Shown: positions 1 through 64,000 of the stretch, in pieces
How the letters are laid out: each line of letters begins with the position of its first letter
Position numbering within the stretch: the stretch's first letter is position 1
Origin: Rhodocollybia butyracea
Taxonomy: Eukaryota; Basidiomycota; Agaricomycetes; Agaricales; Omphalotaceae
Direction of reading: 5' to 3'
DNA length: 64,000 nt
Assembly (NCBI GenBank): GCA_015501585.1
Contig: JADNRY010000062.1
Coordinates: 1-64,000, forward strand
Program-made: the position numbers and the translations under genes
The notes under the pieces: generated by a model
What the model saw: only the letters and a program-made list of their open reading frames with translations
Told to the model about the DNA's origin: nothing
Databases searched by the model: none

Positions 1-1624
1 CCGTAAAATTGGGATCTTCTCAGCACATGATCAGATTGCTAAAGTTGATAACGATCCCTCCTCTATATCGGATAAAACTATTGAGAAACCCCAATTTTTG
101 CAGAAACCCAGGGTTGCTCCGGAAACCCTCTCGAAAAGTCACTGATGGGGTTTCTGGTAGCCGGCCGGTGACCGGCCGTGCGCTTCTAGCGCTTGTCTAG
201 CGCTAGTCCGACAACCTTCGACGCGAGAGTTAGTCGCGGCGGCCTAGAAGGCCCAGAATACATTGGGACTTACTGACAACACGAAGTCTTGGGGGCCTTC
301 CAGATAATAGCTCTTGACAAAAGCAGAGAGCTCAGAGAAAACTTTGTAGTACATACTTATACCATGTACACGAAATAGAACTCAAAAAATCAGTGTCCGA
401 GAAGCTGCACTGTGTCATTCTGTGAGTCTCCGCTGACAGATTGAAACTTGAAGTTTTCAGCTATACAATCATTGAGTCAATGGCAACATTTCACTTGCGA
501 TCTTACGAGTCGAAAAATCTCGGGGAACGCAGTTCTTGCGCAGTTCAGGACCCAGAGTCCATGAATCGCTGCAAATCTGTGAAAATATCTCGTCGCTTCT
601 CGACAATTAGCCCTATACAGACTCGGAATAGTAACCATTTTGAGCCTGTATACTTATTTGTACTTATTCATTGGATATCATGCCATATAAGAGTTATGGG
701 CATGTAGTAATACTACTAGTAGTACTACAAGCGTTGCATTAATGTTCATTGGCAGGAAGGCATTCTATTAAACCTCTCTGCACTCTTCAAGTTATTCAAG
801 ATGAAATGCCATTTGACAAGACTGCAAAGCTGAATGAGATGAATATCCCAACGATCCTTTACCCAGTTTCATACTTGTTTTGAGCATCCGAGTCGTACTT
901 TTGATCCAGGGCGATTGGTTAATTGCTTTGCTGATTCTCTATGCCGCAAAGAATGTTTGATTACGGGTTAACAGACAGGTACAAGGTCAGCTCTACCAGG
1001 CTCTACCTCATTCATCGTCAGCGGCGCCCCTCACTTTCATCTCCTTTTACTCTTCGCAACGACTTCGCAAAATTGATGGCACTAATTCGGTGCCCGGTAT
1101 TACTAATCCGGGGTCTGGCCGCAACAATCATGGGCTCCTGCATAGTCAAAGGGTTTCTCTGATGGGTTTCCGTGTGAGTTGGGGTTTCTCAATAGTTTTA
1201 TCCCTTTGAAGGATTTCGTAATCGCATGCAACAAACGCCGGGACCCTGAGGAACCCTGAGGAGTGTCCAGCTCAACGCTTAGCATCCCGCTCGAGCTTCG
1301 TTTTCTTTAGTCCATCTTGGCCGTTGATCAGCGTTCTGCAGATCTGAACATTGAGCGATTGATTTGAACAGTATGTACGCAGAGAGCAAGATCAAAATTG
1401 GCCACATGCCTTGCTTTTGAATGATGTCACAGCAATGTTCTGCGTTGCCTACTGCATTGACTTGCACTGCGTCCAATCTTTGCAACTTGCCCCCGGTGTC
1501 GGTCGAGGTTTGACGTCGGGCGCCAATCTTCCGCATACTAATTACAAAGCCGAATATCATTCACAGCTTCCAAGTGCCTGATAAACGATAGATCCACTCC
1601 AGCTTCTCTCTCAAACTCCCCAGC
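1..1624. other. Intergenic region left of the carrier gene, possible transposon remnant
   Basis: No convincing gene: the short open frames have no family signature and no plausible exon chain. The stretch holds a long-range inverted repeat (arms 70-93 and 1180-1203) and a run of GC-rich inverted motifs near 160-230. A near-palindrome built of GTA/TAC triplets lies at 704-728. The last 300 bases before 1625 resemble the sequence before the carrier pseudogene at 23.7 kb, so the block duplication probably begins in this stretch. Confidence 0.5.
70..1203. repeat. Long-range inverted repeat, arms 70-93 and 1180-1203
   Basis: The 24 bases at 70-93 recur exactly as reverse complement at 1180-1203, and both arms continue into partly matching AAACCC-rich sequence. 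The interior of about 1.1 kb has no recognisable transposase. It could be a decayed terminal-inverted-repeat element or two copies of one repeat in opposite orientation. No target-site duplication was identified. Confidence 0.5.
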
Positions 1625-2874
1625 ATGTCGCTCAAGACTTTCGAAATGAACAGCTTGGATCTTTCCATTATCCTCGCAATTCCTATCGGCCTTGCTATTG
1701 TCCTTATCATCCTGGTAATACAGACACCACTAAATGGTGTTCTGATTCGATACAGAGCCAATTTCGTTCCCGCCACTGGGAGGATCCGCCTTGAGGAAGA
1801 ATTCACGGATGCCTATAATGCACCAGTAGCGCCAAGTGGTAATAGTCTTCTAGTCCCCTCAACTAGTACACAGCATTGACTCGTTTTGAAAAGAAAACAC
1901 AATCGGTTACTTTGGAATGATGAAGAGAGTCTTTAAACTTGAAGTGAGCCGTCTCTCTTCGTATTGTGAAAATCCGACCCCAATGTATATTTGCAACTAG
2001 GGCTGGGCTGGTCTATTCAAGGGTTTCAGTGCGTATAACCTACTCTTTAACAAAACCGCTGTTCGTATAACAATTTCCAGTGCCAAATCTGCTTAGCATT
2101 ATCTGCTATGCCCCCCTCTCCGTTCTTTTTTTGGTCTCTTTCAGACCTGGAATTCCCCCGTCGTTTGCCGCCGTTGGAATCCCCAACGTCATTGCATTCT
2201 TACTGGCCGCATTAATCGTAGGAATTCCCCTCACCATCTTGACCAACCGGTAAGCGAATCTCTCGTTTCGAACTTTTCAATATCAGCACTCAATGAACTA
2301 CAGTGCAATTGTTACACCTTACAGGCTTTCGTACTTTGGAGTACGCTCTTCTTTGAGAGCTCTGTTTACACCTTATGAACGCCGCCGCCCATGGATGCTT
2401 TACTTGACTCCAGGACTTTTAATGGCAGTTGTATCTCAGATGATAATCCAATTCGGCTTCACATTGATCAATCAATGGCTCTTCACTCCAGTTTTAGAGC
2501 AGCACCAAGTTGCCTATATCATTGCTGTAATATCTTTGGTCTTGGTGGTTACCACCATCTCCGTGCCTCTCCAAATCATTTCTACAAGGCTGTCCGTCCA
2601 ACGCAACTTTGGTGGTGAGCCCCCGAGTTTCGAAATGGATCCGGAAGACATCCATCTACAGGAGTACTCGAGCGAACATGTCATCCAGTACGTATCTTTG
2701 AAGCGCGCAACCTCCTACTATGTGTCTGACCATCTTATCTACTTCTCAAGGATTCGAGATAAGCCATATACTGGGATGATCGACTGTGGTCATAAGATGG
2801 TACGGAAAGAAGGATGGAGGACGCTTTTCCGAGCGTGGTGGCTTACTCTGCTGCCGAACCTTTTCATCCGATAA
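1625..2874 (+). CDS. Mitochondrial carrier (SLC25-like) family protein
   Basis: Probable solute carrier of the mitochondrial inner membrane; substrate unknown. Six exons give an uninterrupted 315-residue protein, the normal carrier length: 1625-1838, 1894-1943, 2001-2028, 2081-2249, 2325-2687 and 2751-2874. All introns are GT-AG. The carrier signal is fragmentary but typical: EGWAGLFKGF across exons 2-3, and near the C-terminus a PYTGMIDC stretch followed by KEGWRTLFRAWW. Hydrophobic segments lie near residues 15-35, 95-150 and 185-230. The canonical PX[DE]XX[RK] motifs are weak, so it belongs to a divergent fungal carrier subgroup. The ATG is the first in frame and the exon chain stays open from it. 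A decayed duplicate lies at 23.76-25.03 kb. Confidence 0.75.
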
Positions 2875-3458
2875 TGTGGTAGTTATTTGTGACTGTCGAG
2901 ACGGCTTGACTTGGCCTCGATCGCGGATTGAAGTTATGCATCTATACGAAGGAAGAGTGCTTTAATGTGAGCATTACAGACTTCTTTTTAAGTAGGAATC
3001 TAGTCGATTATATGAATGTAACATTGCGTTGAATAGTTAGAATGATGCTCTCTCTCTATTTTTGCGGATAGTTTGGGTGGTTGTGGCAACCAACCAACAC
3101 TGATTTTCCGCTATTGTATCTGTTCTTCCATCACCCAGACATTGTCAACAACTGCGATGGCTCCAATTGGAACAACATACATAAATTAGCCGCCGACCCC
3201 AGCCTCTGGCGGTCCCTTGTTGGCAAACTGGAATACAGCTAGACGGGGAGAAGGAGCGCAAATATAATGCTTTATATAACATGTTTAATTCGAGGTATAT
3301 TTGGGAAGTCAGTTTACGTATTATTGTCAAGGAATTCTTCTATCCATATACTCAAGAGCCTTCGCTATACGCGATTCTGGCTGTTCTTACTGATACACCA
3401 CTTGCGCTGGACACCTAGATTCAGATAAGTTTTATGACTTCAAGATAATCTCAGCAGC
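2875..3458. other. Intergenic, 3' flank of carrier and of Hsp70-like gene 1
   Basis: Convergent 3' ends face each other here. No gene is visible. The bases from about 3295 to 3458 (a TTTGGGAAGTC-type motif, then sequence around a GCGCTGGACAC motif) recur after the Hsp70 genes at 8.8, 16.8, 25.3 and 31.6 kb, so they belong to the duplicated unit. Confidence 0.5.
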
Positions 3459-5906
3459 CTACCTTCTCTCGACTCCCTGGATGAAGATAAAGTGTTGAGT
3501 GAGATAAAGTGTTGAGTGAGATAAAGTGTTGAGTGAGATAAAGTAAAGTGTTGAGTGAAGATTCTCCGGAAAGAAAATAAACATACATCTTCCTCTTTCC
3601 ATGCAATCTGAGCTATCAGCTCTGTCAAACCAAACAACAAGATGACATCATATCTAGTCTGGTAGTATGGGAAAGCATTTCCAGGGTTTCGATGCGTTGT
3701 ATGGAGTATACGTGAAACATCAGCAGTCACTGTACAAGCCACTGTATACATTCCTGTCGAAGATTGTGAACATCTAACGCGCAAAATTCATGGTGCAAGG
3801 CCGAACATACCAGCATCCACATCAGTCCATTCGGGGTTCTCGTTGGCTCCCTTGTACCTTAAAATATCGAAGGATACGTTACGAACAGGAAAGGCAGTAT
3901 AACGAGAAAATGATCTTCGGAACTCCTGCTCTTCTGATATTTGGACATCCTGTCGACGAAAATGAACCACAAGCCATGCGTTTGAGAAATCCTGACCTTC
4001 TTCAATATAACCCTGTATAGATTGTGCACTTCGAGACGTCCTGACAAGTTGCAAAGAGTGTACCCTCGCCTTCGGTGCTCAGGATCGTTATTGTCATAAT
4101 CCACTACGCTTTGTATTCCGTATGGCCATCTAGAGACGCGCTTGGTAACAAAATGATCTAGATAAAACGAAACGGCTCCATCGGAGGCTGCTTTATTCCT
4201 ATGTGTGTCAATATAGTTAGATAGCAGAAATATTGGATTGAAAATGCTTACACATGAGTATCCGGGCGGTATACTTTTAACTTCAGGGGTCGCAGCTCAT
4301 CCTTGAGTTTATACAAAAGCCAAGGACTTGCGGCGAACCCGCCAACTAGAAACACAGACTGTGAATCCAAGATGGTCAGTAGATGGTAATCTGGTAGTGG
4401 AGGTTGAGATGCCCACCGTTACAGTTTTACGGGCGTAGGTGCACTGCTTCACAATCGCGGACAGGGCTGCTGTAACAGAGGGCTCGAAGAAACGCGCGAC
4501 ATCAGACCTATATCGATAGCAACAGCTATTCTTCGTAGAGTGATTATTTGAGGAAACCTAGGTAACATACCCCATAATCCTCATTTGACCAAGCCGAATG
4601 TCAAGAGCCGGGTCGTTATCTCTTGGCCGACCAAACTTGATAAAGTAAGCTTCCTGGCTGCTTCTGAACTGCAACTTAGTTGTGCGGTCGAAAACGTCCT
4701 TAATGGCAGATACATCGTCGTAAAACGGAGACCCCTTCAGCTTAGCTGCAAGGGAAAGTATAAAAATTATCAGAGGAAGCAGGACAGAATCGGACGTAAG
4801 TTATACCTTGAACATAGAGGTCAGCTTCTTCGGTGACAAATATTGACCCAGCGAAGCAACCTTTGAGTAAACATTGATCATTTGTCGGATAACTTTGGGG
4901 AAGTACACGTACACTCAGAGCGACTGATTTCCTCGAAGGTGGTGCCTTTTTCAGATCTAGAGGAGGAGTAAGCACTGAGGTCAATAGTTCCGCCCCCTGC
5001 GTCTAAAACAATTATTCCCTCATTTTCCTGTAACAGCAGCCATCAGTAAGTAGTCACTTTGGCATTGCATATCAAGAAGTACATACGCCAATTACAAGAC
5101 CATTGTTGACACAAAAGTGCAAACTAGCTTCACCTTCAGTGACGAAATATATACGGTCTTGGTCATTGATATTGTTGGAAACAAAGCCTGCCAGAACTGC
5201 CGCTTGTCGCATGTAACTTTGTTGTAAACCCTCCCAGCCATTCGGATGACTTAGAACAAAGATGATATGGTTTTGAACGGAAGCCCAGAAGTTGGGACCG
5301 TATGCAACGACTGTTTCCTTGATGAACGACTTGAAACATGACAAGAGGTATCGGAGGAAATCAGCAAGTACTTCTATCAGTGATTTGTTCGGTGGGAGTG
5401 ATGGAATGTGCTTAGAAGCGAGATTGGAAGCGTAAGAGTTGGGTCGCAGATGCATTTTGAACCTTGAATGTTGTTATCATCACGTCAAATCTTAAAGAGA
5501 ATGAATGAGCATACCATTCAACTTTCATCCATTGCTCATTCTCAGCTTGTTCAATTGTACCTGGTAGTTGCGTCTCTGCCCCAATAGCGCGTGCCGCCCC
5601 GTTAGCGTCATAGTATAAGACAGAAGGAATTTTTGCAAAGTCACTAGGATTGTGAGCGGGAAACCTATTGACAACTTAAACGATTTGCGGGTTGAGCTTA
5701 CTCGGTGGGGACTAACCTAGTGACACCCTTGATTTCTGGTACTACACCAGGATCGAGCACACTGTGAGAACAGACTTGAGATATTGTAATTTGAATTGAG
5801 TGTCGCAAGTACAGAACCTGAATGAGATACCACTAAAGGTTGTTCCGACATCAAAAGCAACGACCAATCCTCGTCGAGAGCCAGAGAAAGGTTTGCGCTT
5901 GGGCAT
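3459..5906 (-). CDS. HSPA12-like Hsp70 family ATPase, pair 1
   Basis: Predicted cytosolic actin-like ATPase of the Hsp70 superfamily, closest in layout to animal HSPA12: nucleotide-binding domain present, classical substrate-binding domain and EEVD tail absent. It is read from about a dozen short exons. Exon 1 (from ATG 5906; an ATG six bases upstream is also possible) carries phosphate-1, AFDVGTTFSGIS. Exon 4 starts FKMHLRPNS and ends TEGEASLHFCVNNG. Phosphate-2, LDAGGGTIDLSAY, is near 4980-5030, and the adenosine motif FLVGGFAASPW near 4327-4360. The C-terminal part contains SFYLDHFVTKRVSRWPYG and ILLFGLTELIAQIAW. The last exon encodes only GVERR and stops at 3459. The last intron contains a 17-bp minisatellite. 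It shares a 154-bp promoter with the coiled-coil gene at 6061. I see no disabling lesion. Confidence 0.8.
3486..3558. repeat. 17-bp minisatellite in the last intron of Hsp70-like gene 1
   Basis: Three exact tandem copies of GATAAAGTGTTGAGTGA (3486-3536) are followed by a fourth carrying a 5-bp insertion (3537-3558). The other Hsp70 copies have a single equivalent of this motif, so the expansion is specific to copy 1 and lengthens its final intron. Confidence 0.9.
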
Positions 5907-6060
5907 GTGCATGATTATAGAGGAGAGTAATCAGCCAACTACTTTGGAGGCTACAACTCCGGGTATGTATACACGTTGCAAGGCATGTGATGCTTTACAC
6001 CTCGAAGATATCTGATTGTTTTCGACTGATTTCATTCTGAATCTACCACCTCGACCTCCA
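5907..6060. promoter_or_regulatory. Bidirectional promoter of pair 1
   Basis: 154 bp separate the two divergent start codons, so both genes must take regulatory signals from this stretch or from the neighbouring coding sequence. The motif GCAAGGCATGTGATGC lies near 5979-5994 and is repeated, with changes, in the promoters of the other pairs. No clear TATA box is seen. Confidence 0.6.
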
Positions 6061-7513
6061 ATGCGCAACCCATCTCATTCAGAAGGAGACTCACGTCATT
6101 ACTCGAGTCATGGCAATGCACGGATAGATGACCGTGAACTCCGCGAAGGAAACCCACCTTGCGCCGAAGGCAGCTTTCATCCGAAATCTTCTTCCGTTCC
6201 AGCCTACCGTCCTGTTCGCCATTACACCACTGCGCCAGTCGAACAGAACGTCCACGCCATTAAACCTCATACTGGACATTATACAGATGAAGTGTCGCAT
6301 GGAAGCAGTCGTCGATCTTTATCAGCTCATGCCACGGCAGCCTCTGAGTCTCTGCCTAGGAGAGATCCAGAGAGAAATACCATCCGAGAGTCTTCGAGTC
6401 AGCAAATTCGATTGCTTGAAGCAGAGCTTGAAAAAGCACGACGTGAAAACCACACAAAGGACAACGAGATTAAACTCCTGAAACGACATCTTTCTAATGC
6501 ACAGACAGAGAATAACCATTATCGAAGGAAGGACACCCATAGTCAAGAGCTTTTGGATACACAAAGACAGGAACTGCAGGGAACCCGGGCATTCTTGAAT
6601 ATGTTTGACTCGTACTCGGGTGGAGAGATCATTGAAATGCTGAACACTCTTAATGCCGAAATCTTCCAGGCTGCTGCTGCCATTACAGACATGACCGAAA
6701 GAGCCCGTCGTGATGGTGGGAGCCACCGTCGTTCCGATGACACTTCAGTAGTTGAAGTCGGAAGGACATTGGGAGATGAGGTAGGAGAGCTCCTCCAGGG
6801 AATTGAGATTGGAGGGGAAAGCGTTGCAATCGTTCAAGCTGCACTACAAACAAGCTTGAATATTGCAGCAAATTGTATCTGTCGCTCGTGGTCAAAGGAA
6901 GGCTCGGTAGGTAAAGCGCTCAACGATGTATATGTTCAAATCCGAGCACAACAAGGTTAGTACAATTCAGAGACATGCTTTAGTACATACTTAACGTACA
7001 ATTCTAGATCAAGCTTTGGTGTCTGGAATATGGAAATCTCTGACAAGGGCACAGTCAAAACGCCACGTATACAAGGATCATGGGGTCCTTGCACAGGTAG
7101 TGGAGGGATTGCAAGTGATTTTAGTCGTAGCCAAATTGTGGCCATGCGGAGGCTCAGAGTCTGAAGGGCTGATTAGTTCCATGATCTTCAAAAAGGTCAC
7201 CATCATTCTGGGACTCTTAGCGAGACTGGATGAAGCTATGAACGAGCGCATAACATCCACGGACATGATGCTGTACGTTCCTGCCTTGGGTTTACCCTTT
7301 AACGCGCAGATCATGGAGGATGAAAGTGGTGGAGAATCATCGAGTGGGACTGTACTGCTCGTCGCAGAAATGGGACTGATGAGGGTAGACAAGGACTCAC
7401 TTGGGGGCGCCAAAAGGACTGTGCTGTTGAAACCCAAAGTTTTCCTTCGAGAGTCATTCGTGAAGCAAGAGACCACGAAAGCTGTAGTTTCAGAGGTCCA
7501 GAGACAAGAGTAG
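6061..7513 (+). CDS. Coiled-coil, GrpE-like partner of Hsp70, pair 1
   Basis: Unnamed protein family. Two exons, 6061-6955 and 7008-7513 (52-bp intron, phase 1), give 466 residues. I chose the ATG before RNPSHSEGD because it is the only upstream ATG preserved in all six copies; the reading frame is open further upstream but without an ATG. Residues 1-105 are rich in His, Ser and Arg and probably disordered. Residues about 110-185 form a heptad-rich coiled coil (IRLLEAELEKARREN onward). A helical domain follows, with the conserved GGEIIEMLNTLNAEIFQAAA. Exon 2 ends in a small predicted beta-rich region: P-A-L-G-L-P-F, then GTVLLVAEMGL, then VLLKPKVFL. This order resembles the GrpE beta domain, which inserts into DnaK. 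A direct role as nucleotide exchange factor of the neighbouring Hsp70 is inference. Confidence 0.75.
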
Positions 7514-8989
7514 AGGTTTATTGATATATCTGGTTATTGCGTGTTACATTCCAGAACGAGTCGCCATTTCCATGTGTTGTACGGTAGCTCATCAAATTTT
7601 CTATATTGGTTTGAATACAGTGTTCATCGATATCTCAGAAGCCAGACATCCTAGAAGGCGACTTCATATACCAGCTTTACTTTTACTCGTACCTTTCATC
7701 CGATCCAAACAACGATGATTTCACACTAGCCAGAACAGCGCAAGGTATAACTGGAACAAGAGCTCATTTGAAAAGTAGAGCCTCTACTTTTTGCCCAAAG
7801 GAAGCTGTGATCGCAAGGTGCTGGAAGAGGAGGCAATAACTGTCTGACTCTTTTCCGAAAAGAATCAAGAAGGCATGAAAGGATTTTCGTATACATAATT
7901 TTTCCTTGAGCACGTGCCACGAATTTGGTCTACTAATTCAATTTGCGATATCTGGGTCGAGAATCATGAGCACTCACCCAATATGTTATAACCTTATTTA
8001 CTGCATAAGATGGCCCCGTTATTATCGAAAGTACTGGCCACGAATTTACTGAAGCTCTTACTTTCAATTTTGTACATACTTATTCTTGTACTTATGTAAG
8101 TATGGCGTATACTCACACGTGCTCCGCACTGCCACCATCCGTTTATACCTCGTTTCATCATAGATAACCTTACCGTACCGACAACCACCACCGTTAGTTC
8201 TTATCGTTGCTAGTAGGCCTCGCGTCTCGCCGTTTGGAATATAATGTGGTCCTGTCAATACGTGTGATTGTCAGTGTTTCTGTCGAGACTAAACGACAGC
8301 CTTTCAACTTATTTGTATCCCTAAAGTTGTTGATCAAGGTCGTTGCAATCAAGTTGCAATGGTAGACAAGCTGAAGCTGATGCATACAAAGATGAAAGAG
8401 CCGATCTCAGTTGAAGACCATGTCCCTCCCCCCCCCTCTAAAACATAAGCATAGAATGCTTTTTGCAGTGTAGTTCCTGTGGCATTTCTTGCCACCTCAC
8501 AAACAGCCTAGTATGTACTAGGCAGGATTTTTCGCCTTTATGATACTTGATATTTGCAATGTACAGTACAAACCTCTATGCATGATTACCCTAAGTATTA
8601 CAGGAATATCAGGATTTGGTGTGGTTCATACTGGCTGTTGGGGTTGTGAGATAGCGTAGCGGAGCACCTGGTCAAAACCGGCCTCCTACTGTATCCATGG
8701 CGCGCATATATGTGTGTAGCGTGTGTCCCGGCTGTCTCTCAAATAGGGACCACCTGGCCACTGTTCCTTCCTTCTTTCATTTCAAGGCCAATCCGCTCTC
8801 GTCAATATTTGGGAAGTCTGTTTTACATATACATATATTTTGCCAAGAAATTCTTATATCCATATCTTCAGAGAGCCCTGTTATGTGCCAACGTGGATCT
8901 GGATGTCAATCGATCTGGCTCATACACTACTTGCGCTGGACACCTAGATTCAAGTAAGTTTTGTGACTTCAGAGCGTTATCAGAGAGAC
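7514..8989. other. Intergenic between convergent ends of pair 1 and pair 2
   Basis: No gene is supported. The left part matches the 3' flanks of the coiled-coil genes of pairs 2 and 5 (from the CATTCCAGAACGA motif onward). The right part, from about 8700, matches the flanks of the other Hsp70 copies. Between them are AT-rich sequence and a C-rich run near 8428-8440 with no recognisable element. Confidence 0.5.
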
Positions 8990-11403
8990 CTACCTTTTCT
9001 CAGCTCCCTGGATAAAGGCGAAGTGTTCAGTGTAGATTCTCCAGAGACCAAATAAACATACATTTTCATCTTTCCATGCAATCTGAGCTTTGAGCTCTGT
9101 CAAACCAAACAACAAAATGACATCATACTCCGTTTTGTAGTACACCGAAGCAGTCCCAGGTTTTCGATGTATCGTATAGAATGCTCGTAAAACGTTGGCA
9201 GTCACTGTACAAGCCGTTGTGTACATTTCTGTTGAAGATTGTGAACGTTTGATGCACGCAATTCTTAGTGCAAGGCAAAACATACCAGCATCCACATCAA
9301 CCCATTGAGGGTTGTTGTTGGCTCCTTCATATCTTAGAATGTCCACAGAGATCGTATTAAGAGGGGTGATAGTATTATAAAAATATGGCGATCGAAACTC
9401 TTGCTCTTCCGATATTTGCACATCCTGTCGATGAAAATGAATGAGCACAACTTTGAATGCGTTTGGGGAATTCCAAACCTTCTGCAGTATAACAGAGTAC
9501 ACATCGCTCACCCTGAGACGCCCTGACACCCCGTGAACAGAGTATCCTCGCCTTCGATGCTCGGGATCGTTCGGGTCATAGGCTGAGAAACAATCTGTTC
9601 CGTATGACCATCTGGAGACACGCGTGGTCACGAAATGATCTATGTAAAACGAAACAGCTCCATCAGAAACTGCTTTGTTCCTATATATGCAACGTTATAG
9701 AACATGTCAAACTGTGGAAATATTGAATTGAATCGGACGCTTACACATGAGTATCTGGGCGATATACACTCAATCCCAGAGGTTGCAGCTTATCTTTGAG
9801 TTGATGCAAAAGCCAAGAACTTGCAGCGAACCCGCCAACTAGAAACACAGACTATGAATACAAAATAGTCAGTAGATGCTTACCTGGTAGTGGAGGTTGA
9901 GATGCTCACCGTTATAGTTTTTCGGGCGTTACTGCGCTGCTTTTTAATCGCGTCCAAGGCTGCTTTAACAGAGGGTTCGAAGAAACGTGCAACATCAGAC
10001 CTATGTATATCAACAGCGACCATCATTCGTAGTGGAGTGATTATTTAAGGAACCCTAGGTAACATACCCTTGAATCTTCATTTGACCAGACCGAATATCG
10101 AGAGCAAGGTCGGTATCGCTTCGCCGACCAAATCTGATAAAGGAAGGTTCATTGCTATTTCTGAACTGCAGCTTAGTTGTGCGGTCGAATATGTCCCTAA
10201 TAGCAGATACATCATCATTAAACGGAGTTCCCTTCAGTTTATCTGCAAGGGAAAGGGCATAAATTATCAGAGGAAGCAGAACAGAATTGGACGTTATACC
10301 TTGAACATAGAGAGCAGCCTCTCCAGTGACAAAGATTGACCCAGCAAAACAACCTTTGATTGAACATCGATGATCTGCTGGAAAACTTTGTAAAATACAC
10401 GTACACTCAGAACGACTAATTTCCTGGAAGGTGATAGCGTCTCCAGATCTGGACGAGGAGTAAGCACTGAGGTCGATAGTTCCCCCACCTGCATCTAAGA
10501 CGATTGTTCCCTCATTTTGCTGTAACAGCAGCCATCAGTAAGTAGCCAATTAGGCAATGCATACCAAGTACATACGCCAATTGTAAGACCATTGTTGACA
10601 CAAAAGTGTAAACTAGCTTCGCCTTCGGTAACGAAACGTATGCGGTCTTCGTCGTTAACAGTGTCGGAAACAAGACCTGCTAGAACTGCCGCTTGTCGCA
10701 TGTAACTTTGTTGCAAACCTTCCCAATCATTGGGATGACTTAGAACATAGATGATGCGGTTTTGAACGGAAGCCCACAAATTGGGACCATACAAAACCAC
10801 TGTTTCCTCGATAAACGACTTGACACATGACAAGAGGTATTGGAGGAAATCCGCAAGTATTTCTACCAACGATTTGTTCGGTGGGAGTGGCGGGATGTGA
10901 TTGAACGGGGGACTAGAAGTATCAGAGTTAGGTCGGAGATGCATTTTGAACCTATAACATTCTTATCATTACATCAAAATGTTAAAGTGGAAAGAAAGGA
11001 TATACCATTCGACTTTTATCCATTGTTCGTTCTCAGCTTGTTCAATTGTAGCTGGTAGCTGCGTCTCCGCTCCAATAGCGCGTACCACTCCTGTGGCATC
11101 ATAGTATAGGACAGAAGGAATTTTTGATGAGTCACTAGGATTTTGAGCAGGAAACCTATCGACTGCTTAAACAATTTGCAGATTGAACCTCTTCGGGGGG
11201 GACTGACCTAGTGACACCCCTGATCTCTGGTACTACACCAGGATCGAGCACACTATGAGAACAGACTTGAGATATCATTCTTTGAATTGAATGTCACGAA
11301 TATAGAACCTATATGAAATACCACTGAAGGTTGTACCGACATCGAAAGCAACGACCAATCCTCGTTGGGAGCCAGAGAAAGGTTTGCGCCTGGGCTGGGA
11401 CAT
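8990..11403 (-). CDS. HSPA12-like Hsp70 family ATPase, pair 2
   Basis: Second array copy, with the exon layout of copy 1. It starts MSQPRRKPFSGSQRG at 11403, two residues longer than most copies at the N-terminus. Phosphate-1 is FDVGTTFSGIS. Exon 4 (about 10587-10950) ends CVNNGLTIG before a normal GTATGT donor. Phosphate-2 lies near 10470-10515 and the adenosine motif near 9822-9855. The C-terminal exons encode SFYLDHFVTTRVSRWSYG, EEQEFRSPYF and the ILLFGLTELKAQIAW block. The last exon encodes GAEKR and a stop at 8990. All motifs and splice sites I checked are intact although its head-to-head partner is frameshifted, so if it is expressed it may use the coiled-coil protein of another pair. 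Confidence 0.8.
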
Positions 11404-11629
11404 GGTTGTAGAGGAAATAATTCCACAGCAGTTGGTACGACTCGGAAGGGTTTTGAATACTTTAGAGGCTATGGCTTGACGTTGACTTGACGTGTACACG
11501 TTGCAAGGAATAACTATGATGCTTCCCAGCGTAAAAGGTCAGCCTTGAAGACCTCACTTTTGCCCATTGTTTTTGATGGTACTAGGTTTCGTTTCCAGTC
11601 TTTCCAGTTTACTATCTACTCAATCTCCA
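11404..11629. promoter_or_regulatory. Bidirectional promoter of pair 2
   Basis: 226 bp lie between the start codons. The conserved promoter motif is degraded here: the ACGTTGCAAGG start is kept near 11498, but the rest is altered. Together with the frameshift in the plus-strand gene this hints at relaxed constraint on that side. Confidence 0.5.
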
Positions 11630-13071
11630 ATGCGCAATCCACCACATTCGGCGGGAGACTCACATCATCACTCGAGTCATGGCCATGCACGAAGAGACGA
11701 CTATGAATCCCACGAAGGCACATATTATGCTAGAGGCAGTGCTCATCCTGACTCTTCTTCAGTCCGCCGTCCCCATCGTACCATTGGCGTTGGACCAGTT
11801 GAGCAGAATGTCCATACATTAGAACACCGCACCGGACGTCATACAGACGAAAGGCCCCACAGAAGTAGTCGTCGATCTTCATCAGTTGATGCCACGGCAG
11901 CTTCTCAACCTAGGAGAGGCCTAGAGAGAAACACCTCTCGAAAGCTTTTGAGTCAGCAAACTCAATCGCTCGAAGTGGAGCTTCAGAGAGCACAGCGTGA
12001 AAACTGCACAAAGGATGACGAGATTGGACTTCTGAAGCGACATCTTTCTAATGTGCAGACAGAGAATGACCACTATCGAACGAAGGATGCCCATAACCAA
12101 CAGCTTTTGGATACACAGAGGCAGGAACTGCAAGGAGCCCGGGCATTCTTGGGCACAACTGACTCGTACTCGGGAGGAGATATCATCGAAATGCTCAGCA
12201 CCCTTAATTCCGAAATCTTTCAGGCTGCTGCTGTCATTACAGACGCAACTGAAAGAGCCCATCCTGGTGATGGAAGCTACCGTCATTCGGGTTATGCTCC
12301 AGCAGTTGAAGAGATCAGAAAGACATTGGGAGACGAGGTGGGGACGCTCCTCCAGGGAGATGGGATTGGAGGGGAAAGCATTGCGATCGTTCAAGCTGCA
12401 CTGCAAACAAGCTTGAATATTAATTTGAAGGATATCTGTCTATGCTGGTCAACGGACGGCTTGGTAGGTAAAGCGCTCAAAGATGTATATATTCAAATCC
12501 GAGCACAACAAGGTCAGTACAATTCGAAGACAACTATGAGTACATACTCAACATGCAATTCTAGATCAAGTTTTGGTGTCCGGGACATGGAGATCTCTGA
12601 CAAGGGCACAGTCAAAACGCCATGTATACCACGACCAAGGGCTTTTTGGACGGGTAGTGGAGCGAATAAAAGTGATTTTTAGTTGTAGCAAAACGGTGGC
12701 CATGCGGGAGCTCAGAATCCGAAAGGCAGATTTTATCCATGGTCTTCGAAAAGGTCTCGACCATTTTGGAACTTTTGGCGAGACTGGATGAAGCTATGAA
12801 CGAGCGTGTTACATCCACAGACATGATGCTGTACGTTCCTGATTTGGGTACACCCTTTAACGCGCAGATCATGGAGGATGCAGATGGTGGGGAATTATCG
12901 AGCGGGACTGTACTGTTTGTCTCAGAAATGGGACTGATGAGGGTAGATAAGGATCCAGCTGGGCGAGACAAAAGCACCGTGCTGTTGAAACCCAGAGTAT
13001 TTCTTCAAGAGTCATTTTTCAAGCAAGAAACCACGAAAGCTGTAGGTTCAAAGGTCCAGAGACGAGAGTAG
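11630..13071 (+). pseudogene. Coiled-coil, GrpE-like partner, pair 2, frameshifted
   Basis: Same architecture as copy 1: exon 1 11630-12512, intron 12513-12564, exon 2 from 12565. Exon 1 is open and encodes the His/Ser-rich N-terminus, the coiled coil (LEVELQRAQREN onward) and the helical domain. In exon 2 a run of five T at about 12676-12680 replaces the four-base stretch of the other copies. The added base moves translation into a frame that stops at 12791, within the helices and before the beta-rich C-terminal region. The remaining frame (12739-13071) is still free of stops, so the lesion is recent or is a sequencing error in a homopolymer. If real, the protein loses its most conserved part. 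Confidence 0.7.
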
Positions 13072-13836
13072 AGGCTTATTGATATTCCTGGTAATTGCGT
13101 ATAAATAATTGTAACATTCCAGAACGATCCGCCATTTCCGTGTGTTGTACGGGTATACGTAGTAGTTTTTTAAAATTTCTATATTGGTTTGAACGCTTAG
13201 AAGCCAGACATCCTAGAAGGTGACTTCACTGTACCAGCTTCACTTTTACTCATACCTTGCATCCGATCCAAACAACGATGATTTATCAGGGCTTCACACT
13301 AGCCAGTTGAACAGCGTAAGGTAGACCTAGAAGTAGCAGTGAAGATGCGAACGAGTATTCTTCTCGCAAAAGGCTAGCTGCTAGTGGACTTTTTCTCAAG
13401 CACGTGCCACTCCGGTGTCACCGGATCGGTCAGCGCGACGTACAGTAACACAACATCATCATGCACCCACGACGCCCTCCCCAGACGCCGCCCCCAATAG
13501 CTAATTGCTCTTTTTGAACATGGTCGGTGGTTGGTGGCCACTCAATATGTTGAGGGCATGCATCTGACCGATTCTGATGCAGTGTGTGTATGTAGCACGG
13601 GCGCCGATTGTTTCTAATTGGGACGCGTCGGTTTTTCTTTCCTTTATGGCGGCCCAAGTTCCTGGCTATCGTCAAAAGCCCTACAATGCTCCCAGGAACG
13701 TAACAGGATGTTTGAACCCTATCCAAGTTTGGCTCCAGTTTGGCTTTGTAACTACAACTATGATCGAAATCACCGCCGTGGACACATACTCCCACTGGCT
13801 TCGCCTTTGCTGACAAAATGCATGCGGCGGAAACAA
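13072..13836. other. Intergenic, with the breakpoint of the truncated Hsp70 of pair 3
   Basis: The first 300 bases match the 3' flank of the coiled-coil genes of pairs 1 and 5. From about 13400 the sequence becomes unlike any other copy (GC-richer near 13430-13500) and no gene is visible. It then joins abruptly into the middle of an Hsp70 exon near 13837. The segment therefore marks a deletion or insertion that removed the 3' half of Hsp70 copy 3. Confidence 0.5.
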
Positions 13837-14360
13837 GGCCTGCTAGAACTGCCGCCTGTCGCGTGTAGTTTTGTTGCAAACCGTCCCAACCATTCAGATG
13901 AAAGATGATAGAATTTCGAACGGAAGCCCAGAAGCTAACGCCATCGGGAAGCATTGTTTCCTCGATGAATGACTTGACACACGACAAGAGGTATTGGAGG
14001 AAATCTGTAAGTACTTCTATTTACTCGGCGGGAGCGGTGGAATGTGCCTAGAGGCGAGACTGGAAGCATAAGACTTGGGTCACAGATGTATTTTGAACCT
14101 GTTATCCTCAAGTCTTATTTTTGAACTGTAGAAAGACCTTTCAAATTTTATCCGTTGCTCGTTCTCAACTTGTTCGATAATAATAATTGGTAGCTGTGGC
14201 GCTGGGCAATTGTGCTGTGGCGTCATAGTACAAGACTTGCGCCTAACAAGAACAGTGATCCTTGATTTCCAGTGGTACTACACCAGGATCGAGCACACTG
14301 CAGGAGCAGACTTAAGATATCGTAATTTGAATTGAATACCCCAAGTACAGAACTTGAATG
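13837..14360 (-). pseudogene. Remnant of Hsp70-like gene, pair 3
   Basis: Only the middle of the gene remains: the exon equivalent to FKMHLRP...LAGLVS (about 13837-14095), followed upstream by decayed pieces of exons 3 and 2 as far as about 14360. Exon 1 with phosphate-1 is gone, as is everything after the mid-domain, including phosphate-2 and the adenosine motif. There are also internal changes: the start of the FKMHLRP exon reads ATA instead of ATG at its Met codon, and bases are lost around the equivalent of LVEVLADFL. It cannot make an ATPase. The coiled-coil gene beside it is intact. Confidence 0.85.
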
Positions 14361-14543
14361 AAAGTCAAGATGGGCTCAAAGATGTCAAAGTAGTTCTAAG
14401 CAGTAAGGCATACGTGTTTATGAAGTAAATTTCACTTTGCCAAGCAAGAACTCAGGGCTGCTTATAACCGAGTACTTCACTTTCGCCCATTGTTTTCCAT
14501 GTCCACAACTCTCATTTCTAGTCTACTACCTACTCGATATTGG

Positions 14544-16020
14544 ATGCACGGTCCACCTCACTCTGAAAAAGACTCACGTCATTACTCGAGCCATGGCCAT
14601 ATGCGTAGAGACGATCGTGAACTCTGCGAAGGAAGCACACATCGCGCTGAAGGCAGTTTTCATCCTGACTCTTCTTTCCATGTTCCAGTCCGCCATCCGC
14701 ACAAAGATGCTCACCTTCGAACCATTGGACCAGTCGAGCAGAACGTCCACACAATAGGCTCTTGCATTGGACATCATACAGATGAAATGTGGCGTAGAAG
14801 CAGTCATGGATCTGATGCCACACCAGCCTCCGAGTCTCTGTCTAGGAGAGGCCCAGAGAGAAATGCCACCCAAGAGCCTTCGACTCAGCAAATACGATTG
14901 CTTGAAGCAGAGCTTCTGAACGCACAACGCGAAAACCGTACAAAGGACGATGAGATTGAACGGTTAAAGCGACGTCTTTCTAGTGCGCATAAAGATATCG
15001 GCCACTATCGAAGGAAGGACGCCCATAATCAAGAACTTTTAGACACACAAAGACAGGAACTGCAGGGAACGCGGGCATTCCTGAACATGTTTGACTCGTA
15101 CTCAGGTGGAGACATCATTGAAATGCTGAACACTCTTAATGCCGAAATCTTCCAGGCTGCTGCTGCCATTACAGACATGACCGAAAGAGCCCGTCGTGAT
15201 GGTGGGAGCCACCGTCGTTCGGATGACGCTTCAGTAGTTGAAGTCAGAAGGACATTGGGAGATGAGGTAGGGGTGCTCCTCCAGAGAATTGAGATTGGAG
15301 GGGAAAGTGTTGCGATCGTTCAAGCTGCACTACAAACAAGCTTGAATATTGCAGTAAAGCGTATCTGTCGCTCGTGGTCAAAGGAAGGCTCGGTAGGTAA
15401 AGCGCTCAACGATGTATATGTTCAAATCCGAGCACAACAAGGTCAGTACAATTCAGAGACATGCTATAGTACATACTCAACGTACAATTCTAGATCAAGC
15501 TTTGGTGTCTGGAATATGGAAATCTCTGACAAGGGCACAGTCAAAACGCCACGTATACAAGGATCATGGGGTCCTTGCACAGGTAGTGGAGGGATTGCAA
15601 GTGATTTTAGTCGTAGCCAAATTGTGGCCATGCGGAGGCTCAGAGTCTGAAGGGCGGATTAATTCCATGATTTTGGAAAAGGTCACCACCATTCTGGGAC
15701 TTTTAGCGAGACTGGATGAGGCTATGAATGAGCATGTTACATCCACAGACATGATGCTGTACGTTCCTGCCTTAGGTATACCCTTTAACGCGCAGATCAT
15801 GGAGGATGAAGATGGCGGAGAGTCATCGAGTGGGGGTGGAGAGTCATCGAGTGGGACTGTACTGCTCGTCGCAGAAATGGGACTGATGAGGGTAGACAAG
15901 GATTCAGCTGGGCCAGACAAAAGGACTGTGCTGTTGAAACCCAAAGTTTTGCTTCAAGAATCATTCGTGAAGCCAGAGGCCACGAAAGCTGTACGTGCAG
16001 AAGTTCAGAGACGAAAGTAA
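14544..16020 (+). CDS. Coiled-coil, GrpE-like partner, pair 3 (orphaned)
   Basis: Intact two-exon gene (14544-15441, intron 15442-15493, 15494-16020) encoding 474 residues, although its Hsp70 neighbour is a remnant. It starts MHGPPHSEKD at the conserved ATG. Order: His/Ser-rich N-terminus, coiled coil (IRLLEAELLNAQREN onward), helical domain, C-terminal beta-rich region ending VLLKPKVLLQES. An in-frame tandem duplication of GGESSSG occurs near 15826-15860 in the loop before the beta strands. About 190 bp around the start of exon 2 are identical to copy 1, whereas the extreme 3' end and flank match copy 6, so the gene is a mosaic, probably made by gene conversion. The normal divergent promoter was cut by the Hsp70 deletion. 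Confidence 0.75.
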
Positions 16021-16931
16021 GTTGATTCCTGCGAAAAAGGTAGCAGATCTTTTCTGTATAAAATTGTATTGGTTCCGAGAACGCGGTAATTCTCTGTCTA
16101 CTGTCTACGCCGACCCACGCATCCTATAGTTAGAAGTTGCCTTATAGTACCGGCTTCACTGTACTATTCCTTCCTTCCGAAATATCAATGATTTCTTGAT
16201 TCTCTTCTCGTCGCAAGTGATACATATCTGAGAACCTTATTAAGATGGCCCCGCTACTGAATGTACTGGCCGCAAAGTACTGAAGTTCTTTCAATTTGTG
16301 TGTACTTGCTATCTATCAAATTAACTTGGCGACCCGAGCTCCCCCGAGCTACTACTATGAAAGCCCTCCAGTGTTCCAAGGAAGGTAACAGGATGTTTTG
16401 AACCCCCTCAAGGTTCTGAGGTATGAAGTGGTATGATATACATATGGCATGATTCTCAAATATCTTCTGTTAAAGCGGGCGTATCAGGTAAAGCAAATAA
16501 AATTGGTCAAGATTGACTAGATTTGGGTTGTTACAATTGGAGCTGTCGTGGTTATTGACAGTGTCTGTGGTGATGGAAAAAAGGTGTAAGCTGTTTTATT
16601 TTGCTATGGATTCTACTACACACACTTCCTGCATCTGCCTCTTGTTCCGCTCTCTGGAGTCTTCCTCACCGCCGGCATCAGCGCTGGCACTAGAGCTCCA
16701 GTGGCAGCCTCTATGGGTCTTCAAGTTTTGTTGAAAAGCTAGACTAAGTATATACAACGTACACTATGCAGGCGGAGTGATAGCATTCATATTTGGGAAG
16801 TCTGTTTACATACGTATTTTATCGAAATTTTTTACTTTTTGCTTGCCCATGATCATCAAAGAGCAAGTTTGCTATGTATACGCAACCAGCCGTCAATCTT
16901 GCTCATACACTACTTGTGCTGGACCCCTAGA
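16021..16931. other. Intergenic between pair 3 and pair 4
   Basis: The first 250 bases match the 3' flanks of copies 4 and 6, including a GTCGCAAGTGATACATATC stretch shared with copy 6. The right end matches the flanks of other Hsp70 genes from the TTTGGGAAGTC motif near 16793. The middle (16340-16740) has no counterpart and no gene that I can support. Confidence 0.5.
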
Positions 16932-19356
16932 TTATTGAAGTAAGTTTTGTGATTCCACTGCATTAAATATTAGAGTGTACCTTTTCTCAGCTCCCTAAGC
17001 GAAGTTTTTAGCGAAAATTCTCTAGAGAGCGAGATAAACCTACATTTCCCTCTTTCCATGCAATCTGAGCTTTCAGCTCAGTCAAACCAAACAACAAGAT
17101 GACATCGAATTCCGTCTTATAGTATATCAAATCGTTCCAAGGTTTTCGACGAAGCGTCTTATGGGATATTCGCGAAACGTCGGCAGCCACTGTACAAGCT
17201 GTTGAATACATTTCTGTCAAAGCTCGTGAACATCTGATACCTGATGCGCAAAAATTTTGAGCGCAAGGCCAAACATAACATACCAGCATCCTCATCTGTC
17301 CAAGCTGGGTACTCGATGATTCCTTCATACTTCAAAATATTCACCGATATGTTGTTTAGACGAGTCGCAGATTCCTGATAAAACGACGCTCGAAACTCCT
17401 GGGCTTTCAATATTTGCACATCCTGCCGAAGGAGATTATAATAAGCACGATTTGTGCATTTGAAAAAGAATCTGACCTTTTGCAGTATAACCGAATATTG
17501 ATTCAACACTTGCAGCTCTCCAGTCAACACGTTAGTAACGTATCCTCGTATTTGGTGCTCGGGATTATTCGCTTCATAAACGGCATAAGTACCCAAACCG
17601 TAAGTCGATCTAGAGACGCGAGTGTCAACGAGACAATCTAGATGAAACGAAACAGCCCCATCGGAGACTGCCTTATTACTGGACGGTGTTATAAAACAAT
17701 AGAAAAATTGAACTAAGTAAGACACTTGCACATGATCATCCGGGCGTTGTAAAACTCAATCCCAAAAGTTGCAGCTCTTCCTTGAGCTGTGACCAAAGCC
17801 ACTCACTCGCAGCGAAGCCACCCACTAGAAACACGGACTATGAATACAAGATACTCAGTGAACGCTTATATGGTAGTGGACGTTGAGGTTCTCACTGTTA
17901 TGTTTGGTGCATTGCTGCACTGTCTCGTAATCGCCTCCAGGGCCGCCTTAACAGAGCGCTCGAAGAAACGCGCAACATCGGACCTGCAATGTTTTGCTGT
18001 AGAGGTATTATACGAGGAAACCTAGATAACATACCCCGGAATCTTCACTTGACCAGCCCGAATATTGAGAGTAGGGTCGTTATCATTTCGCCCACCAAAC
18101 TTGATAAAGGAAGGATCATTGCTATCCTTGAACAGCAACTTGGTTGTGCGGTCGAAATACTCAACCATGGTATCTACATCGCGCTCAAACTGAGTTCCCT
18201 TCAGTTTATCTGCAGGAGAAAATGTAAAACAAAAGCAGAGGAGATTTGGATAGAATACTTACCTTCAAGATAGCGGCGAGCTGCTTGCGTGACAAAGACT
18301 GACCCAGCGAAGCAGCCTTTGATTGGACATTGATTATCTGTTGGATAACTTTGGAGAAGTATACGTACACTCCGAACGGCTAATTTCATGGAAGGTGATA
18401 GTTTCGCCAGATCCGGACGAGGAGTAAGCACTGAGGTCGATGGTGCCCCTGCCTGCGTCTAAAATGATTATTCCCTCATTTTCCTGTGATAGCAGCCATC
18501 AGTAGATAGCCATTTGGGCATTGCATACCAAGAAGTACATACACCAATTTCAAGACCATTGTTGACACAAAAATGCAAACTAGCTTTGCCTTCGGTGACA
18601 AAATGTATGCGGTCTTGATCATCAGCATTGGTCACAAGGCCGGCTTCAACGGCCGCTTGTCGCATGGAGCTGTGTAGCGAGCCCTCCCAACCATTCGGAT
18701 GGCTCAGAACAAAGATGATACGATTTTCAACAGAGACCCAGAGTTTCGCACCATCAGGAAGCACTGTTTCCTCGATGAATGACTTGACACACTTCAAGAG
18801 GTATCGGAGATAATCCGCCAGTACTGCTGACAACGATAGACTCGGTGGGAACAGTGGGACGTGCTTAGAGTCGAGAAGGGAAGCAGGAGACTTGGGTCGC
18901 AGATGCATTTTGAACCTATGATGTTGTTATCCGTCTGATTTTTGAAGTGCAGAACGACCAAACATACCTTTCAACTTTTATCCACCCCTTGTCCTCAGCT
19001 TCTTCAATCTTAACTGGTGACTGCGTCTCCGCCCCAATAGCGCGCGCCACTCCTTTGTCATCATAGTATAAGACCGAAGGAATTTTTGAGGATCCACCAG
19101 GAGTCTGATCGGGGAACCTATTGACTGCCTAAACAATTTGCGGGAAATTACTTGGTGAGGACTGACCTAGTGACACTCTGAATTCTTGGTACTACACCAG
19201 GATCGAGCACACTGTGAGAGCAGACCTGAGATATCGTACTTTGAATCGAATATTACAAGTACAGAACCTGAATGATATGCCACTAAAGGTCGTCCCGAGA
19301 TCGAAAGCAACGACCAATCCTCGTTGAGAGCCAGAGAAAGGTTTGCGTGTGGACAT
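16932..19356 (-). CDS. HSPA12-like Hsp70 family ATPase, pair 4
   Basis: Starts MSTRKPFSGSQRG at 19356. Phosphate-1 is altered to FDLGTTFSGIS. The exon 18540-18908 encodes FKMHLRPKSPASLL through TEGKASLHFCVNNGLEIG; note GKAS where other copies have GEAS. Phosphate-2 lies near 18435-18480 and the adenosine motif VFLVGGFAASEW near 17808-17840. The C-terminal exons include DTRVSRSTYGLG and FDVILLFGLTELKAQIAW. The final exon begins GAEKR, but the stop codon used by copies 1, 2 and 5 reads TAC. The frame runs on for about 15 more residues to a TAA at 16932, a change shared with copy 6. It is the most diverged of the intact array Hsp70 copies. Confidence 0.75.
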
Positions 19357-19534
19357 GGCTGATAAGAAGAAATCCCCAAAGTTATCAACCTTAAAGGCTG
19401 TAAATAGTATACACGCTGCAAGGCATGTGATGCTTTAAAAAGTAAGAAGTCAGGCCGCAGTGCCTCTCTTTCGCCCATCGAGTTCGAATCTTTCGATGGT
19501 ACTAGGTTTCAGTTTACTACCTCCTCGATATTCA
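19357..19534. promoter_or_regulatory. Bidirectional promoter of pair 4
   Basis: 178 bp separate the conserved start codons. The motif GCAAGGCATGTGATGC is present exactly near 19418-19433, as in pair 1. An in-frame upstream ATG at 19496 could give the coiled-coil protein 13 extra residues; the conserved ATG at 19535 is preferred because it exists in all copies. Confidence 0.6.
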
Positions 19535-21152
19535 ATGCACAGCTCAATTTACTCGGAGGAAGACTCACGTCATCACTCCGGTCATGGCCATGCACAGAGA
19601 GATGATCGTGAAAGAAACACACGTTGGGATGAAGGCAGTTTTCATCCCGACTCTTCATCCGATGTTCCGGTCAGCAGTCCGCACGCAGATGATTGCTCCG
19701 ACACCGTTAGGCCAGTCGAGCAGAACTTTCACGCAATAGGACCTCGCGCCGGACATCCGAGTCATACAGATGAAAGGTCTTATGAAGACGGTCAATCTCC
19801 AATGGCTTATGAAATGACAGTTTCCCAGTCTGGGAGAAGTGCAGAGGTGTCGCTCCCTGGGCCGGTCAAGCAGGACCTTCACGCAGTAGAACTATCTCCC
19901 ATCGCACATCATACAAATGAAAGGTCGCATGGAAACCGTCCCCAGTTTTCATCGGCTGATGCCGCAGAACTTGCCCCCCAGTCTGCGAGACCAGCGAGAA
20001 ACACCACTGCAGAGCCTCCGAGTCAGCAAATGCGATCGCTAGAAGCGGAGCTTCTGACAGCACGGCGTGAAAACCGCACAAAGAACGATGAGAATGAACG
20101 TCTAAAGCGACGCCTTTCTAGTGCGCAGAAAGAGATCGCCTACTATCGAAAGAAGGACGCCCATAGTCAAGAGCTTTTGGAGACACAAAGGCGGGAACTG
20201 CAGGGAGCTCTAGCATTCTTGAACACGATTGACGCGTACTCGGGCGGAGATATCATTGATATGCTCAACGCCCTTAATTCCGAAATCTTTCAAGGTGCTG
20301 CCATCATCACAGACTCGCTCGACGGAGCCCGTCCTGGCGGTGGGAGCTACCGTCGCTCAGATGAAGCTTCGGAAGTTGAAGAGATCAGAAGGGCATTGGG
20401 GGATGAGGTGCGGGTACTCCTGCAGGAAGATGGGACCGAAGGGGAAAACATCGCGATCAACCAAGCTGCACTACAAACAAGCTTGAATATTGCATTAGAG
20501 CAGATCTGTCGCCGGTGGTCAAACAACGACTCGGCAGATCAGGCGCTTAATGATGTATATGTTCAGATCCGGGCACAACAAGGTCAGTGAAACTCGAAGG
20601 CATGCTACTTATGAGTGCATACTCAACATACATACAATTCTAGGTCAAGTTTTAGTGCCCGGAACATGGAGATCTCTGACCAGAGCGCAAACAAAACCCT
20701 TGGTGTACCAGAATCCAGGACTCCTCGAACATATAGTGGGGCAGATGAAAGCGATCTTAGTTGTAGCAGAATGGTGGCCGTACAGGGATTCAGAGTCTGA
20801 AAGGCAAATTGCATCCATGGCTCGCAAAAAGGTCTCCGCCATTCTGGAACTTTTGGCGAAACTGGATGAGGCTATGAACGAGCGCGTTACATCTACAGAC
20901 ATGATGTTGTACGTTCCCGCCTTGGGTGTACCCTTTGACGCACAGACGATGGAGGATGCAGATGGTGGAGAATCGTCGAGTGGAACTGTACTGCTCGTCC
21001 CAGAAATGGGACTAAAGAGGGTAGCCAAGAATTCAGCTGGACGAGACGAAACGACTGTGCTGTTGAAACCCAAAGTGTATCTTCGAGAGTCACTTGTCAA
21101 GCAAAAGACCACGAGAGCTGTACGCGGCACAGAGGTACAGATAAGAAAGTAG
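19535..21152 (+). CDS. Coiled-coil, GrpE-like partner, pair 4, with expanded N-terminus
   Basis: Two exons (19535-20582, intron 20583-20643, 20644-21152) encode 518 residues, the longest of the family. The extra length is an internal duplication in the disordered N-terminal part. The motif seen once in other copies (PVEQNVHAI, then HHTDERSH) appears twice here, as PVEQNFHAIG with HTDERSY and again as PVKQDLHAVE with HHTNERSH. The coiled coil (MRSLEAELLTARREN onward), helical domain (GGDIIDMLNALNSEIFQGAA) and C-terminal beta-rich region (VPALGVPFDAQTMED, GTVLLVPEMGL, TVLLKPKVYL) are intact. The intron is 61 bp against about 52 in copies 1-3. Confidence 0.75.
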
Positions 21153-21454
21153 CATTCCAGAACGATATGCTTGCCATTTTGCCGTTAAACTGGTAGATAT
21201 TTTTTGTTTTAATTATTTAGTGTATTGGCCCTTCGAAGTTCGAACACGGTGATTCTCTTTCCAAGCCGACCCTTTGCCGACCCTGGCGTCCTATAGCTAA
21301 AAGTTGCCTTCTTATACCGGCTTCACTCATAATGATATAGCGATTTCTTGATGCTCTTCTGGTCCAAGTGGTTTTGCGAGCGATGGATATAAGCGCTTTA
21401 GCCTTTGAGCGGGTTCGGGCGCTTATAAGTTCTTCATCCCAATCCTGAGACGCA
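21153..21454. other. Intergenic between pair 4 and the apyrase fragment
   Basis: Matches the segment between pair 6 and the intact apyrase (35.86-36.10 kb) with small indels. It includes a GGGCGCTTATAAG stretch at about 21418-21430, a possible TATA-like promoter element for the apyrase. No gene. Confidence 0.5.
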
Positions 21455-21965
21455 ATGCCTGCTCCCATTGCGAATGACCCTTGGCTGGCCGGTCGTCATT
21501 TTGGCATTGTCGTAGACGCTGGATCGTCCGGGTCTCGCTTGCAAATCTACAGCTGGAAAGATCCCACTATATCTAACGATTGGTCTAAGGTATCTTCACA
21601 TACTTTGCCCAAAGTTGAAAAAGGGACGAGCAATGGAGAAGATTGGTCCTCAAAGGTTGGACCAGGTATGTTTTATTTCTCACTCTTTCCATTTCGCCTA
21701 TCAACTTTGCAGGAATCTCCACGTTCGCGGAAAACCCTGAGGAAATTGGAGGTTATCTTGCTCCCCTTCTAACTCTCGCAAGAGACAAAATTCCTCCGTC
21801 GCTACATAAAGATACGCCTCTTTTTCTCCTGGAAACAGCAGGAATACGCTTGCTGCCACTAGATAAGCAGGCTGAAATACCGAAAGAGACGTGTTCATTC
21901 TTGATATCTTGATTCGCCATTCCGACTTCAAAATCGACGAAACTTCGGAAGCCGGTCCCTGTGGT
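21455..21965 (+). pseudogene. 5' fragment of apyrase gene (duplicate)
   Basis: Copy of the first part of the apyrase at 36105, including the start MPAPIANDPW, the ACR1 motif DAGSSGSR and the 47-bp intron. About the first 200 bp of coding sequence are identical between copies; identity falls after the intron. An 8-bp insertion near 21903-21910 (a repeated TTGATATC-like stretch) shifts the frame after CSFLI. Homology ends near 21965, just after the equivalent of SEAGPCG, where unrelated sequence begins. The remaining 500 or so residues of the enzyme, including ACR3 to ACR5, are missing. Confidence 0.9.
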
Positions 21966-23758
21966 TATGCCTACAACGGGCAAGTAGTTCAACGGCGTCA
22001 ACTGACAACCCACCATTTTCGTGACGCCTCTTCCTCCTCCTGCTCCTTCATCTGACCGGTTTTAGGCCATGCTATCCGCGTCTTTCTCACAGCGCGATTC
22101 AGGCAACAACACTGGCACACCACCGGATGCTCCTCATAGTACCTCCCACAACAGCGCAAACACTCGGTCCTCTGGAAAAGCCTCGAACAAATATAACTGT
22201 GCCCAGTCTTTTATTGCGGGCTCCTCACGAAAGGTTCAATGAAGACTGTCTCCTCAGTCCTCCTTCAGTCCTTTTTCCCTCGCTGCACTACCCGCCGAAA
22301 CTCGAGGTTCATTCTGACCACCGTGGGCAGCAAAGAATCTGCCACCGCTGCCAGATATTGCACTGACAGCAACGACCTCCGCCTCGAGGGAATGCTTCGT
22401 ACAGAAACGGTGGCCACCAGGAAACACATCCAGAACCTCAGAGACAGCCGCCCTTGAGAGCACTAGAGGAGCTTACAACTTTGTCCATCGCCGCCTGGAC
22501 CAATTGAAGCAACGTATGCTAAACCTACTCGACGTCCTCTTATATATGTCCTTACGAGCCGAGTGAGTTCATCTCCGCCTCGTTCAGGACACGATACCTC
22601 TACTGACCATCTCGCTTCCCACTCATCAGACATTTTTAGTAACAAGGAAAACGGACATGGACCAGGAGCCTCCCAATACCACTCGACGCCACAGCCCCAC
22701 GTTGCTTCTCCTAACTGCTTCACTGCGGCCTCTCTCGACGACATCCCGTCGTGCCTCTGTCGCTCGACAAACACAATCGATCTCTTTTCCAACATTTCGG
22801 TTCTATGACCCCCTGAACATGGAATTTGTGGACTCCGATGGTGATCCGTCTATGACGGGCCTGGACCGTAGTCACCCCAACTGGCGTCGTTTGCTTCTCC
22901 GGTCAACTGAAACCCCATCGCCAAACCTCTTGCCTCGGTGGACATATCTCCCAACTGCCGGCGACACCACCGCTTCCGAAAGACTGGCACACAGGTATCC
23001 GGGTCCTCTATCACACACTATGGTATACCGAGATCTATAGTGTATGTTTCGACAAAAACTGCTAGATTCCACAGCAACGGTAGAGCGCTCTTCTAGACCT
23101 AGTTTGTTCACAGCTCAACGAGTCCCTACCACATCGCACACGTGGGGCCTGCGCGATGCCATGTGCGTCTCTTCTTTAACAGCCCAGCCCAGGCTTCAGT
23201 GCTTTAGCGTTCATCGATGCTTGGAACAGCCATGTTAACTGTCAACAACTCCGCCTTCAAGACCACTCTCCACCCAGCCTCCGAATGAATCGGTTAGCGG
23301 TGGGGAAGGCATTGGTGCGTACCCTCGCCTCACCATGTTATGTCCTCTACTCAAACTTTAGACAGAGATTAACCGTTCGAGGGTTGGCCTAATTTCGCTC
23401 ATCAAGGATTTAATTACTTAGCTGTTTGTATACGGTAGCTAGCTAGATGTCATGTATGTCACAACAAGATATTTATATTCCGAGTTCGGAAACTCAGACG
23501 CGTGAAGAATACTCATCCAAGGTTCTCAACGTTTTTCAACCTCTTCTTCGCTGAAAGTTATCCGCGTCTAAGAACCAGCGCAGGATCTTCAAGATATCTA
23601 GCACAGCGCTCATTAGCTGACGGCGTCCCCATACTGAAGTTGGATATAAGTACTAGCTGCAGTGTTTTCCCGAGTTCTCTACGCATACTAGTTACAAAGC
23701 CAAAATCAGTACTACAGCTTTCAAGCCTGGTGAACGATAGCTCACTCCAACTTCTAAT
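21966..23758. other. Foreign-looking insert and block boundary, no firm gene
   Basis: Sequence unrelated to the rest of the window interrupts the apyrase copy at about 21965 and runs to about 23480. It is richer in C on the plus strand and more GC-rich than its neighbours. The longest open frame (22657-23040, 127 residues, Pro/Ser/Thr-rich) has no recognisable domain and no splice context. A transposon-derived or gag-like remnant is possible but unproven. The last 250 bases (from about 23500) match the segment before the intact carrier gene and open the second duplicated block. Confidence 0.4.
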
Positions 23759-25030
23759 ATGTCGTTCAAGACTTTCGAAATGAACAGCCTGGTTCTCTCC
23801 GTTGTCTTCGCAATCCCTATTGGCCGTCCTGGTAATACAAACATCACTAGTAAATGGTGTTCTGATTCGATACAGAGTCGATTTCGTCCCCGCCACTGGG
23901 AGGATCCGTCTTGAGGAAGAGCGGATGCAATGCACTGGTAGCGCCAAATGGTGATAGTCTTTTAGTCCCCTCAACTGCACAGTATTGACTCGTTTTGAAA
24001 GAAAAACGATCGGTTACTTTGGAATGATGAAGAGAGCGTTTCAACTTGAAGTGAGTCGTCTCTTCGTCTTGTAGAAATCCAGCCTCAATGTATATTTGTA
24101 ACTAGGGCTGGGCTGGTCTATTCAAGGGCTTCAGTGCGTATACTAAGCTACTCTGTAACAAAACCGCTGTTCGAAGTTACCTTGGGTTACAGGGCCAAAT
24201 CTGCTTAGCATTATTATCTGTTATACCTCTCTGCTCTTTTTTTTGGTCTCTTTCAGACCTGGAATTCCCCCGTCATTTGCCACCGTTGGGATCTCCAACG
24301 TCATTACATTCTTACTGGCCACATTACCTGGCCACATTAATCATAGGAACTTCATCATCTTGACCAATCGGTAAGTGAATGTCTCGTTTCGAGTTTTTCA
24401 ACATACATACTCAATGAACTACTACAGTGCAATTATTACACCATACATCGGTTAGTGAATGTCTCGAAGTTTCGAGTTTTTCAACATCAGCACTCAATGA
24501 ACTACAGTGCAATTACACCATACAGGCTTTCGTTCTTCTTGGGAGCTCTGTTTACGCCTTATGAACGCCGCCGCCCATGGATGCTTTACTTAACTTTATT
24601 ATGGCAGTTGTATTTCAGCTGATAATCCAACTCGGCTTCACATTAATCAGTCGATGGCTCTTCACTTAAGTCTTGGAGCAGCACCAAGTTGCCTATATTA
24701 TTGCTGTAATGTCTTTGGTCTTGGTGGTCACCACCATCTCTGTGCCTCTCCAAATCATTGATACAAGGCTGTCCGTTCGACGCAACTTTGGTGGTGATCC
24801 CCCGAGCTTCGAAATGGATCCGGAAGACAGCCATCTACAGGAGTACGCGAGCGAGCAGGTTGTCCAGTATGTATCTTGACTGTGTGCAATCTCTATTAGG
24901 AAACTGACCATCCATGTTTACTTTCCAAGGATTCGAGATAAGCCATACACTGGGATGGCCACAGATGGAAAGAAGGATGGAAAACACTCTTCCGAGAATG
25001 GTGGCTCACTCTGCTGCCGCGCCTTTTCAT
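23759..25030 (+). pseudogene. Mitochondrial carrier pseudogene (duplicate of 1625-2874)
   Basis: Aligns through all exons with the intact carrier at 1.6-2.9 kb. Lesions: a deletion of about 16 bp in exon 1 after AIPIG (frameshift); further small deletions near the exon-1 end; a duplicated stretch and insertions around the intron before LSYFG; loss of codons in that exon; and an in-frame TAA near 24668 where the intact gene has FTPVLEQ. The rest, such as QHQVAYIIAVMSLVLVVTT, is still recognisable. The gene is dead but relatively young. Confidence 0.9.
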
Positions 25031-25465
25031 CATCCGATAATGCGGTAGTTATTTGTGACTATCGAGACGGCTTGACTTGGCCCCGATTGTGGGTTGAAAT
25101 CATGCATTTATACGAAGGAAGAGTGCTTCAATGTGAGCATTATAGACCTCCCCTAAGTAGGAATCTAATCGATTACATGAATGTAACCTTGCGCTGAATG
25201 GTTAAAATGATTTTTGTGAATAGGTGAATAGTTTGCGTCTGCAACTATATAACATTATTTCAAGCTTTTTCACGCTGTATGTCTGGGAAGTGTATATGGG
25301 AGGCCGTCTGTTTTACATATACATATTTTATCAACAAATCTCTCTCCATATCTTCAAAACCCTTCGCTATGCGTGATCCCGGCTGTCAATCTTGCTCGTA
25401 CACTACTTGCGCTGGACCCCTGGGTTCAAGTCAGTTTGATGGCTTCAGAGCATTCTCGGAGCAGC
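25031..25465. other. Intergenic, 3' flank of carrier pseudogene and Hsp70-like gene 5
   Basis: Corresponds to 2875-3458 in the first block, with deletions. It includes the shared GCGCTGGACCCCT stretch near 25410. No gene is visible. Confidence 0.5.
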
Positions 25466-27873
25466 CTACCTTTGCTCGACTCCCTGGATGAAGGTGGAGT
25501 GTTCAGTGAAGATTCTCCAGGGAGAAAATAAACATACATCTTTCCCTTTCCATGCAATCTGAGCTTTCAGTTCTGTCAAACCAAACAACAAGATGATAGC
25601 ATAGCTAGTCTTGTAGTATGTCGAACCATTTCCAGGCTTTCGATGCGTTGTATAGGATACTCGTGAAACGTCGGCAGTCACTGTACAAGCCGTTGTATAC
25701 ATTTCTGTCAAGGATTGTGAACGTCTTATGCACGCAATTCTTAAGGTACATGATAAGGCCGAACATACCAGTATCTACATCAATCCATTCGGGGTTCTTG
25801 TTGGCTCCTTCATATCTTAGAATGTCCGCAGAGATCTTTCTAAGAGGAGCGATAGTTTCACCAAAATAAAGTGATCGGAACTCCTGCTCTTCCTCTATTT
25901 GCACATCCTGTCGACAAAAATGAACCACAAGTTATGCGTTTGGGAAATGCCTGACCTTCTCCAATATAACCGAGTATGAATTGTCCACCTTGAGACATCC
26001 CGATGCCTTGGAAACAATGTATCCTCGTCTTTGGTGCTCAGGATTGTCCTTGTCATACCCCACAAAGCAACTTACTCCGTATGGCCATCTAGAGACACGC
26101 TTGGTAACGAAATGATCTAGATAAAATGAAACGGCTCCATCGGAAACTGCTTTATTCCTGAATAACGTTATGAAACTTGTCAAACAGTACTGGAAATATT
26201 GAATTGAAGACGCTTACACATGGGTATCTGGGCGGTATACCTCCAATCCAAGAAGTTGCAACCCATCCTTAAGCTTAGACAACAGCCAAGGACTTGCAGC
26301 AAATCCACCAACTAGAAACACAGACTACAGATACAAAACGATCATTAGAAGGTTATCTGGTAGTGGAGGTTTAGTAGGTTCTCACAGTTATAGTCGCTTG
26401 TGCGTCGCTGCGCTGTTTCAGAATCGCTTTCAAGGCTGCTCTAACAGAGGGTTCAAAGAACCGCGCAACATCAGACCTGCAATAACTATTTAGTGAAAAG
26501 TGATTACTTAAGGAAACCGTAAACGTACTTACCCTGAAATCTTCATTTGACCAGACCGAATATCGAGAGCAAGGTCGGTATCATTTCGCCCCCCAAACTT
26601 GATAAAGCAAGCTTCTTTGCTATTTCTGAACTGCAACTTGCTTGTGCAGTCAAAACTGTCAGTTATGGCGGCTACATCGCCATAAAACCGAGTTCCTTTC
26701 AGTTTATCTGCAAGGGAAAGCGTAAACTTTATGGAGGGAAGCAGAAAACAGAACAGGACTCGTGTGATACCTTGGACATAGTCTTCAGCTAGTCCAGTGA
26801 CAAAGATTGACCCAGCAAAGTGACCTTTGATCATTGAGCATCAATTATCTATTGGGTAACTTCAGAGAAGTACTATTATACGTACACTGAGGACGAGTAA
26901 TTTCCTGGAAAGTGATAACTTTCCCAGATTTGGACGAGGAGTAGGCACTGAGGTCGATAGTTCCCCCACCTGCGTCTAAAATGATTACTCCCTTGTTTTC
27001 CTGTGATAGCAGCCATCAGTAAGTAGCATTACATACCAAGAAGTACATACACCAATTTTAAGGCCATTGTTGACACAAAAGTGCAAACTAGCTTCACCTT
27101 CGGTGACAAAATGTATGCGATCTTGGTCATTGATGTCGGAAACAAGGCCTGCTAGAACTGCCGCTTGTCGCATGTAGCTTTGTTGTAAACCCTCCCAACC
27201 GTTTGGATGGCTTAGAACAAAAATGATGCGATTTTGAACGGAAGCCCAGAAGCTGACACCATCAGGAAGCACCGTTTCCTCGATGAATGACTTGACGCAT
27301 GACAAGAGGTATCGGAGGAAATCAGCAAATACTTCTATGACCGATTTTTTCGGTGGGAGCGGTGGGATCTTTTTAAAGGCAGGATCGGAAACATAAGACT
27401 TGGGTCGCAGATGCATTTTGAACCTATATGTTCAAAATCTCAAGTCTCATTTTTGAACAGTGTAGAAACACCGAGCATACCATTCAACTTTTATCCATTG
27501 CTCAGTCTCGGCTTGATCAATTGTAGCTGGTAGCTGTGTCTCAGCCCCAATAGCGCGCACCACTCCTCTGGCATCATAGTAGATGATGGAAGGGATTTTC
27601 GATGAATCACTAGGATTTTGACCGGGAAACCTATTGACTGCTTAGACAATCTGCGGGAACCACTCCGAGTCGGTGAAGATTGACCTAGTGACACCTTTGA
27701 TTTCTGGTACTAGACCAGGATTGAGCACACTGCGAGAGCAGATTTGAGATATGTATCTTGAATTAAATGTAACGAGTACAGAACCTGAATGAAATACCAC
27801 TGAACGTTGTCCCAATATCTAAAGCAACGACTAATTCTCGTTGAGAGCCAGAGAAAGGTTTGCGCCTGGACAT
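25466..27873 (-). CDS. HSPA12-like Hsp70 family ATPase, pair 5
   Basis: Starts MSRRKPFSGSQRE at 27873. Phosphate-1 is LDIGTTFSGIS. The long exon (about 27053-27416) begins FKMHLRPKSYVSDPAF and ends CVNNGLKIG before a normal GTATGT donor. Phosphate-2 lies near 26955-27000 (ILDAGGGTIDLSAY) and the adenosine motif near 26297-26328 (VFLVGGFAAS). The C-terminal exons encode SFYLDHFVTKRVSRWPYG, EEEQEFRSLYF and ILLFGLTELKAQIAW. The last exon encodes GVEQR and a stop at 25466. I see no inactivating change. Its 3' exon and flank group it with copies 1 and 2 rather than with its neighbour copy 6. Confidence 0.8.
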
Positions 27874-28774
27874 GGTTGTAGAAAAAAGAAATGTGGTACC
27901 ACAGTTGGTACAAAGGATTTCGGAAACCCCAAGTAGGCTGTAACTTGAGGTAGTAATAACTTGAAGCCTCTATCGAAAGCATAAAGGGAACTTATTTTAA
28001 CATTCAAGTATGCATTCAAATCAGGAAGTAGGACCTCAGCCACCTTGCATAAATCCATGAGGCAGATCTCATCAGAAATTGTGATGCCTACACATCATTT
28101 TACAATTTGATTCTTTTACCTCCTTTGTGGATTATAGACGCCAGTGTCATATCTGTAACCGACCTGCCAAGAAATTCAAAAATAACCATATACTCTACTC
28201 TACAGTGCTTTGCATAAAGGGCTGCTCAATTCCACTCGCCCTGTCACTCACGAGTGGAATTAAATGCAAGCCGATGTGATGGGAAACAAAGGCCCAACCC
28301 AATCCTGACTGTTGGATATCAGTATCATTGTTATGATTGATCGAGAGAAAAACTTGACGGCTATAGGCGGGCGCTAAAACTTCTAAGCGCACTCGAATTT
28401 CGGACATTTTTGGGTACAGTAGAGCAAATTTGGTTCGGACATTTCTGCCCCGAACCGGAATTTTTTGCGAAAACCCTTAGGTGGTATTTTCCGGGGTCCT
28501 GCTGAGGTCCACGTAGCTATTAGTTTGGCTACTACATCAAAATATATGATCTGAAAAGGCTACTCTGTCGGGAGAAGTCAAAGGCATTGAACGTTTGAGT
28601 GAATCAAGATAGATCAAGATGAGCCGAAAGATGCCAACTGTCAAAATAGCTTTAAGTAGCAACAGCTTGCAGGGCAGCGATGCTTTACAGAGTAAGAGGT
28701 AGGCTGATTCCTTGAAAGCCTTTTAGGTACCACAAGGCATTGGCTGGAATCATCTACTACCTACTCGATCTCCA
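27874..28774. promoter_or_regulatory. Divergent promoter of pair 5, widened by an insertion
   Basis: The start codons are 901 bp apart, against 154-293 bp in pairs 1, 2, 4 and 6. The extra sequence (about 27990-28550) has no gene. It contains an 11-bp hairpin (AATTCCACTCG and its complement, near 28228-28261) just after a CAGTGCTTTGCATAAAGG stretch at about 28204, and a CCGGGGTCCTGC stretch near 28490. The last resembles the right end of the hAT-like element at 31.1 kb. One or two decayed DNA transposons are likely. The conserved promoter motif survives in altered form just before the coiled-coil gene (about 28660-28690). Confidence 0.5.
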
Positions 28775-30186
28775 ATGCACAACCCACCTCACTCGGAAAG
28801 AGACTCAGATCATAACTCTAGTCATAGCCATACACGGAGAGACGACCATGAACTCCACAAAGGAGTCACACCTTATGCTGAAGGCAGTTGTCATCCTGAC
28901 TCTTCTTCCTATGCTCCAGCCCGTCGTCCGTACGCAGATGTTCCCTATCATCCCATTGGGCCAGACGAGCAGAACGTCCACGCAATAGAAAATCGCACCG
29001 GACATCATACAGATGAAAGGTCGCATCGATCATCAGCTGATGACACAGCAGCCTCTCGGCCCCTGAGGAACTTAGAGAGAAACGCCGCCGAAAAGCAAAT
29101 TCGATTGCTTGAAGTGCAGCTTCAAAAAGCACAACGTGAAAACCACACAAAGGACGATAAAATTGATCATCTGAACCGACATCTTTCTGGGGCGCAGAGA
29201 GATATCGGCCAGTATCGAATGAAGGACGCCCACAGTCAAGAGCTTTTGGATGCACAAAGGCAGGAACTGCAGGGAGTCCGTGCATTTTTGAACATGACTG
29301 ACTCGTACTCGGGTGGAGATATCATTAAAATACTTAACACCCTTAATTCCGAAATCTTTCAGGCTGCTGCTGTCATTACAGACACGGTCGAAGGAGCCCA
29401 TCCTGGTGGTGGGAGAGACCGTCGTTCGGATGATGCTTCAGCAGTTGAAGAGGTCCGAAGGGCATTGGGAGATGGGGTGAAGGATCTCCTTCAGCCTGAG
29501 GGAAATGGGATTCAAGGGGAAAACATCACGATCATTCAAGCTGCACTACAAACAAGCTTGAATATTGCATTGGAGGATATTTGTCGCCAGTGGTCAAAGG
29601 ACGGCTTAGTAGATAAAACACTCAATAATGTATATGCTCAAATCCGAGCAAAGCAAGGTCAGCACAACTCGATGACATGCTATTCGGAGGCGTACTAAAG
29701 AGACATACAATTCCAGAGCAAGTTTTGGTGTCTGGAATATGGAGATCTCTAACCAGAGCAAAGACAAAATGCTTGGTTTACCAGGAGCCTAGTCTCAAAG
29801 ATTTAGCGAAAGATCTAGCGGAGCGGATGAAAGCGATTTTAGTTGTAGCAAAACGGTGGCCATACGGGAATTCAGAGTCTGAAAAGCAGATTAAATCTAT
29901 GGTTTCCGAAAAGGTCTCTGTCATTCTGAAACTTCTAGGGGGACTGGATGAAGCTATGAACGAGCGCGTTACATCCACAGATATGATACTGTACATTCCT
30001 GCCTTGGGTATACCCTTTGACGCACGGATCATGGAGGATGCAGATGGTGGAGAAACATCGAGCGGGACTGTACTGCTCGTCACAGAAATGGGACTGAAGA
30101 GGGTAGACAAGGATCCAGCTGGGCCAGACAAAGTGACTCTGCTGTTAAAACCCAAAGTGTTTCTTCGGGAGTCTTTTTTCGGGTAA
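28775..30186 (+). CDS. Coiled-coil, GrpE-like partner, pair 5
   Basis: Two exons (28775-29657, intron 29658-29716, 29717-30186) encode 450 residues. It begins MHNPPHSERD. The coiled coil is slightly shortened by loss of residues before KQIRLLEVQLQKAQREN. Helical domain GGDIIKILNTLNSEIFQAAA. Exon 2 has a small insertion (LAKDLAKDLAERM, a short internal repeat) and a complete beta-rich region: IPALGIPFDARIMED, GTVLLVTEMGL, LLLKPKVFL. The reading frame ends at a TAA right after ESFFG, about 15 residues earlier than in the other copies, so the charged C-terminal tail is lost. Confidence 0.75.
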
Positions 30187-31672
30187 GAGATTAGTATGAA
30201 AACTATAGGTTCAGAAGTCCGGGGACGGGGGTGGAGGTTTGTTCCTGGTAATCGCATATACATAATTGTAACATTCCAGAACGATTCGCCATTTCAACGT
30301 GTTGTACTGGTACTGGTAGCTCTTTTCTTGAGCATATGTAGTGATTCTACTTCCGAGTAGGCCTGAGGCAGTCCAGGGCCCCGGAAACTCCCCCTAGACC
30401 TTGTCCGGAATAGCGTATTTTAGGCCGGAAATTTCGCGAAATCCCTGTCCTATTATAGCGTATTTTAGGCCAGATGGTCCGCTTCCCTGTCCTACATAGC
30501 GTACTTTAGACTGGCGCGCGAGCGCCGAACCGAAATTTTTGAGGTGCTTCTACTCCAAAGAAGCATGCCAAAGCCGAGGGCCGACCGGTACCTGCGACAA
30601 AAGCATAAGCCATACAAAAATGTACCTTTCTGTTGTCCTATCGTTGTTAGATTATGTTCTTCTCGCCCGATGAGCTAGACGATATCCAGCTTGCAGCGAA
30701 AGCCACAAGTACCATCTTCATACTCATGCGCTTGTCGCTAATATCTTGTATCACCTCGGGAAGGATGAGTTGTATAGTTCACCTAGTAATATGCATCTAA
30801 ATGGCTGTCCTGAGAAACGGTGGCAGTCGTTTCGAATTCAAAAACAGGGCGCAAAAAATGTTCTCAAGGCCTTACCGGCGTTGAAAATTATGATACTTGC
30901 CAGAAATGTTACTCAGAATAATGCTTAGATCGTAGCATACGTAGAAGCCTGTAGGACGGTCCAGGATTTTTTGGGGATTTTTTGGATTTTTTAGGGAAAT
31001 TTTCTGATTCACGTGACAATCCTTGTCCGAAATAGCGTACTTGAGCCCAAAATCATAGCGTACTTGAGGATTTTTTGGCGGACAAGGTCTGAGGGGAGTT
31101 TCCGGGGCCCTGCCAGTCCGCTCTAAGAGTTTGATGGCTTAAGCGAGAAACCTCGTTGAACTTTCGAGTTGACTCGGACCAACGACATCCTGGTAGAACA
31201 TGACTTCTTCACAACTTCTTCATATACCAGTTTCACTGTACTTTAGTCTTGCAAGCCAGACTTCATGAGAGTGGAGACAACTCATTCACTCAAGGCTGTA
31301 CTCATGTCTTCCGTTTGATACAGATTGATGATTTTCCAGGACTTTCACAAGACTAGCCAGAACAGCGCAAGGTATACCAAGAAGTGTAGCTTATTTCAAA
31401 AGTAGAAGCCCTACTTCTTGCCCAAAGGGGCTGACAATTGGTTCTAACGTGCCACTTAGCCGCGACGGCTCCGATTGGAACAACCTGAATCTAGTCGCCG
31501 ACATCAACACTGGAGTTCAAGTCTATCTGCCCTTTGTTTGGCTATGCTGACAGAATGACATTCAGACTATGGGAAGCCTACGTTTTACATATTTTACCAA
31601 AGATTTTGCTCGCCCAGGATCGTCGAGGAGCTTCGTTATGTATACGCAGTTCTGGTTAATCTAGCTCGTACA
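30187..31672. other. Intergenic between pair 5 and pair 6
   Basis: Left and right ends match the flanks of other pairs. The middle is occupied by a hAT-like transposon (30375-31111). No independent gene is supported; one open frame of 60 codons lies inside the transposon. Confidence 0.5.
30375..31111. mobile_element. Non-autonomous hAT-like DNA transposon, 737 bp
   Basis: Terminal inverted repeats of about 30 bp begin AGGGCCCCGGAAACTCCCC at the left end, mirrored at the right end, and extend through an AGACCTTGTCCG stretch with one or two differences. It is flanked by 8-bp direct repeats, GGCAGTCC (30367-30374) and GCCAGTCC (31112-31119), with one mismatch. Eight-base target duplications are typical of hAT elements. 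Subterminal copies of TAGCGTA(T/C)TT occur several times at both ends, in the style of transposase-binding sites. There is no transposase, so it depends on one encoded elsewhere. Its interior (30650-30930) might be captured host sequence. Confidence 0.75.
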
Positions 31673-34120
31673 TTACTTGCGCTGGACCCCTAGATTCTTT
31701 AAGTAAGTTTTGTGATTCCCCAGCGTTGTATTAGAGTTGTACCTTTTCTCAACTCCCTAAGTGAAGTGTTCAGCGAAGATTCTCTAGAGAGCGATAAACC
31801 TACATTTCCCTCTTTCCATGCAATCTGAGCTTTCAGCTCTGTCAAACCAAACAACAAGATAACATCGAACTCCGTTTTGTAGTATATCGAACCATTCCCA
31901 GGTTTTCGATGCGTCGTATGGGAAATTCGCGAAACGTCGGCAGTCACTATACATGCTGTTGAGTACATTTCTATCGAATCCCGTCAACATCTAATATCTG
32001 ATGCGCGAAAAGGCCGAACATGACATACCAGCATCCACATCCGTCCAAGCTGGGTTCTTGTTGATTCCTTCATACTTCAAAATATCCACAGATATGCTAT
32101 TTAGACAAGTCGTAGTTTCACGGCAAAATGACGAACGAAACTCCTGGGCGTTTGATATTTCCACATCCTGTCGAAGAAAAGAGTCGTAGTAAGTAAGCAC
32201 AGTTTGTTGAGAAAGAATCTCTGACCTTTTGCAATATAACCGAATATTTATTGAGCACTTGCAACTTTCCAGTCACCGTGCTAGTAATGTATCCTCGTTC
32301 GTGGTGCTCAGCATTGTTCGCTTCATAAATGATATAACAGCGCAATCCGTAGGACCATCTAGAGACGCGACTGGTAACGAAATGATCTAGATAAAACGAA
32401 ACAGCTCCATCGGATACTGCCTTATTACTGTAGGACGGTATGGAACATGGTAAATGATGGAAAATTTGAACCTGACGAGACACTCACACATGAGTATCCG
32501 GGCGATATATACTCAACCCCAGAGGTTGCAATCCATCTTTGAGTTTGGACGAAAGCCAGGTACTTGCAGCAAAACCACCGACTAGAAACACAGACTATGA
32601 ACACAAAACGATCAATAGACCGTCATTTGGTAGTGGAGTTGAAGCACTCACCGTTATAGTCCTTCGTGCGCCACTGCGCTGTTGCGCGATCGCCTTCAGG
32701 GCTGCTTTAACAGAGGGTTCAAAGAAACGTGCAACGTCGGACCTGTAACAGCTAGTCGCTGTAGAGTGATTATATGAGGAAACGTAAGTAACATACCCCG
32801 GAATCTTCATTTGACCAGACCGAATGTCGAGAGCAAGGTCGGTATCACTTCGCCCCCCAAACTTAATAAAGCAAGCTTCCTTGCTATTTCTGAACTGCAA
32901 CTTGCTTGTACGGTCAAAACTGTCTGTTATTGCAGATACATCGCCATAAAACCGAGTTCCTCTCAGTTTATCTGCAAGGGAAAGTGTAAATTTTGAAAAG
33001 CAGATCAGATTCGAATGTAATACCTTGAACATAAAGTTGAGCTTCTTCGGTGACAAAGATCGACCCAGCGAAGCAGCCTTTGATTGGACATTAATTAGCG
33101 AATAACTTTGGGTAAGTACACTTACATTCAGGACGACTAATTTCCTGGAAGGCTATAGCTTCGCCGGATCCGTACGAGGAGTAAGCACTGATATCGATAG
33201 TTCCCCCACCTGCATCTAAAATGATTATTCCCTCGTTTTCCTGTAATAGCGGCCATTAGTAAGTAACGATCTGGGTATTGCATACCAAGAGGTACATATG
33301 CCAATTGTAAGACCATTGTTAACACAGAAGTGTAGACTAGCTTCGCCTTCGGAGACGAAATGTACGCGGTCTTGGTCGCTGATATTGTTGGAAACAAGGC
33401 CTGCTAGAACTGCCGCTTGTCGCATGTAATTTTGTTGCAAACCCTCCCAACCGTTCGGATGACTTAGAACAAAGATGATACGATTTTGAACAGAAGCCCA
33501 GAAGCTGACACCATCGGGAAGCACTGTTTCCTCGATGAATGACTTGACGCACGACAAGAGGTATCGGAGGAAATCCGCAAGTACTTCTACCAACGATTTA
33601 CTCGGTGGAAGCGGTGGGATGTGCCTAGAGGCGAGGCTGGAAGCATAAGACTTGGGTCGAAGATGCATTTTGAACCTAAATATTTGTTATCCTCAAGTCT
33701 AATTTTCGAAGTAAAGAAAGAGAGAACATACCATTCAACTTTTATCCATTGCTCGTTCTCAGCTTGTTCGATAATAATTGGTAGCTGCGTCTCCGCCCCA
33801 ATTGCGCGCGCCACTCCTATGGCGTCATAGTATAGGACAGAAGGAATTTTTGATGAACCACCGGGAATTTGAGCGGGAAACCTATCGACTGTCTAAACAG
33901 CTTGCGAGAACCTACTCGGTGAGGACTGACCTATTGACACTCTTGATTTCTGGTACCACACCAGGATCGAGCACACTGTGGGAGCAGACTTGAGATATCG
34001 TACTTTGAATTGAATACCACGAGTACAGAACCTGAATGAAATACCACTAAAGGTTGTTCCGACATCGAAAGCAACAACTAGTCCTCGGTGAGAGCCAGAG
34101 AAAGGTTTGCGCTTGGACAT
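31673..34120 (-). CDS. HSPA12-like Hsp70 family ATPase, pair 6, possible splice defect
   Basis: Starts MSKRKPFSGSHRG at 34120, with FDVGTTFSGIS in exon 1. Later exons read: VLDPGVVPEIKSVN; FPAQIPGGSSKIPSVLYYD; FKMHLRPKSYASSL through CVNNGLTIG; phosphate-2 ILDAGGGTIDISAY (33188-33235); KLRGTRFYGDVSAI; adenosine motif VFLVGGFAAS (32563-32595); SFYLDHFVTSRVSRWSYG; ILLFGLTELKAQIAW. The donor after GLTIG, which is GT in copies 1, 2, 4 and 5, reads AT (near 33298), and I find no in-frame replacement. Correct splicing is therefore doubtful. As in copy 4 the usual stop codon is TAC, and the frame continues about 20 residues to a TAA at 31673. It may be functional through a non-canonical donor, or be in early decay. 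Confidence 0.65.
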
Positions 34121-34413
34121 GATTGTAAAAGAAAGAGATCAGCCACAGTGAGTACGAAGGAGTTCGAATACCTTAAGTAAAAAGGCTGTAACTTGAGGTA
34201 ATAAGCAACTGCGGTTGGTAAGTAAAACCTTCTAGTGAGTCAAGATGAGCTCAAAGATGTCAAAGTAGCTCTAAGTAGCAACACGCTGCAAGGCATGTGA
34301 GTTTATGGGGTAAAATTTAAGTAAGAAGTGAGTATTTTACTGGGCCTCGCTTTAGCCCATTGTTTTCGATGCTACCAGGTTTCGTTTGGAATCTACTACC
34401 TACTCGATCTCCA
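34121..34413. promoter_or_regulatory. Bidirectional promoter of pair 6
   Basis: 293 bp lie between the start codons. The fullest version of the shared promoter block is seen here: AAGATGAGCTCAAAGATGTC near 34243, an AGCTCTAAGTAGCAAC stretch near 34270, then GCTGCAAGGCATGTGAG. The first part also survives before the coiled-coil genes of pairs 3 and 5, the last part in pairs 1 and 4. Confidence 0.55.
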
Positions 34414-35861
34414 ATGCGCAACCCACCTCACTCGGAGGAAGACGCACACCGTTACTCGAGTCATGGCCAAACACGGAGAGACGACCGCGAACTCCACGAA
34501 GGAGTCGCACCTTATGCTAAAGGCGGTTTTCATCCTGACTCTTCCGATGTACCATCCCGCCGCCCGCCCGCAGATGTTCCACATTGCACCATTGGGCCAG
34601 TCGAGCAGAGCGTCCACGCAATAGAACATCGCACCAGACGTCATAGAGATGAAAAGTTGCATCGAAGCGCTCGTCGATCTTCATCGGCCGATGCCACAGC
34701 AGTCTCTCAGCCTAGGAGAGGCCTAGAGAGAAACGCCTCCCAAAAGCCTTCGAGCCAGCAAACTCAATTCCTTGAAGTGGAGCTCCAGACAGCACGTCGT
34801 GAAAACAGCACAAAGGACGACGAGATTAAACTTCTAAAGCGAGATCTTTATAATGCACAGACAGAGGATAACCATTATCGAAGGAAGGACGCCCATAGTC
34901 AAGAGCTTTTGGATACACAAAGGCGAGAACTGCAGGGAGCCCGGACATTTTTGAACACGACTGACTTGTACTCGGGAGGAGATATTATCGAAATGCTCAA
35001 CACCCTTAATTCCGAAATCTTCCAGGCTGTTGCTATCATTACAGACGCGACCGAAGGGGCCCGTCCTGGTGGTGGGAGGTACCGTTGTTCAGATGATGCT
35101 TCAGCGATCGAAATGGTATTAGGAGATGAGATGAGGATGCTCCTTCAGGGAAACGGCACCGAAGGGGAAAACATTGCGATCATCCAAGCCGCGCTACAAA
35201 CAAGCTTGAATATCGCATCGGAGCATATCTGTCGCTTATGGTCGATAAACGGCTTGTTGGATACGTCGCTCAATGCTGTATATGCTCAGATTCGAGCCCA
35301 ACAAGGTCAGTGCAAGTTGAAAACATGTTGTGGGTTTGTACTCAACATACGATTCCAGATCAAGTCTTGGTGTCTGGAACATGGAGATCCCTGACCAGAG
35401 CGCAGACGAAACGCTTGGCATACCAGGACCAAGGGGTCCTTGGACATATAGTGGAGCGGATGAAAGTGATCTTAGTTGTAGCAAGACGGTGGCCATGCGG
35501 GGATTCAGAATCCAGCAGGCAGATTACATCCATGATTTTCGAAAAAGTCTCGACCATTCTGACACTTTTGGCGAGACTGGATGAAGCTATGAACGAGCGT
35601 GTTACATCTACGGACATGATGCTGTGCGTTCCTGGATTGGGTACGTCCTTTGACGCACAGAACATGGAGGATGCGGATGGTGGAGAATCTTCGAGCGGGA
35701 CTGTGCTGTTCGTTACAGAAATGGGACTGATGAGGGTAGACAAGGATCCAGCTGGGCGAGACAAGGTGGCTGTGCTATTGAAACCCAAAGTGTTTCTTCA
35801 AGAGTCATTTATCAAGCAAGAGACCCCGAAAGTACGTGCAGAAGTTCAGAGACGAAAGTAA
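34414..35861 (+). CDS. Coiled-coil, GrpE-like partner, pair 6
   Basis: Two exons (34414-35305, intron 35306-35358, 35359-35861) encode 464 residues. It starts MRNPPHSEEDAHRYSSHG. The N-terminal 105 residues are His/Ser/Arg-rich. A coiled coil spans about 110-185 (TQFLEVELQTARREN onward). The helical domain has GGDIIEMLNTLNSEIFQAVA and IAIIQAALQTSLNIA. Exon 2 encodes DQVLVSGTWRSLTRAQ, an amphipathic stretch up to LLARLDEAMNERV, and the beta-rich C-terminus (VPGLGTSFDAQNMED, GTVLFVTEMGL, VLLKPKVFL). No lesion was seen, although the Hsp70 beside it may be mis-spliced. Its 3' end and flank are nearly identical to those of copy 3. Confidence 0.75.
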
Positions 35862-36104
35862 GTTGATTCCTGCGAAAAAGGTAGTAGATCTTTGTATGAT
35901 GTATTGGTTCCAAGCCGACCCACGCATCCTGTGGTTAGAAGTTGCCTCATTATACTTGCTTCACTTTACTCCTTCCTTCCAAAATATTGATAATTTCTTG
36001 ATGCTCTTCTCGTCGCAAGTGATACATATCCGAGCCTTAAGCGCTTTGAGCGTGTTCGGGCGCTTATAAGTTACAGTGTTCCTTCATCCCAATCCTGAGA
36101 CGCA

Positions 36105-38341
36105 ATGCCTGCTCCCATTGCGAATGACCCTTGGCTGGCCGGTCGTCATTTTGGCATTGTCGTAGACGCTGGATCGTCCGGGTCTCGCTTGCAAATCTAC
36201 AGCTGGAAAGATCCCACTATATCTAACGATTGGTCTAAGGTATCTTCACATACTTTGCCCAAAGTTGAAAAAGGGACGAGCAATGGAGAAGATTGGTCCT
36301 CAAAGGTTGAACCAGGTATGTTTTATTTCTCACTCTTTCCATTTCGCCTATCAACTTTGCAGGAATCTCCACGTTCGCGGAAAACCCTGAGGAAATTGGA
36401 GGTTATCTTGCTCCCCTCCTAACTCTTGCAAGAGACAAAATTCCTCCGTCGCTACATAAAGATACGCCTCTCTTTCTCCTGGCAACAGCAGGAATGCGCT
36501 TGCTACCCCCAGATAAGCAGGCTGAAATACTAAAAGAGACGTGTTCATTCTTGATTCGCCATTCCGACTTCAAAATCGACGAACCTTCGGAAGCTGGTCC
36601 CTGCGGCTCCAGTGTGCTTATAATTACAGGAGAAGAGGAAGGCTTGTTTGGATGGATTGCAGTAAACTATCTCATGGACGGATTCCTATCCACCCCAAAC
36701 CAGAGGACCACGTATGGATTTCTGGACATGGGTGGCGCTTCAACTCAGATTGCTTTCGAGCCAGGAAAAGATCATGAATTGGACGCGAAAAATCTCATCG
36801 ACGTCCGGCTGCGGTTGTTGGATGGTGAAGAGATACATCACAGGGTTTTCGTGACTACGTGGCTCGGATACGGCACTAACCAGGCTAGAGAACGATACGT
36901 TGGCATGGCTATCAACGAGTTTGAAGATACTCGACTGGACGAAGCCGACGTTGTTCCCGACCCGTGTCTACCAAAGAACCTCGAGTTGGAAGAAACGCCC
37001 ATGTTTCAAGGACATGCCTCCGACCACAGCAGGAAAAGCCATCGTCTGGTCGGTACTGGTTCGTTTGAGCAATGCATGCAGAAAACCTCTTTGCTACTCA
37101 ATAAAGACGAACCCTGTCCCGATGTCCCGTGTCTAATGAACGGTGTCCACGTCCCGCCTATCGACTTTTCCGTTTCTCACTTTATTGGTGTTTCCGAGTA
37201 CTGGTTCTCATCCGAACACGTTTTTGGTCTCGGTGGTGCATATGATTTCGTGCAATACGAACGTGCCGCTTCCAATTTCTGCGCCCGAGACTGGTCCGAT
37301 ATCGCGTGGGAGCACCAGGAATCTGCAAAGGCACACCGCTTGACCGGGGATGGCGAGGTCCAGGGACAGAATGGGGAAGTTGTAGCAGTTGGGAAGTGGG
37401 GCTCAAAGGTCGAGATACCGAGGCTGCAGATGCAATGTTTCAAGGCAGCTTGGATTGCGAACGTTTTACATGAGGGTATAGGAATGCCTCGAATTGTTGA
37501 TGTTGGAGGGAACTCGACTACAGAAGGCGATAAGGTTGAAGAAATCGCGGAAGCGAAGGGTCTGGGTAGGCCGACCTTTCAGTCAATGGACTCTGTTGGT
37601 GATATCGCTATCAGCTGGACTCTTGGAAAGATGGTTGTTGAGGCCAGTAAAGAGATCCCCCCACTTCAAGCTGATGTACCTCCAATAGTCGATCCCGAAA
37701 TTCCTCAGGACTTTCCTTTCCAGCCCATTCGGCCATGGACATCTCTGGATGGCTTGGAAGACCGTCTTACTCCACATCTACCCTCGTCCCTTCACAGAAA
37801 TCAGCTTGGTTTCTCGCCCGTCCTTCTCATCCTTTTCACACTGCTGTTCCTGATTGTTCTTCTTATCGCATGCCCTATACGTCGTCAAATTCGGGCTTTT
37901 GGGTTACGTGCACTACGCAGGGTTGCAAAACCTGAATCCAATTCCTATGCTTTAGAGGAAGGAAGCTATTTCAATGGAAACGGAATATCTTCCAGACCAC
38001 CTTCGCCTTCATCTGGTCCCAGAAGATGGCTGCGGCCACTTCGTCGGATAGTCGCTCCAAAACCCAGACGCTCTCGCTCTCCGGTATTCGATGTTAATCG
38101 AACCCTACGTGACGAACCCGTTACCCCAACCCGTATCTCTCCCATTCGCTCGTATTCACTTCCCGCAGGGATTCTAATCTCGCGCAGCTCGTCTCCCAAT
38201 AACCTGGACGACGTCAATGGTGACTCGTCGTCCTTCTCACCTTCAAGGAACGCCTCTCAGCTGAATTTATCCAACATGATTCCACGGTCTGTTTCGAGGG
38301 TCAGCTATCATCAGAGTTCAGGTGGAATCTTGCATGATTGA
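36105..38341 (+). CDS. YND1: Apyrase / nucleoside diphosphatase, GDA1-CD39 family (Ynd1-like)
   Basis: Hydrolyses nucleoside di- and triphosphates; Ynd1-type enzymes act in the Golgi lumen, clearing the nucleotide by-products of glycosylation. Exons 36105-36315 and 36363-38341 (47-bp intron) encode 729 residues. All five apyrase conserved regions can be read: DAGSSGSR (residues 21-28), LFLLATAGMRLL, EEEGLFGWIAVNYL, GFLDMGGASTQIAFEP, and YWFSSEHVF. A single hydrophobic segment near residues 555-577 (FSPVLLILFTLLFLIVLLIA) makes it C-terminally anchored like Ynd1, not N-terminally anchored like Gda1. A basic/Ser-rich cytosolic tail of about 150 residues follows. It is the intact member of a set that includes a 5' fragment at 21455 and a 3' fragment at 41021. 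Confidence 0.9.
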
Positions 38342-38847
38342 ACGGGACGGGTGCCTTTTGCTCACCATATTCCCACCTGTATGGCCAAGGGACTGCGATG
38401 TGGTTCGTGTTAAATAGCACGCCAGGTACTTTGAGATTCTAGGGGTTTTAGCTTGGTAGATCGGTCGATCTCCTTTAAGCTATTTTTCTCCAATTGAGCT
38501 CCATGGCGGCCTCTATGGCCGGTATATAGCTCCCGATGGCTCTTACAACCTCGGAAGCAAAGGCTAAAACCTGGAATAGACGTTTGTGAGAACGAGATTG
38601 GTCGATTCACTCAAACCTAGTGTGCAGAAAGGGAGTTTTTATCGTGGGGATTCGGATGCAACATACCTCTTGGACCAACTGCTGCTAATTCTATACGTTA
38701 CGAATGAAGATAATTTTTATGCACGAATCTACTAACATTATCTATTTCGTGTCCTGTCCAAGCTGACAATACAATCAGTGTGTTCAGAAGACATATTGTC
38801 CACCCCCGGTCCATCCTTGCAGTCTGAATCGTGACAAAAGGCTGAGC
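38342..38847. other. Intergenic, 3' flank of apyrase (duplicated segment)
   Basis: Matches 41440-41981 base for base with scattered differences. No gene is seen; it includes the shared 3' untranslated region of the apyrase and of the F-box-like gene. Confidence 0.5.
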
Positions 38848-40482
38848 TCAATTCACAGTAGATGATACATAAACTGCTGAATTGACGCAACACAATTTGA
38901 GAGGACGATGCCGCTGACCAGCAGCCTCTCCAGGCGGAGATTGGCCTGTTCTGTCATTAGCTCTCAACCTTCGCGTCATGTCTTCTCTTTCAATAACGTC
39001 TTCTTTCTCAATAACCCATCCATTACGGGCCCAATTGCATTTCGCCAACGGACGAAGGCTTTCTCCTTGCTTAATGAACCATTCGCGTTTAATGTCCCCA
39101 TCCCGAGCGAGTCGAACAACTCGAACTCGGCCTGACAGAGCCCCGCTGGTGCATAACCTCTCCAGAAGGTAAGAGAGGTGACTTCCAGTATGCTCGACAG
39201 CTTCACTTGCCAGAAGCGTGTGGAGATTTCCGTTCCGGGGATCATGAAAAGTTGACCCAGTACTATCTGTGATATTAATGTCTATATGCAATGTGTCAAT
39301 ATTCTACAGGTCAATACTGGCATCCCGTTGCTTGTATAGGCCCACAGGTTCTTGCAACACGAATGTGGCCAGCATAGTGACACTACGGCGCGTTCTATAA
39401 ACGGTGCGCGAAAAAGTCAGCGACATATACAACGACAAATTTTGAGCAAAAATTGATAAATGTCCTAAGAAAAAGTATAGATTTATCATGCAGTAAAGTA
39501 AATGACATTTATGATTATTATTCTGAACAATTGCGTGTGAAATTCTTCTCCTATATTGGGCGTAAAAGGCTTTGAAAATCAATTTCTTTGTCACACGCCA
39601 TTCATATTGTTTTTCGCGCGAAAAACACAAGCGGGAGGCGGTGGCATTTTATTTTGCGCGCGAAAAACAATATGAGTGGCGCGGGCGACAAAGAAATTAA
39701 ATTTCAAGGCCTTTTGCGCCCGATATAGGAGACAAATTTCTTGAAATAATAAGCTTAAATGACATTTACTTTACTGTGCAATAAATCAATACTTTTTCAG
39801 CGGAAATTGATTAATGTTTGCTTAAAGATTGTCGTTGTATATCTCAATGACTTTTTCGTGCGCCGTTTATAGAACGCGCCGTAGTGTGAAGAGAGTTCGT
39901 GGTAGGTCTGCAAGACCGGTTTGTAGTAGCCATTGATAATTCCAGTCTGCCTGCATGTCCAACAAGACGTACAAATCCTGGCACTGCGAGTTTACAGCTG
40001 GCAGTGATGTATCCTTCGAGAGGTGACTATCGTATGTATGCAGCTTTGGATACCTGCATAGAGGCAACACAATCCATGTCGGCCATACCGGTTTCTGGGT
40101 CGTCGTAAAGTGCAATCCTTTCGGAACTGGGGATGGTATGCTAAGTATGCTAAGCTTTATCTCGAAGTTCAAACTTCCATGCCGCTCAAGAGAACTCAAT
40201 AATTCAGTGCATACCTTCAAACAACGACGTTCAGTATCTTTAAGATACAGAAATATGCATGTACCTGTCGGCAAGAATAAAGATGCCAAAACATGAGCCA
40301 CGACTAGGCGGAACTTGCCAGTACCAGTTGTACATCCAGTCGCTCTCGGTGGTCAAAGCTGTAACAGTATACGGAGGACTCGCAATCCTCATAAAGAGCA
40401 AGTAGTCATAGATCTGATCACGGAGTTCCCGTGCTAACAGAAGAAATGTGGAAGGAGGCTGGCTTTCCGCTTGGGACATCAT
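38848..40482 (-). pseudogene. F-box-like (LRE-xx-IY type) gene, copy 1, transposon-interrupted
   Basis: Reads MMSQAESQPPSTFLLLAREL then RDQIYDYLL from 40482. This N-terminal pattern is common in fungal F-box-like and 2EXR-type proteins; the function is unknown. After ADRYMHISVS the frame stops, because two bases present in copy 2 are missing; homology continues in another frame (LKDTERR...SLERHGSLNF). A 506-bp CACTA-type element then sits in the body of the gene. Beyond it the C-terminal part resumes (GSTFHDPRNGNLHTLL, RVRVVRLARDGDIKREWF, GESLRPLAK). The gene is very unlikely to encode a full protein. Confidence 0.65.
39381..39886. mobile_element. CACTA-type MITE, 506 bp, foldback
   Basis: Terminal inverted repeats begin CACTACGGCGCGTTCTATAA, mirrored at the right end, and continue with few mismatches through the AAAAAGTCA and ATATACAACGACAA stretches. 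It is flanked by a 3-bp direct repeat TGA (39378-39380 and 39887-39889). CACTA ends with a 3-bp target duplication are the hallmark of the CACTA (En/Spm) superfamily. Nearly the whole element is an imperfect inverted repeat centred near 39630, with ATTTCTTTGTC and GACAAAGAAAT arms in the middle, so it can fold into one long hairpin. It has no coding capacity. It is absent from the paralogous site near 42450, which gives the empty site. Confidence 0.9.
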
Positions 40483-40862
40483 GAAGGTTGAACAATGAAG
40501 GAATGATTAAGCGCTGCGTATCTTCTTTAGTAGGCGCGCCCCATACATTAATGCATTATCATCAACTGTCAGATTGATAAAGGAATAGCGATATAGATGT
40601 ATGCGTATCGCCCAGTATAAGCATATCGTGTATAAGGTGGGTATTGTGGACTTCTATCGATTATTGCGTATCGTGTCCAATGAGGAAGCTTGGTATCCGT
40701 CCGAATCCTTGATCGAGGGGGCCAGAATAATGAGCTACAGAACAGCCTGAAGAAAACCAGTTAGTAACCCGAGCAGGAGATAAGATGAGGAAAGTTATTC
40801 GCTCTATTCGCGTAGAATACCAAGGAGGGCATAGCTATCACTGTCCTGTATGGGCAATTCGG
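40483..40862. other. Intergenic upstream of F-box-like copy 1
   Basis: Matches 43041-43440 of the second repeat copy with small indels. No gene. Confidence 0.5.
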
Positions 40863-41015
40863 TCAGTGTAGTGTGAACAGACAACGAACAACGAACGCGG
40901 AAAAGACAGTGACCATGTAAAGTGGAGAATACTTCCCACCATCTCGAGAGTTTCTCCTGTATCGATCGCTTAAGATTTGCCTAATAAGAAGGAAGCGAAC
41001 TTTGCCTTGTAAGGG
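40863..41015 (-). pseudogene. 3' fragment of MFS transporter gene
   Basis: Minus-strand sequence encodes SPLYMVTVFSAFVVRCLFTLH, broken here into a shorter match: PLYMVTVFSA and FVVRCLFTLH correspond to the last exon of the intact transporter at 43440. It also retains part of the preceding intron and exon (QGKVRFLL). It is a by-product of the tandem duplication and fuses to apyrase tail sequence at about 41015. Confidence 0.8.
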
Positions 41016-41020
41016 TTTAC

Positions 41021-41440
41021 GCGTACGTGCTTTACGTAGGGTTGCGAAGCCTGATTCCAATGCCTATGCTTTAGAGGAAGGAATGGAAACGGAATATCTT
41101 CCAGACCACCTTCTCCTTCATCTGGTCCCAGAAGATGGCTGCGGTCACTTCGTCGGATAGTCGCTCCAAAACCCAGGCACTCTCGCTCTCCGGTGTTCGA
41201 TGTTATTCAAAACCTACGTGACGAACCCGTCACCCCGACCCATATTTCTCCCATTCGCTCGTATTCACTTCCCGCAGGGATTCTAGTTTCGCGCAGGTCG
41301 TCTCCCAATAACCTGAATGACGCCAATGGTGGCTCGTTGTCCTTCTCACCTTCAAGGAGCGCCTCTCAGCTGAATTTATCCAACATGATTCCACGGTCTG
41401 TTTCGAGGCATCAGAGTTCAGCTGGGTGGAATCTTGCATG
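41021..41440 (+). pseudogene. 3' fragment of apyrase gene
   Basis: Repeats the last 130 or so codons of the apyrase at 36105 (ALRRVAKPESNSYALEEG onward, including NMIPRSVSR) with substitutions and several small deletions, and lacks the catalytic part, the membrane anchor and any promoter. In-frame pieces such as DEPVTPTHISPIRSYSLPAG remain readable. Confidence 0.9.
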
Positions 41441-41981
41441 ATTGAACGGGACGGGTGCCTTTTACGAACCAAATTCCCACCTGGATGGCCATGGAAGATC
41501 TGCGATGTGGTTCGTTAATTAGCACGCCAGGTACTTTGAGACTCTAGGGGTTCTAGCTTGGTAGATCACTGTCGATCTCCTTTAAGCTATCTTCCTCCAA
41601 ATTGAGCTCCATGGCGGCCTCTACGGTCGGTATATAGCTCCCGGTGGCTCTTACAACCTCGGAATCAAAGGCTAAAACCTGGAATAGGTGTTTGTGAGAA
41701 CGAAATTGGTCGATTCACTCAGACCTAGTGTGCAGGAAGGGAGTTTTTATTGTGGGTAATCAGACGCAATATTCCTTTTGGACCGATTTCTGCTAATTCT
41801 GTACGTTACTAATGGAGACAACTTTTATGCGCGTACCTACTATGTAACACTATCTGTTCCGTGTCCTGTCCAAGCTGACAATACAATCAGTATGTTCAGA
41901 AGACATTTTGTCCACCGCTGGTCCTTCCTTGCACTCCGAGTCGTGACAAAAGGCTGAGATTCGCAGTAGATGCTACATAAA

Positions 41982-43040
41982 CTATTGGGCGACGTAACAT
42001 AATTTGAGAGGATGATGCCGCTGACCAGCAGCCTCTCCAGGTGGGGGTTGGCCTGTTCCGCCGCCGTCAGCGCTCAACCTTCGCATCGGTATGTCTTCTC
42101 TTTCAATAATCCATCCATTATCAGCCCAATCCTGTTTCGCTAACGGATGAAGGCTTTCTCCTTGCTTAACGAACCACTCGCGTTGAATATCTCCATCCCG
42201 AGCGAGTCGAACAACTCGAACTCGATCTGACAGAGCCCCGCTGGTGGATAACGTCTCCAGATGCATAGAGAGGCTGTTTTCAGCATGCTCTACAACTTCG
42301 TTTGGAACTGTGCGGAGGTTTCCGTTCTGAGGATCATGAAAAGTTGAGCCAGTACCTATGATATCTATATGTAGCGTGTCAATTTTCCACATGTCAATAC
42401 TGGCATCCCGTGGCTTGTACAGGCCCACGGGTCCTTGCAACAGGAACTTGGCTAGAGAGTTCGCGGTAGCTCTGCAAGACCTCCATTGCCTAGCCATCGA
42501 TAATTTGAGTCTGCCTGCACGTCCAACGAGACGTGCAAATTCTGGCACTGCGAGTTTACAGCTGGCAGTGAGAGGTGACCATCATGTGTATGCAGCTTTG
42601 GATACCTGCATAGAGGCAGCACAATCCATGTCGACCATACTGGATTGCGGAACATCATAAAGTGATGGGGCCATCCTTCTGGGTTTGGTAACGGTATGCT
42701 AAGCATGCTAAGGTTTATCTCGAAGTTCAAATTTCCGTGCCGCTCGAGAGAGCTCAATAATTCAGTGTATACCTTCAAAAAACGACGTTCAGTATCTTTT
42801 AAAGATACAGAAATATACAGGTACCTGTCGGCAAGAGTAAAAGATGCCAAAACATGAGCCACGACTAGGCGGAACTTGCCAGTGCTAGTTGTACATCCAG
42901 TCACTCTCGGGTAAAGATGTAACAGTATACGGAGGACTCGCAATCCTCATGAAGAGCAAGTAGTCATAAATCTGATCGCGAAGTTCCCGTGCTAACAAAA
43001 GAAACGTGGAAGGAGGTTGGCTTTCCGCTTGGGACATCAT
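41982..43040 (-). pseudogene. F-box-like gene, copy 2, frameshifted
   Basis: Starts MMSQAESQPPSTFLLLAREL at 43040 and carries the whole gene without the transposon. One extra T relative to copy 1 (ATCTTTTACTC against ATCTTTATTC, near 42835) breaks the frame after SCFGIF; just downstream it reads ADRYLYISVSLKDTERR without the break seen in copy 1. The C-terminal part (GPVGLYKPRDASIDMWKIDTL, cut here to GPVGLYKPRD and DMWKIDTL; RVRVVRLARDGDIQREWF) lies in a further frame, which a short intron or a second shift would have to explain. A functional product is doubtful. Confidence 0.55.
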
Positions 43041-43439
43041 GAAGGTTGAACGTTGACCACGAAGGAATGATTAAGCGCTGCGTACCTTCTTTAGACGCGC
43101 CCCATTCTCATCAACTGTCAGATTTAATAAAGGAATAGCGATATAGATGTATGCGTATCGGCCAGTCCGTCCACAAGCATATCGTACGTGTATAGAGTGG
43201 GTATTATGGACTTCTATCAATTATTACGTATCGTGTCCACTGAGGATTCAGCTTGGTATCTGTCCGAATCCTTGATCAAAAGGAGTACGGACACCCCGAG
43301 CAGAACAACGAGCTGCAGAACAGGAGAAAAACCAGTCAGCCCAAGCAGGAGATAAAATGAGAAAAATTATTCACTCCATTCGTATAGAATACCAAGGAGG
43401 GCATAGCTATCACTGTCCTGTATGGGCGAATCAATTCGG
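43041..43439. other. Intergenic between F-box-like copy 2 and MFS gene
   Basis: Holds the MFS 3' flank and the putative promoter of the F-box-like gene; repeated at 40483-40862. No gene. Confidence 0.5.
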
Positions 43440-45243
43440 TCAGTGTAACGTGAAAAGACAGCGAACAACGAACGAGGAAAAGACAGTGCCCATGTAAAGT
43501 GGAGAAATAAGCATGCCGATGCCTCCCACCATTTCAACAGCGGCAAGAGTTTCTCCTGTGTTAATCGTTGTTGATTCAGTATCAGAAGGAGGAAGCGAAC
43601 CTTGCCTTGTTGTAAGGGTTCTACGGAGGCAGAAACAACACCTCGAAACACTGGGGCCTTCCCCGCACCAAGGGCCAGAAAGAAAATGGCTAAACGTCCC
43701 ATTTCTCAGATCCTTCCTAATCGTAGGAAGAACTATGCTCACCGGTATAGTGCCCAGTTTTTGTTCGCATGTAAGTGAACAGAATAAAGGCAATTACTTC
43801 TGCGATCCAAGAGATCATGGAAATGTGGATATTGAGGCGATCCGCCCCCTTTGTAACAGTATCGGTCGACTCGGGAGGACTACCCGTTGGGTCAAATCTT
43901 CGTTTGTATACAGGGCGAAGCCCACGAATTATGAGTGGTACCAATATACCAGCGACAACTGCGTAACTTATGCTAAAAAATGACAGGAGAAATCCCATCT
44001 TTAAAGGAAGATAGTCAGTTCTAGTAATAAGTAGAATACAAAATTCTTTACCTCATCAGGTTTATAACTATATTTGGCAGTCAAGTAGATAATCATTATG
44101 GTTGGGGCGTAATTTGCACCAGTCTCCACAAGAAGGAGATGAAGAGCACACACAAAAGTTCGCCAATTATGCCGACCCGTGCGTTCATTGTACACGGGTT
44201 TAAGGTTATTGAAGGGAGCAACAGCCGCCTTAGATTTCAAGACAAGCCTTTTCAAGAAGCCTTTGCGCAAATTTCGAGATTCCGCACTTTCAGCTCGTCG
44301 GCGTAGCTCAGCTCTCTTCTCTATCGTAAAAGATTCAGGTAAGAAGAGCAAGGCAAACAAAAAAGCAAGGAGGTTAAACACAGCAGCGGCACGGAATACT
44401 GGTAGAATGCTCTGAGTGCCCAGCGTTAATGCGCCACCAACAGCAAACGCCAGAGCGCCACCTAGCAAGAAATCAGAAAAGAAATTGGATTGAAAATGCC
44501 ACTGCCATACCAACAGTCATCCAGCCATACATCATGCTGATAAAACTAGACCTAAAGCATACATAAGCAACGCATAAACTGCCATGGACCACAGGAAAAC
44601 CTACCGATTTTCAGCATCGACCATATCAAAAACATACGTGGTCGATAAGAATAACATGAAGTAAAAGTTGGCGAATAGATCGCAAATAATCCAGAGTAGT
44701 AACAGGGCAAGCTCGAATTTTTCATCCATTATTTGCGAAAGGAGGAGGAAACTGTTCGACAGCAAAGCTAATCCCAGAGTAACGAGTACCGCTGGTTTGC
44801 GTCCATATCTTGAAGAAAAGTAGCTGAAAGCGCTATAACCGATTATACCTACCCAAGTACATTGGACAGAGTGCAGGTAGGCATTCGAGAAGCTTACAAG
44901 CAATCCCATTACAAACTCCTATCAGTGAAACGACAGCACTGTACTGCTGTTGCACGTCCTCAACCTCGCACATATCGTCTGACATCGTTCCATCTGGAGG
45001 AATGCGACTAGGATCATGATTCTGATAATAGTTTCGACAGACAATTTGCTGTATAAGGTAGACGGTGGTTGAAGTTGGGAGGTTACTTGCCAGACGAGCA
45101 AGAACGATCACCGGAATAATGAAGATAGCTGGGGAGTATCCCCTAATCGAATACCAGGGCCTGGGAGCTGAAGAAGTGCTATAAAGTAACGGTGTAGCCT
45201 CAGAAGTAGGATCGGGTGGAGATTCATTCTCTGGGGCCGACAT
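43440..45243 (-). CDS. Major facilitator superfamily transporter
   Basis: Proton-coupled small-molecule transporter of a fungal MFS group; substrate unknown. Seven exons give one open 498-residue protein: 45243-44898, 44848-44605, 44551-44511, 44461-44052, 43998-43743, 43689-43606 and 43555-43440. The motif RYGRKPAVL between TM2 and TM3 is the MFS signature loop. A long extracytoplasmic loop follows TM1 (CRNYYQNHDPSRIPPDG, CEVEDVQQQYSAV). The last intron (43556-43605) has a GC donor (GCAAGG), which is needed to join LQQG to ETLAAVEMVGG. The start MSAPENESPP is preferred to an upstream in-frame ATG at 45309. The C-terminus is short after VFSSFVVRCLFTLH, so the final helix may be incomplete. 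Confidence 0.85.
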
Positions 45244-45520
45244 GAACGTCAGAGGAAAGTTCTGGAAAGTTAAAGTCGGGATAGCACAAGACTTGCCGTG
45301 ACATGCCATCAGCGGCCAGCCTCATGACAGTCAACAAAGAAACTTGAAGAGACGACGTCAAGCTGTTACTTTAGGTATATCTTTTAGCGCGTAAATAATG
45401 TGAAAGTTGCTTATCGTTTCACTATGTGCATACAGGCGAAGGTTGTCACACTGATCATGAAAGGTGTTGATCGACCACGTGTTATACAAACCGCGCTTAT
45501 TGACTCACTCACTCTCCTCC

Positions 45521-47380
45521 ATGAACGCTGATGATGAACTTCTATTTACTCAAGATGGTGGACCGATACGGTTTGTGTTACATGATTCCATAAGGAGCAA
45601 TGGCGCTATCGAGGCATTGACCGCTAAAATTGTGGTATGTTTTGTCGACGTTAAAACAATTATTGTCTTGTATCACGTACTCTTCAGAATCATGGCGGCG
45701 AAGTTGTACCCAGTGATGACGATGCTAACATTATGCTGGTCAATCCGCTTCGTCCCGATGTGAAGATACACCTATTACAGCGTGCTTACGACCTTCTTGA
45801 GGACGAAAGGAGCAAAATTTGGATCAAAGAAATGTCTTTTGTCGACGAATGTCTCCAACTCGGTCATTTCACAATGGTGCACCCCGCCAAAAAGAAATTG
45901 ACTGGACGTCCCAATGGATAGTATGTTTCTCTATACCCGACATCCTAACTCAGATCTAATTTCCGCGTATAGCAGAAATCCATTCACAAGCGAAGATGAG
46001 CAAAACCTCTGTAAATATCTTGCGCGTGTACTACCTTCCCCCGGTGGTCGCTTAGGACTGGGTGTCTATAAAGAACTGATGTCCCTTGTAAGTGAAAGGA
46101 TTTCTACTTCGCTTGTTCCTGAACGCCCCCGACAGGCCCCGCAGCTTTCCCCGACCTATGAATGGGCGACGAGACATACAGCTCAAAGTTGGCGAGAACA
46201 CTACAAGAAGAACAGGAATCGCCTTGAACCGCGAATCCAGGAAATCGTCGCTCAGCGAGAGCCTAATCCCAAGGCTAGTTTATACGAGAACCACCGAGTA
46301 AACAATGATGCGGACGAAGAGATAGAAGAAGAACGATGGGAAGAAATGGAACTAGAGGCGGATGAAGTGGAGGCCGCCTTGAGTATGCCCTCCCCGGAAA
46401 GGCGCACATCGTCCAAGGGCAAAGGCAAAGGACGGGCAATCAAAATGGAGGACGAAGAAGAGGAAGAAGAGGAAGAGGAAAGTGGCGAGGAGAACGAGGT
46501 GCAGGTTGCTTCAACTTCTCAATCTATGATCACAGCTCATCCTCGCGCTGAGCGACGGCAAAACCGTCCTTCCACAAATGATTCGAGGCCTTCTCAAACT
46601 TTGGTAAACAAGAATAAAGAACCTGCTTTGCAACTGGTGGACAACGACGTCCAGGGGATACGAGGGCTATCGAATACCCCCGCGCCCGTTCAAAATCTAG
46701 CTCCAGGCTCTGGTGAACCCTCTGCGAGGTCAAACCCAACCATAGAAGCCCAACCGTTTCTTAATACGCGATCTCGCGCTCGTTCCCGATCTGCTTCGGT
46801 AGAGCCTCCAACCAAACCACCACGCAAAACACGTAAAGTCCCCGTGCCCAAGGCACTCTCATCGCTTCCAGAAGCCGAGGCAGAAATACATCCAGAACAC
46901 GAGTCTCTCTTTTCTGACCCCGAACCTCCAAAGCACCCAGGTCGCTCCAGAGGTCCTCACGCGGCTACGAACATCGTCGACTCTCGCAAGCGTGGACGCA
47001 AGGAGGTTAGCGATATCGAAGAAGAATCTGATGATGGCAGCGTGTTCGATTCGACACAAAGTGGACGGAGAAAGGTGGTCGAGGCTGCATCTCCTCGTGA
47101 ACACGAGGACGACTCTGAATCCGAGGATGACAAACAGGTGCGGGAGATGGTGCAAGGAGTGTCAGTGGAAGAGGTACTTGCTCGGAGAGTTGGACGTCCG
47201 AAAAAGAAGAATAAGGCAGCAGCCTCCGTGGTGTCAGATATCAGCAGTGCTGAGATGCCCGTACCTGGAACTCGCGCTAGCGCAGCTAAAAAGCAGCTTG
47301 AAAAGGCGAGCCTTGGTAGGTCCTACTACCCTATAGAAGGCACCAAGGCGGCGGCCCGAGCAGGCGGAACGAGGGCCTGA
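45521..47380 (+). CDS. RAP1: Rap1-like telomere-binding protein (BRCT + Myb)
   Basis: Homologue of the shelterin subunit Rap1 (TERF2IP), which binds telomeres directly or through a TRF-type partner. Exons 45521-45634, 45688-45920 and 45973-47380 encode 584 residues. An N-terminal BRCT-like domain covers about residues 5-105 (LFTQDGGPIRFVLHDS, GGEVVPSDDDANIMLVNP, WIKEMSFVDECLQL). A Rap1-type Myb domain follows directly (YRNPFTSEDEQNLCKYLA, GRLGLGVYKEL, RHTAQSWREHYKKN). The rest is acidic and low-complexity (EEEEEEEE near residue 265) with basic patches such as GRPKKKNK. I do not recognise the Rap1 C-terminal (RCT) domain. It is convergent with the GTR1 homologue 237 bp away. Confidence 0.85.
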
Positions 47381-47617
47381 GCTACGAACGCTAGTCATTC
47401 TTATCGCCATCCATTGCAATTGATGTTTTACAGCTTTTTTTAGTATGGTAAAGTAGTGGTAAAGTCTACGACTACTGCAGAGTCCAGGCCCAAGTTACTG
47501 CATTCTATTTTATTGTGTATATAAACCGGGTACAGTGCAATTTAACGTTTTCTAACGCTGCAATCGGATCTGATTGAACCTGGAGATTCGAAGGTTTATT
47601 ATAAAATACATGGACGT

Positions 47618-48789
47618 TCATAAACCAATGCTATCTCCCTGCAGCTCCTCAAACTTTTTGCGCGCCATCCGTATATTTAACTTGATTGCAGCCGTCTCTG
47701 TTGGAACATAAGCCTCCCTGGATCTTGTAAAGATAAACCCGCTTACCTATTGTAGGGTCGTGCACCACGACCATAACATACGTATTCCTCGTCATTTCGT
47801 CCAGAACCGCGGTAAAATCATACATGTCCATTTCAAGAGCGTGAAACTCTTCTCGTACACGAGAGCAAGACCATTTGAACGCTTTAATGAGTTCTGATGT
47901 GCGTTCGTATCGCTTGGGATTCATTTGGTGGAAATCATACGCTGAGGATGAATCAGGAGAGGAAGAGGAGTTGGCATCGGATGTTGAAGGAGAAGAAGTA
48001 GCTATCACGAGGAAAGTTGTTCGTTCAAAGAGGATGACTTCTGTTGCACTGCAACCATCGGCGAATTTAGTGAGGTGTCTGCTTAGAACCGCAGCGTTGG
48101 GTATCAGTGTGTGGACAATACTTGACCAAGCCTATACACGAAAATAAGCGAATAAATGAAGTGAAGTCCGCAAGTTGCATTACCCTATAAAGACTTTCGT
48201 CATAGATACTAGTCCCAAAAACTGTGATAGCGACATCTCCGCTGGCTTTCTGCAATTCCTCGCGTTTCTTATCGAACATTGTTGATTTTGGTTCCTGTAC
48301 GAGATCCATCTTGTGTACCAGCAGAAACACAGCTGCATCTGGACTACACTGTGTCAAACCATCCAAGCAATCTCGATAATACTCCAGATCCTTGTTGATC
48401 TCTCGCGTCTCTGCGTCAAAGACATAGATCATGACTCCAACATGCTGGAATATCGTCGAGCGTTGTGTGGTCAGATAGGAATCCATGAATGCGTCTTGTC
48501 CACCACAATCCCAGAGATTCAATATCAAGTCGCCGAGGAACCGGACATGGTTTTGTTCAACGTCAATTGTAGCACCTAGGCGAGCAGTTGAAGATGCAGG
48601 ATTATTGGAACTGTGAATACCGGCAGGAATTGGCTACTGTCTTGAAGAAGAAAGAAAAAGTTGAACAGACAATATGAGGGAACGCATCGAGGTCTTGCCA
48701 CTGCCAGAGGCACCCATTAGAAGGACCTAGGGATATATATTTCATTTCTTACAGTGTAGAAGGTTGGTGTATCTTACTTTTTTCTTCAT
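47618..48789 (-). CDS. GTR1: Gtr1 / RagA-type small GTPase
   Basis: Rag GTPase that, as a heterodimer with Gtr2, brings TORC1 to the vacuole and activates it in response to amino acids. Five exons (48789-48778, 48726-48671, 48610-48184, 48131-47747, 47697-47618) encode 319 residues. The first exon is only MKKK. Then come the P-loop GASGSGKTS, a Rag-specific switch region RLGATIDVEQNHVRFLG, G3 WDCGGQDAFM, G4 HKMDL, and the Rag C-terminal roadblock-like domain (AWSSIVHTLIPNAAVLSRHL). It ends IRMARKKFEELQGD, as in known Gtr1 proteins. An acidic/Ser-rich insertion (TSDANSSSSPDSSS) lies in the C-terminal domain. Confidence 0.95.
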
Positions 48790-48881
48790 GTGGAGTATGT
48801 TGACGTGGTTGTCAAAGAGCGGGCACGGTCCGCGATGTACACTAATTACAATACAATATTTCAACTTTTCCACTAATTTCT

Positions 48882-49555
<674 letters not shown>

Positions 49556-49693
49556 AATGAGAATGCAAGTTAATCAAAGTTGATGCAACGCGAAGAATTA
49601 GCGCCTAATCACGTGCTTTACTTCAATGAATTTTCTTTCCGTTGCCGAATCTTCGTGAACTGCAGTGTATACGACCAGGCTAGAGCTCTCGTT

Positions 49694-51790
49694 ATGTCTT
49701 CTGCAGACGAGGATAAAAACCTAGTTGGTACGCTTTGAAAGCTCCCTGAAACTCCCACGCACTGATATCACGCAGCGACGTATACGCTCGTATTTGATTT
49801 CTTAAAGAAGCGCTCCCATCCAAAACTTGCAGATGCTTTGAAAAAGGCTGCCAAAGATGTTGTTGTGCTCAAAGATGGGATGACTCCAAGTGGACCTCAA
49901 CTGCAGGATATCATTTCAGAGTGGAAAATTCTCCAGCAGTTCAAGAAAAGGCTGACCAGGTGAGTTGCGGGTCGCAAGATATGCTTTCAATTCTCTCATG
50001 TCATTGCTAGTTTAGATACAGACTCCTCTGAGTGAGTGAAAACTAGATATAGCGTGTGGCGTACTCACCGTCATTTCTCCACGCAGTGACTCCGATAGTT
50101 GTATGTGTGTGCATTCTTTCCTACAAAGATCAAACCTCTCATGAGATAGGACCCGTAACTTAACCTTGTACACGCATACAGCTTCCTCCTCAAGCTCGAG
50201 CGATCGCTATAAAAAAGCCACTCGGATGTTGCCGTCTTCACCGTCATCACCACCAAGCCCTGCTCCAAAAACTAAACGAAAACGAAAATTTCCAGCTTCA
50301 TCGTCATCGTCAGACTCTTCATCTGACTCTGACTCTGATTCTGATGAGCTGCCTAACACAAAACTCTCCACCACAAAACTCTCCACCACAAAACTCTCCA
50401 CCACAAAACTCCTCACCACCTCCGAGGGTTTGTAGAGCAATCCTGCCCCATATCATCTCGGCTTAACTTGTTAACGTTTTTTTTCTCAGATTCATCATCC
50501 ATTTCCGAACCCTCCATTGACTCTGATTCTGACTCAGGTGAGTTCATATCACACCTTTGTAAGGTCCACCATCCTGATGTACCCAATCTCATTATTGCAC
50601 CCGTCCCTCCTCATGTCTTCTATCTCCATCTTCATTTCTCATGTCACAGAGGATAGCAGTGACTCGGATTCCGTTCCCGATCTGGCCAAGGCCAAGGTTG
50701 ATACCGGAACCCAACGGGTTGCGTCCAGTGCGACCCTCTCCAGTAATTCCGATAGCGGGAAGAAGATGAAATCTAGTGAGAAGAAAAGTGACAGTGCGAA
50801 GTGTGTCTTTTACTTCATCTTTTTTTTTTTTGCTATATCCAGCGCCCGACTAATCGCGTGCTTTCCATTCTATTATCAGAAAATTGAACTTGGCAAAGCC
50901 TGCCTCGGCGTCGATTTCTAGCTCGTCTTCCGACTCTTCCGACTCTGAGTCTGAAAGTGAAGTGCTGAAGCAAAAAAAATCTATCTCGAAGAAAAATAAG
51001 AATGACTCGAACTCCTCCTCTTCTTCATCCGATTCATCCGAGTCTGAGTCTAATAGTAAAGCCTCCAAGCTAAAAAAATCTGCATCGGGGAAAAAGAAGG
51101 GCTCGAGCTCCTCTTCGTCCTCGTCGTCCTCGTCGTCCTCATCCTCATCCTCAGATTCCTCGGATTCAGACACCAATTCTGACGTCTCCACCAATAACAA
51201 ATCGAAGAAATTGAAATCGGCATCCACTCTTGACAAACCCACCAAAACTGCCAATGTCAAGTCTGCTACCGAAGATTCGATATCGTCGGATGAGCCAGTA
51301 AGGGTGGTAAAGAAACGTCGAACCTCCGAAAGTGGTGCTGCGGTAAATACGGCCACTATATCCACCAGTCAAACCCCTACACAAAACTCTGCCGACCCGA
51401 AACTTGGGAAACGGAAGACCACCAGCGATCGCTTCCAGAGGATTAATCCGGAGAAAGTTTCTGCCCATCTTATCAGGGACAACAGATACGAGACCAAGGT
51501 ACGTTCCAGTCGGCGAATGACCCGCGCTGTCGATTCTCTCCTAGCTGTACATCAATAACACCTTTTTTTTCTTCAGGCTGCACCACAAAACGATTATGGA
51601 GCCAAAGCACATGCTGATCTCATAGTCACCCGCGGGGCTGGTTTCCGCAAAGAAAAAAACAAGAAGAAGCGTGGAAGTTATAAAGGAGGAACTATCACTG
51701 TAAGCTACCCTTTTTGCTGTAGATCATCTAACTGAGCCGTCTATGCAGATGGAGAGCCACAGTTTTAAGTTTCCGGACAGCGACGACTGA
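49694..51790 (+). CDS. SRP40: Srp40 / Nopp140-like nucleolar phosphoprotein
   Basis: Nucleolar chaperone of box H/ACA and C/D snoRNPs. At least seven exons. Exon 1 (49694-49727) and exon 2 (from 49776) give MSSADEDKNLVATYTLVFDF with a LisH-type N-terminal motif (LKKRSHPKLADALKKAAKDV). The centre is an alternation of acidic serine runs (SSSSDSSDSESES-like) and Lys-rich segments, the expected substrate of casein kinase 2. The C-terminus is the conserved SRP40 domain: DRFQRINPEKVSAHLIRDN, then NDYGAKAHADLIVTRGAGFR, then GSYKGGTIT and HSFKFPDSDD before the stop at 51790. The serine-rich exons also give long antisense open frames, which are artefacts. Confidence 0.9.
50361..50420 (+). repeat. 15-bp in-frame tandem repeat in SRP40
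   Basis: Four consecutive 15-bp units encode KLSTT three times and a variant KLLTT. It lies in the variable serine-rich part and is expected to vary in copy number between strains. Confidence 0.9.
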
Positions 51791-52161
51791 TGAGCGTTAG
51801 TACTAGTACACAAAAATGGTGTATCGTCGGCGCTTTCTGCCAGGACATAATGATCAAGTTGGTTGGGGGATTACGTTCGATGCTGTTGCGTAGTATCCTC
51901 CTCTTTAATAATATTTACAATTACTTTACACGAAACAATGTCCATAGATTCGAAAAAAAGATCACGCGTTGAAAAGCCCATGAACGGCTGCAATTAAGAT
52001 ATCTCGCGTTTGTCGTCCGGAAACAATTCCAAGGACGGATGCAGTAGGGCGTTTTTGACCCTCCGAAATGTATTAAGTTAGCTCAAGACTAATCTCAAGC
52101 GGTACAAAACCGATTACTCGTTTCATGATACTCCCGTTCTTTTTATCTCTGTTTTTCCCTG
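51791..52161. other. Intergenic between SRP40 and hydrolase 1
   Basis: No gene seen. Holds the SRP40 3' flank and the promoter of the first alpha/beta hydrolase. Confidence 0.5.
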
Positions 52162-53449
52162 ATGGCCTCCAACTTCTCTCTCCTGAAACTCCCCAACGGT
52201 GTGAATATTGCATATGAAGTTCTGGGACGTTCGTTTCTAGGACACAGACGACCAATTGTGTTGATTTCGGGGACATCGATCGTACGACAAGACTGGAGCC
52301 TTCTCAGCCACTGCCTTGCCCAAGAACGCCCAGGTAAAAAAATTCCATGTGCTTCAATCCTGTATAACTGACGGTTTTTTGTACAAGTCCTCGTGTACGA
52401 CCACCGGTAAGTCCCTTCCCGCTCTTTCTCCTCAGCGCCGTTATTTAAAATTCTACCTACAGGGGAATAGGTGACTCTGTAAGTAGTCCAAGGGCCGTTG
52501 AAGAGATCTCCATTGAGACGATGGCCTTTGATTTACTTGCTCTTCTGGTCCACCTGCAGTGGAAAGAGTTCGCCATCTGTGGTTGGTCTATGGGTGGTAA
52601 GCACTCACTCAATAAAACCGAGTTACCCGGCGGTACACTGACTACATACGCCAGGGGTGATAGCACAGCAACTACTTGTATTGCCTTTTCATCCGCGATA
52701 TCGTACCGCGCTACCTTTCCGCGTCACTCATGTTTTTCTTGCCGGGACGAGATCGGTGGTGCTACAAGCAAATGCGCATGGTTTCCAGAACCGTATACCC
52801 CAAGTACTCACACCCGAGGCGCGGCTGAAGCTCATTCGTGGCGTGTTGGCTAAAACATTCGATCCTATGTGGCTACAGCAAAACCAAGCGCGCTTTGAAA
52901 AGTTATTCCAAGGCTGGGTCTCCGGGTAAGGCAAAAAATCGACGTGGCAATTAATTTGCGACTGATCTTTTTATCCAGAGTACGCCCGGCCGCTACAATA
53001 AGTAGGTATCTTCGTTATTTTCTTGTTCACGACGTTGCTGACTTTCTGGCTCTGCGAATGAATAGCGAAACAACAGCAGGCAGTAAGTACTCTGTGGTCT
53101 TTCCAGTAACGTTTTCCCTAATGCTCCCAAAAAAAGGTGGCCTCTTTCAACATTCAACATCTTTTGCCCTATATTTCCCGCGACATAAAGATACTCGTGA
53201 TCCACGGTGAACTAGATCAGATAATTCCCTACAGTGCAGGCAGGGTTCGTTGTGTTTGCTGTAAATCGGCTTCAATAAGCTCAATCTCCTTTTTCATAGG
53301 ATATCCCTTCGTTCATACCGTCAGCAAAGTTTATGCCTGTTGGGCAAGCTCCTGGTCAAGTGCCCTCGCCGACGTTTGGCCATTTTTGGTTCCAATACTT
53401 CAACATTAATATCTGGCGGGAGGTTTTGAACTCCCATATGAGATCATGA
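52162..53449 (+). CDS. Alpha/beta hydrolase, tandem copy 1
   Basis: Alpha/beta-hydrolase-fold protein, substrate unknown. Starts MASNFSLLKLPNGVNIAYEV. About eight small exons separated by 45-60-bp introns. Readable elements in order: strand and oxyanion region PIVLISGTSIVRQDW; VLVYDHRGIGDS; nucleophile elbow GWSMGG (Ser); GVIAQQLLVLPF; acid loop KILVIHGELDQIIPYSAG; and a C-terminal FGHFWFQYF with the likely catalytic His, ending EVLNSHMRS with a TGA at 53447-53449. The catalytic triad is complete. It is a tandem paralogue of the next gene, with the same exon boundaries around YDHRGIGDS and SMGG. Confidence 0.8.
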
Positions 53450-53641
53450 AAGAATCGAGCAATTAAATACAAATTAAATAGCAATTTTATCCGATGTTTA
53501 TGAGCGTGTTCCTAATTCGCTTACGATGACCTGCTTTGACCTGCTTTGACACGATTTTGATATCCGTGCTTGCCGCCGTCAATGAACCGGCCGGCTATTG
53601 CAAGTCCGGTACTCTCACTGAACCAGTGTTGTACTCGACGT

Positions 53642-54875
53642 ATGTCGCGCCCTGCCTTCCTAACTCTACCAGACGGTGCCCGTCTTGCTTATGAGCTGCT
53701 GGGTACTGAATGGCAAGGAGTTCGTCAACCAATCGTATTCATTGGCGGGGTCAGTTCTACCAGAGGCGACTGGCAGCGACTAGCAAATGCAATGGCTTTG
53801 AAACGCCCCGGTGTGTGTAGTTCAAGACCTTCGAGAGCTTTGCATTCTGACTTTGAGTAGTCCTTATTTATGACCACAGGTACGATTGATCTTTAGCCGC
53901 CCCACCTCTCCGTAATATTCGTCTTACGCAGGGGAATCGGAGATTCTACCTATTCGACACCAGCTCGGGATGATGATATTACTATCGAACTTATGGCTCG
54001 GGATTTACTGGCCCTCCTTCAGTATTTGAAATTCTCCGAGGTGTCCCTCTGTGCTTTCTCTATGGGAGGTCAGAAAGGCTTAGCGTAGCGTGCCTATTAT
54101 CATTGACCTTGTGCAGGAACCGTGACGCAGCAGCTCCTGCTCCTCCCCTTTCTCGAATCTAACCCCACGACTTTGCCATTCAAGGTTAGCCACGTCATTT
54201 TGAGTGGTACCTTCCACACGATGTGGGAAGAGAAGGGATACGGAATCAGATTGGATTTAACACCCATAACTAGAGCTCTATCTGATGAAGAGAAAAAAGT
54301 TCGCGCTAAGCCGAGTGTTGAGCGTAGTTTCGATCCGGAGTGGTTGTCCAATCCTGCGAACCAAGATCGGTTCAACCATTTCCTGGATCGTCAAATTGTG
54401 GGAAGGTAGTTGAATGCATGATTGTTGCCCATAGTGTATCTCACTAACGTTTTTTCATCCTAGACCATTGCATACCATCAGTAAGTGTATACCCTATTTT
54501 CAGGATATTCATGCTGCTATTTTCACTCGTGTTACAGAAAAGCAAAGTAAAGCCGTGAGTTGAATTGATCTATCTACCGACTATGCATAATCGTCGGTGT
54601 AATAGGTGGCCCGCATGAAACTCTATGGATATGAAAGGATACCTCCAAACATACAATTTTTAGTTATTCACGGATTAAGGGATGCCATTGTACCATTCTC
54701 TAGTGGAAAGAAATTGTTACAAGTAGTCCCGGGGTCTACGTTTGTTCAGACTGGTTCTCGCCCAGGACAAGTCCCTAATATCGATTTTGGGCATCACTGG
54801 TGGGAGTACTTTCCGATTGAAGTATGGGTGAACGTTTTGGAAAAATTCCTGTCTAGCCAGCGTAGTAAATTGTAG
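53642..54875 (+). CDS. Alpha/beta hydrolase, tandem copy 2
   Basis: Paralogue of the preceding gene, in the same orientation 192 bp downstream. Starts MSRPAFLTLPDGARLAYELL at 53642; an upstream in-frame ATG would add about 24 residues but has no counterpart in copy 1. Motifs: PIVFIGGVSSTRGDW, LIYDHRGIGDST, nucleophile elbow AFSMGG, SHVILSGTFHTMW, acid loop FLVIHGLRDAIVPFSSGKK, and NIDFGHHWWEYFP with the catalytic His. It ends EKFLSSQRSKL. Several introns are short and GT-AG. Its end converges on the TilS-like gene with only 67 bp between stop codons. Confidence 0.8.
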
Positions 54876-54942
54876 ATTCGCTGTATGCACAGTATTTTTT
54901 GATTACATGGAGTGTATACTGTATCTTCTAGTTTTTCTGGCA

Positions 54943-56810
54943 TCACATTGAAGTCAATGGTCGTATGAACTCTGCTGTGACCCAAGGCGACGGAACTGGC
55001 GCAATGAAACCCATGGGTGATATTTTTGGCCATTTGTCCACTTCACGGGCGTCTGTGTTAGGGAAGAGCACAAGGTCTTTTGGTGACTGGACGACTGAGT
55101 GAAATATAACATCGTTTCTGTCCGGTCTTCTCAATACCACGTGGGGATGGAACCAGTCGCTATCCGGTGCCAGCATAATTTCACCGCGGGAGCTACGGAT
55201 GACCTCCTCGATTCTGGAAGGCAACAGCGTGAGATTGAACGTGATAAAGAAACGATTGTCGTATAGGATTTGACACGACGATTCTCCAGCGATAAACTTG
55301 GAGGCGATCAAGCGCGTTATATCCACCCAAAGCGGCGGACCCTGCTTCTCACTAGACGGTGGATTGATGCGAGTTGCGATCCAACCGAACTGTTCTCCGT
55401 CTTGAAGACCGTAAAAGCCTCGACGGATTATACGAAATCCGTATCCTTTCATAGCGACGGGCCTCCATACTACCCCTGCTCCTACAGTAAATGATGGCGT
55501 AAAGTGGTTACTGCCCCACAATTTCTCCACAAGTAGCAACAGACTGTGAGATCGACGTTTACTTTGTGCAGCAAGAGAACCCCAGGGATGGTTGGATATG
55601 TAACGAAGGATACGGAGGACAAGCGCTCTCTGTACTTTGGGGTTTTCTATGCAGGCCAAAGTGTTATGAGGAATTAGGTATGTACCCGGAGGAGAACGAA
55701 GAGTGTTACGAGAAAGGGTCTGATCAACTGCAAAGTACAGTATTCATCAGTCAAACCGTTTACGATAGAATTATGCCCATACCTTCATGGTCAATATCGT
55801 CTGATTGGAAAGCAAAGGCGCTAACGGCATGGTAGATTTTGTCGACTCCAGCCGACAGATTAACGTCTATGCCTAAAGCGTCGAGTCTGTTTTGGAACAC
55901 AGGTACGTCGAATAGATGTTTATCGTCCTACGAGAGTGAATATTAACTTGAACATATCTATCAGAATGAAATACCCACCTCAGTCTGTTTACCGTCATTC
56001 GAAAGCCAATGACGGATAGCGTTTCGAATAGTGATGCCTGGCTGGAAATTCGTCGCGTCGACGACATAGTCGAGTTTTTCCGCTTCGCAAGTGGCTAATA
56101 GTCTGTCCTTCAACAGTCTAAGTCAAGAGAAGAAAGGCACGTTCGTTTATGACGCACCTTGGGAAAGGTCAAAAGTGGGCGCACTACCCATCTCTTCATT
56201 CCTTCGTACTCCTGCAACTGACGATCCATACCCCATCTCCGACAGTGTTTCATTCCAGCGGCCCCATCCGCGGTAGATCCCTTTAAAATTCGCATTATTG
56301 AAGTTTCGACTTGATCGTCTTCGTGATGACCTAGTGCTAGAACAGTTGCGTTTGCCTTGGTCATAGCATCGAAAAGGATACGAAACCGTGCTATACGAGC
56401 ATCTCCCTCAAATGCTGTTGAGGGTTTTTCTGGAAAGCCATCCTCTGACCATGGAATTTTGAGGACGTGATGTTCAATACCCATAGATTTTACATTCTCT
56501 GTGCAACGCTGGGCCATTTGTTCAGACGCGGATTGTAGGCCGTGATCAACGTGCAATGAGATGACCCGACGAGGCACATTTGGTGCATGCACATTTTCCG
56601 AAAAATAGCGATGGAGGAGAAATAATAGACTTGTGGAATCTGGGCCACCGGAGTTGCCAACGGCTTTTAACGAAGACTCATCAACCATAACAAGACTTGG
56701 AAAATGCAAGCTTTATTACCTATAGTTTCAGGCCAGGGTATCAGAGGCTTGCAGAGACGGAAGGCTCTGATGAATTCATCTCGGGCTATTGGTCGAGGAC
56801 GAAGAGCCAT
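54943..56810 (-). CDS. tRNA(Ile)-lysidine synthase, TilS/PP-loop family
   Basis: TilS enzymes convert the anticodon C34 of tRNA(Ile) to lysidine so that it reads AUA; a nuclear copy in a fungus presumably serves mitochondrial tRNA. Exon 1 (56810-56720) encodes MALRPRPIARDEFIRAFRLC and ten more residues. After the intron 56664-56719 the PP-loop follows (NSGGPDSTSLLFLL), then SLHVDHGLQ, ARIARFRILF, and the conserved ALGHHEDDQVETSIMRILKG with its HHxDDQxET signature. Further exons encode DYVVDATNFQPGITIRNAIR (the usual DxTN...RN..R pattern). A 230-residue C-terminal part contains YGFRIIRRGFYGL and AGESSCQILYDNRFFITF. No mitochondrial presequence is obvious, so the location is inferred. Confidence 0.85.
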
Positions 56811-56931
56811 AAAACCTTTAGGTCATCGACCGTGACTTGTTAGGCGCTTACTACACATAGAATACAAAAGTTCTACTTGAAGTTGTCTATATAGAGATTC
56901 AAAAGTGAAATAGAAACAGATTAAGCCTGTA

Positions 56932-57630
56932 TTACAGCGAAGAAGTACGTGTCAATGGCTGAAGAAGAATGGAGCCTTCCAGAGAAGGGTGATGATTGGA
57001 CGACGATGGATTATTATCCGGCGAGTCGCTTAGGGGAAAAATGGGACTGGCCTCATTCTGAGAGGATAGCCAAGCGATTTCATCTGCGCCCTGCGGCGAA
57101 GTCGGGAGACCATGGTAATAATTGGGCGCTGATACAGGTGTGTGAGGAAGGTCGAAAAAGCGTGGACCAGAGTGATTATGACCGGGCTGAGAGCGAAAAG
57201 AGTTGTCTGAAGCGTACAAAACTCCGTTGTGAGGAGTAATCATAAGATGATCATGTGTGTACGGTGCAGATGCGGGTAGATAGAAGGACGACTGTTCGTA
57301 GTCATTTCTTTGTGGCGGTGGCAAACACGCATAAGTTCGGGCTTCGAGCATTTGAGCATGATTGTCGTGCTGGACAGCAGGAGTTGGAGCAGATCGAAGT
57401 TCAACAGAGGTATACTTTTCCGAGCTGCGGCCCCTACTCGAGCCTGCGTATTGGCAAATGAGATTACGCGAAGCACATCGCTGGCAACTGGGAAGTTCTC
57501 CAGAACACTACAGAAAAAAAGTTGAATGCATGATAAAGAAAGCATCGAAAATGAAAAAGACCTTGCACTTTCTCTCGCGGCATTTCGTGCATGCTAGAGC
57601 TGTACGACGCAACTTACTGGAACTTGACAT
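56932..57630 (-). CDS. Short Zn2Cys6 transcription factor
   Basis: Fungal binuclear zinc cluster DNA-binding protein. Exon 1 (57630-57562) and exon 2 (57507-56932), joined across a 54-bp intron, give 214 residues. The zinc cluster begins at residue 14 as CTKCRERKCKCSGELPSCQ and continues RCASRNLIC. The spacing C-x2-C-x6-C-x6-C-x2-C-x6-C is canonical and is only formed by splicing. The rest is rich in Pro, Ser, Asn and His with no middle homology region, so it may be a compact regulator or the annotated end may miss further exons. Targets unknown. Overlapping plus-strand open frames are weaker alternatives. Confidence 0.8.
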
Positions 57631-58031
57631 ATGGGTTTGGAAGAAAGAAAGCCTTGTGGTCACCAGTCAGAGAGTTTTTGTAATAACGCGTTATGTATTT
57701 GAATTTGCAATTGCGGAATAATCAAGAGATCGCAAGGTAAATGTTGGTGGTGTACACTAGCTGGACAAGGCTGGACACTACTATAGTTTGACGACCGAAC
57801 AAGAGATCAACGGTAAGAAACGGTAATAGCCAAATAGTAAGAGCACTTCAACCGAACGAAAGCGAAACGAAAACAAAAAAGGTTTCGAGCGTCTATTTAC
57901 AGGGGAAGGAATAACCGGCGCGGGATAACCGAGTAAATCGGCATTTTTTCGGCATCTCTTTTTTGCTTTGCCGGGACGAAATCAGCTTAGAACACAACTT
58001 GAAATGTAATCAGAAAACTTACCCCATTCAT
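57631..58031. other. Intergenic between Zn2Cys6 gene and pair 7
   Basis: Promoter side of the zinc-cluster gene and 3' flank of the coiled-coil gene of pair 7. No gene or element seen. Confidence 0.5.
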
Positions 58032-59238
58032 TCAATCATCGTTGCAGAGAATCACTCCAGGTTTCAGAAGGAGTGTTTGTGCACCAGATGATGATTCCTC
58101 CAATAGTCCCAACTCGCAAGTGAATGCCACAACATCTTTGGTGCCCTCTTCTTCCAATGCAAGATTCATCACATCAGATACAAAAACTTCATCATGCTGT
58201 GGAACGATCAAATGCACCTCGACAGACTTGCGCCCAAGAATGTCCTGTTCGAGATTAAGACAGCACTGCACTATTTGCTGGAAGGAGTTCGTAAATCTCT
58301 CCTCCATTAATAAATCCCCTCCATCACGAAGACTTCGAATCCCACCTCTACTCCAAAGGACATCTGCCAATGCAGGCACGAGTTCTTGGTAGAACGATGA
58401 TGCTGATTCAGGATCATGATAAAAATGTATCTTTCCATGAGTGTAAGTCAGTCGTTTCCATGCTCTTGTCAACGCAGGAATCTCTGGATGAAGTTCAGCT
58501 CATACAGAACTTCCTCCGAGCTGTAAATAATTTCTTACCTTCAGCCTTCATATATTGGTAAACATGACCGAGGAAAGTATCAGTGTCGTGCATGCGACCA
58601 GCTGTCCAGGACTGTATCGTCGATGTACACCATTTGACAAGAACGCTTTGCAAAAGCAGCTGGACTTGCAGGGTATAGTCGTCCGAAGAATGACTGCGCT
58701 TAACCTCTGGTGGCAGGGTTACACTTGGGACCTCGGTAGTGCGCCCACAGCTCTCAACTTTTTCCGCTGCCTTTCTGACAAAATGGCAATGTTCTACAAT
58801 GGTTGCGGCTGTCTGGAAGAGAACATAGTTCAAATTTCTCGCAGATCTCACTATGTCCGCCTGCGAGGAAGTGTCGGTAATTTGCGTGACTACCCTATGA
58901 GCCTGGTGCTCTTCATTATGTGCATCCAGCTGCAGTTTTGCCCTGCACATCCCTATCCGCATTACCTCTACTATCGCCTTCAACTCATTGTTTTTCTGTT
59001 GAAGCTCCGTCTTCTCCGCTTCAAGTTTATCCACCTTCTTTGTGAACCACGGCGTCCTTTTTGTTGTATCAGAATTATGTTTCGCCTTCGTTCCTTTTCC
59101 TTTTCTGGTATTCTTTCGTTTCTGTACTTTTCCGTCATCGCCATCAGAATTTTCCGAGCTGGTTAAAGGCGGGAGAGGGCCTTGAGAAACCACTCGAGTA
59201 CTACGCCTATAGACTTTAGAATTCCGGGATGGAGCCAT
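58032..59238 (-). CDS. Coiled-coil, GrpE-like partner, diverged pair 7
   Basis: Distant member of the coiled-coil family, on the opposite strand to the array copies. Exons 59238-58539 and 58483-58032 (55-bp intron, phase 1) encode 383 residues. The intron lies at the same point of the protein, and in the same phase, as in the array copies: EGEIPALTRAW here against QQDQALVSGIW there. The N-terminus is basic and Ser-rich (MAPSRNSKVYRRSTRVV). A shorter coiled coil follows (KKVDKLEAEKTELQQKNNEL). The C-terminal region keeps the pattern of the family: LIVPQHDEVF, then FTCELGL, then TLLLKPGVIL. The long His-rich N-terminal part of the array copies is missing. Confidence 0.8.
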
Positions 59239-59477
59239 GGAGGATTGTGGACCGTGGTGGTGGTTGTGGTAAAGGTTGAATTTCTGCCTAGAAAAACGTG
59301 GGTTTCTGGAAGCTTTGGAGCAGCATACTTTGGTGATTCTGTTGCTGTTTCCATATCACAACTTTATTTCACCTTTATCACACTTTTCTATCACTATCAC
59401 AGAAGAAGTTTCATAGAATTGCACGGCTTTTATGTGTTTACACAATCTTCTAACCTCTACTGCCACTCAACCAGCTC
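59239..59477. promoter_or_regulatory. Bidirectional promoter of pair 7
   Basis: 239 bp between divergent start codons. No similarity to the promoter block of the array copies is visible, but the head-to-head arrangement is the same. It contains CCACCACCACGG-type repeats next to the coiled-coil gene start and pyrimidine-rich sequence on the Hsp70 side. Confidence 0.6.
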
Positions 59478-61898
59478 ATGCATCTTCGCAATCTTCAGCC
59501 CTACGTTGGAGAGACAAGGAAATTAGTGGTCGCGCTAGACATTGGCACAACTTTTAGTGCCATCTCCTATGTGTTTGTTGTAATTCCTGCTGACAAAAGA
59601 CTGAAGCTCACTTTTGGTTGTTTTTCAGGATTCTTGAAAACGGTATCGTGCCGGAAGTCCATGGAGTCAACAGGTAGGCGGTTTCACGAATTGTTTTATG
59701 CTACAAAGCTGGAACTGAGTACTATGGTAGATTCCCACATCAAGAGCTCGTACATGGCGGTCTCAAAATCCCATCTATTGTGTATTACGACGGAGATGGA
59801 AGCGTATCAGCTATTGGTGCGCAGGCACTTTCAGAAGACATTATCGAACAAGCTGAGAGAAATAAATGGTTTAAATGCGAGTGGTTCGTCTTCTTGCTTT
59901 CCACATTGACCTAAAAGAAATGAGAGCATTGCTACAACTAGGTTCAAACTCCATGTCAAGCCCCCGGTATCTCATGCAATCCCGTCTTTCCCTCCAAATA
60001 AAACTGTTGTTGAAGTATTGGCCGATTTCATGGCTTTCTTGGTTTCATGTGCCCGGGACTTTATCACAGAATCGTACCCTCAGGTCGGAGGTGGAATGTG
60101 GCAGGACTACCAGCTTGAATATGTAATATCCCATCCCAATGGATGGGATGGTGCAGAGCAACATACACTTCGACAAGCGGCACTGAGGGCTTCACTTATA
60201 AGTGACGTGAATTCTGACCGAGTCAGCTTCATTACTGAGGGCGAAGCTTCCCTACACTTCTGTCTCGCTACTCTCCCAACACTCTCCGAACTCTCAGTTC
60301 GTCTCGCCATTACACAATGTGATTAGTATACCACTGACATTATCTTGCAGAGTGACAAAACGTTGGTGGTTTTGGACGCAGGAGGTGGCACGGTGGATCT
60401 CAGCTCGTACAGGCGAATCTCGGAAAATGCCAGCCTTGGTTACACTGAAGCCTCTGTTCCTGAGTGTATGGAACCTATTGTTTTATTTCGTTGACCGCTA
60501 ATTTACATTGCTCAGGCTACTACTCCGGCTCCGTGTTCGTGACCCAAAAGGCAAAGATTTTCTTTGAAGGTAAGCCATGATCAAGTGAAATGAAGCTACA
60601 ATAAAAATCTTTCTTTCATCCATCTCAGAAAAACTTACCGGGACCCAATTCGAGCCAGATATCCCTTCCCTTTGCGAATTCTTTGATCAAACGACAAAAA
60701 CCAGTTTTGCCAGCCCAAATGATTCTCAGTGGATCCGTTTCAGTAACCGAAAACAGGATACTAATGAAATCTTGAACATCAAAGCTGGTCGACTGAAAAT
60801 TCCTGGGTGTGCTTTCAAGATCATCCCTTGTCACTTGAGATAGAAATTAATGTATTAGTTTTTAATGCAGGAGCACGGTAGAAGCATTTTTTGCGGATTC
60901 TGTACAAGCCATAATATACGCAATCGTCAAGCAGATGCAGTTGCATGGGGTCAGCCTTTCGGTGAGCTGCCTTCTAATCTTGACTGCTGTAATCTCTGGA
61001 CAATGCATCAACACTTCCTCAAGGTAATACTACTCGTTGGGGGATACGCAGCTAGTCCATATCTCAGTTCTACAGTCAATTCTACGGTTAAGTCAATATC
61101 CAATGCAAACATTGAAGTTCTTCGACCCAATCAGCATACGTGAGTACTCGCCCTCCTTCCTTAACATAAAGTTGTACCTACATCTCAATTCTATACAGGA
61201 GTAAAGCTGTCTCAGATGGTAGTTTGCTATACTACCTTGAGCACAGTGTTATGTCTCGCGTTGTCCGGTATGCACTGGGGACGCAATGTTATCGGGTCTA
61301 TGACCCAAGAGACCCCGAACACTTTCGCCATAAAGATCTCGTGCAACTATCAGATCTTGGTGTCAAAGAGATACATTCCATGTTTAGTGTGATTATAGAC
61401 AAGGTAGTTCAGAATTGTTGCTTGGATTATAGAGTGCTCACATTTTTTCAGGGCATTTGTGTCGAAGAGAATACCGAATATAGACAACCCTTTTGGCAAG
61501 AAAAACTTGATGTCTCAGAATTAAAAAGTGTTTCTGCAGAGATCTTTTCATATGACAGTGAGGGAGTGGTCCCTGAGTTCCTTGATGATGCACCTGGTGA
61601 GTGGTAGTGCTCTTGTTTGCTCGGGTAACCTCCGAATTTATACTATAATTTACAGAGAAATTCCGCCTCCTTTGTACTGTTGAGGCAAACACTTCAGAAG
61701 CCTGTAAGCACCTCAAGCCCAAAACCCAAAGAAAAAAACAGTACTACCGACTGGATTACGAGGTCATCCTTCTAATGGGATTGACTGAGCTCAGAGCACA
61801 GGTAGCATGGAAAGTGAACGTATGTGTTACCTGCTGTCTGGCATATTTTTTTGCTTGCTTTAACTCGAAAAATTCTCTAGGGACAAGAGTACAGGTAA
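59478..61898 (+). CDS. HSPA12-like Hsp70 family ATPase, diverged pair 7
   Basis: Distant homologue of the array Hsp70 genes with the same domain order and largely the same introns. Starts MHLRNLQPYVGETRK. Phosphate-1 is ALDIGTTFSAISY. Then ILENGIVPEVHGVNR, KIPSIVYYDGDGSVSAIGAQ, FKLHVKPP, VLADFMAFLVSCARDF, VISHPNGWDGAEQ, TEGEASLHFC, phosphate-2 VVLDAGGGTVDLSSY (about 60362-60410), KLTGTQFEPDIPSL, adenosine motif LLVGGYAASPYLSS (about 61030-61070), DGSLLYYLEHSVMSRVVRYA and VILLMGLTELRAQVAWKVN. The last exon is GQEYR with a TAA at 61896-61898, equivalent to GVEKR in the array. It appears intact. Confidence 0.8.
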
Positions 61899-62430
61899 CT
61901 GTTTTCGCCACCTGTTCTATGAAGTGGAACACTAATGGCAAACATCGAACCTAGAACCCCAGCTCAAATCTTCTACGCGTGAAACTAAAAAAATACATAT
62001 TCGAACTATTTAGCTAAGTGTATATACATATATCAAACATATGAACATTGTATGCTATTAGGAACCAATTGCAGGGAACAAGTACAGTGTAGATAGCGAA
62101 CAAGCGAAAGTCCACGTCCATTCACTGTCCAGATAGTACGATACAAGTCCATAGAATGACGTGAAAAACGGAGAGGACACTGATAAGAAATTCAAAAAAA
62201 AAACGGGATGCTAACCGCGGGAATAGTCATGAGATTTAAGGAACGGTATCATCAAAGGGCGTGAGGGAAGGGAAGCGATAGACGTTGGCCGTAGAGCGAA
62301 ACAACTCGTTGATAATGGTAGTAAATTACAAGGAGCAATCCAACACGGAAACACGGAAAAGACAAGGAAAGAATTGAGAACAAGAAACCAATTTTGATAA
62401 ATACCTTCCTCCATCGGTGGCCAGAAGCGA
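61899..62430. other. Intergenic between convergent Hsp70-like gene 7 and YTH gene
   Basis: Convergent 3' flanks; AT-rich, with no gene or repeat seen. Confidence 0.5.
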
Positions 62431-64000
62431 CTATTGAAAGCCCATGAAGCCCTGGCCTCCCCCTTGCTGCTGCTGTTGCTGTGGACCGGGACTCGGATGC
62501 CTCATAACACTCTGGTGCATAGCCTGCGTCTGGGACATCGGGAACTGCGATCCAGCCATATTGCCCATACCGCCGCCCATACCACCCATGTTCATGCCCA
62601 TCATCTGCATCTGCATCATCGGCGTCATTTGTGGCATTTGGTAAGCCAAAGCGTTTGGATTTCCGGCCTGCATCGCGAGGAAGCTTGCTTGTTGAAGGGG
62701 CGACTGTTGGCCAGGCGGAATAGGCGACATATTTTGCAAGTTGGGAGAGTTGAATGAACCTCCCGGGTTGCCAGTTGGGGATGATGGACCAGACTGAATT
62801 TTCTGCATAGCTTGAAGCTATTGCGAGAACGTTAAAGTTGATATCGATACGACGACTTCGTTACAAACCTCGTAGAATGCGAAGTCTTGCAACAGCGATG
62901 TTCGGGCCGGATGAGTGTGGAAGATTCGGAGCATCTCTTGCCCGGCGTCAGGAAGGAGCTCTTGAGTATCCCGAGAGTTGGTGACGGGCTTGCGCTCCTG
63001 CGTGTTGCTAAACAAGGACATCAGCGGGAGATGTTCAATCGAGGGTTCCGAGACTCACTTCAACTTGATATGTCGCAAGTTAACATTCGGAATGTCACGA
63101 ACAAATATCCACCGGACTTTGAAGACTCCCTTCCACTTGTCGGAAGCCCAGACAGTACTGCTTCTGGTGTAATCGACCTAGGAGGCCTCAGCCAAAGATA
63201 CATCGATTTTTTGAAAAACACTTACCGGTGTCAACATTTCTGCCATGCCACAGAAATGACCACTAGAAACAAATCAGCAGGTTCGAAGAAAACGATGACA
63301 TAAGATTTCAAATACCTCGCGTTAACACTAAAGAAGAGATATATTGGTCCACGCCCAGCACATTCTTTGAACGCCTTGTCAAGACGCTTGTTTCCGGGGT
63401 CAGTTGAGCTCCAGATTTCGTACTTGAGCGACTTGTGGACATCATCTTCGGTGTAAGATTTAATCACGAAGAACCGCGCCTAGAGCATAAAATGAAAATA
63501 AGCCGAGAAGCGTACAAAGTAAGCTTACAAATTGTGGTCGAATGTCGAAAGTGGCAGGATTGTACCCTTTGGTAGCGATCAAAGACGACACATCGATGGG
63601 GGTATTGAACGCTTGAGTTGGAGTCTGTCCGCTCGGGACATTATTATCTCTGTTCTGCCCTTGCTGATTTGGACCTCCAACAAACGAGGTTGCGATACCC
63701 AGTCTAGGTTGTTGATTACCTTGGAGCTGCTGTTGTTGATTTTGCTGTAGATATTGACTCGGAATGAGCGGTACGTTGGGAATACGCTCCCCACCTCCGG
63801 AGCTGCTTCCACTGGAATTTTTCTGATGCTGATTGTAAGCATACTGGAGGTTGGGATTAGAGACACGGCCCGCGAGTGTTTCAGAGTGCGTCTGCGGAGT
63901 CTTGCGACCGTCAAAGTCGGAGACCTGCTGGAGTTTGCTATTTCCATTTCCATTCCCTCGCATGCCCGGAGCCTGTGCGGGCGGTGGATGTGCTGGATTG
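62431..64000 (-). CDS. YTH-domain RNA-binding protein (m6A reader), partial
   Basis: Reader of N6-methyladenosine in mRNA, YTHDF/Pho92 type. The 5' part lies beyond the right edge. Exons read so far: from 64000 to 63529 a Gln/Asn/Ser/Gly-rich stretch ([10 protein letters not shown]) ending [10 protein letters not shown]; 63479 onward the YTH domain [37 protein letters not shown] and [20 protein letters not shown]; then [52 protein letters not shown] and GQEMLRIFH. The Trp residues of EIWSS and VWASDKWKG are those expected in the aromatic cage. A Met/Gly/Gln-rich C-terminal tail ends at 62431. The low-complexity ends suggest phase-separating behaviour. Confidence 0.9.

Follow-up and report, generated by a model that had tools for sequence, protein, structure and literature searches.

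Head-to-head gene pairs of divergent HSPA12-like Hsp70s and putative GrpE-fold partners in the mushroom Rhodocollybia butyracea

Introduction

What is the role of a coiled-coil protein whose gene recurs, copy after copy, beside the gene of an Hsp70-like ATPase? The question is raised by a stretch of 64,000 nucleotides from Rhodocollybia butyracea (contig JADNRY010000062.1, positions 1 to 64,000), referred to here as the window. A first-pass annotation had proposed that the coiled-coil proteins, here called partners, are GrpE-like exchange factors for the neighboring Hsp70s. In bacteria and mitochondria, GrpE is the factor that resets Hsp70; it opens DnaK so that ADP leaves. The exchange factors Hsp110/Grp170, HspBP1/Sil1, and BAG have folds that differ from that of GrpE. 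In the accessible part of PMC12987570, the GrpE family is known from bacteria, mitochondria, and chloroplasts, and these other exchange factors act on Hsp70s outside bacteria. The open-access full texts searched yielded no account of a GrpE-type factor acting on HSPA12-like Hsp70s, or of one in fungi outside mitochondria. If the proposal is true, HSPA12-like ATPases would have a dedicated exchange factor, the GrpE fold would have been carried beyond bacteria and organelles, and many natural ATPase-partner pairs would be at hand for testing co-evolution.

Results and discussion

The first partner gene (copy 1) lies on the plus strand at 6061..7513 and has two exons, 6061-6955 and 7008-7513, separated by an intron of 52 bases (6956-7007). 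Its 466-amino acid product is the deposited R. butyracea protein BDP27DRAFT_1448477 (P0001; 100% identity, whole query covered), which is annotated as a hypothetical protein. Behind a disordered N-terminus, AlphaFold2 predicted a coiled-coil helix at residues 104-180, eight helices at 187-377, strands at 384-445, and a final helix at 446-465. The pLDDT of the stalk helix was ~92-98 across residues 111-160 and fell afterwards. This model and the translations of the array copies agree with the first-pass description, in which all array copies have a small C-terminal region behind a long coiled coil and a helical domain. The three motif patterns quoted for that last region were found as written in copy 1, in the order PALGLPFNAQIMED, GTVLLVAEMGL, and TVLLKPKVFL.

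Five further array copies are on the plus strand: copy 2 (11630..13068), in which a one-base frameshift in exon 2 stops the reading frame after 369 residues, copy 3 (14544..16020), copy 4 (19535..21152), copy 5 (28775..30186), which ends ~15 residues early, and copy 6 (34414..35861). Copy 7 (58032..59238, minus strand) is diverged; in the trimmed region it matches copy 1 at 24% identity. Elsewhere in the genome, partner relatives were found on contigs C972 and C472, the former 23% identical to copy 1 in the trimmed region. Because contigs C281 and C1166 share 95-99% identity with window positions 8172-20877 and with most of 25165-34926, we read them as probably the other haplotype of the array and not as additional loci. 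Partner loci in the genome were sought with a single protein query, which failed to recover copy 7, so further relatives of greater divergence may be present. The deposited models for copies 2 and 3 (P0002 and P0004) start with an additional short hydrophobic stretch that relatives P0007-P0010 also have; the array genes may have an upstream start that is absent from the copy 1 model. The C472 relative (L014, 3459-4901) has a single exon and, by eye, a hydrophobic N-terminal stretch, possibly a membrane anchor.

A profile of 13 partner sequences, used to score the 7996 candidates sharing most words, retrieved 208 proteins at E <= 0.01. Among the best 120 of the 208, the species names examined are those of mushroom-forming fungi of the Agaricales, Boletales, Atheliales, and Hymenochaetales, and the protein names examined are hypothetical or uncharacterized. 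The consensus of 78 aligned members is of the C972 type and not of the array type. In 77 aligned C-termini, which are partly redundant (44 are left below 75% identity), F/Y is invariant (77/77) and is followed by D (60/77) or N (9/77), and M is present in 76/77. The glycine preceding T (73/77), the glycine of GL (77/77), and the proline of KPKV (75/77) are similarly kept. Among five array copies, dN/dS was <1 in all ten pairs, and their conservation is thus more than chance. The median was 0.39 for the beta domain and 0.79 for the disordered N-terminus, meaning that selection on the beta domain is the tighter of the two.

The identity of the neighbors was addressed with a profile of 30 of their relatives, which matched DnaK (E 1e-5). 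Against the PDB, 48 of the 50 sequences that this profile found at E <= 0.1 were Hsp70s and the other two were FtsA. PF00012 had no match to two stitched neighbors and matched 9 of the 30 relatives weakly (best E 0.006); in a scan of the genome it detected ordinary Hsp70s and none of the Hsp70-like genes of the window. By profile, the neighbors are divergent ATPases of the Hsp70 superfamily with a predicted Hsp70 nucleotide-binding domain. The Hsp70-type companion claimed for the partners is therefore right in kind, though too diverged for PF00012. The search for neighbor relatives, in which 7996 candidates sharing most words were scored, gave 2041 matches, and the best 120 of these include proteins annotated as Heat shock 70 kDa protein 12A/12B or as actin-like ATPase. 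The label "HSPA12-like" used here rests on such names, given by source databases. A "Heat shock protein 12A" appears with low values (0.024, 0.109, and 0.218) in the heat-stress proteome of Hypsizygus marmoreus, in the accessible part of PMC7813762.

Every partner copy in the window stands head-to-head with an Hsp70-like gene or, in pair 3, with a remnant of one. On the minus strand are the ATPase genes of pair 1 (3569..5912, 148 bases between start codons), pair 2 (9047..11403, 226 bases), pair 4 (17035..19356, 178 bases), pair 5 (25523..27873, 901 bases), and pair 6 (31795..34120, 293 bases), while that of pair 7 is on the plus strand (59478..61828, 239 bases); the spacing in these six pairs, with pair 3 left out, thus runs from 148 to 901 bases. 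In pair 3, the ATPase is a minus-strand remnant with internal stops (13829..14350) and the partner gene is open, so the members of a pair do not always stay together. When the genome was searched with the neighbor of copy 1, strong matches fell on C961 (which holds the window), on C1166 and C281 (the other haplotype), and on C972, and a weak Hsp70-like match fell on C334 (E 3e-4). All 8 strong Hsp70-like loci, one of them the pair 3 remnant, have a head-to-head partner; at C972 the starts of partner and ATPase are ~320 bases apart. Conversely, 8 of the 9 partner loci detected have an ATPase or remnant beside them, and no Hsp70-like gene was found beside the C472 partner in 90000-99500. The eight paired loci belong to three diverged lineages, namely the array, copy 7, and C972. 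Evidence for pairing outside R. butyracea is indirect: a partner and an ATPase are on contigs of equal size in Gymnopus androsaceus and Lentinula boryana, and likewise for one metagenome contig. The pairing is not universal, since ATPase relatives outnumber partner relatives (2041 vs 208, at different thresholds) and, among the matches listed, Armillaria nabsnona has four ATPases on one contig and a partner on another.

The head-to-head arrangement seen at eight loci, like the stronger constraint on the beta domain, would fit any dedicated partner. The partner could be an adaptor or scaffold of the neighboring HSPA12-like ATPase, with a beta domain that binds it without nucleotide exchange and a coiled coil and disordered N-terminus that serve in substrate delivery or in fixing location. 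The large eight-helix domain, which has no counterpart in GrpE, speaks for such a role. However, the GrpE likeness described below would then be incidental to function, and we regard an adaptor or scaffold as rather unlikely.

A segment of copy 1 comprising the last helix and the beta domain (residues 347-466; 7151..7510, plus strand) was also folded alone. In a second look at this isolated model with VIA, GrpE entries from at least three organisms took rows 1-4 of 998 chains. Foldseek found no significant match to any structure for the C-terminal domain model, and nothing at E <= 0.001 among viral models. No unrelated C-terminal fold was seen. For the domain model, Foldseek placed chains of the COMMD complex in rows 1, 2, and 8 (best E 0.15, probability 0.63), and for the full copy 1 model in row 3 (E 0.2, probability 0.14). 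These hits could mean that the helical and beta domains form a COMMD-type fold and that the protein sits in a ring-like assembly, a reading that we consider very improbable. Hsp110/Grp170, HspBP1/Sil1, and BAG were not noticed in the Foldseek and VIA lists for the partner models, which does not by itself exclude them. A GrpE fold likeness of the predicted C-terminal domain is moderately supported.

The models of the partners resemble GrpE/Mge1/GrpEL1 (PF01025) in having a long N-terminal stalk helix (104-180 in copy 1), then helices, then a C-terminal beta domain, and in the predicted strand order. Both have the F-D...G-T-V...G-(Y/L)...(L-R/K-P) motifs, spaced so that nine residues separate the two glycines, and an Hsp70-type companion, assigned to the partners by genome adjacency. 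In GrpE the beta domain follows a small bundle of short helices, in contrast to the eight predicted helices of the partners (187-377), and the segment joining the last two strands is ~10 residues longer in the partners. At the H position of FDPxxHEA in GrpE, the partners have M, next to the conserved F/Y and D. In the accessible part of PMC11685456, the FDP step of human GrpEL1 contacts Hsp70, with P172 touching subdomain IB and D171 the lid. The ordinary GrpE gene of R. butyracea is at a separate locus on C805 (E 3.3e-38).

Sequence searches were less favorable to GrpE. PF01025 had no match in copies 1 and 7 at E <= 1 or in 35 partner C-termini, and 12 of the 78 full-length members matched weakly (best E 0.033). 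Those 12 are probably coiled-coil noise, as are the weak matches of the same 78 members to SlyX (30), ADIP (27), PUMA_CC (25), and ATG16 (23). HMMER searches with partner copies, C-termini, and profiles did not find GrpE, the family HMM did not single out GrpE proteins in a mixed protein set (best rank 15 of 347 scored), and E. coli GrpE scored alone gave no match (E 0.5). Membership in PF01025 by sequence was therefore rejected. Matches of the C-terminal profile to proteasome alpha-5 (E 0.06) and UPF0335, and a match to PrsA (E 0.25), were set aside as chance.

Profile-profile comparison of the C-terminal profile with a 40-sequence GrpE alignment gave a weak match. The probability was 4.4% (score 20.75), but the register was that of the by-eye pattern: without guidance, LGLPFNAQI..MED..SGTVLLVAEMGLMRV was paired with GrpE GDKFDPNRHEAL..PGTVLDCQKSGYMIKDR. 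That score was reached by 0 of 150 column shuffles with the whole GrpE alignment and by 1 of 150 with the beta part alone. With the full-length or core partner profile, the best GrpE alignment falls on the coiled coil and not on the beta domain. The GrpE alignment ranked above all 136 single E. coli ORFs by E (0.016 vs 0.019; second anchor, 0.0078 vs 0.021), in a null that compares an alignment with single sequences and from which grpE itself is absent, displaced by a longer overlapping ORF. Common descent of the partners and GrpE is unproven by these comparisons.

The failed GrpE sequence tests and the lack of a significant Foldseek match would be expected if the likeness were a coincidence, with common motifs in a small beta domain, and if the Hsp70-like neighbor were there through a shared promoter and tandem duplication. 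Against this, GrpE fills the top four of 998 VIA rows, yet a PDB sequence search with R. butyracea GrpE found six distinct GrpE sequences among 177635. The register is the same in the by-eye comparison, in the profile alignment, and in the order of the strands, and the pair is kept at C972 despite the low identity there. We therefore consider coincidence improbable.

What stands of the exchange-factor proposal is the fold likeness and the pairing; PF01025 membership by sequence does not. The eight-locus pairing in three lineages, the conserved domain order, and a predicted C-terminal domain nearest to GrpE in VIA suggest, with close to even chances in our estimate, that the partners are mushroom GrpE-fold co-chaperones or exchange factors of divergent HSPA12-like Hsp70s, a reading in which binding and exchange are inferred. 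The coiled coil would pair two partner copies into a dimer, and the GrpE-like beta domain would dock on the nucleotide-binding domain of the neighboring Hsp70. By analogy with GrpE acting on DnaK, the docked beta wing would open the nucleotide pocket and let ADP leave. Each gene pair would then supply an ATPase along with an exchange factor of its own, and the two would have multiplied together. It is possible, but more doubtful, that mushrooms evolved a family of GrpE-fold exchange factors that act beyond bacteria and organelles, are dedicated to HSPA12-like Hsp70s, and share with them divergently transcribed modules that are duplicated as units.

Two other genes were observed in the window. 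After the array, at 36494-38341, is a nucleoside phosphatase of the GDA1/CD39 family (PF01150, E 4.7e-65). A minus-strand frame at 56110-56709 has, by eye, an SGGPDS-type motif and may encode a tRNA-lysidine synthase-like protein.
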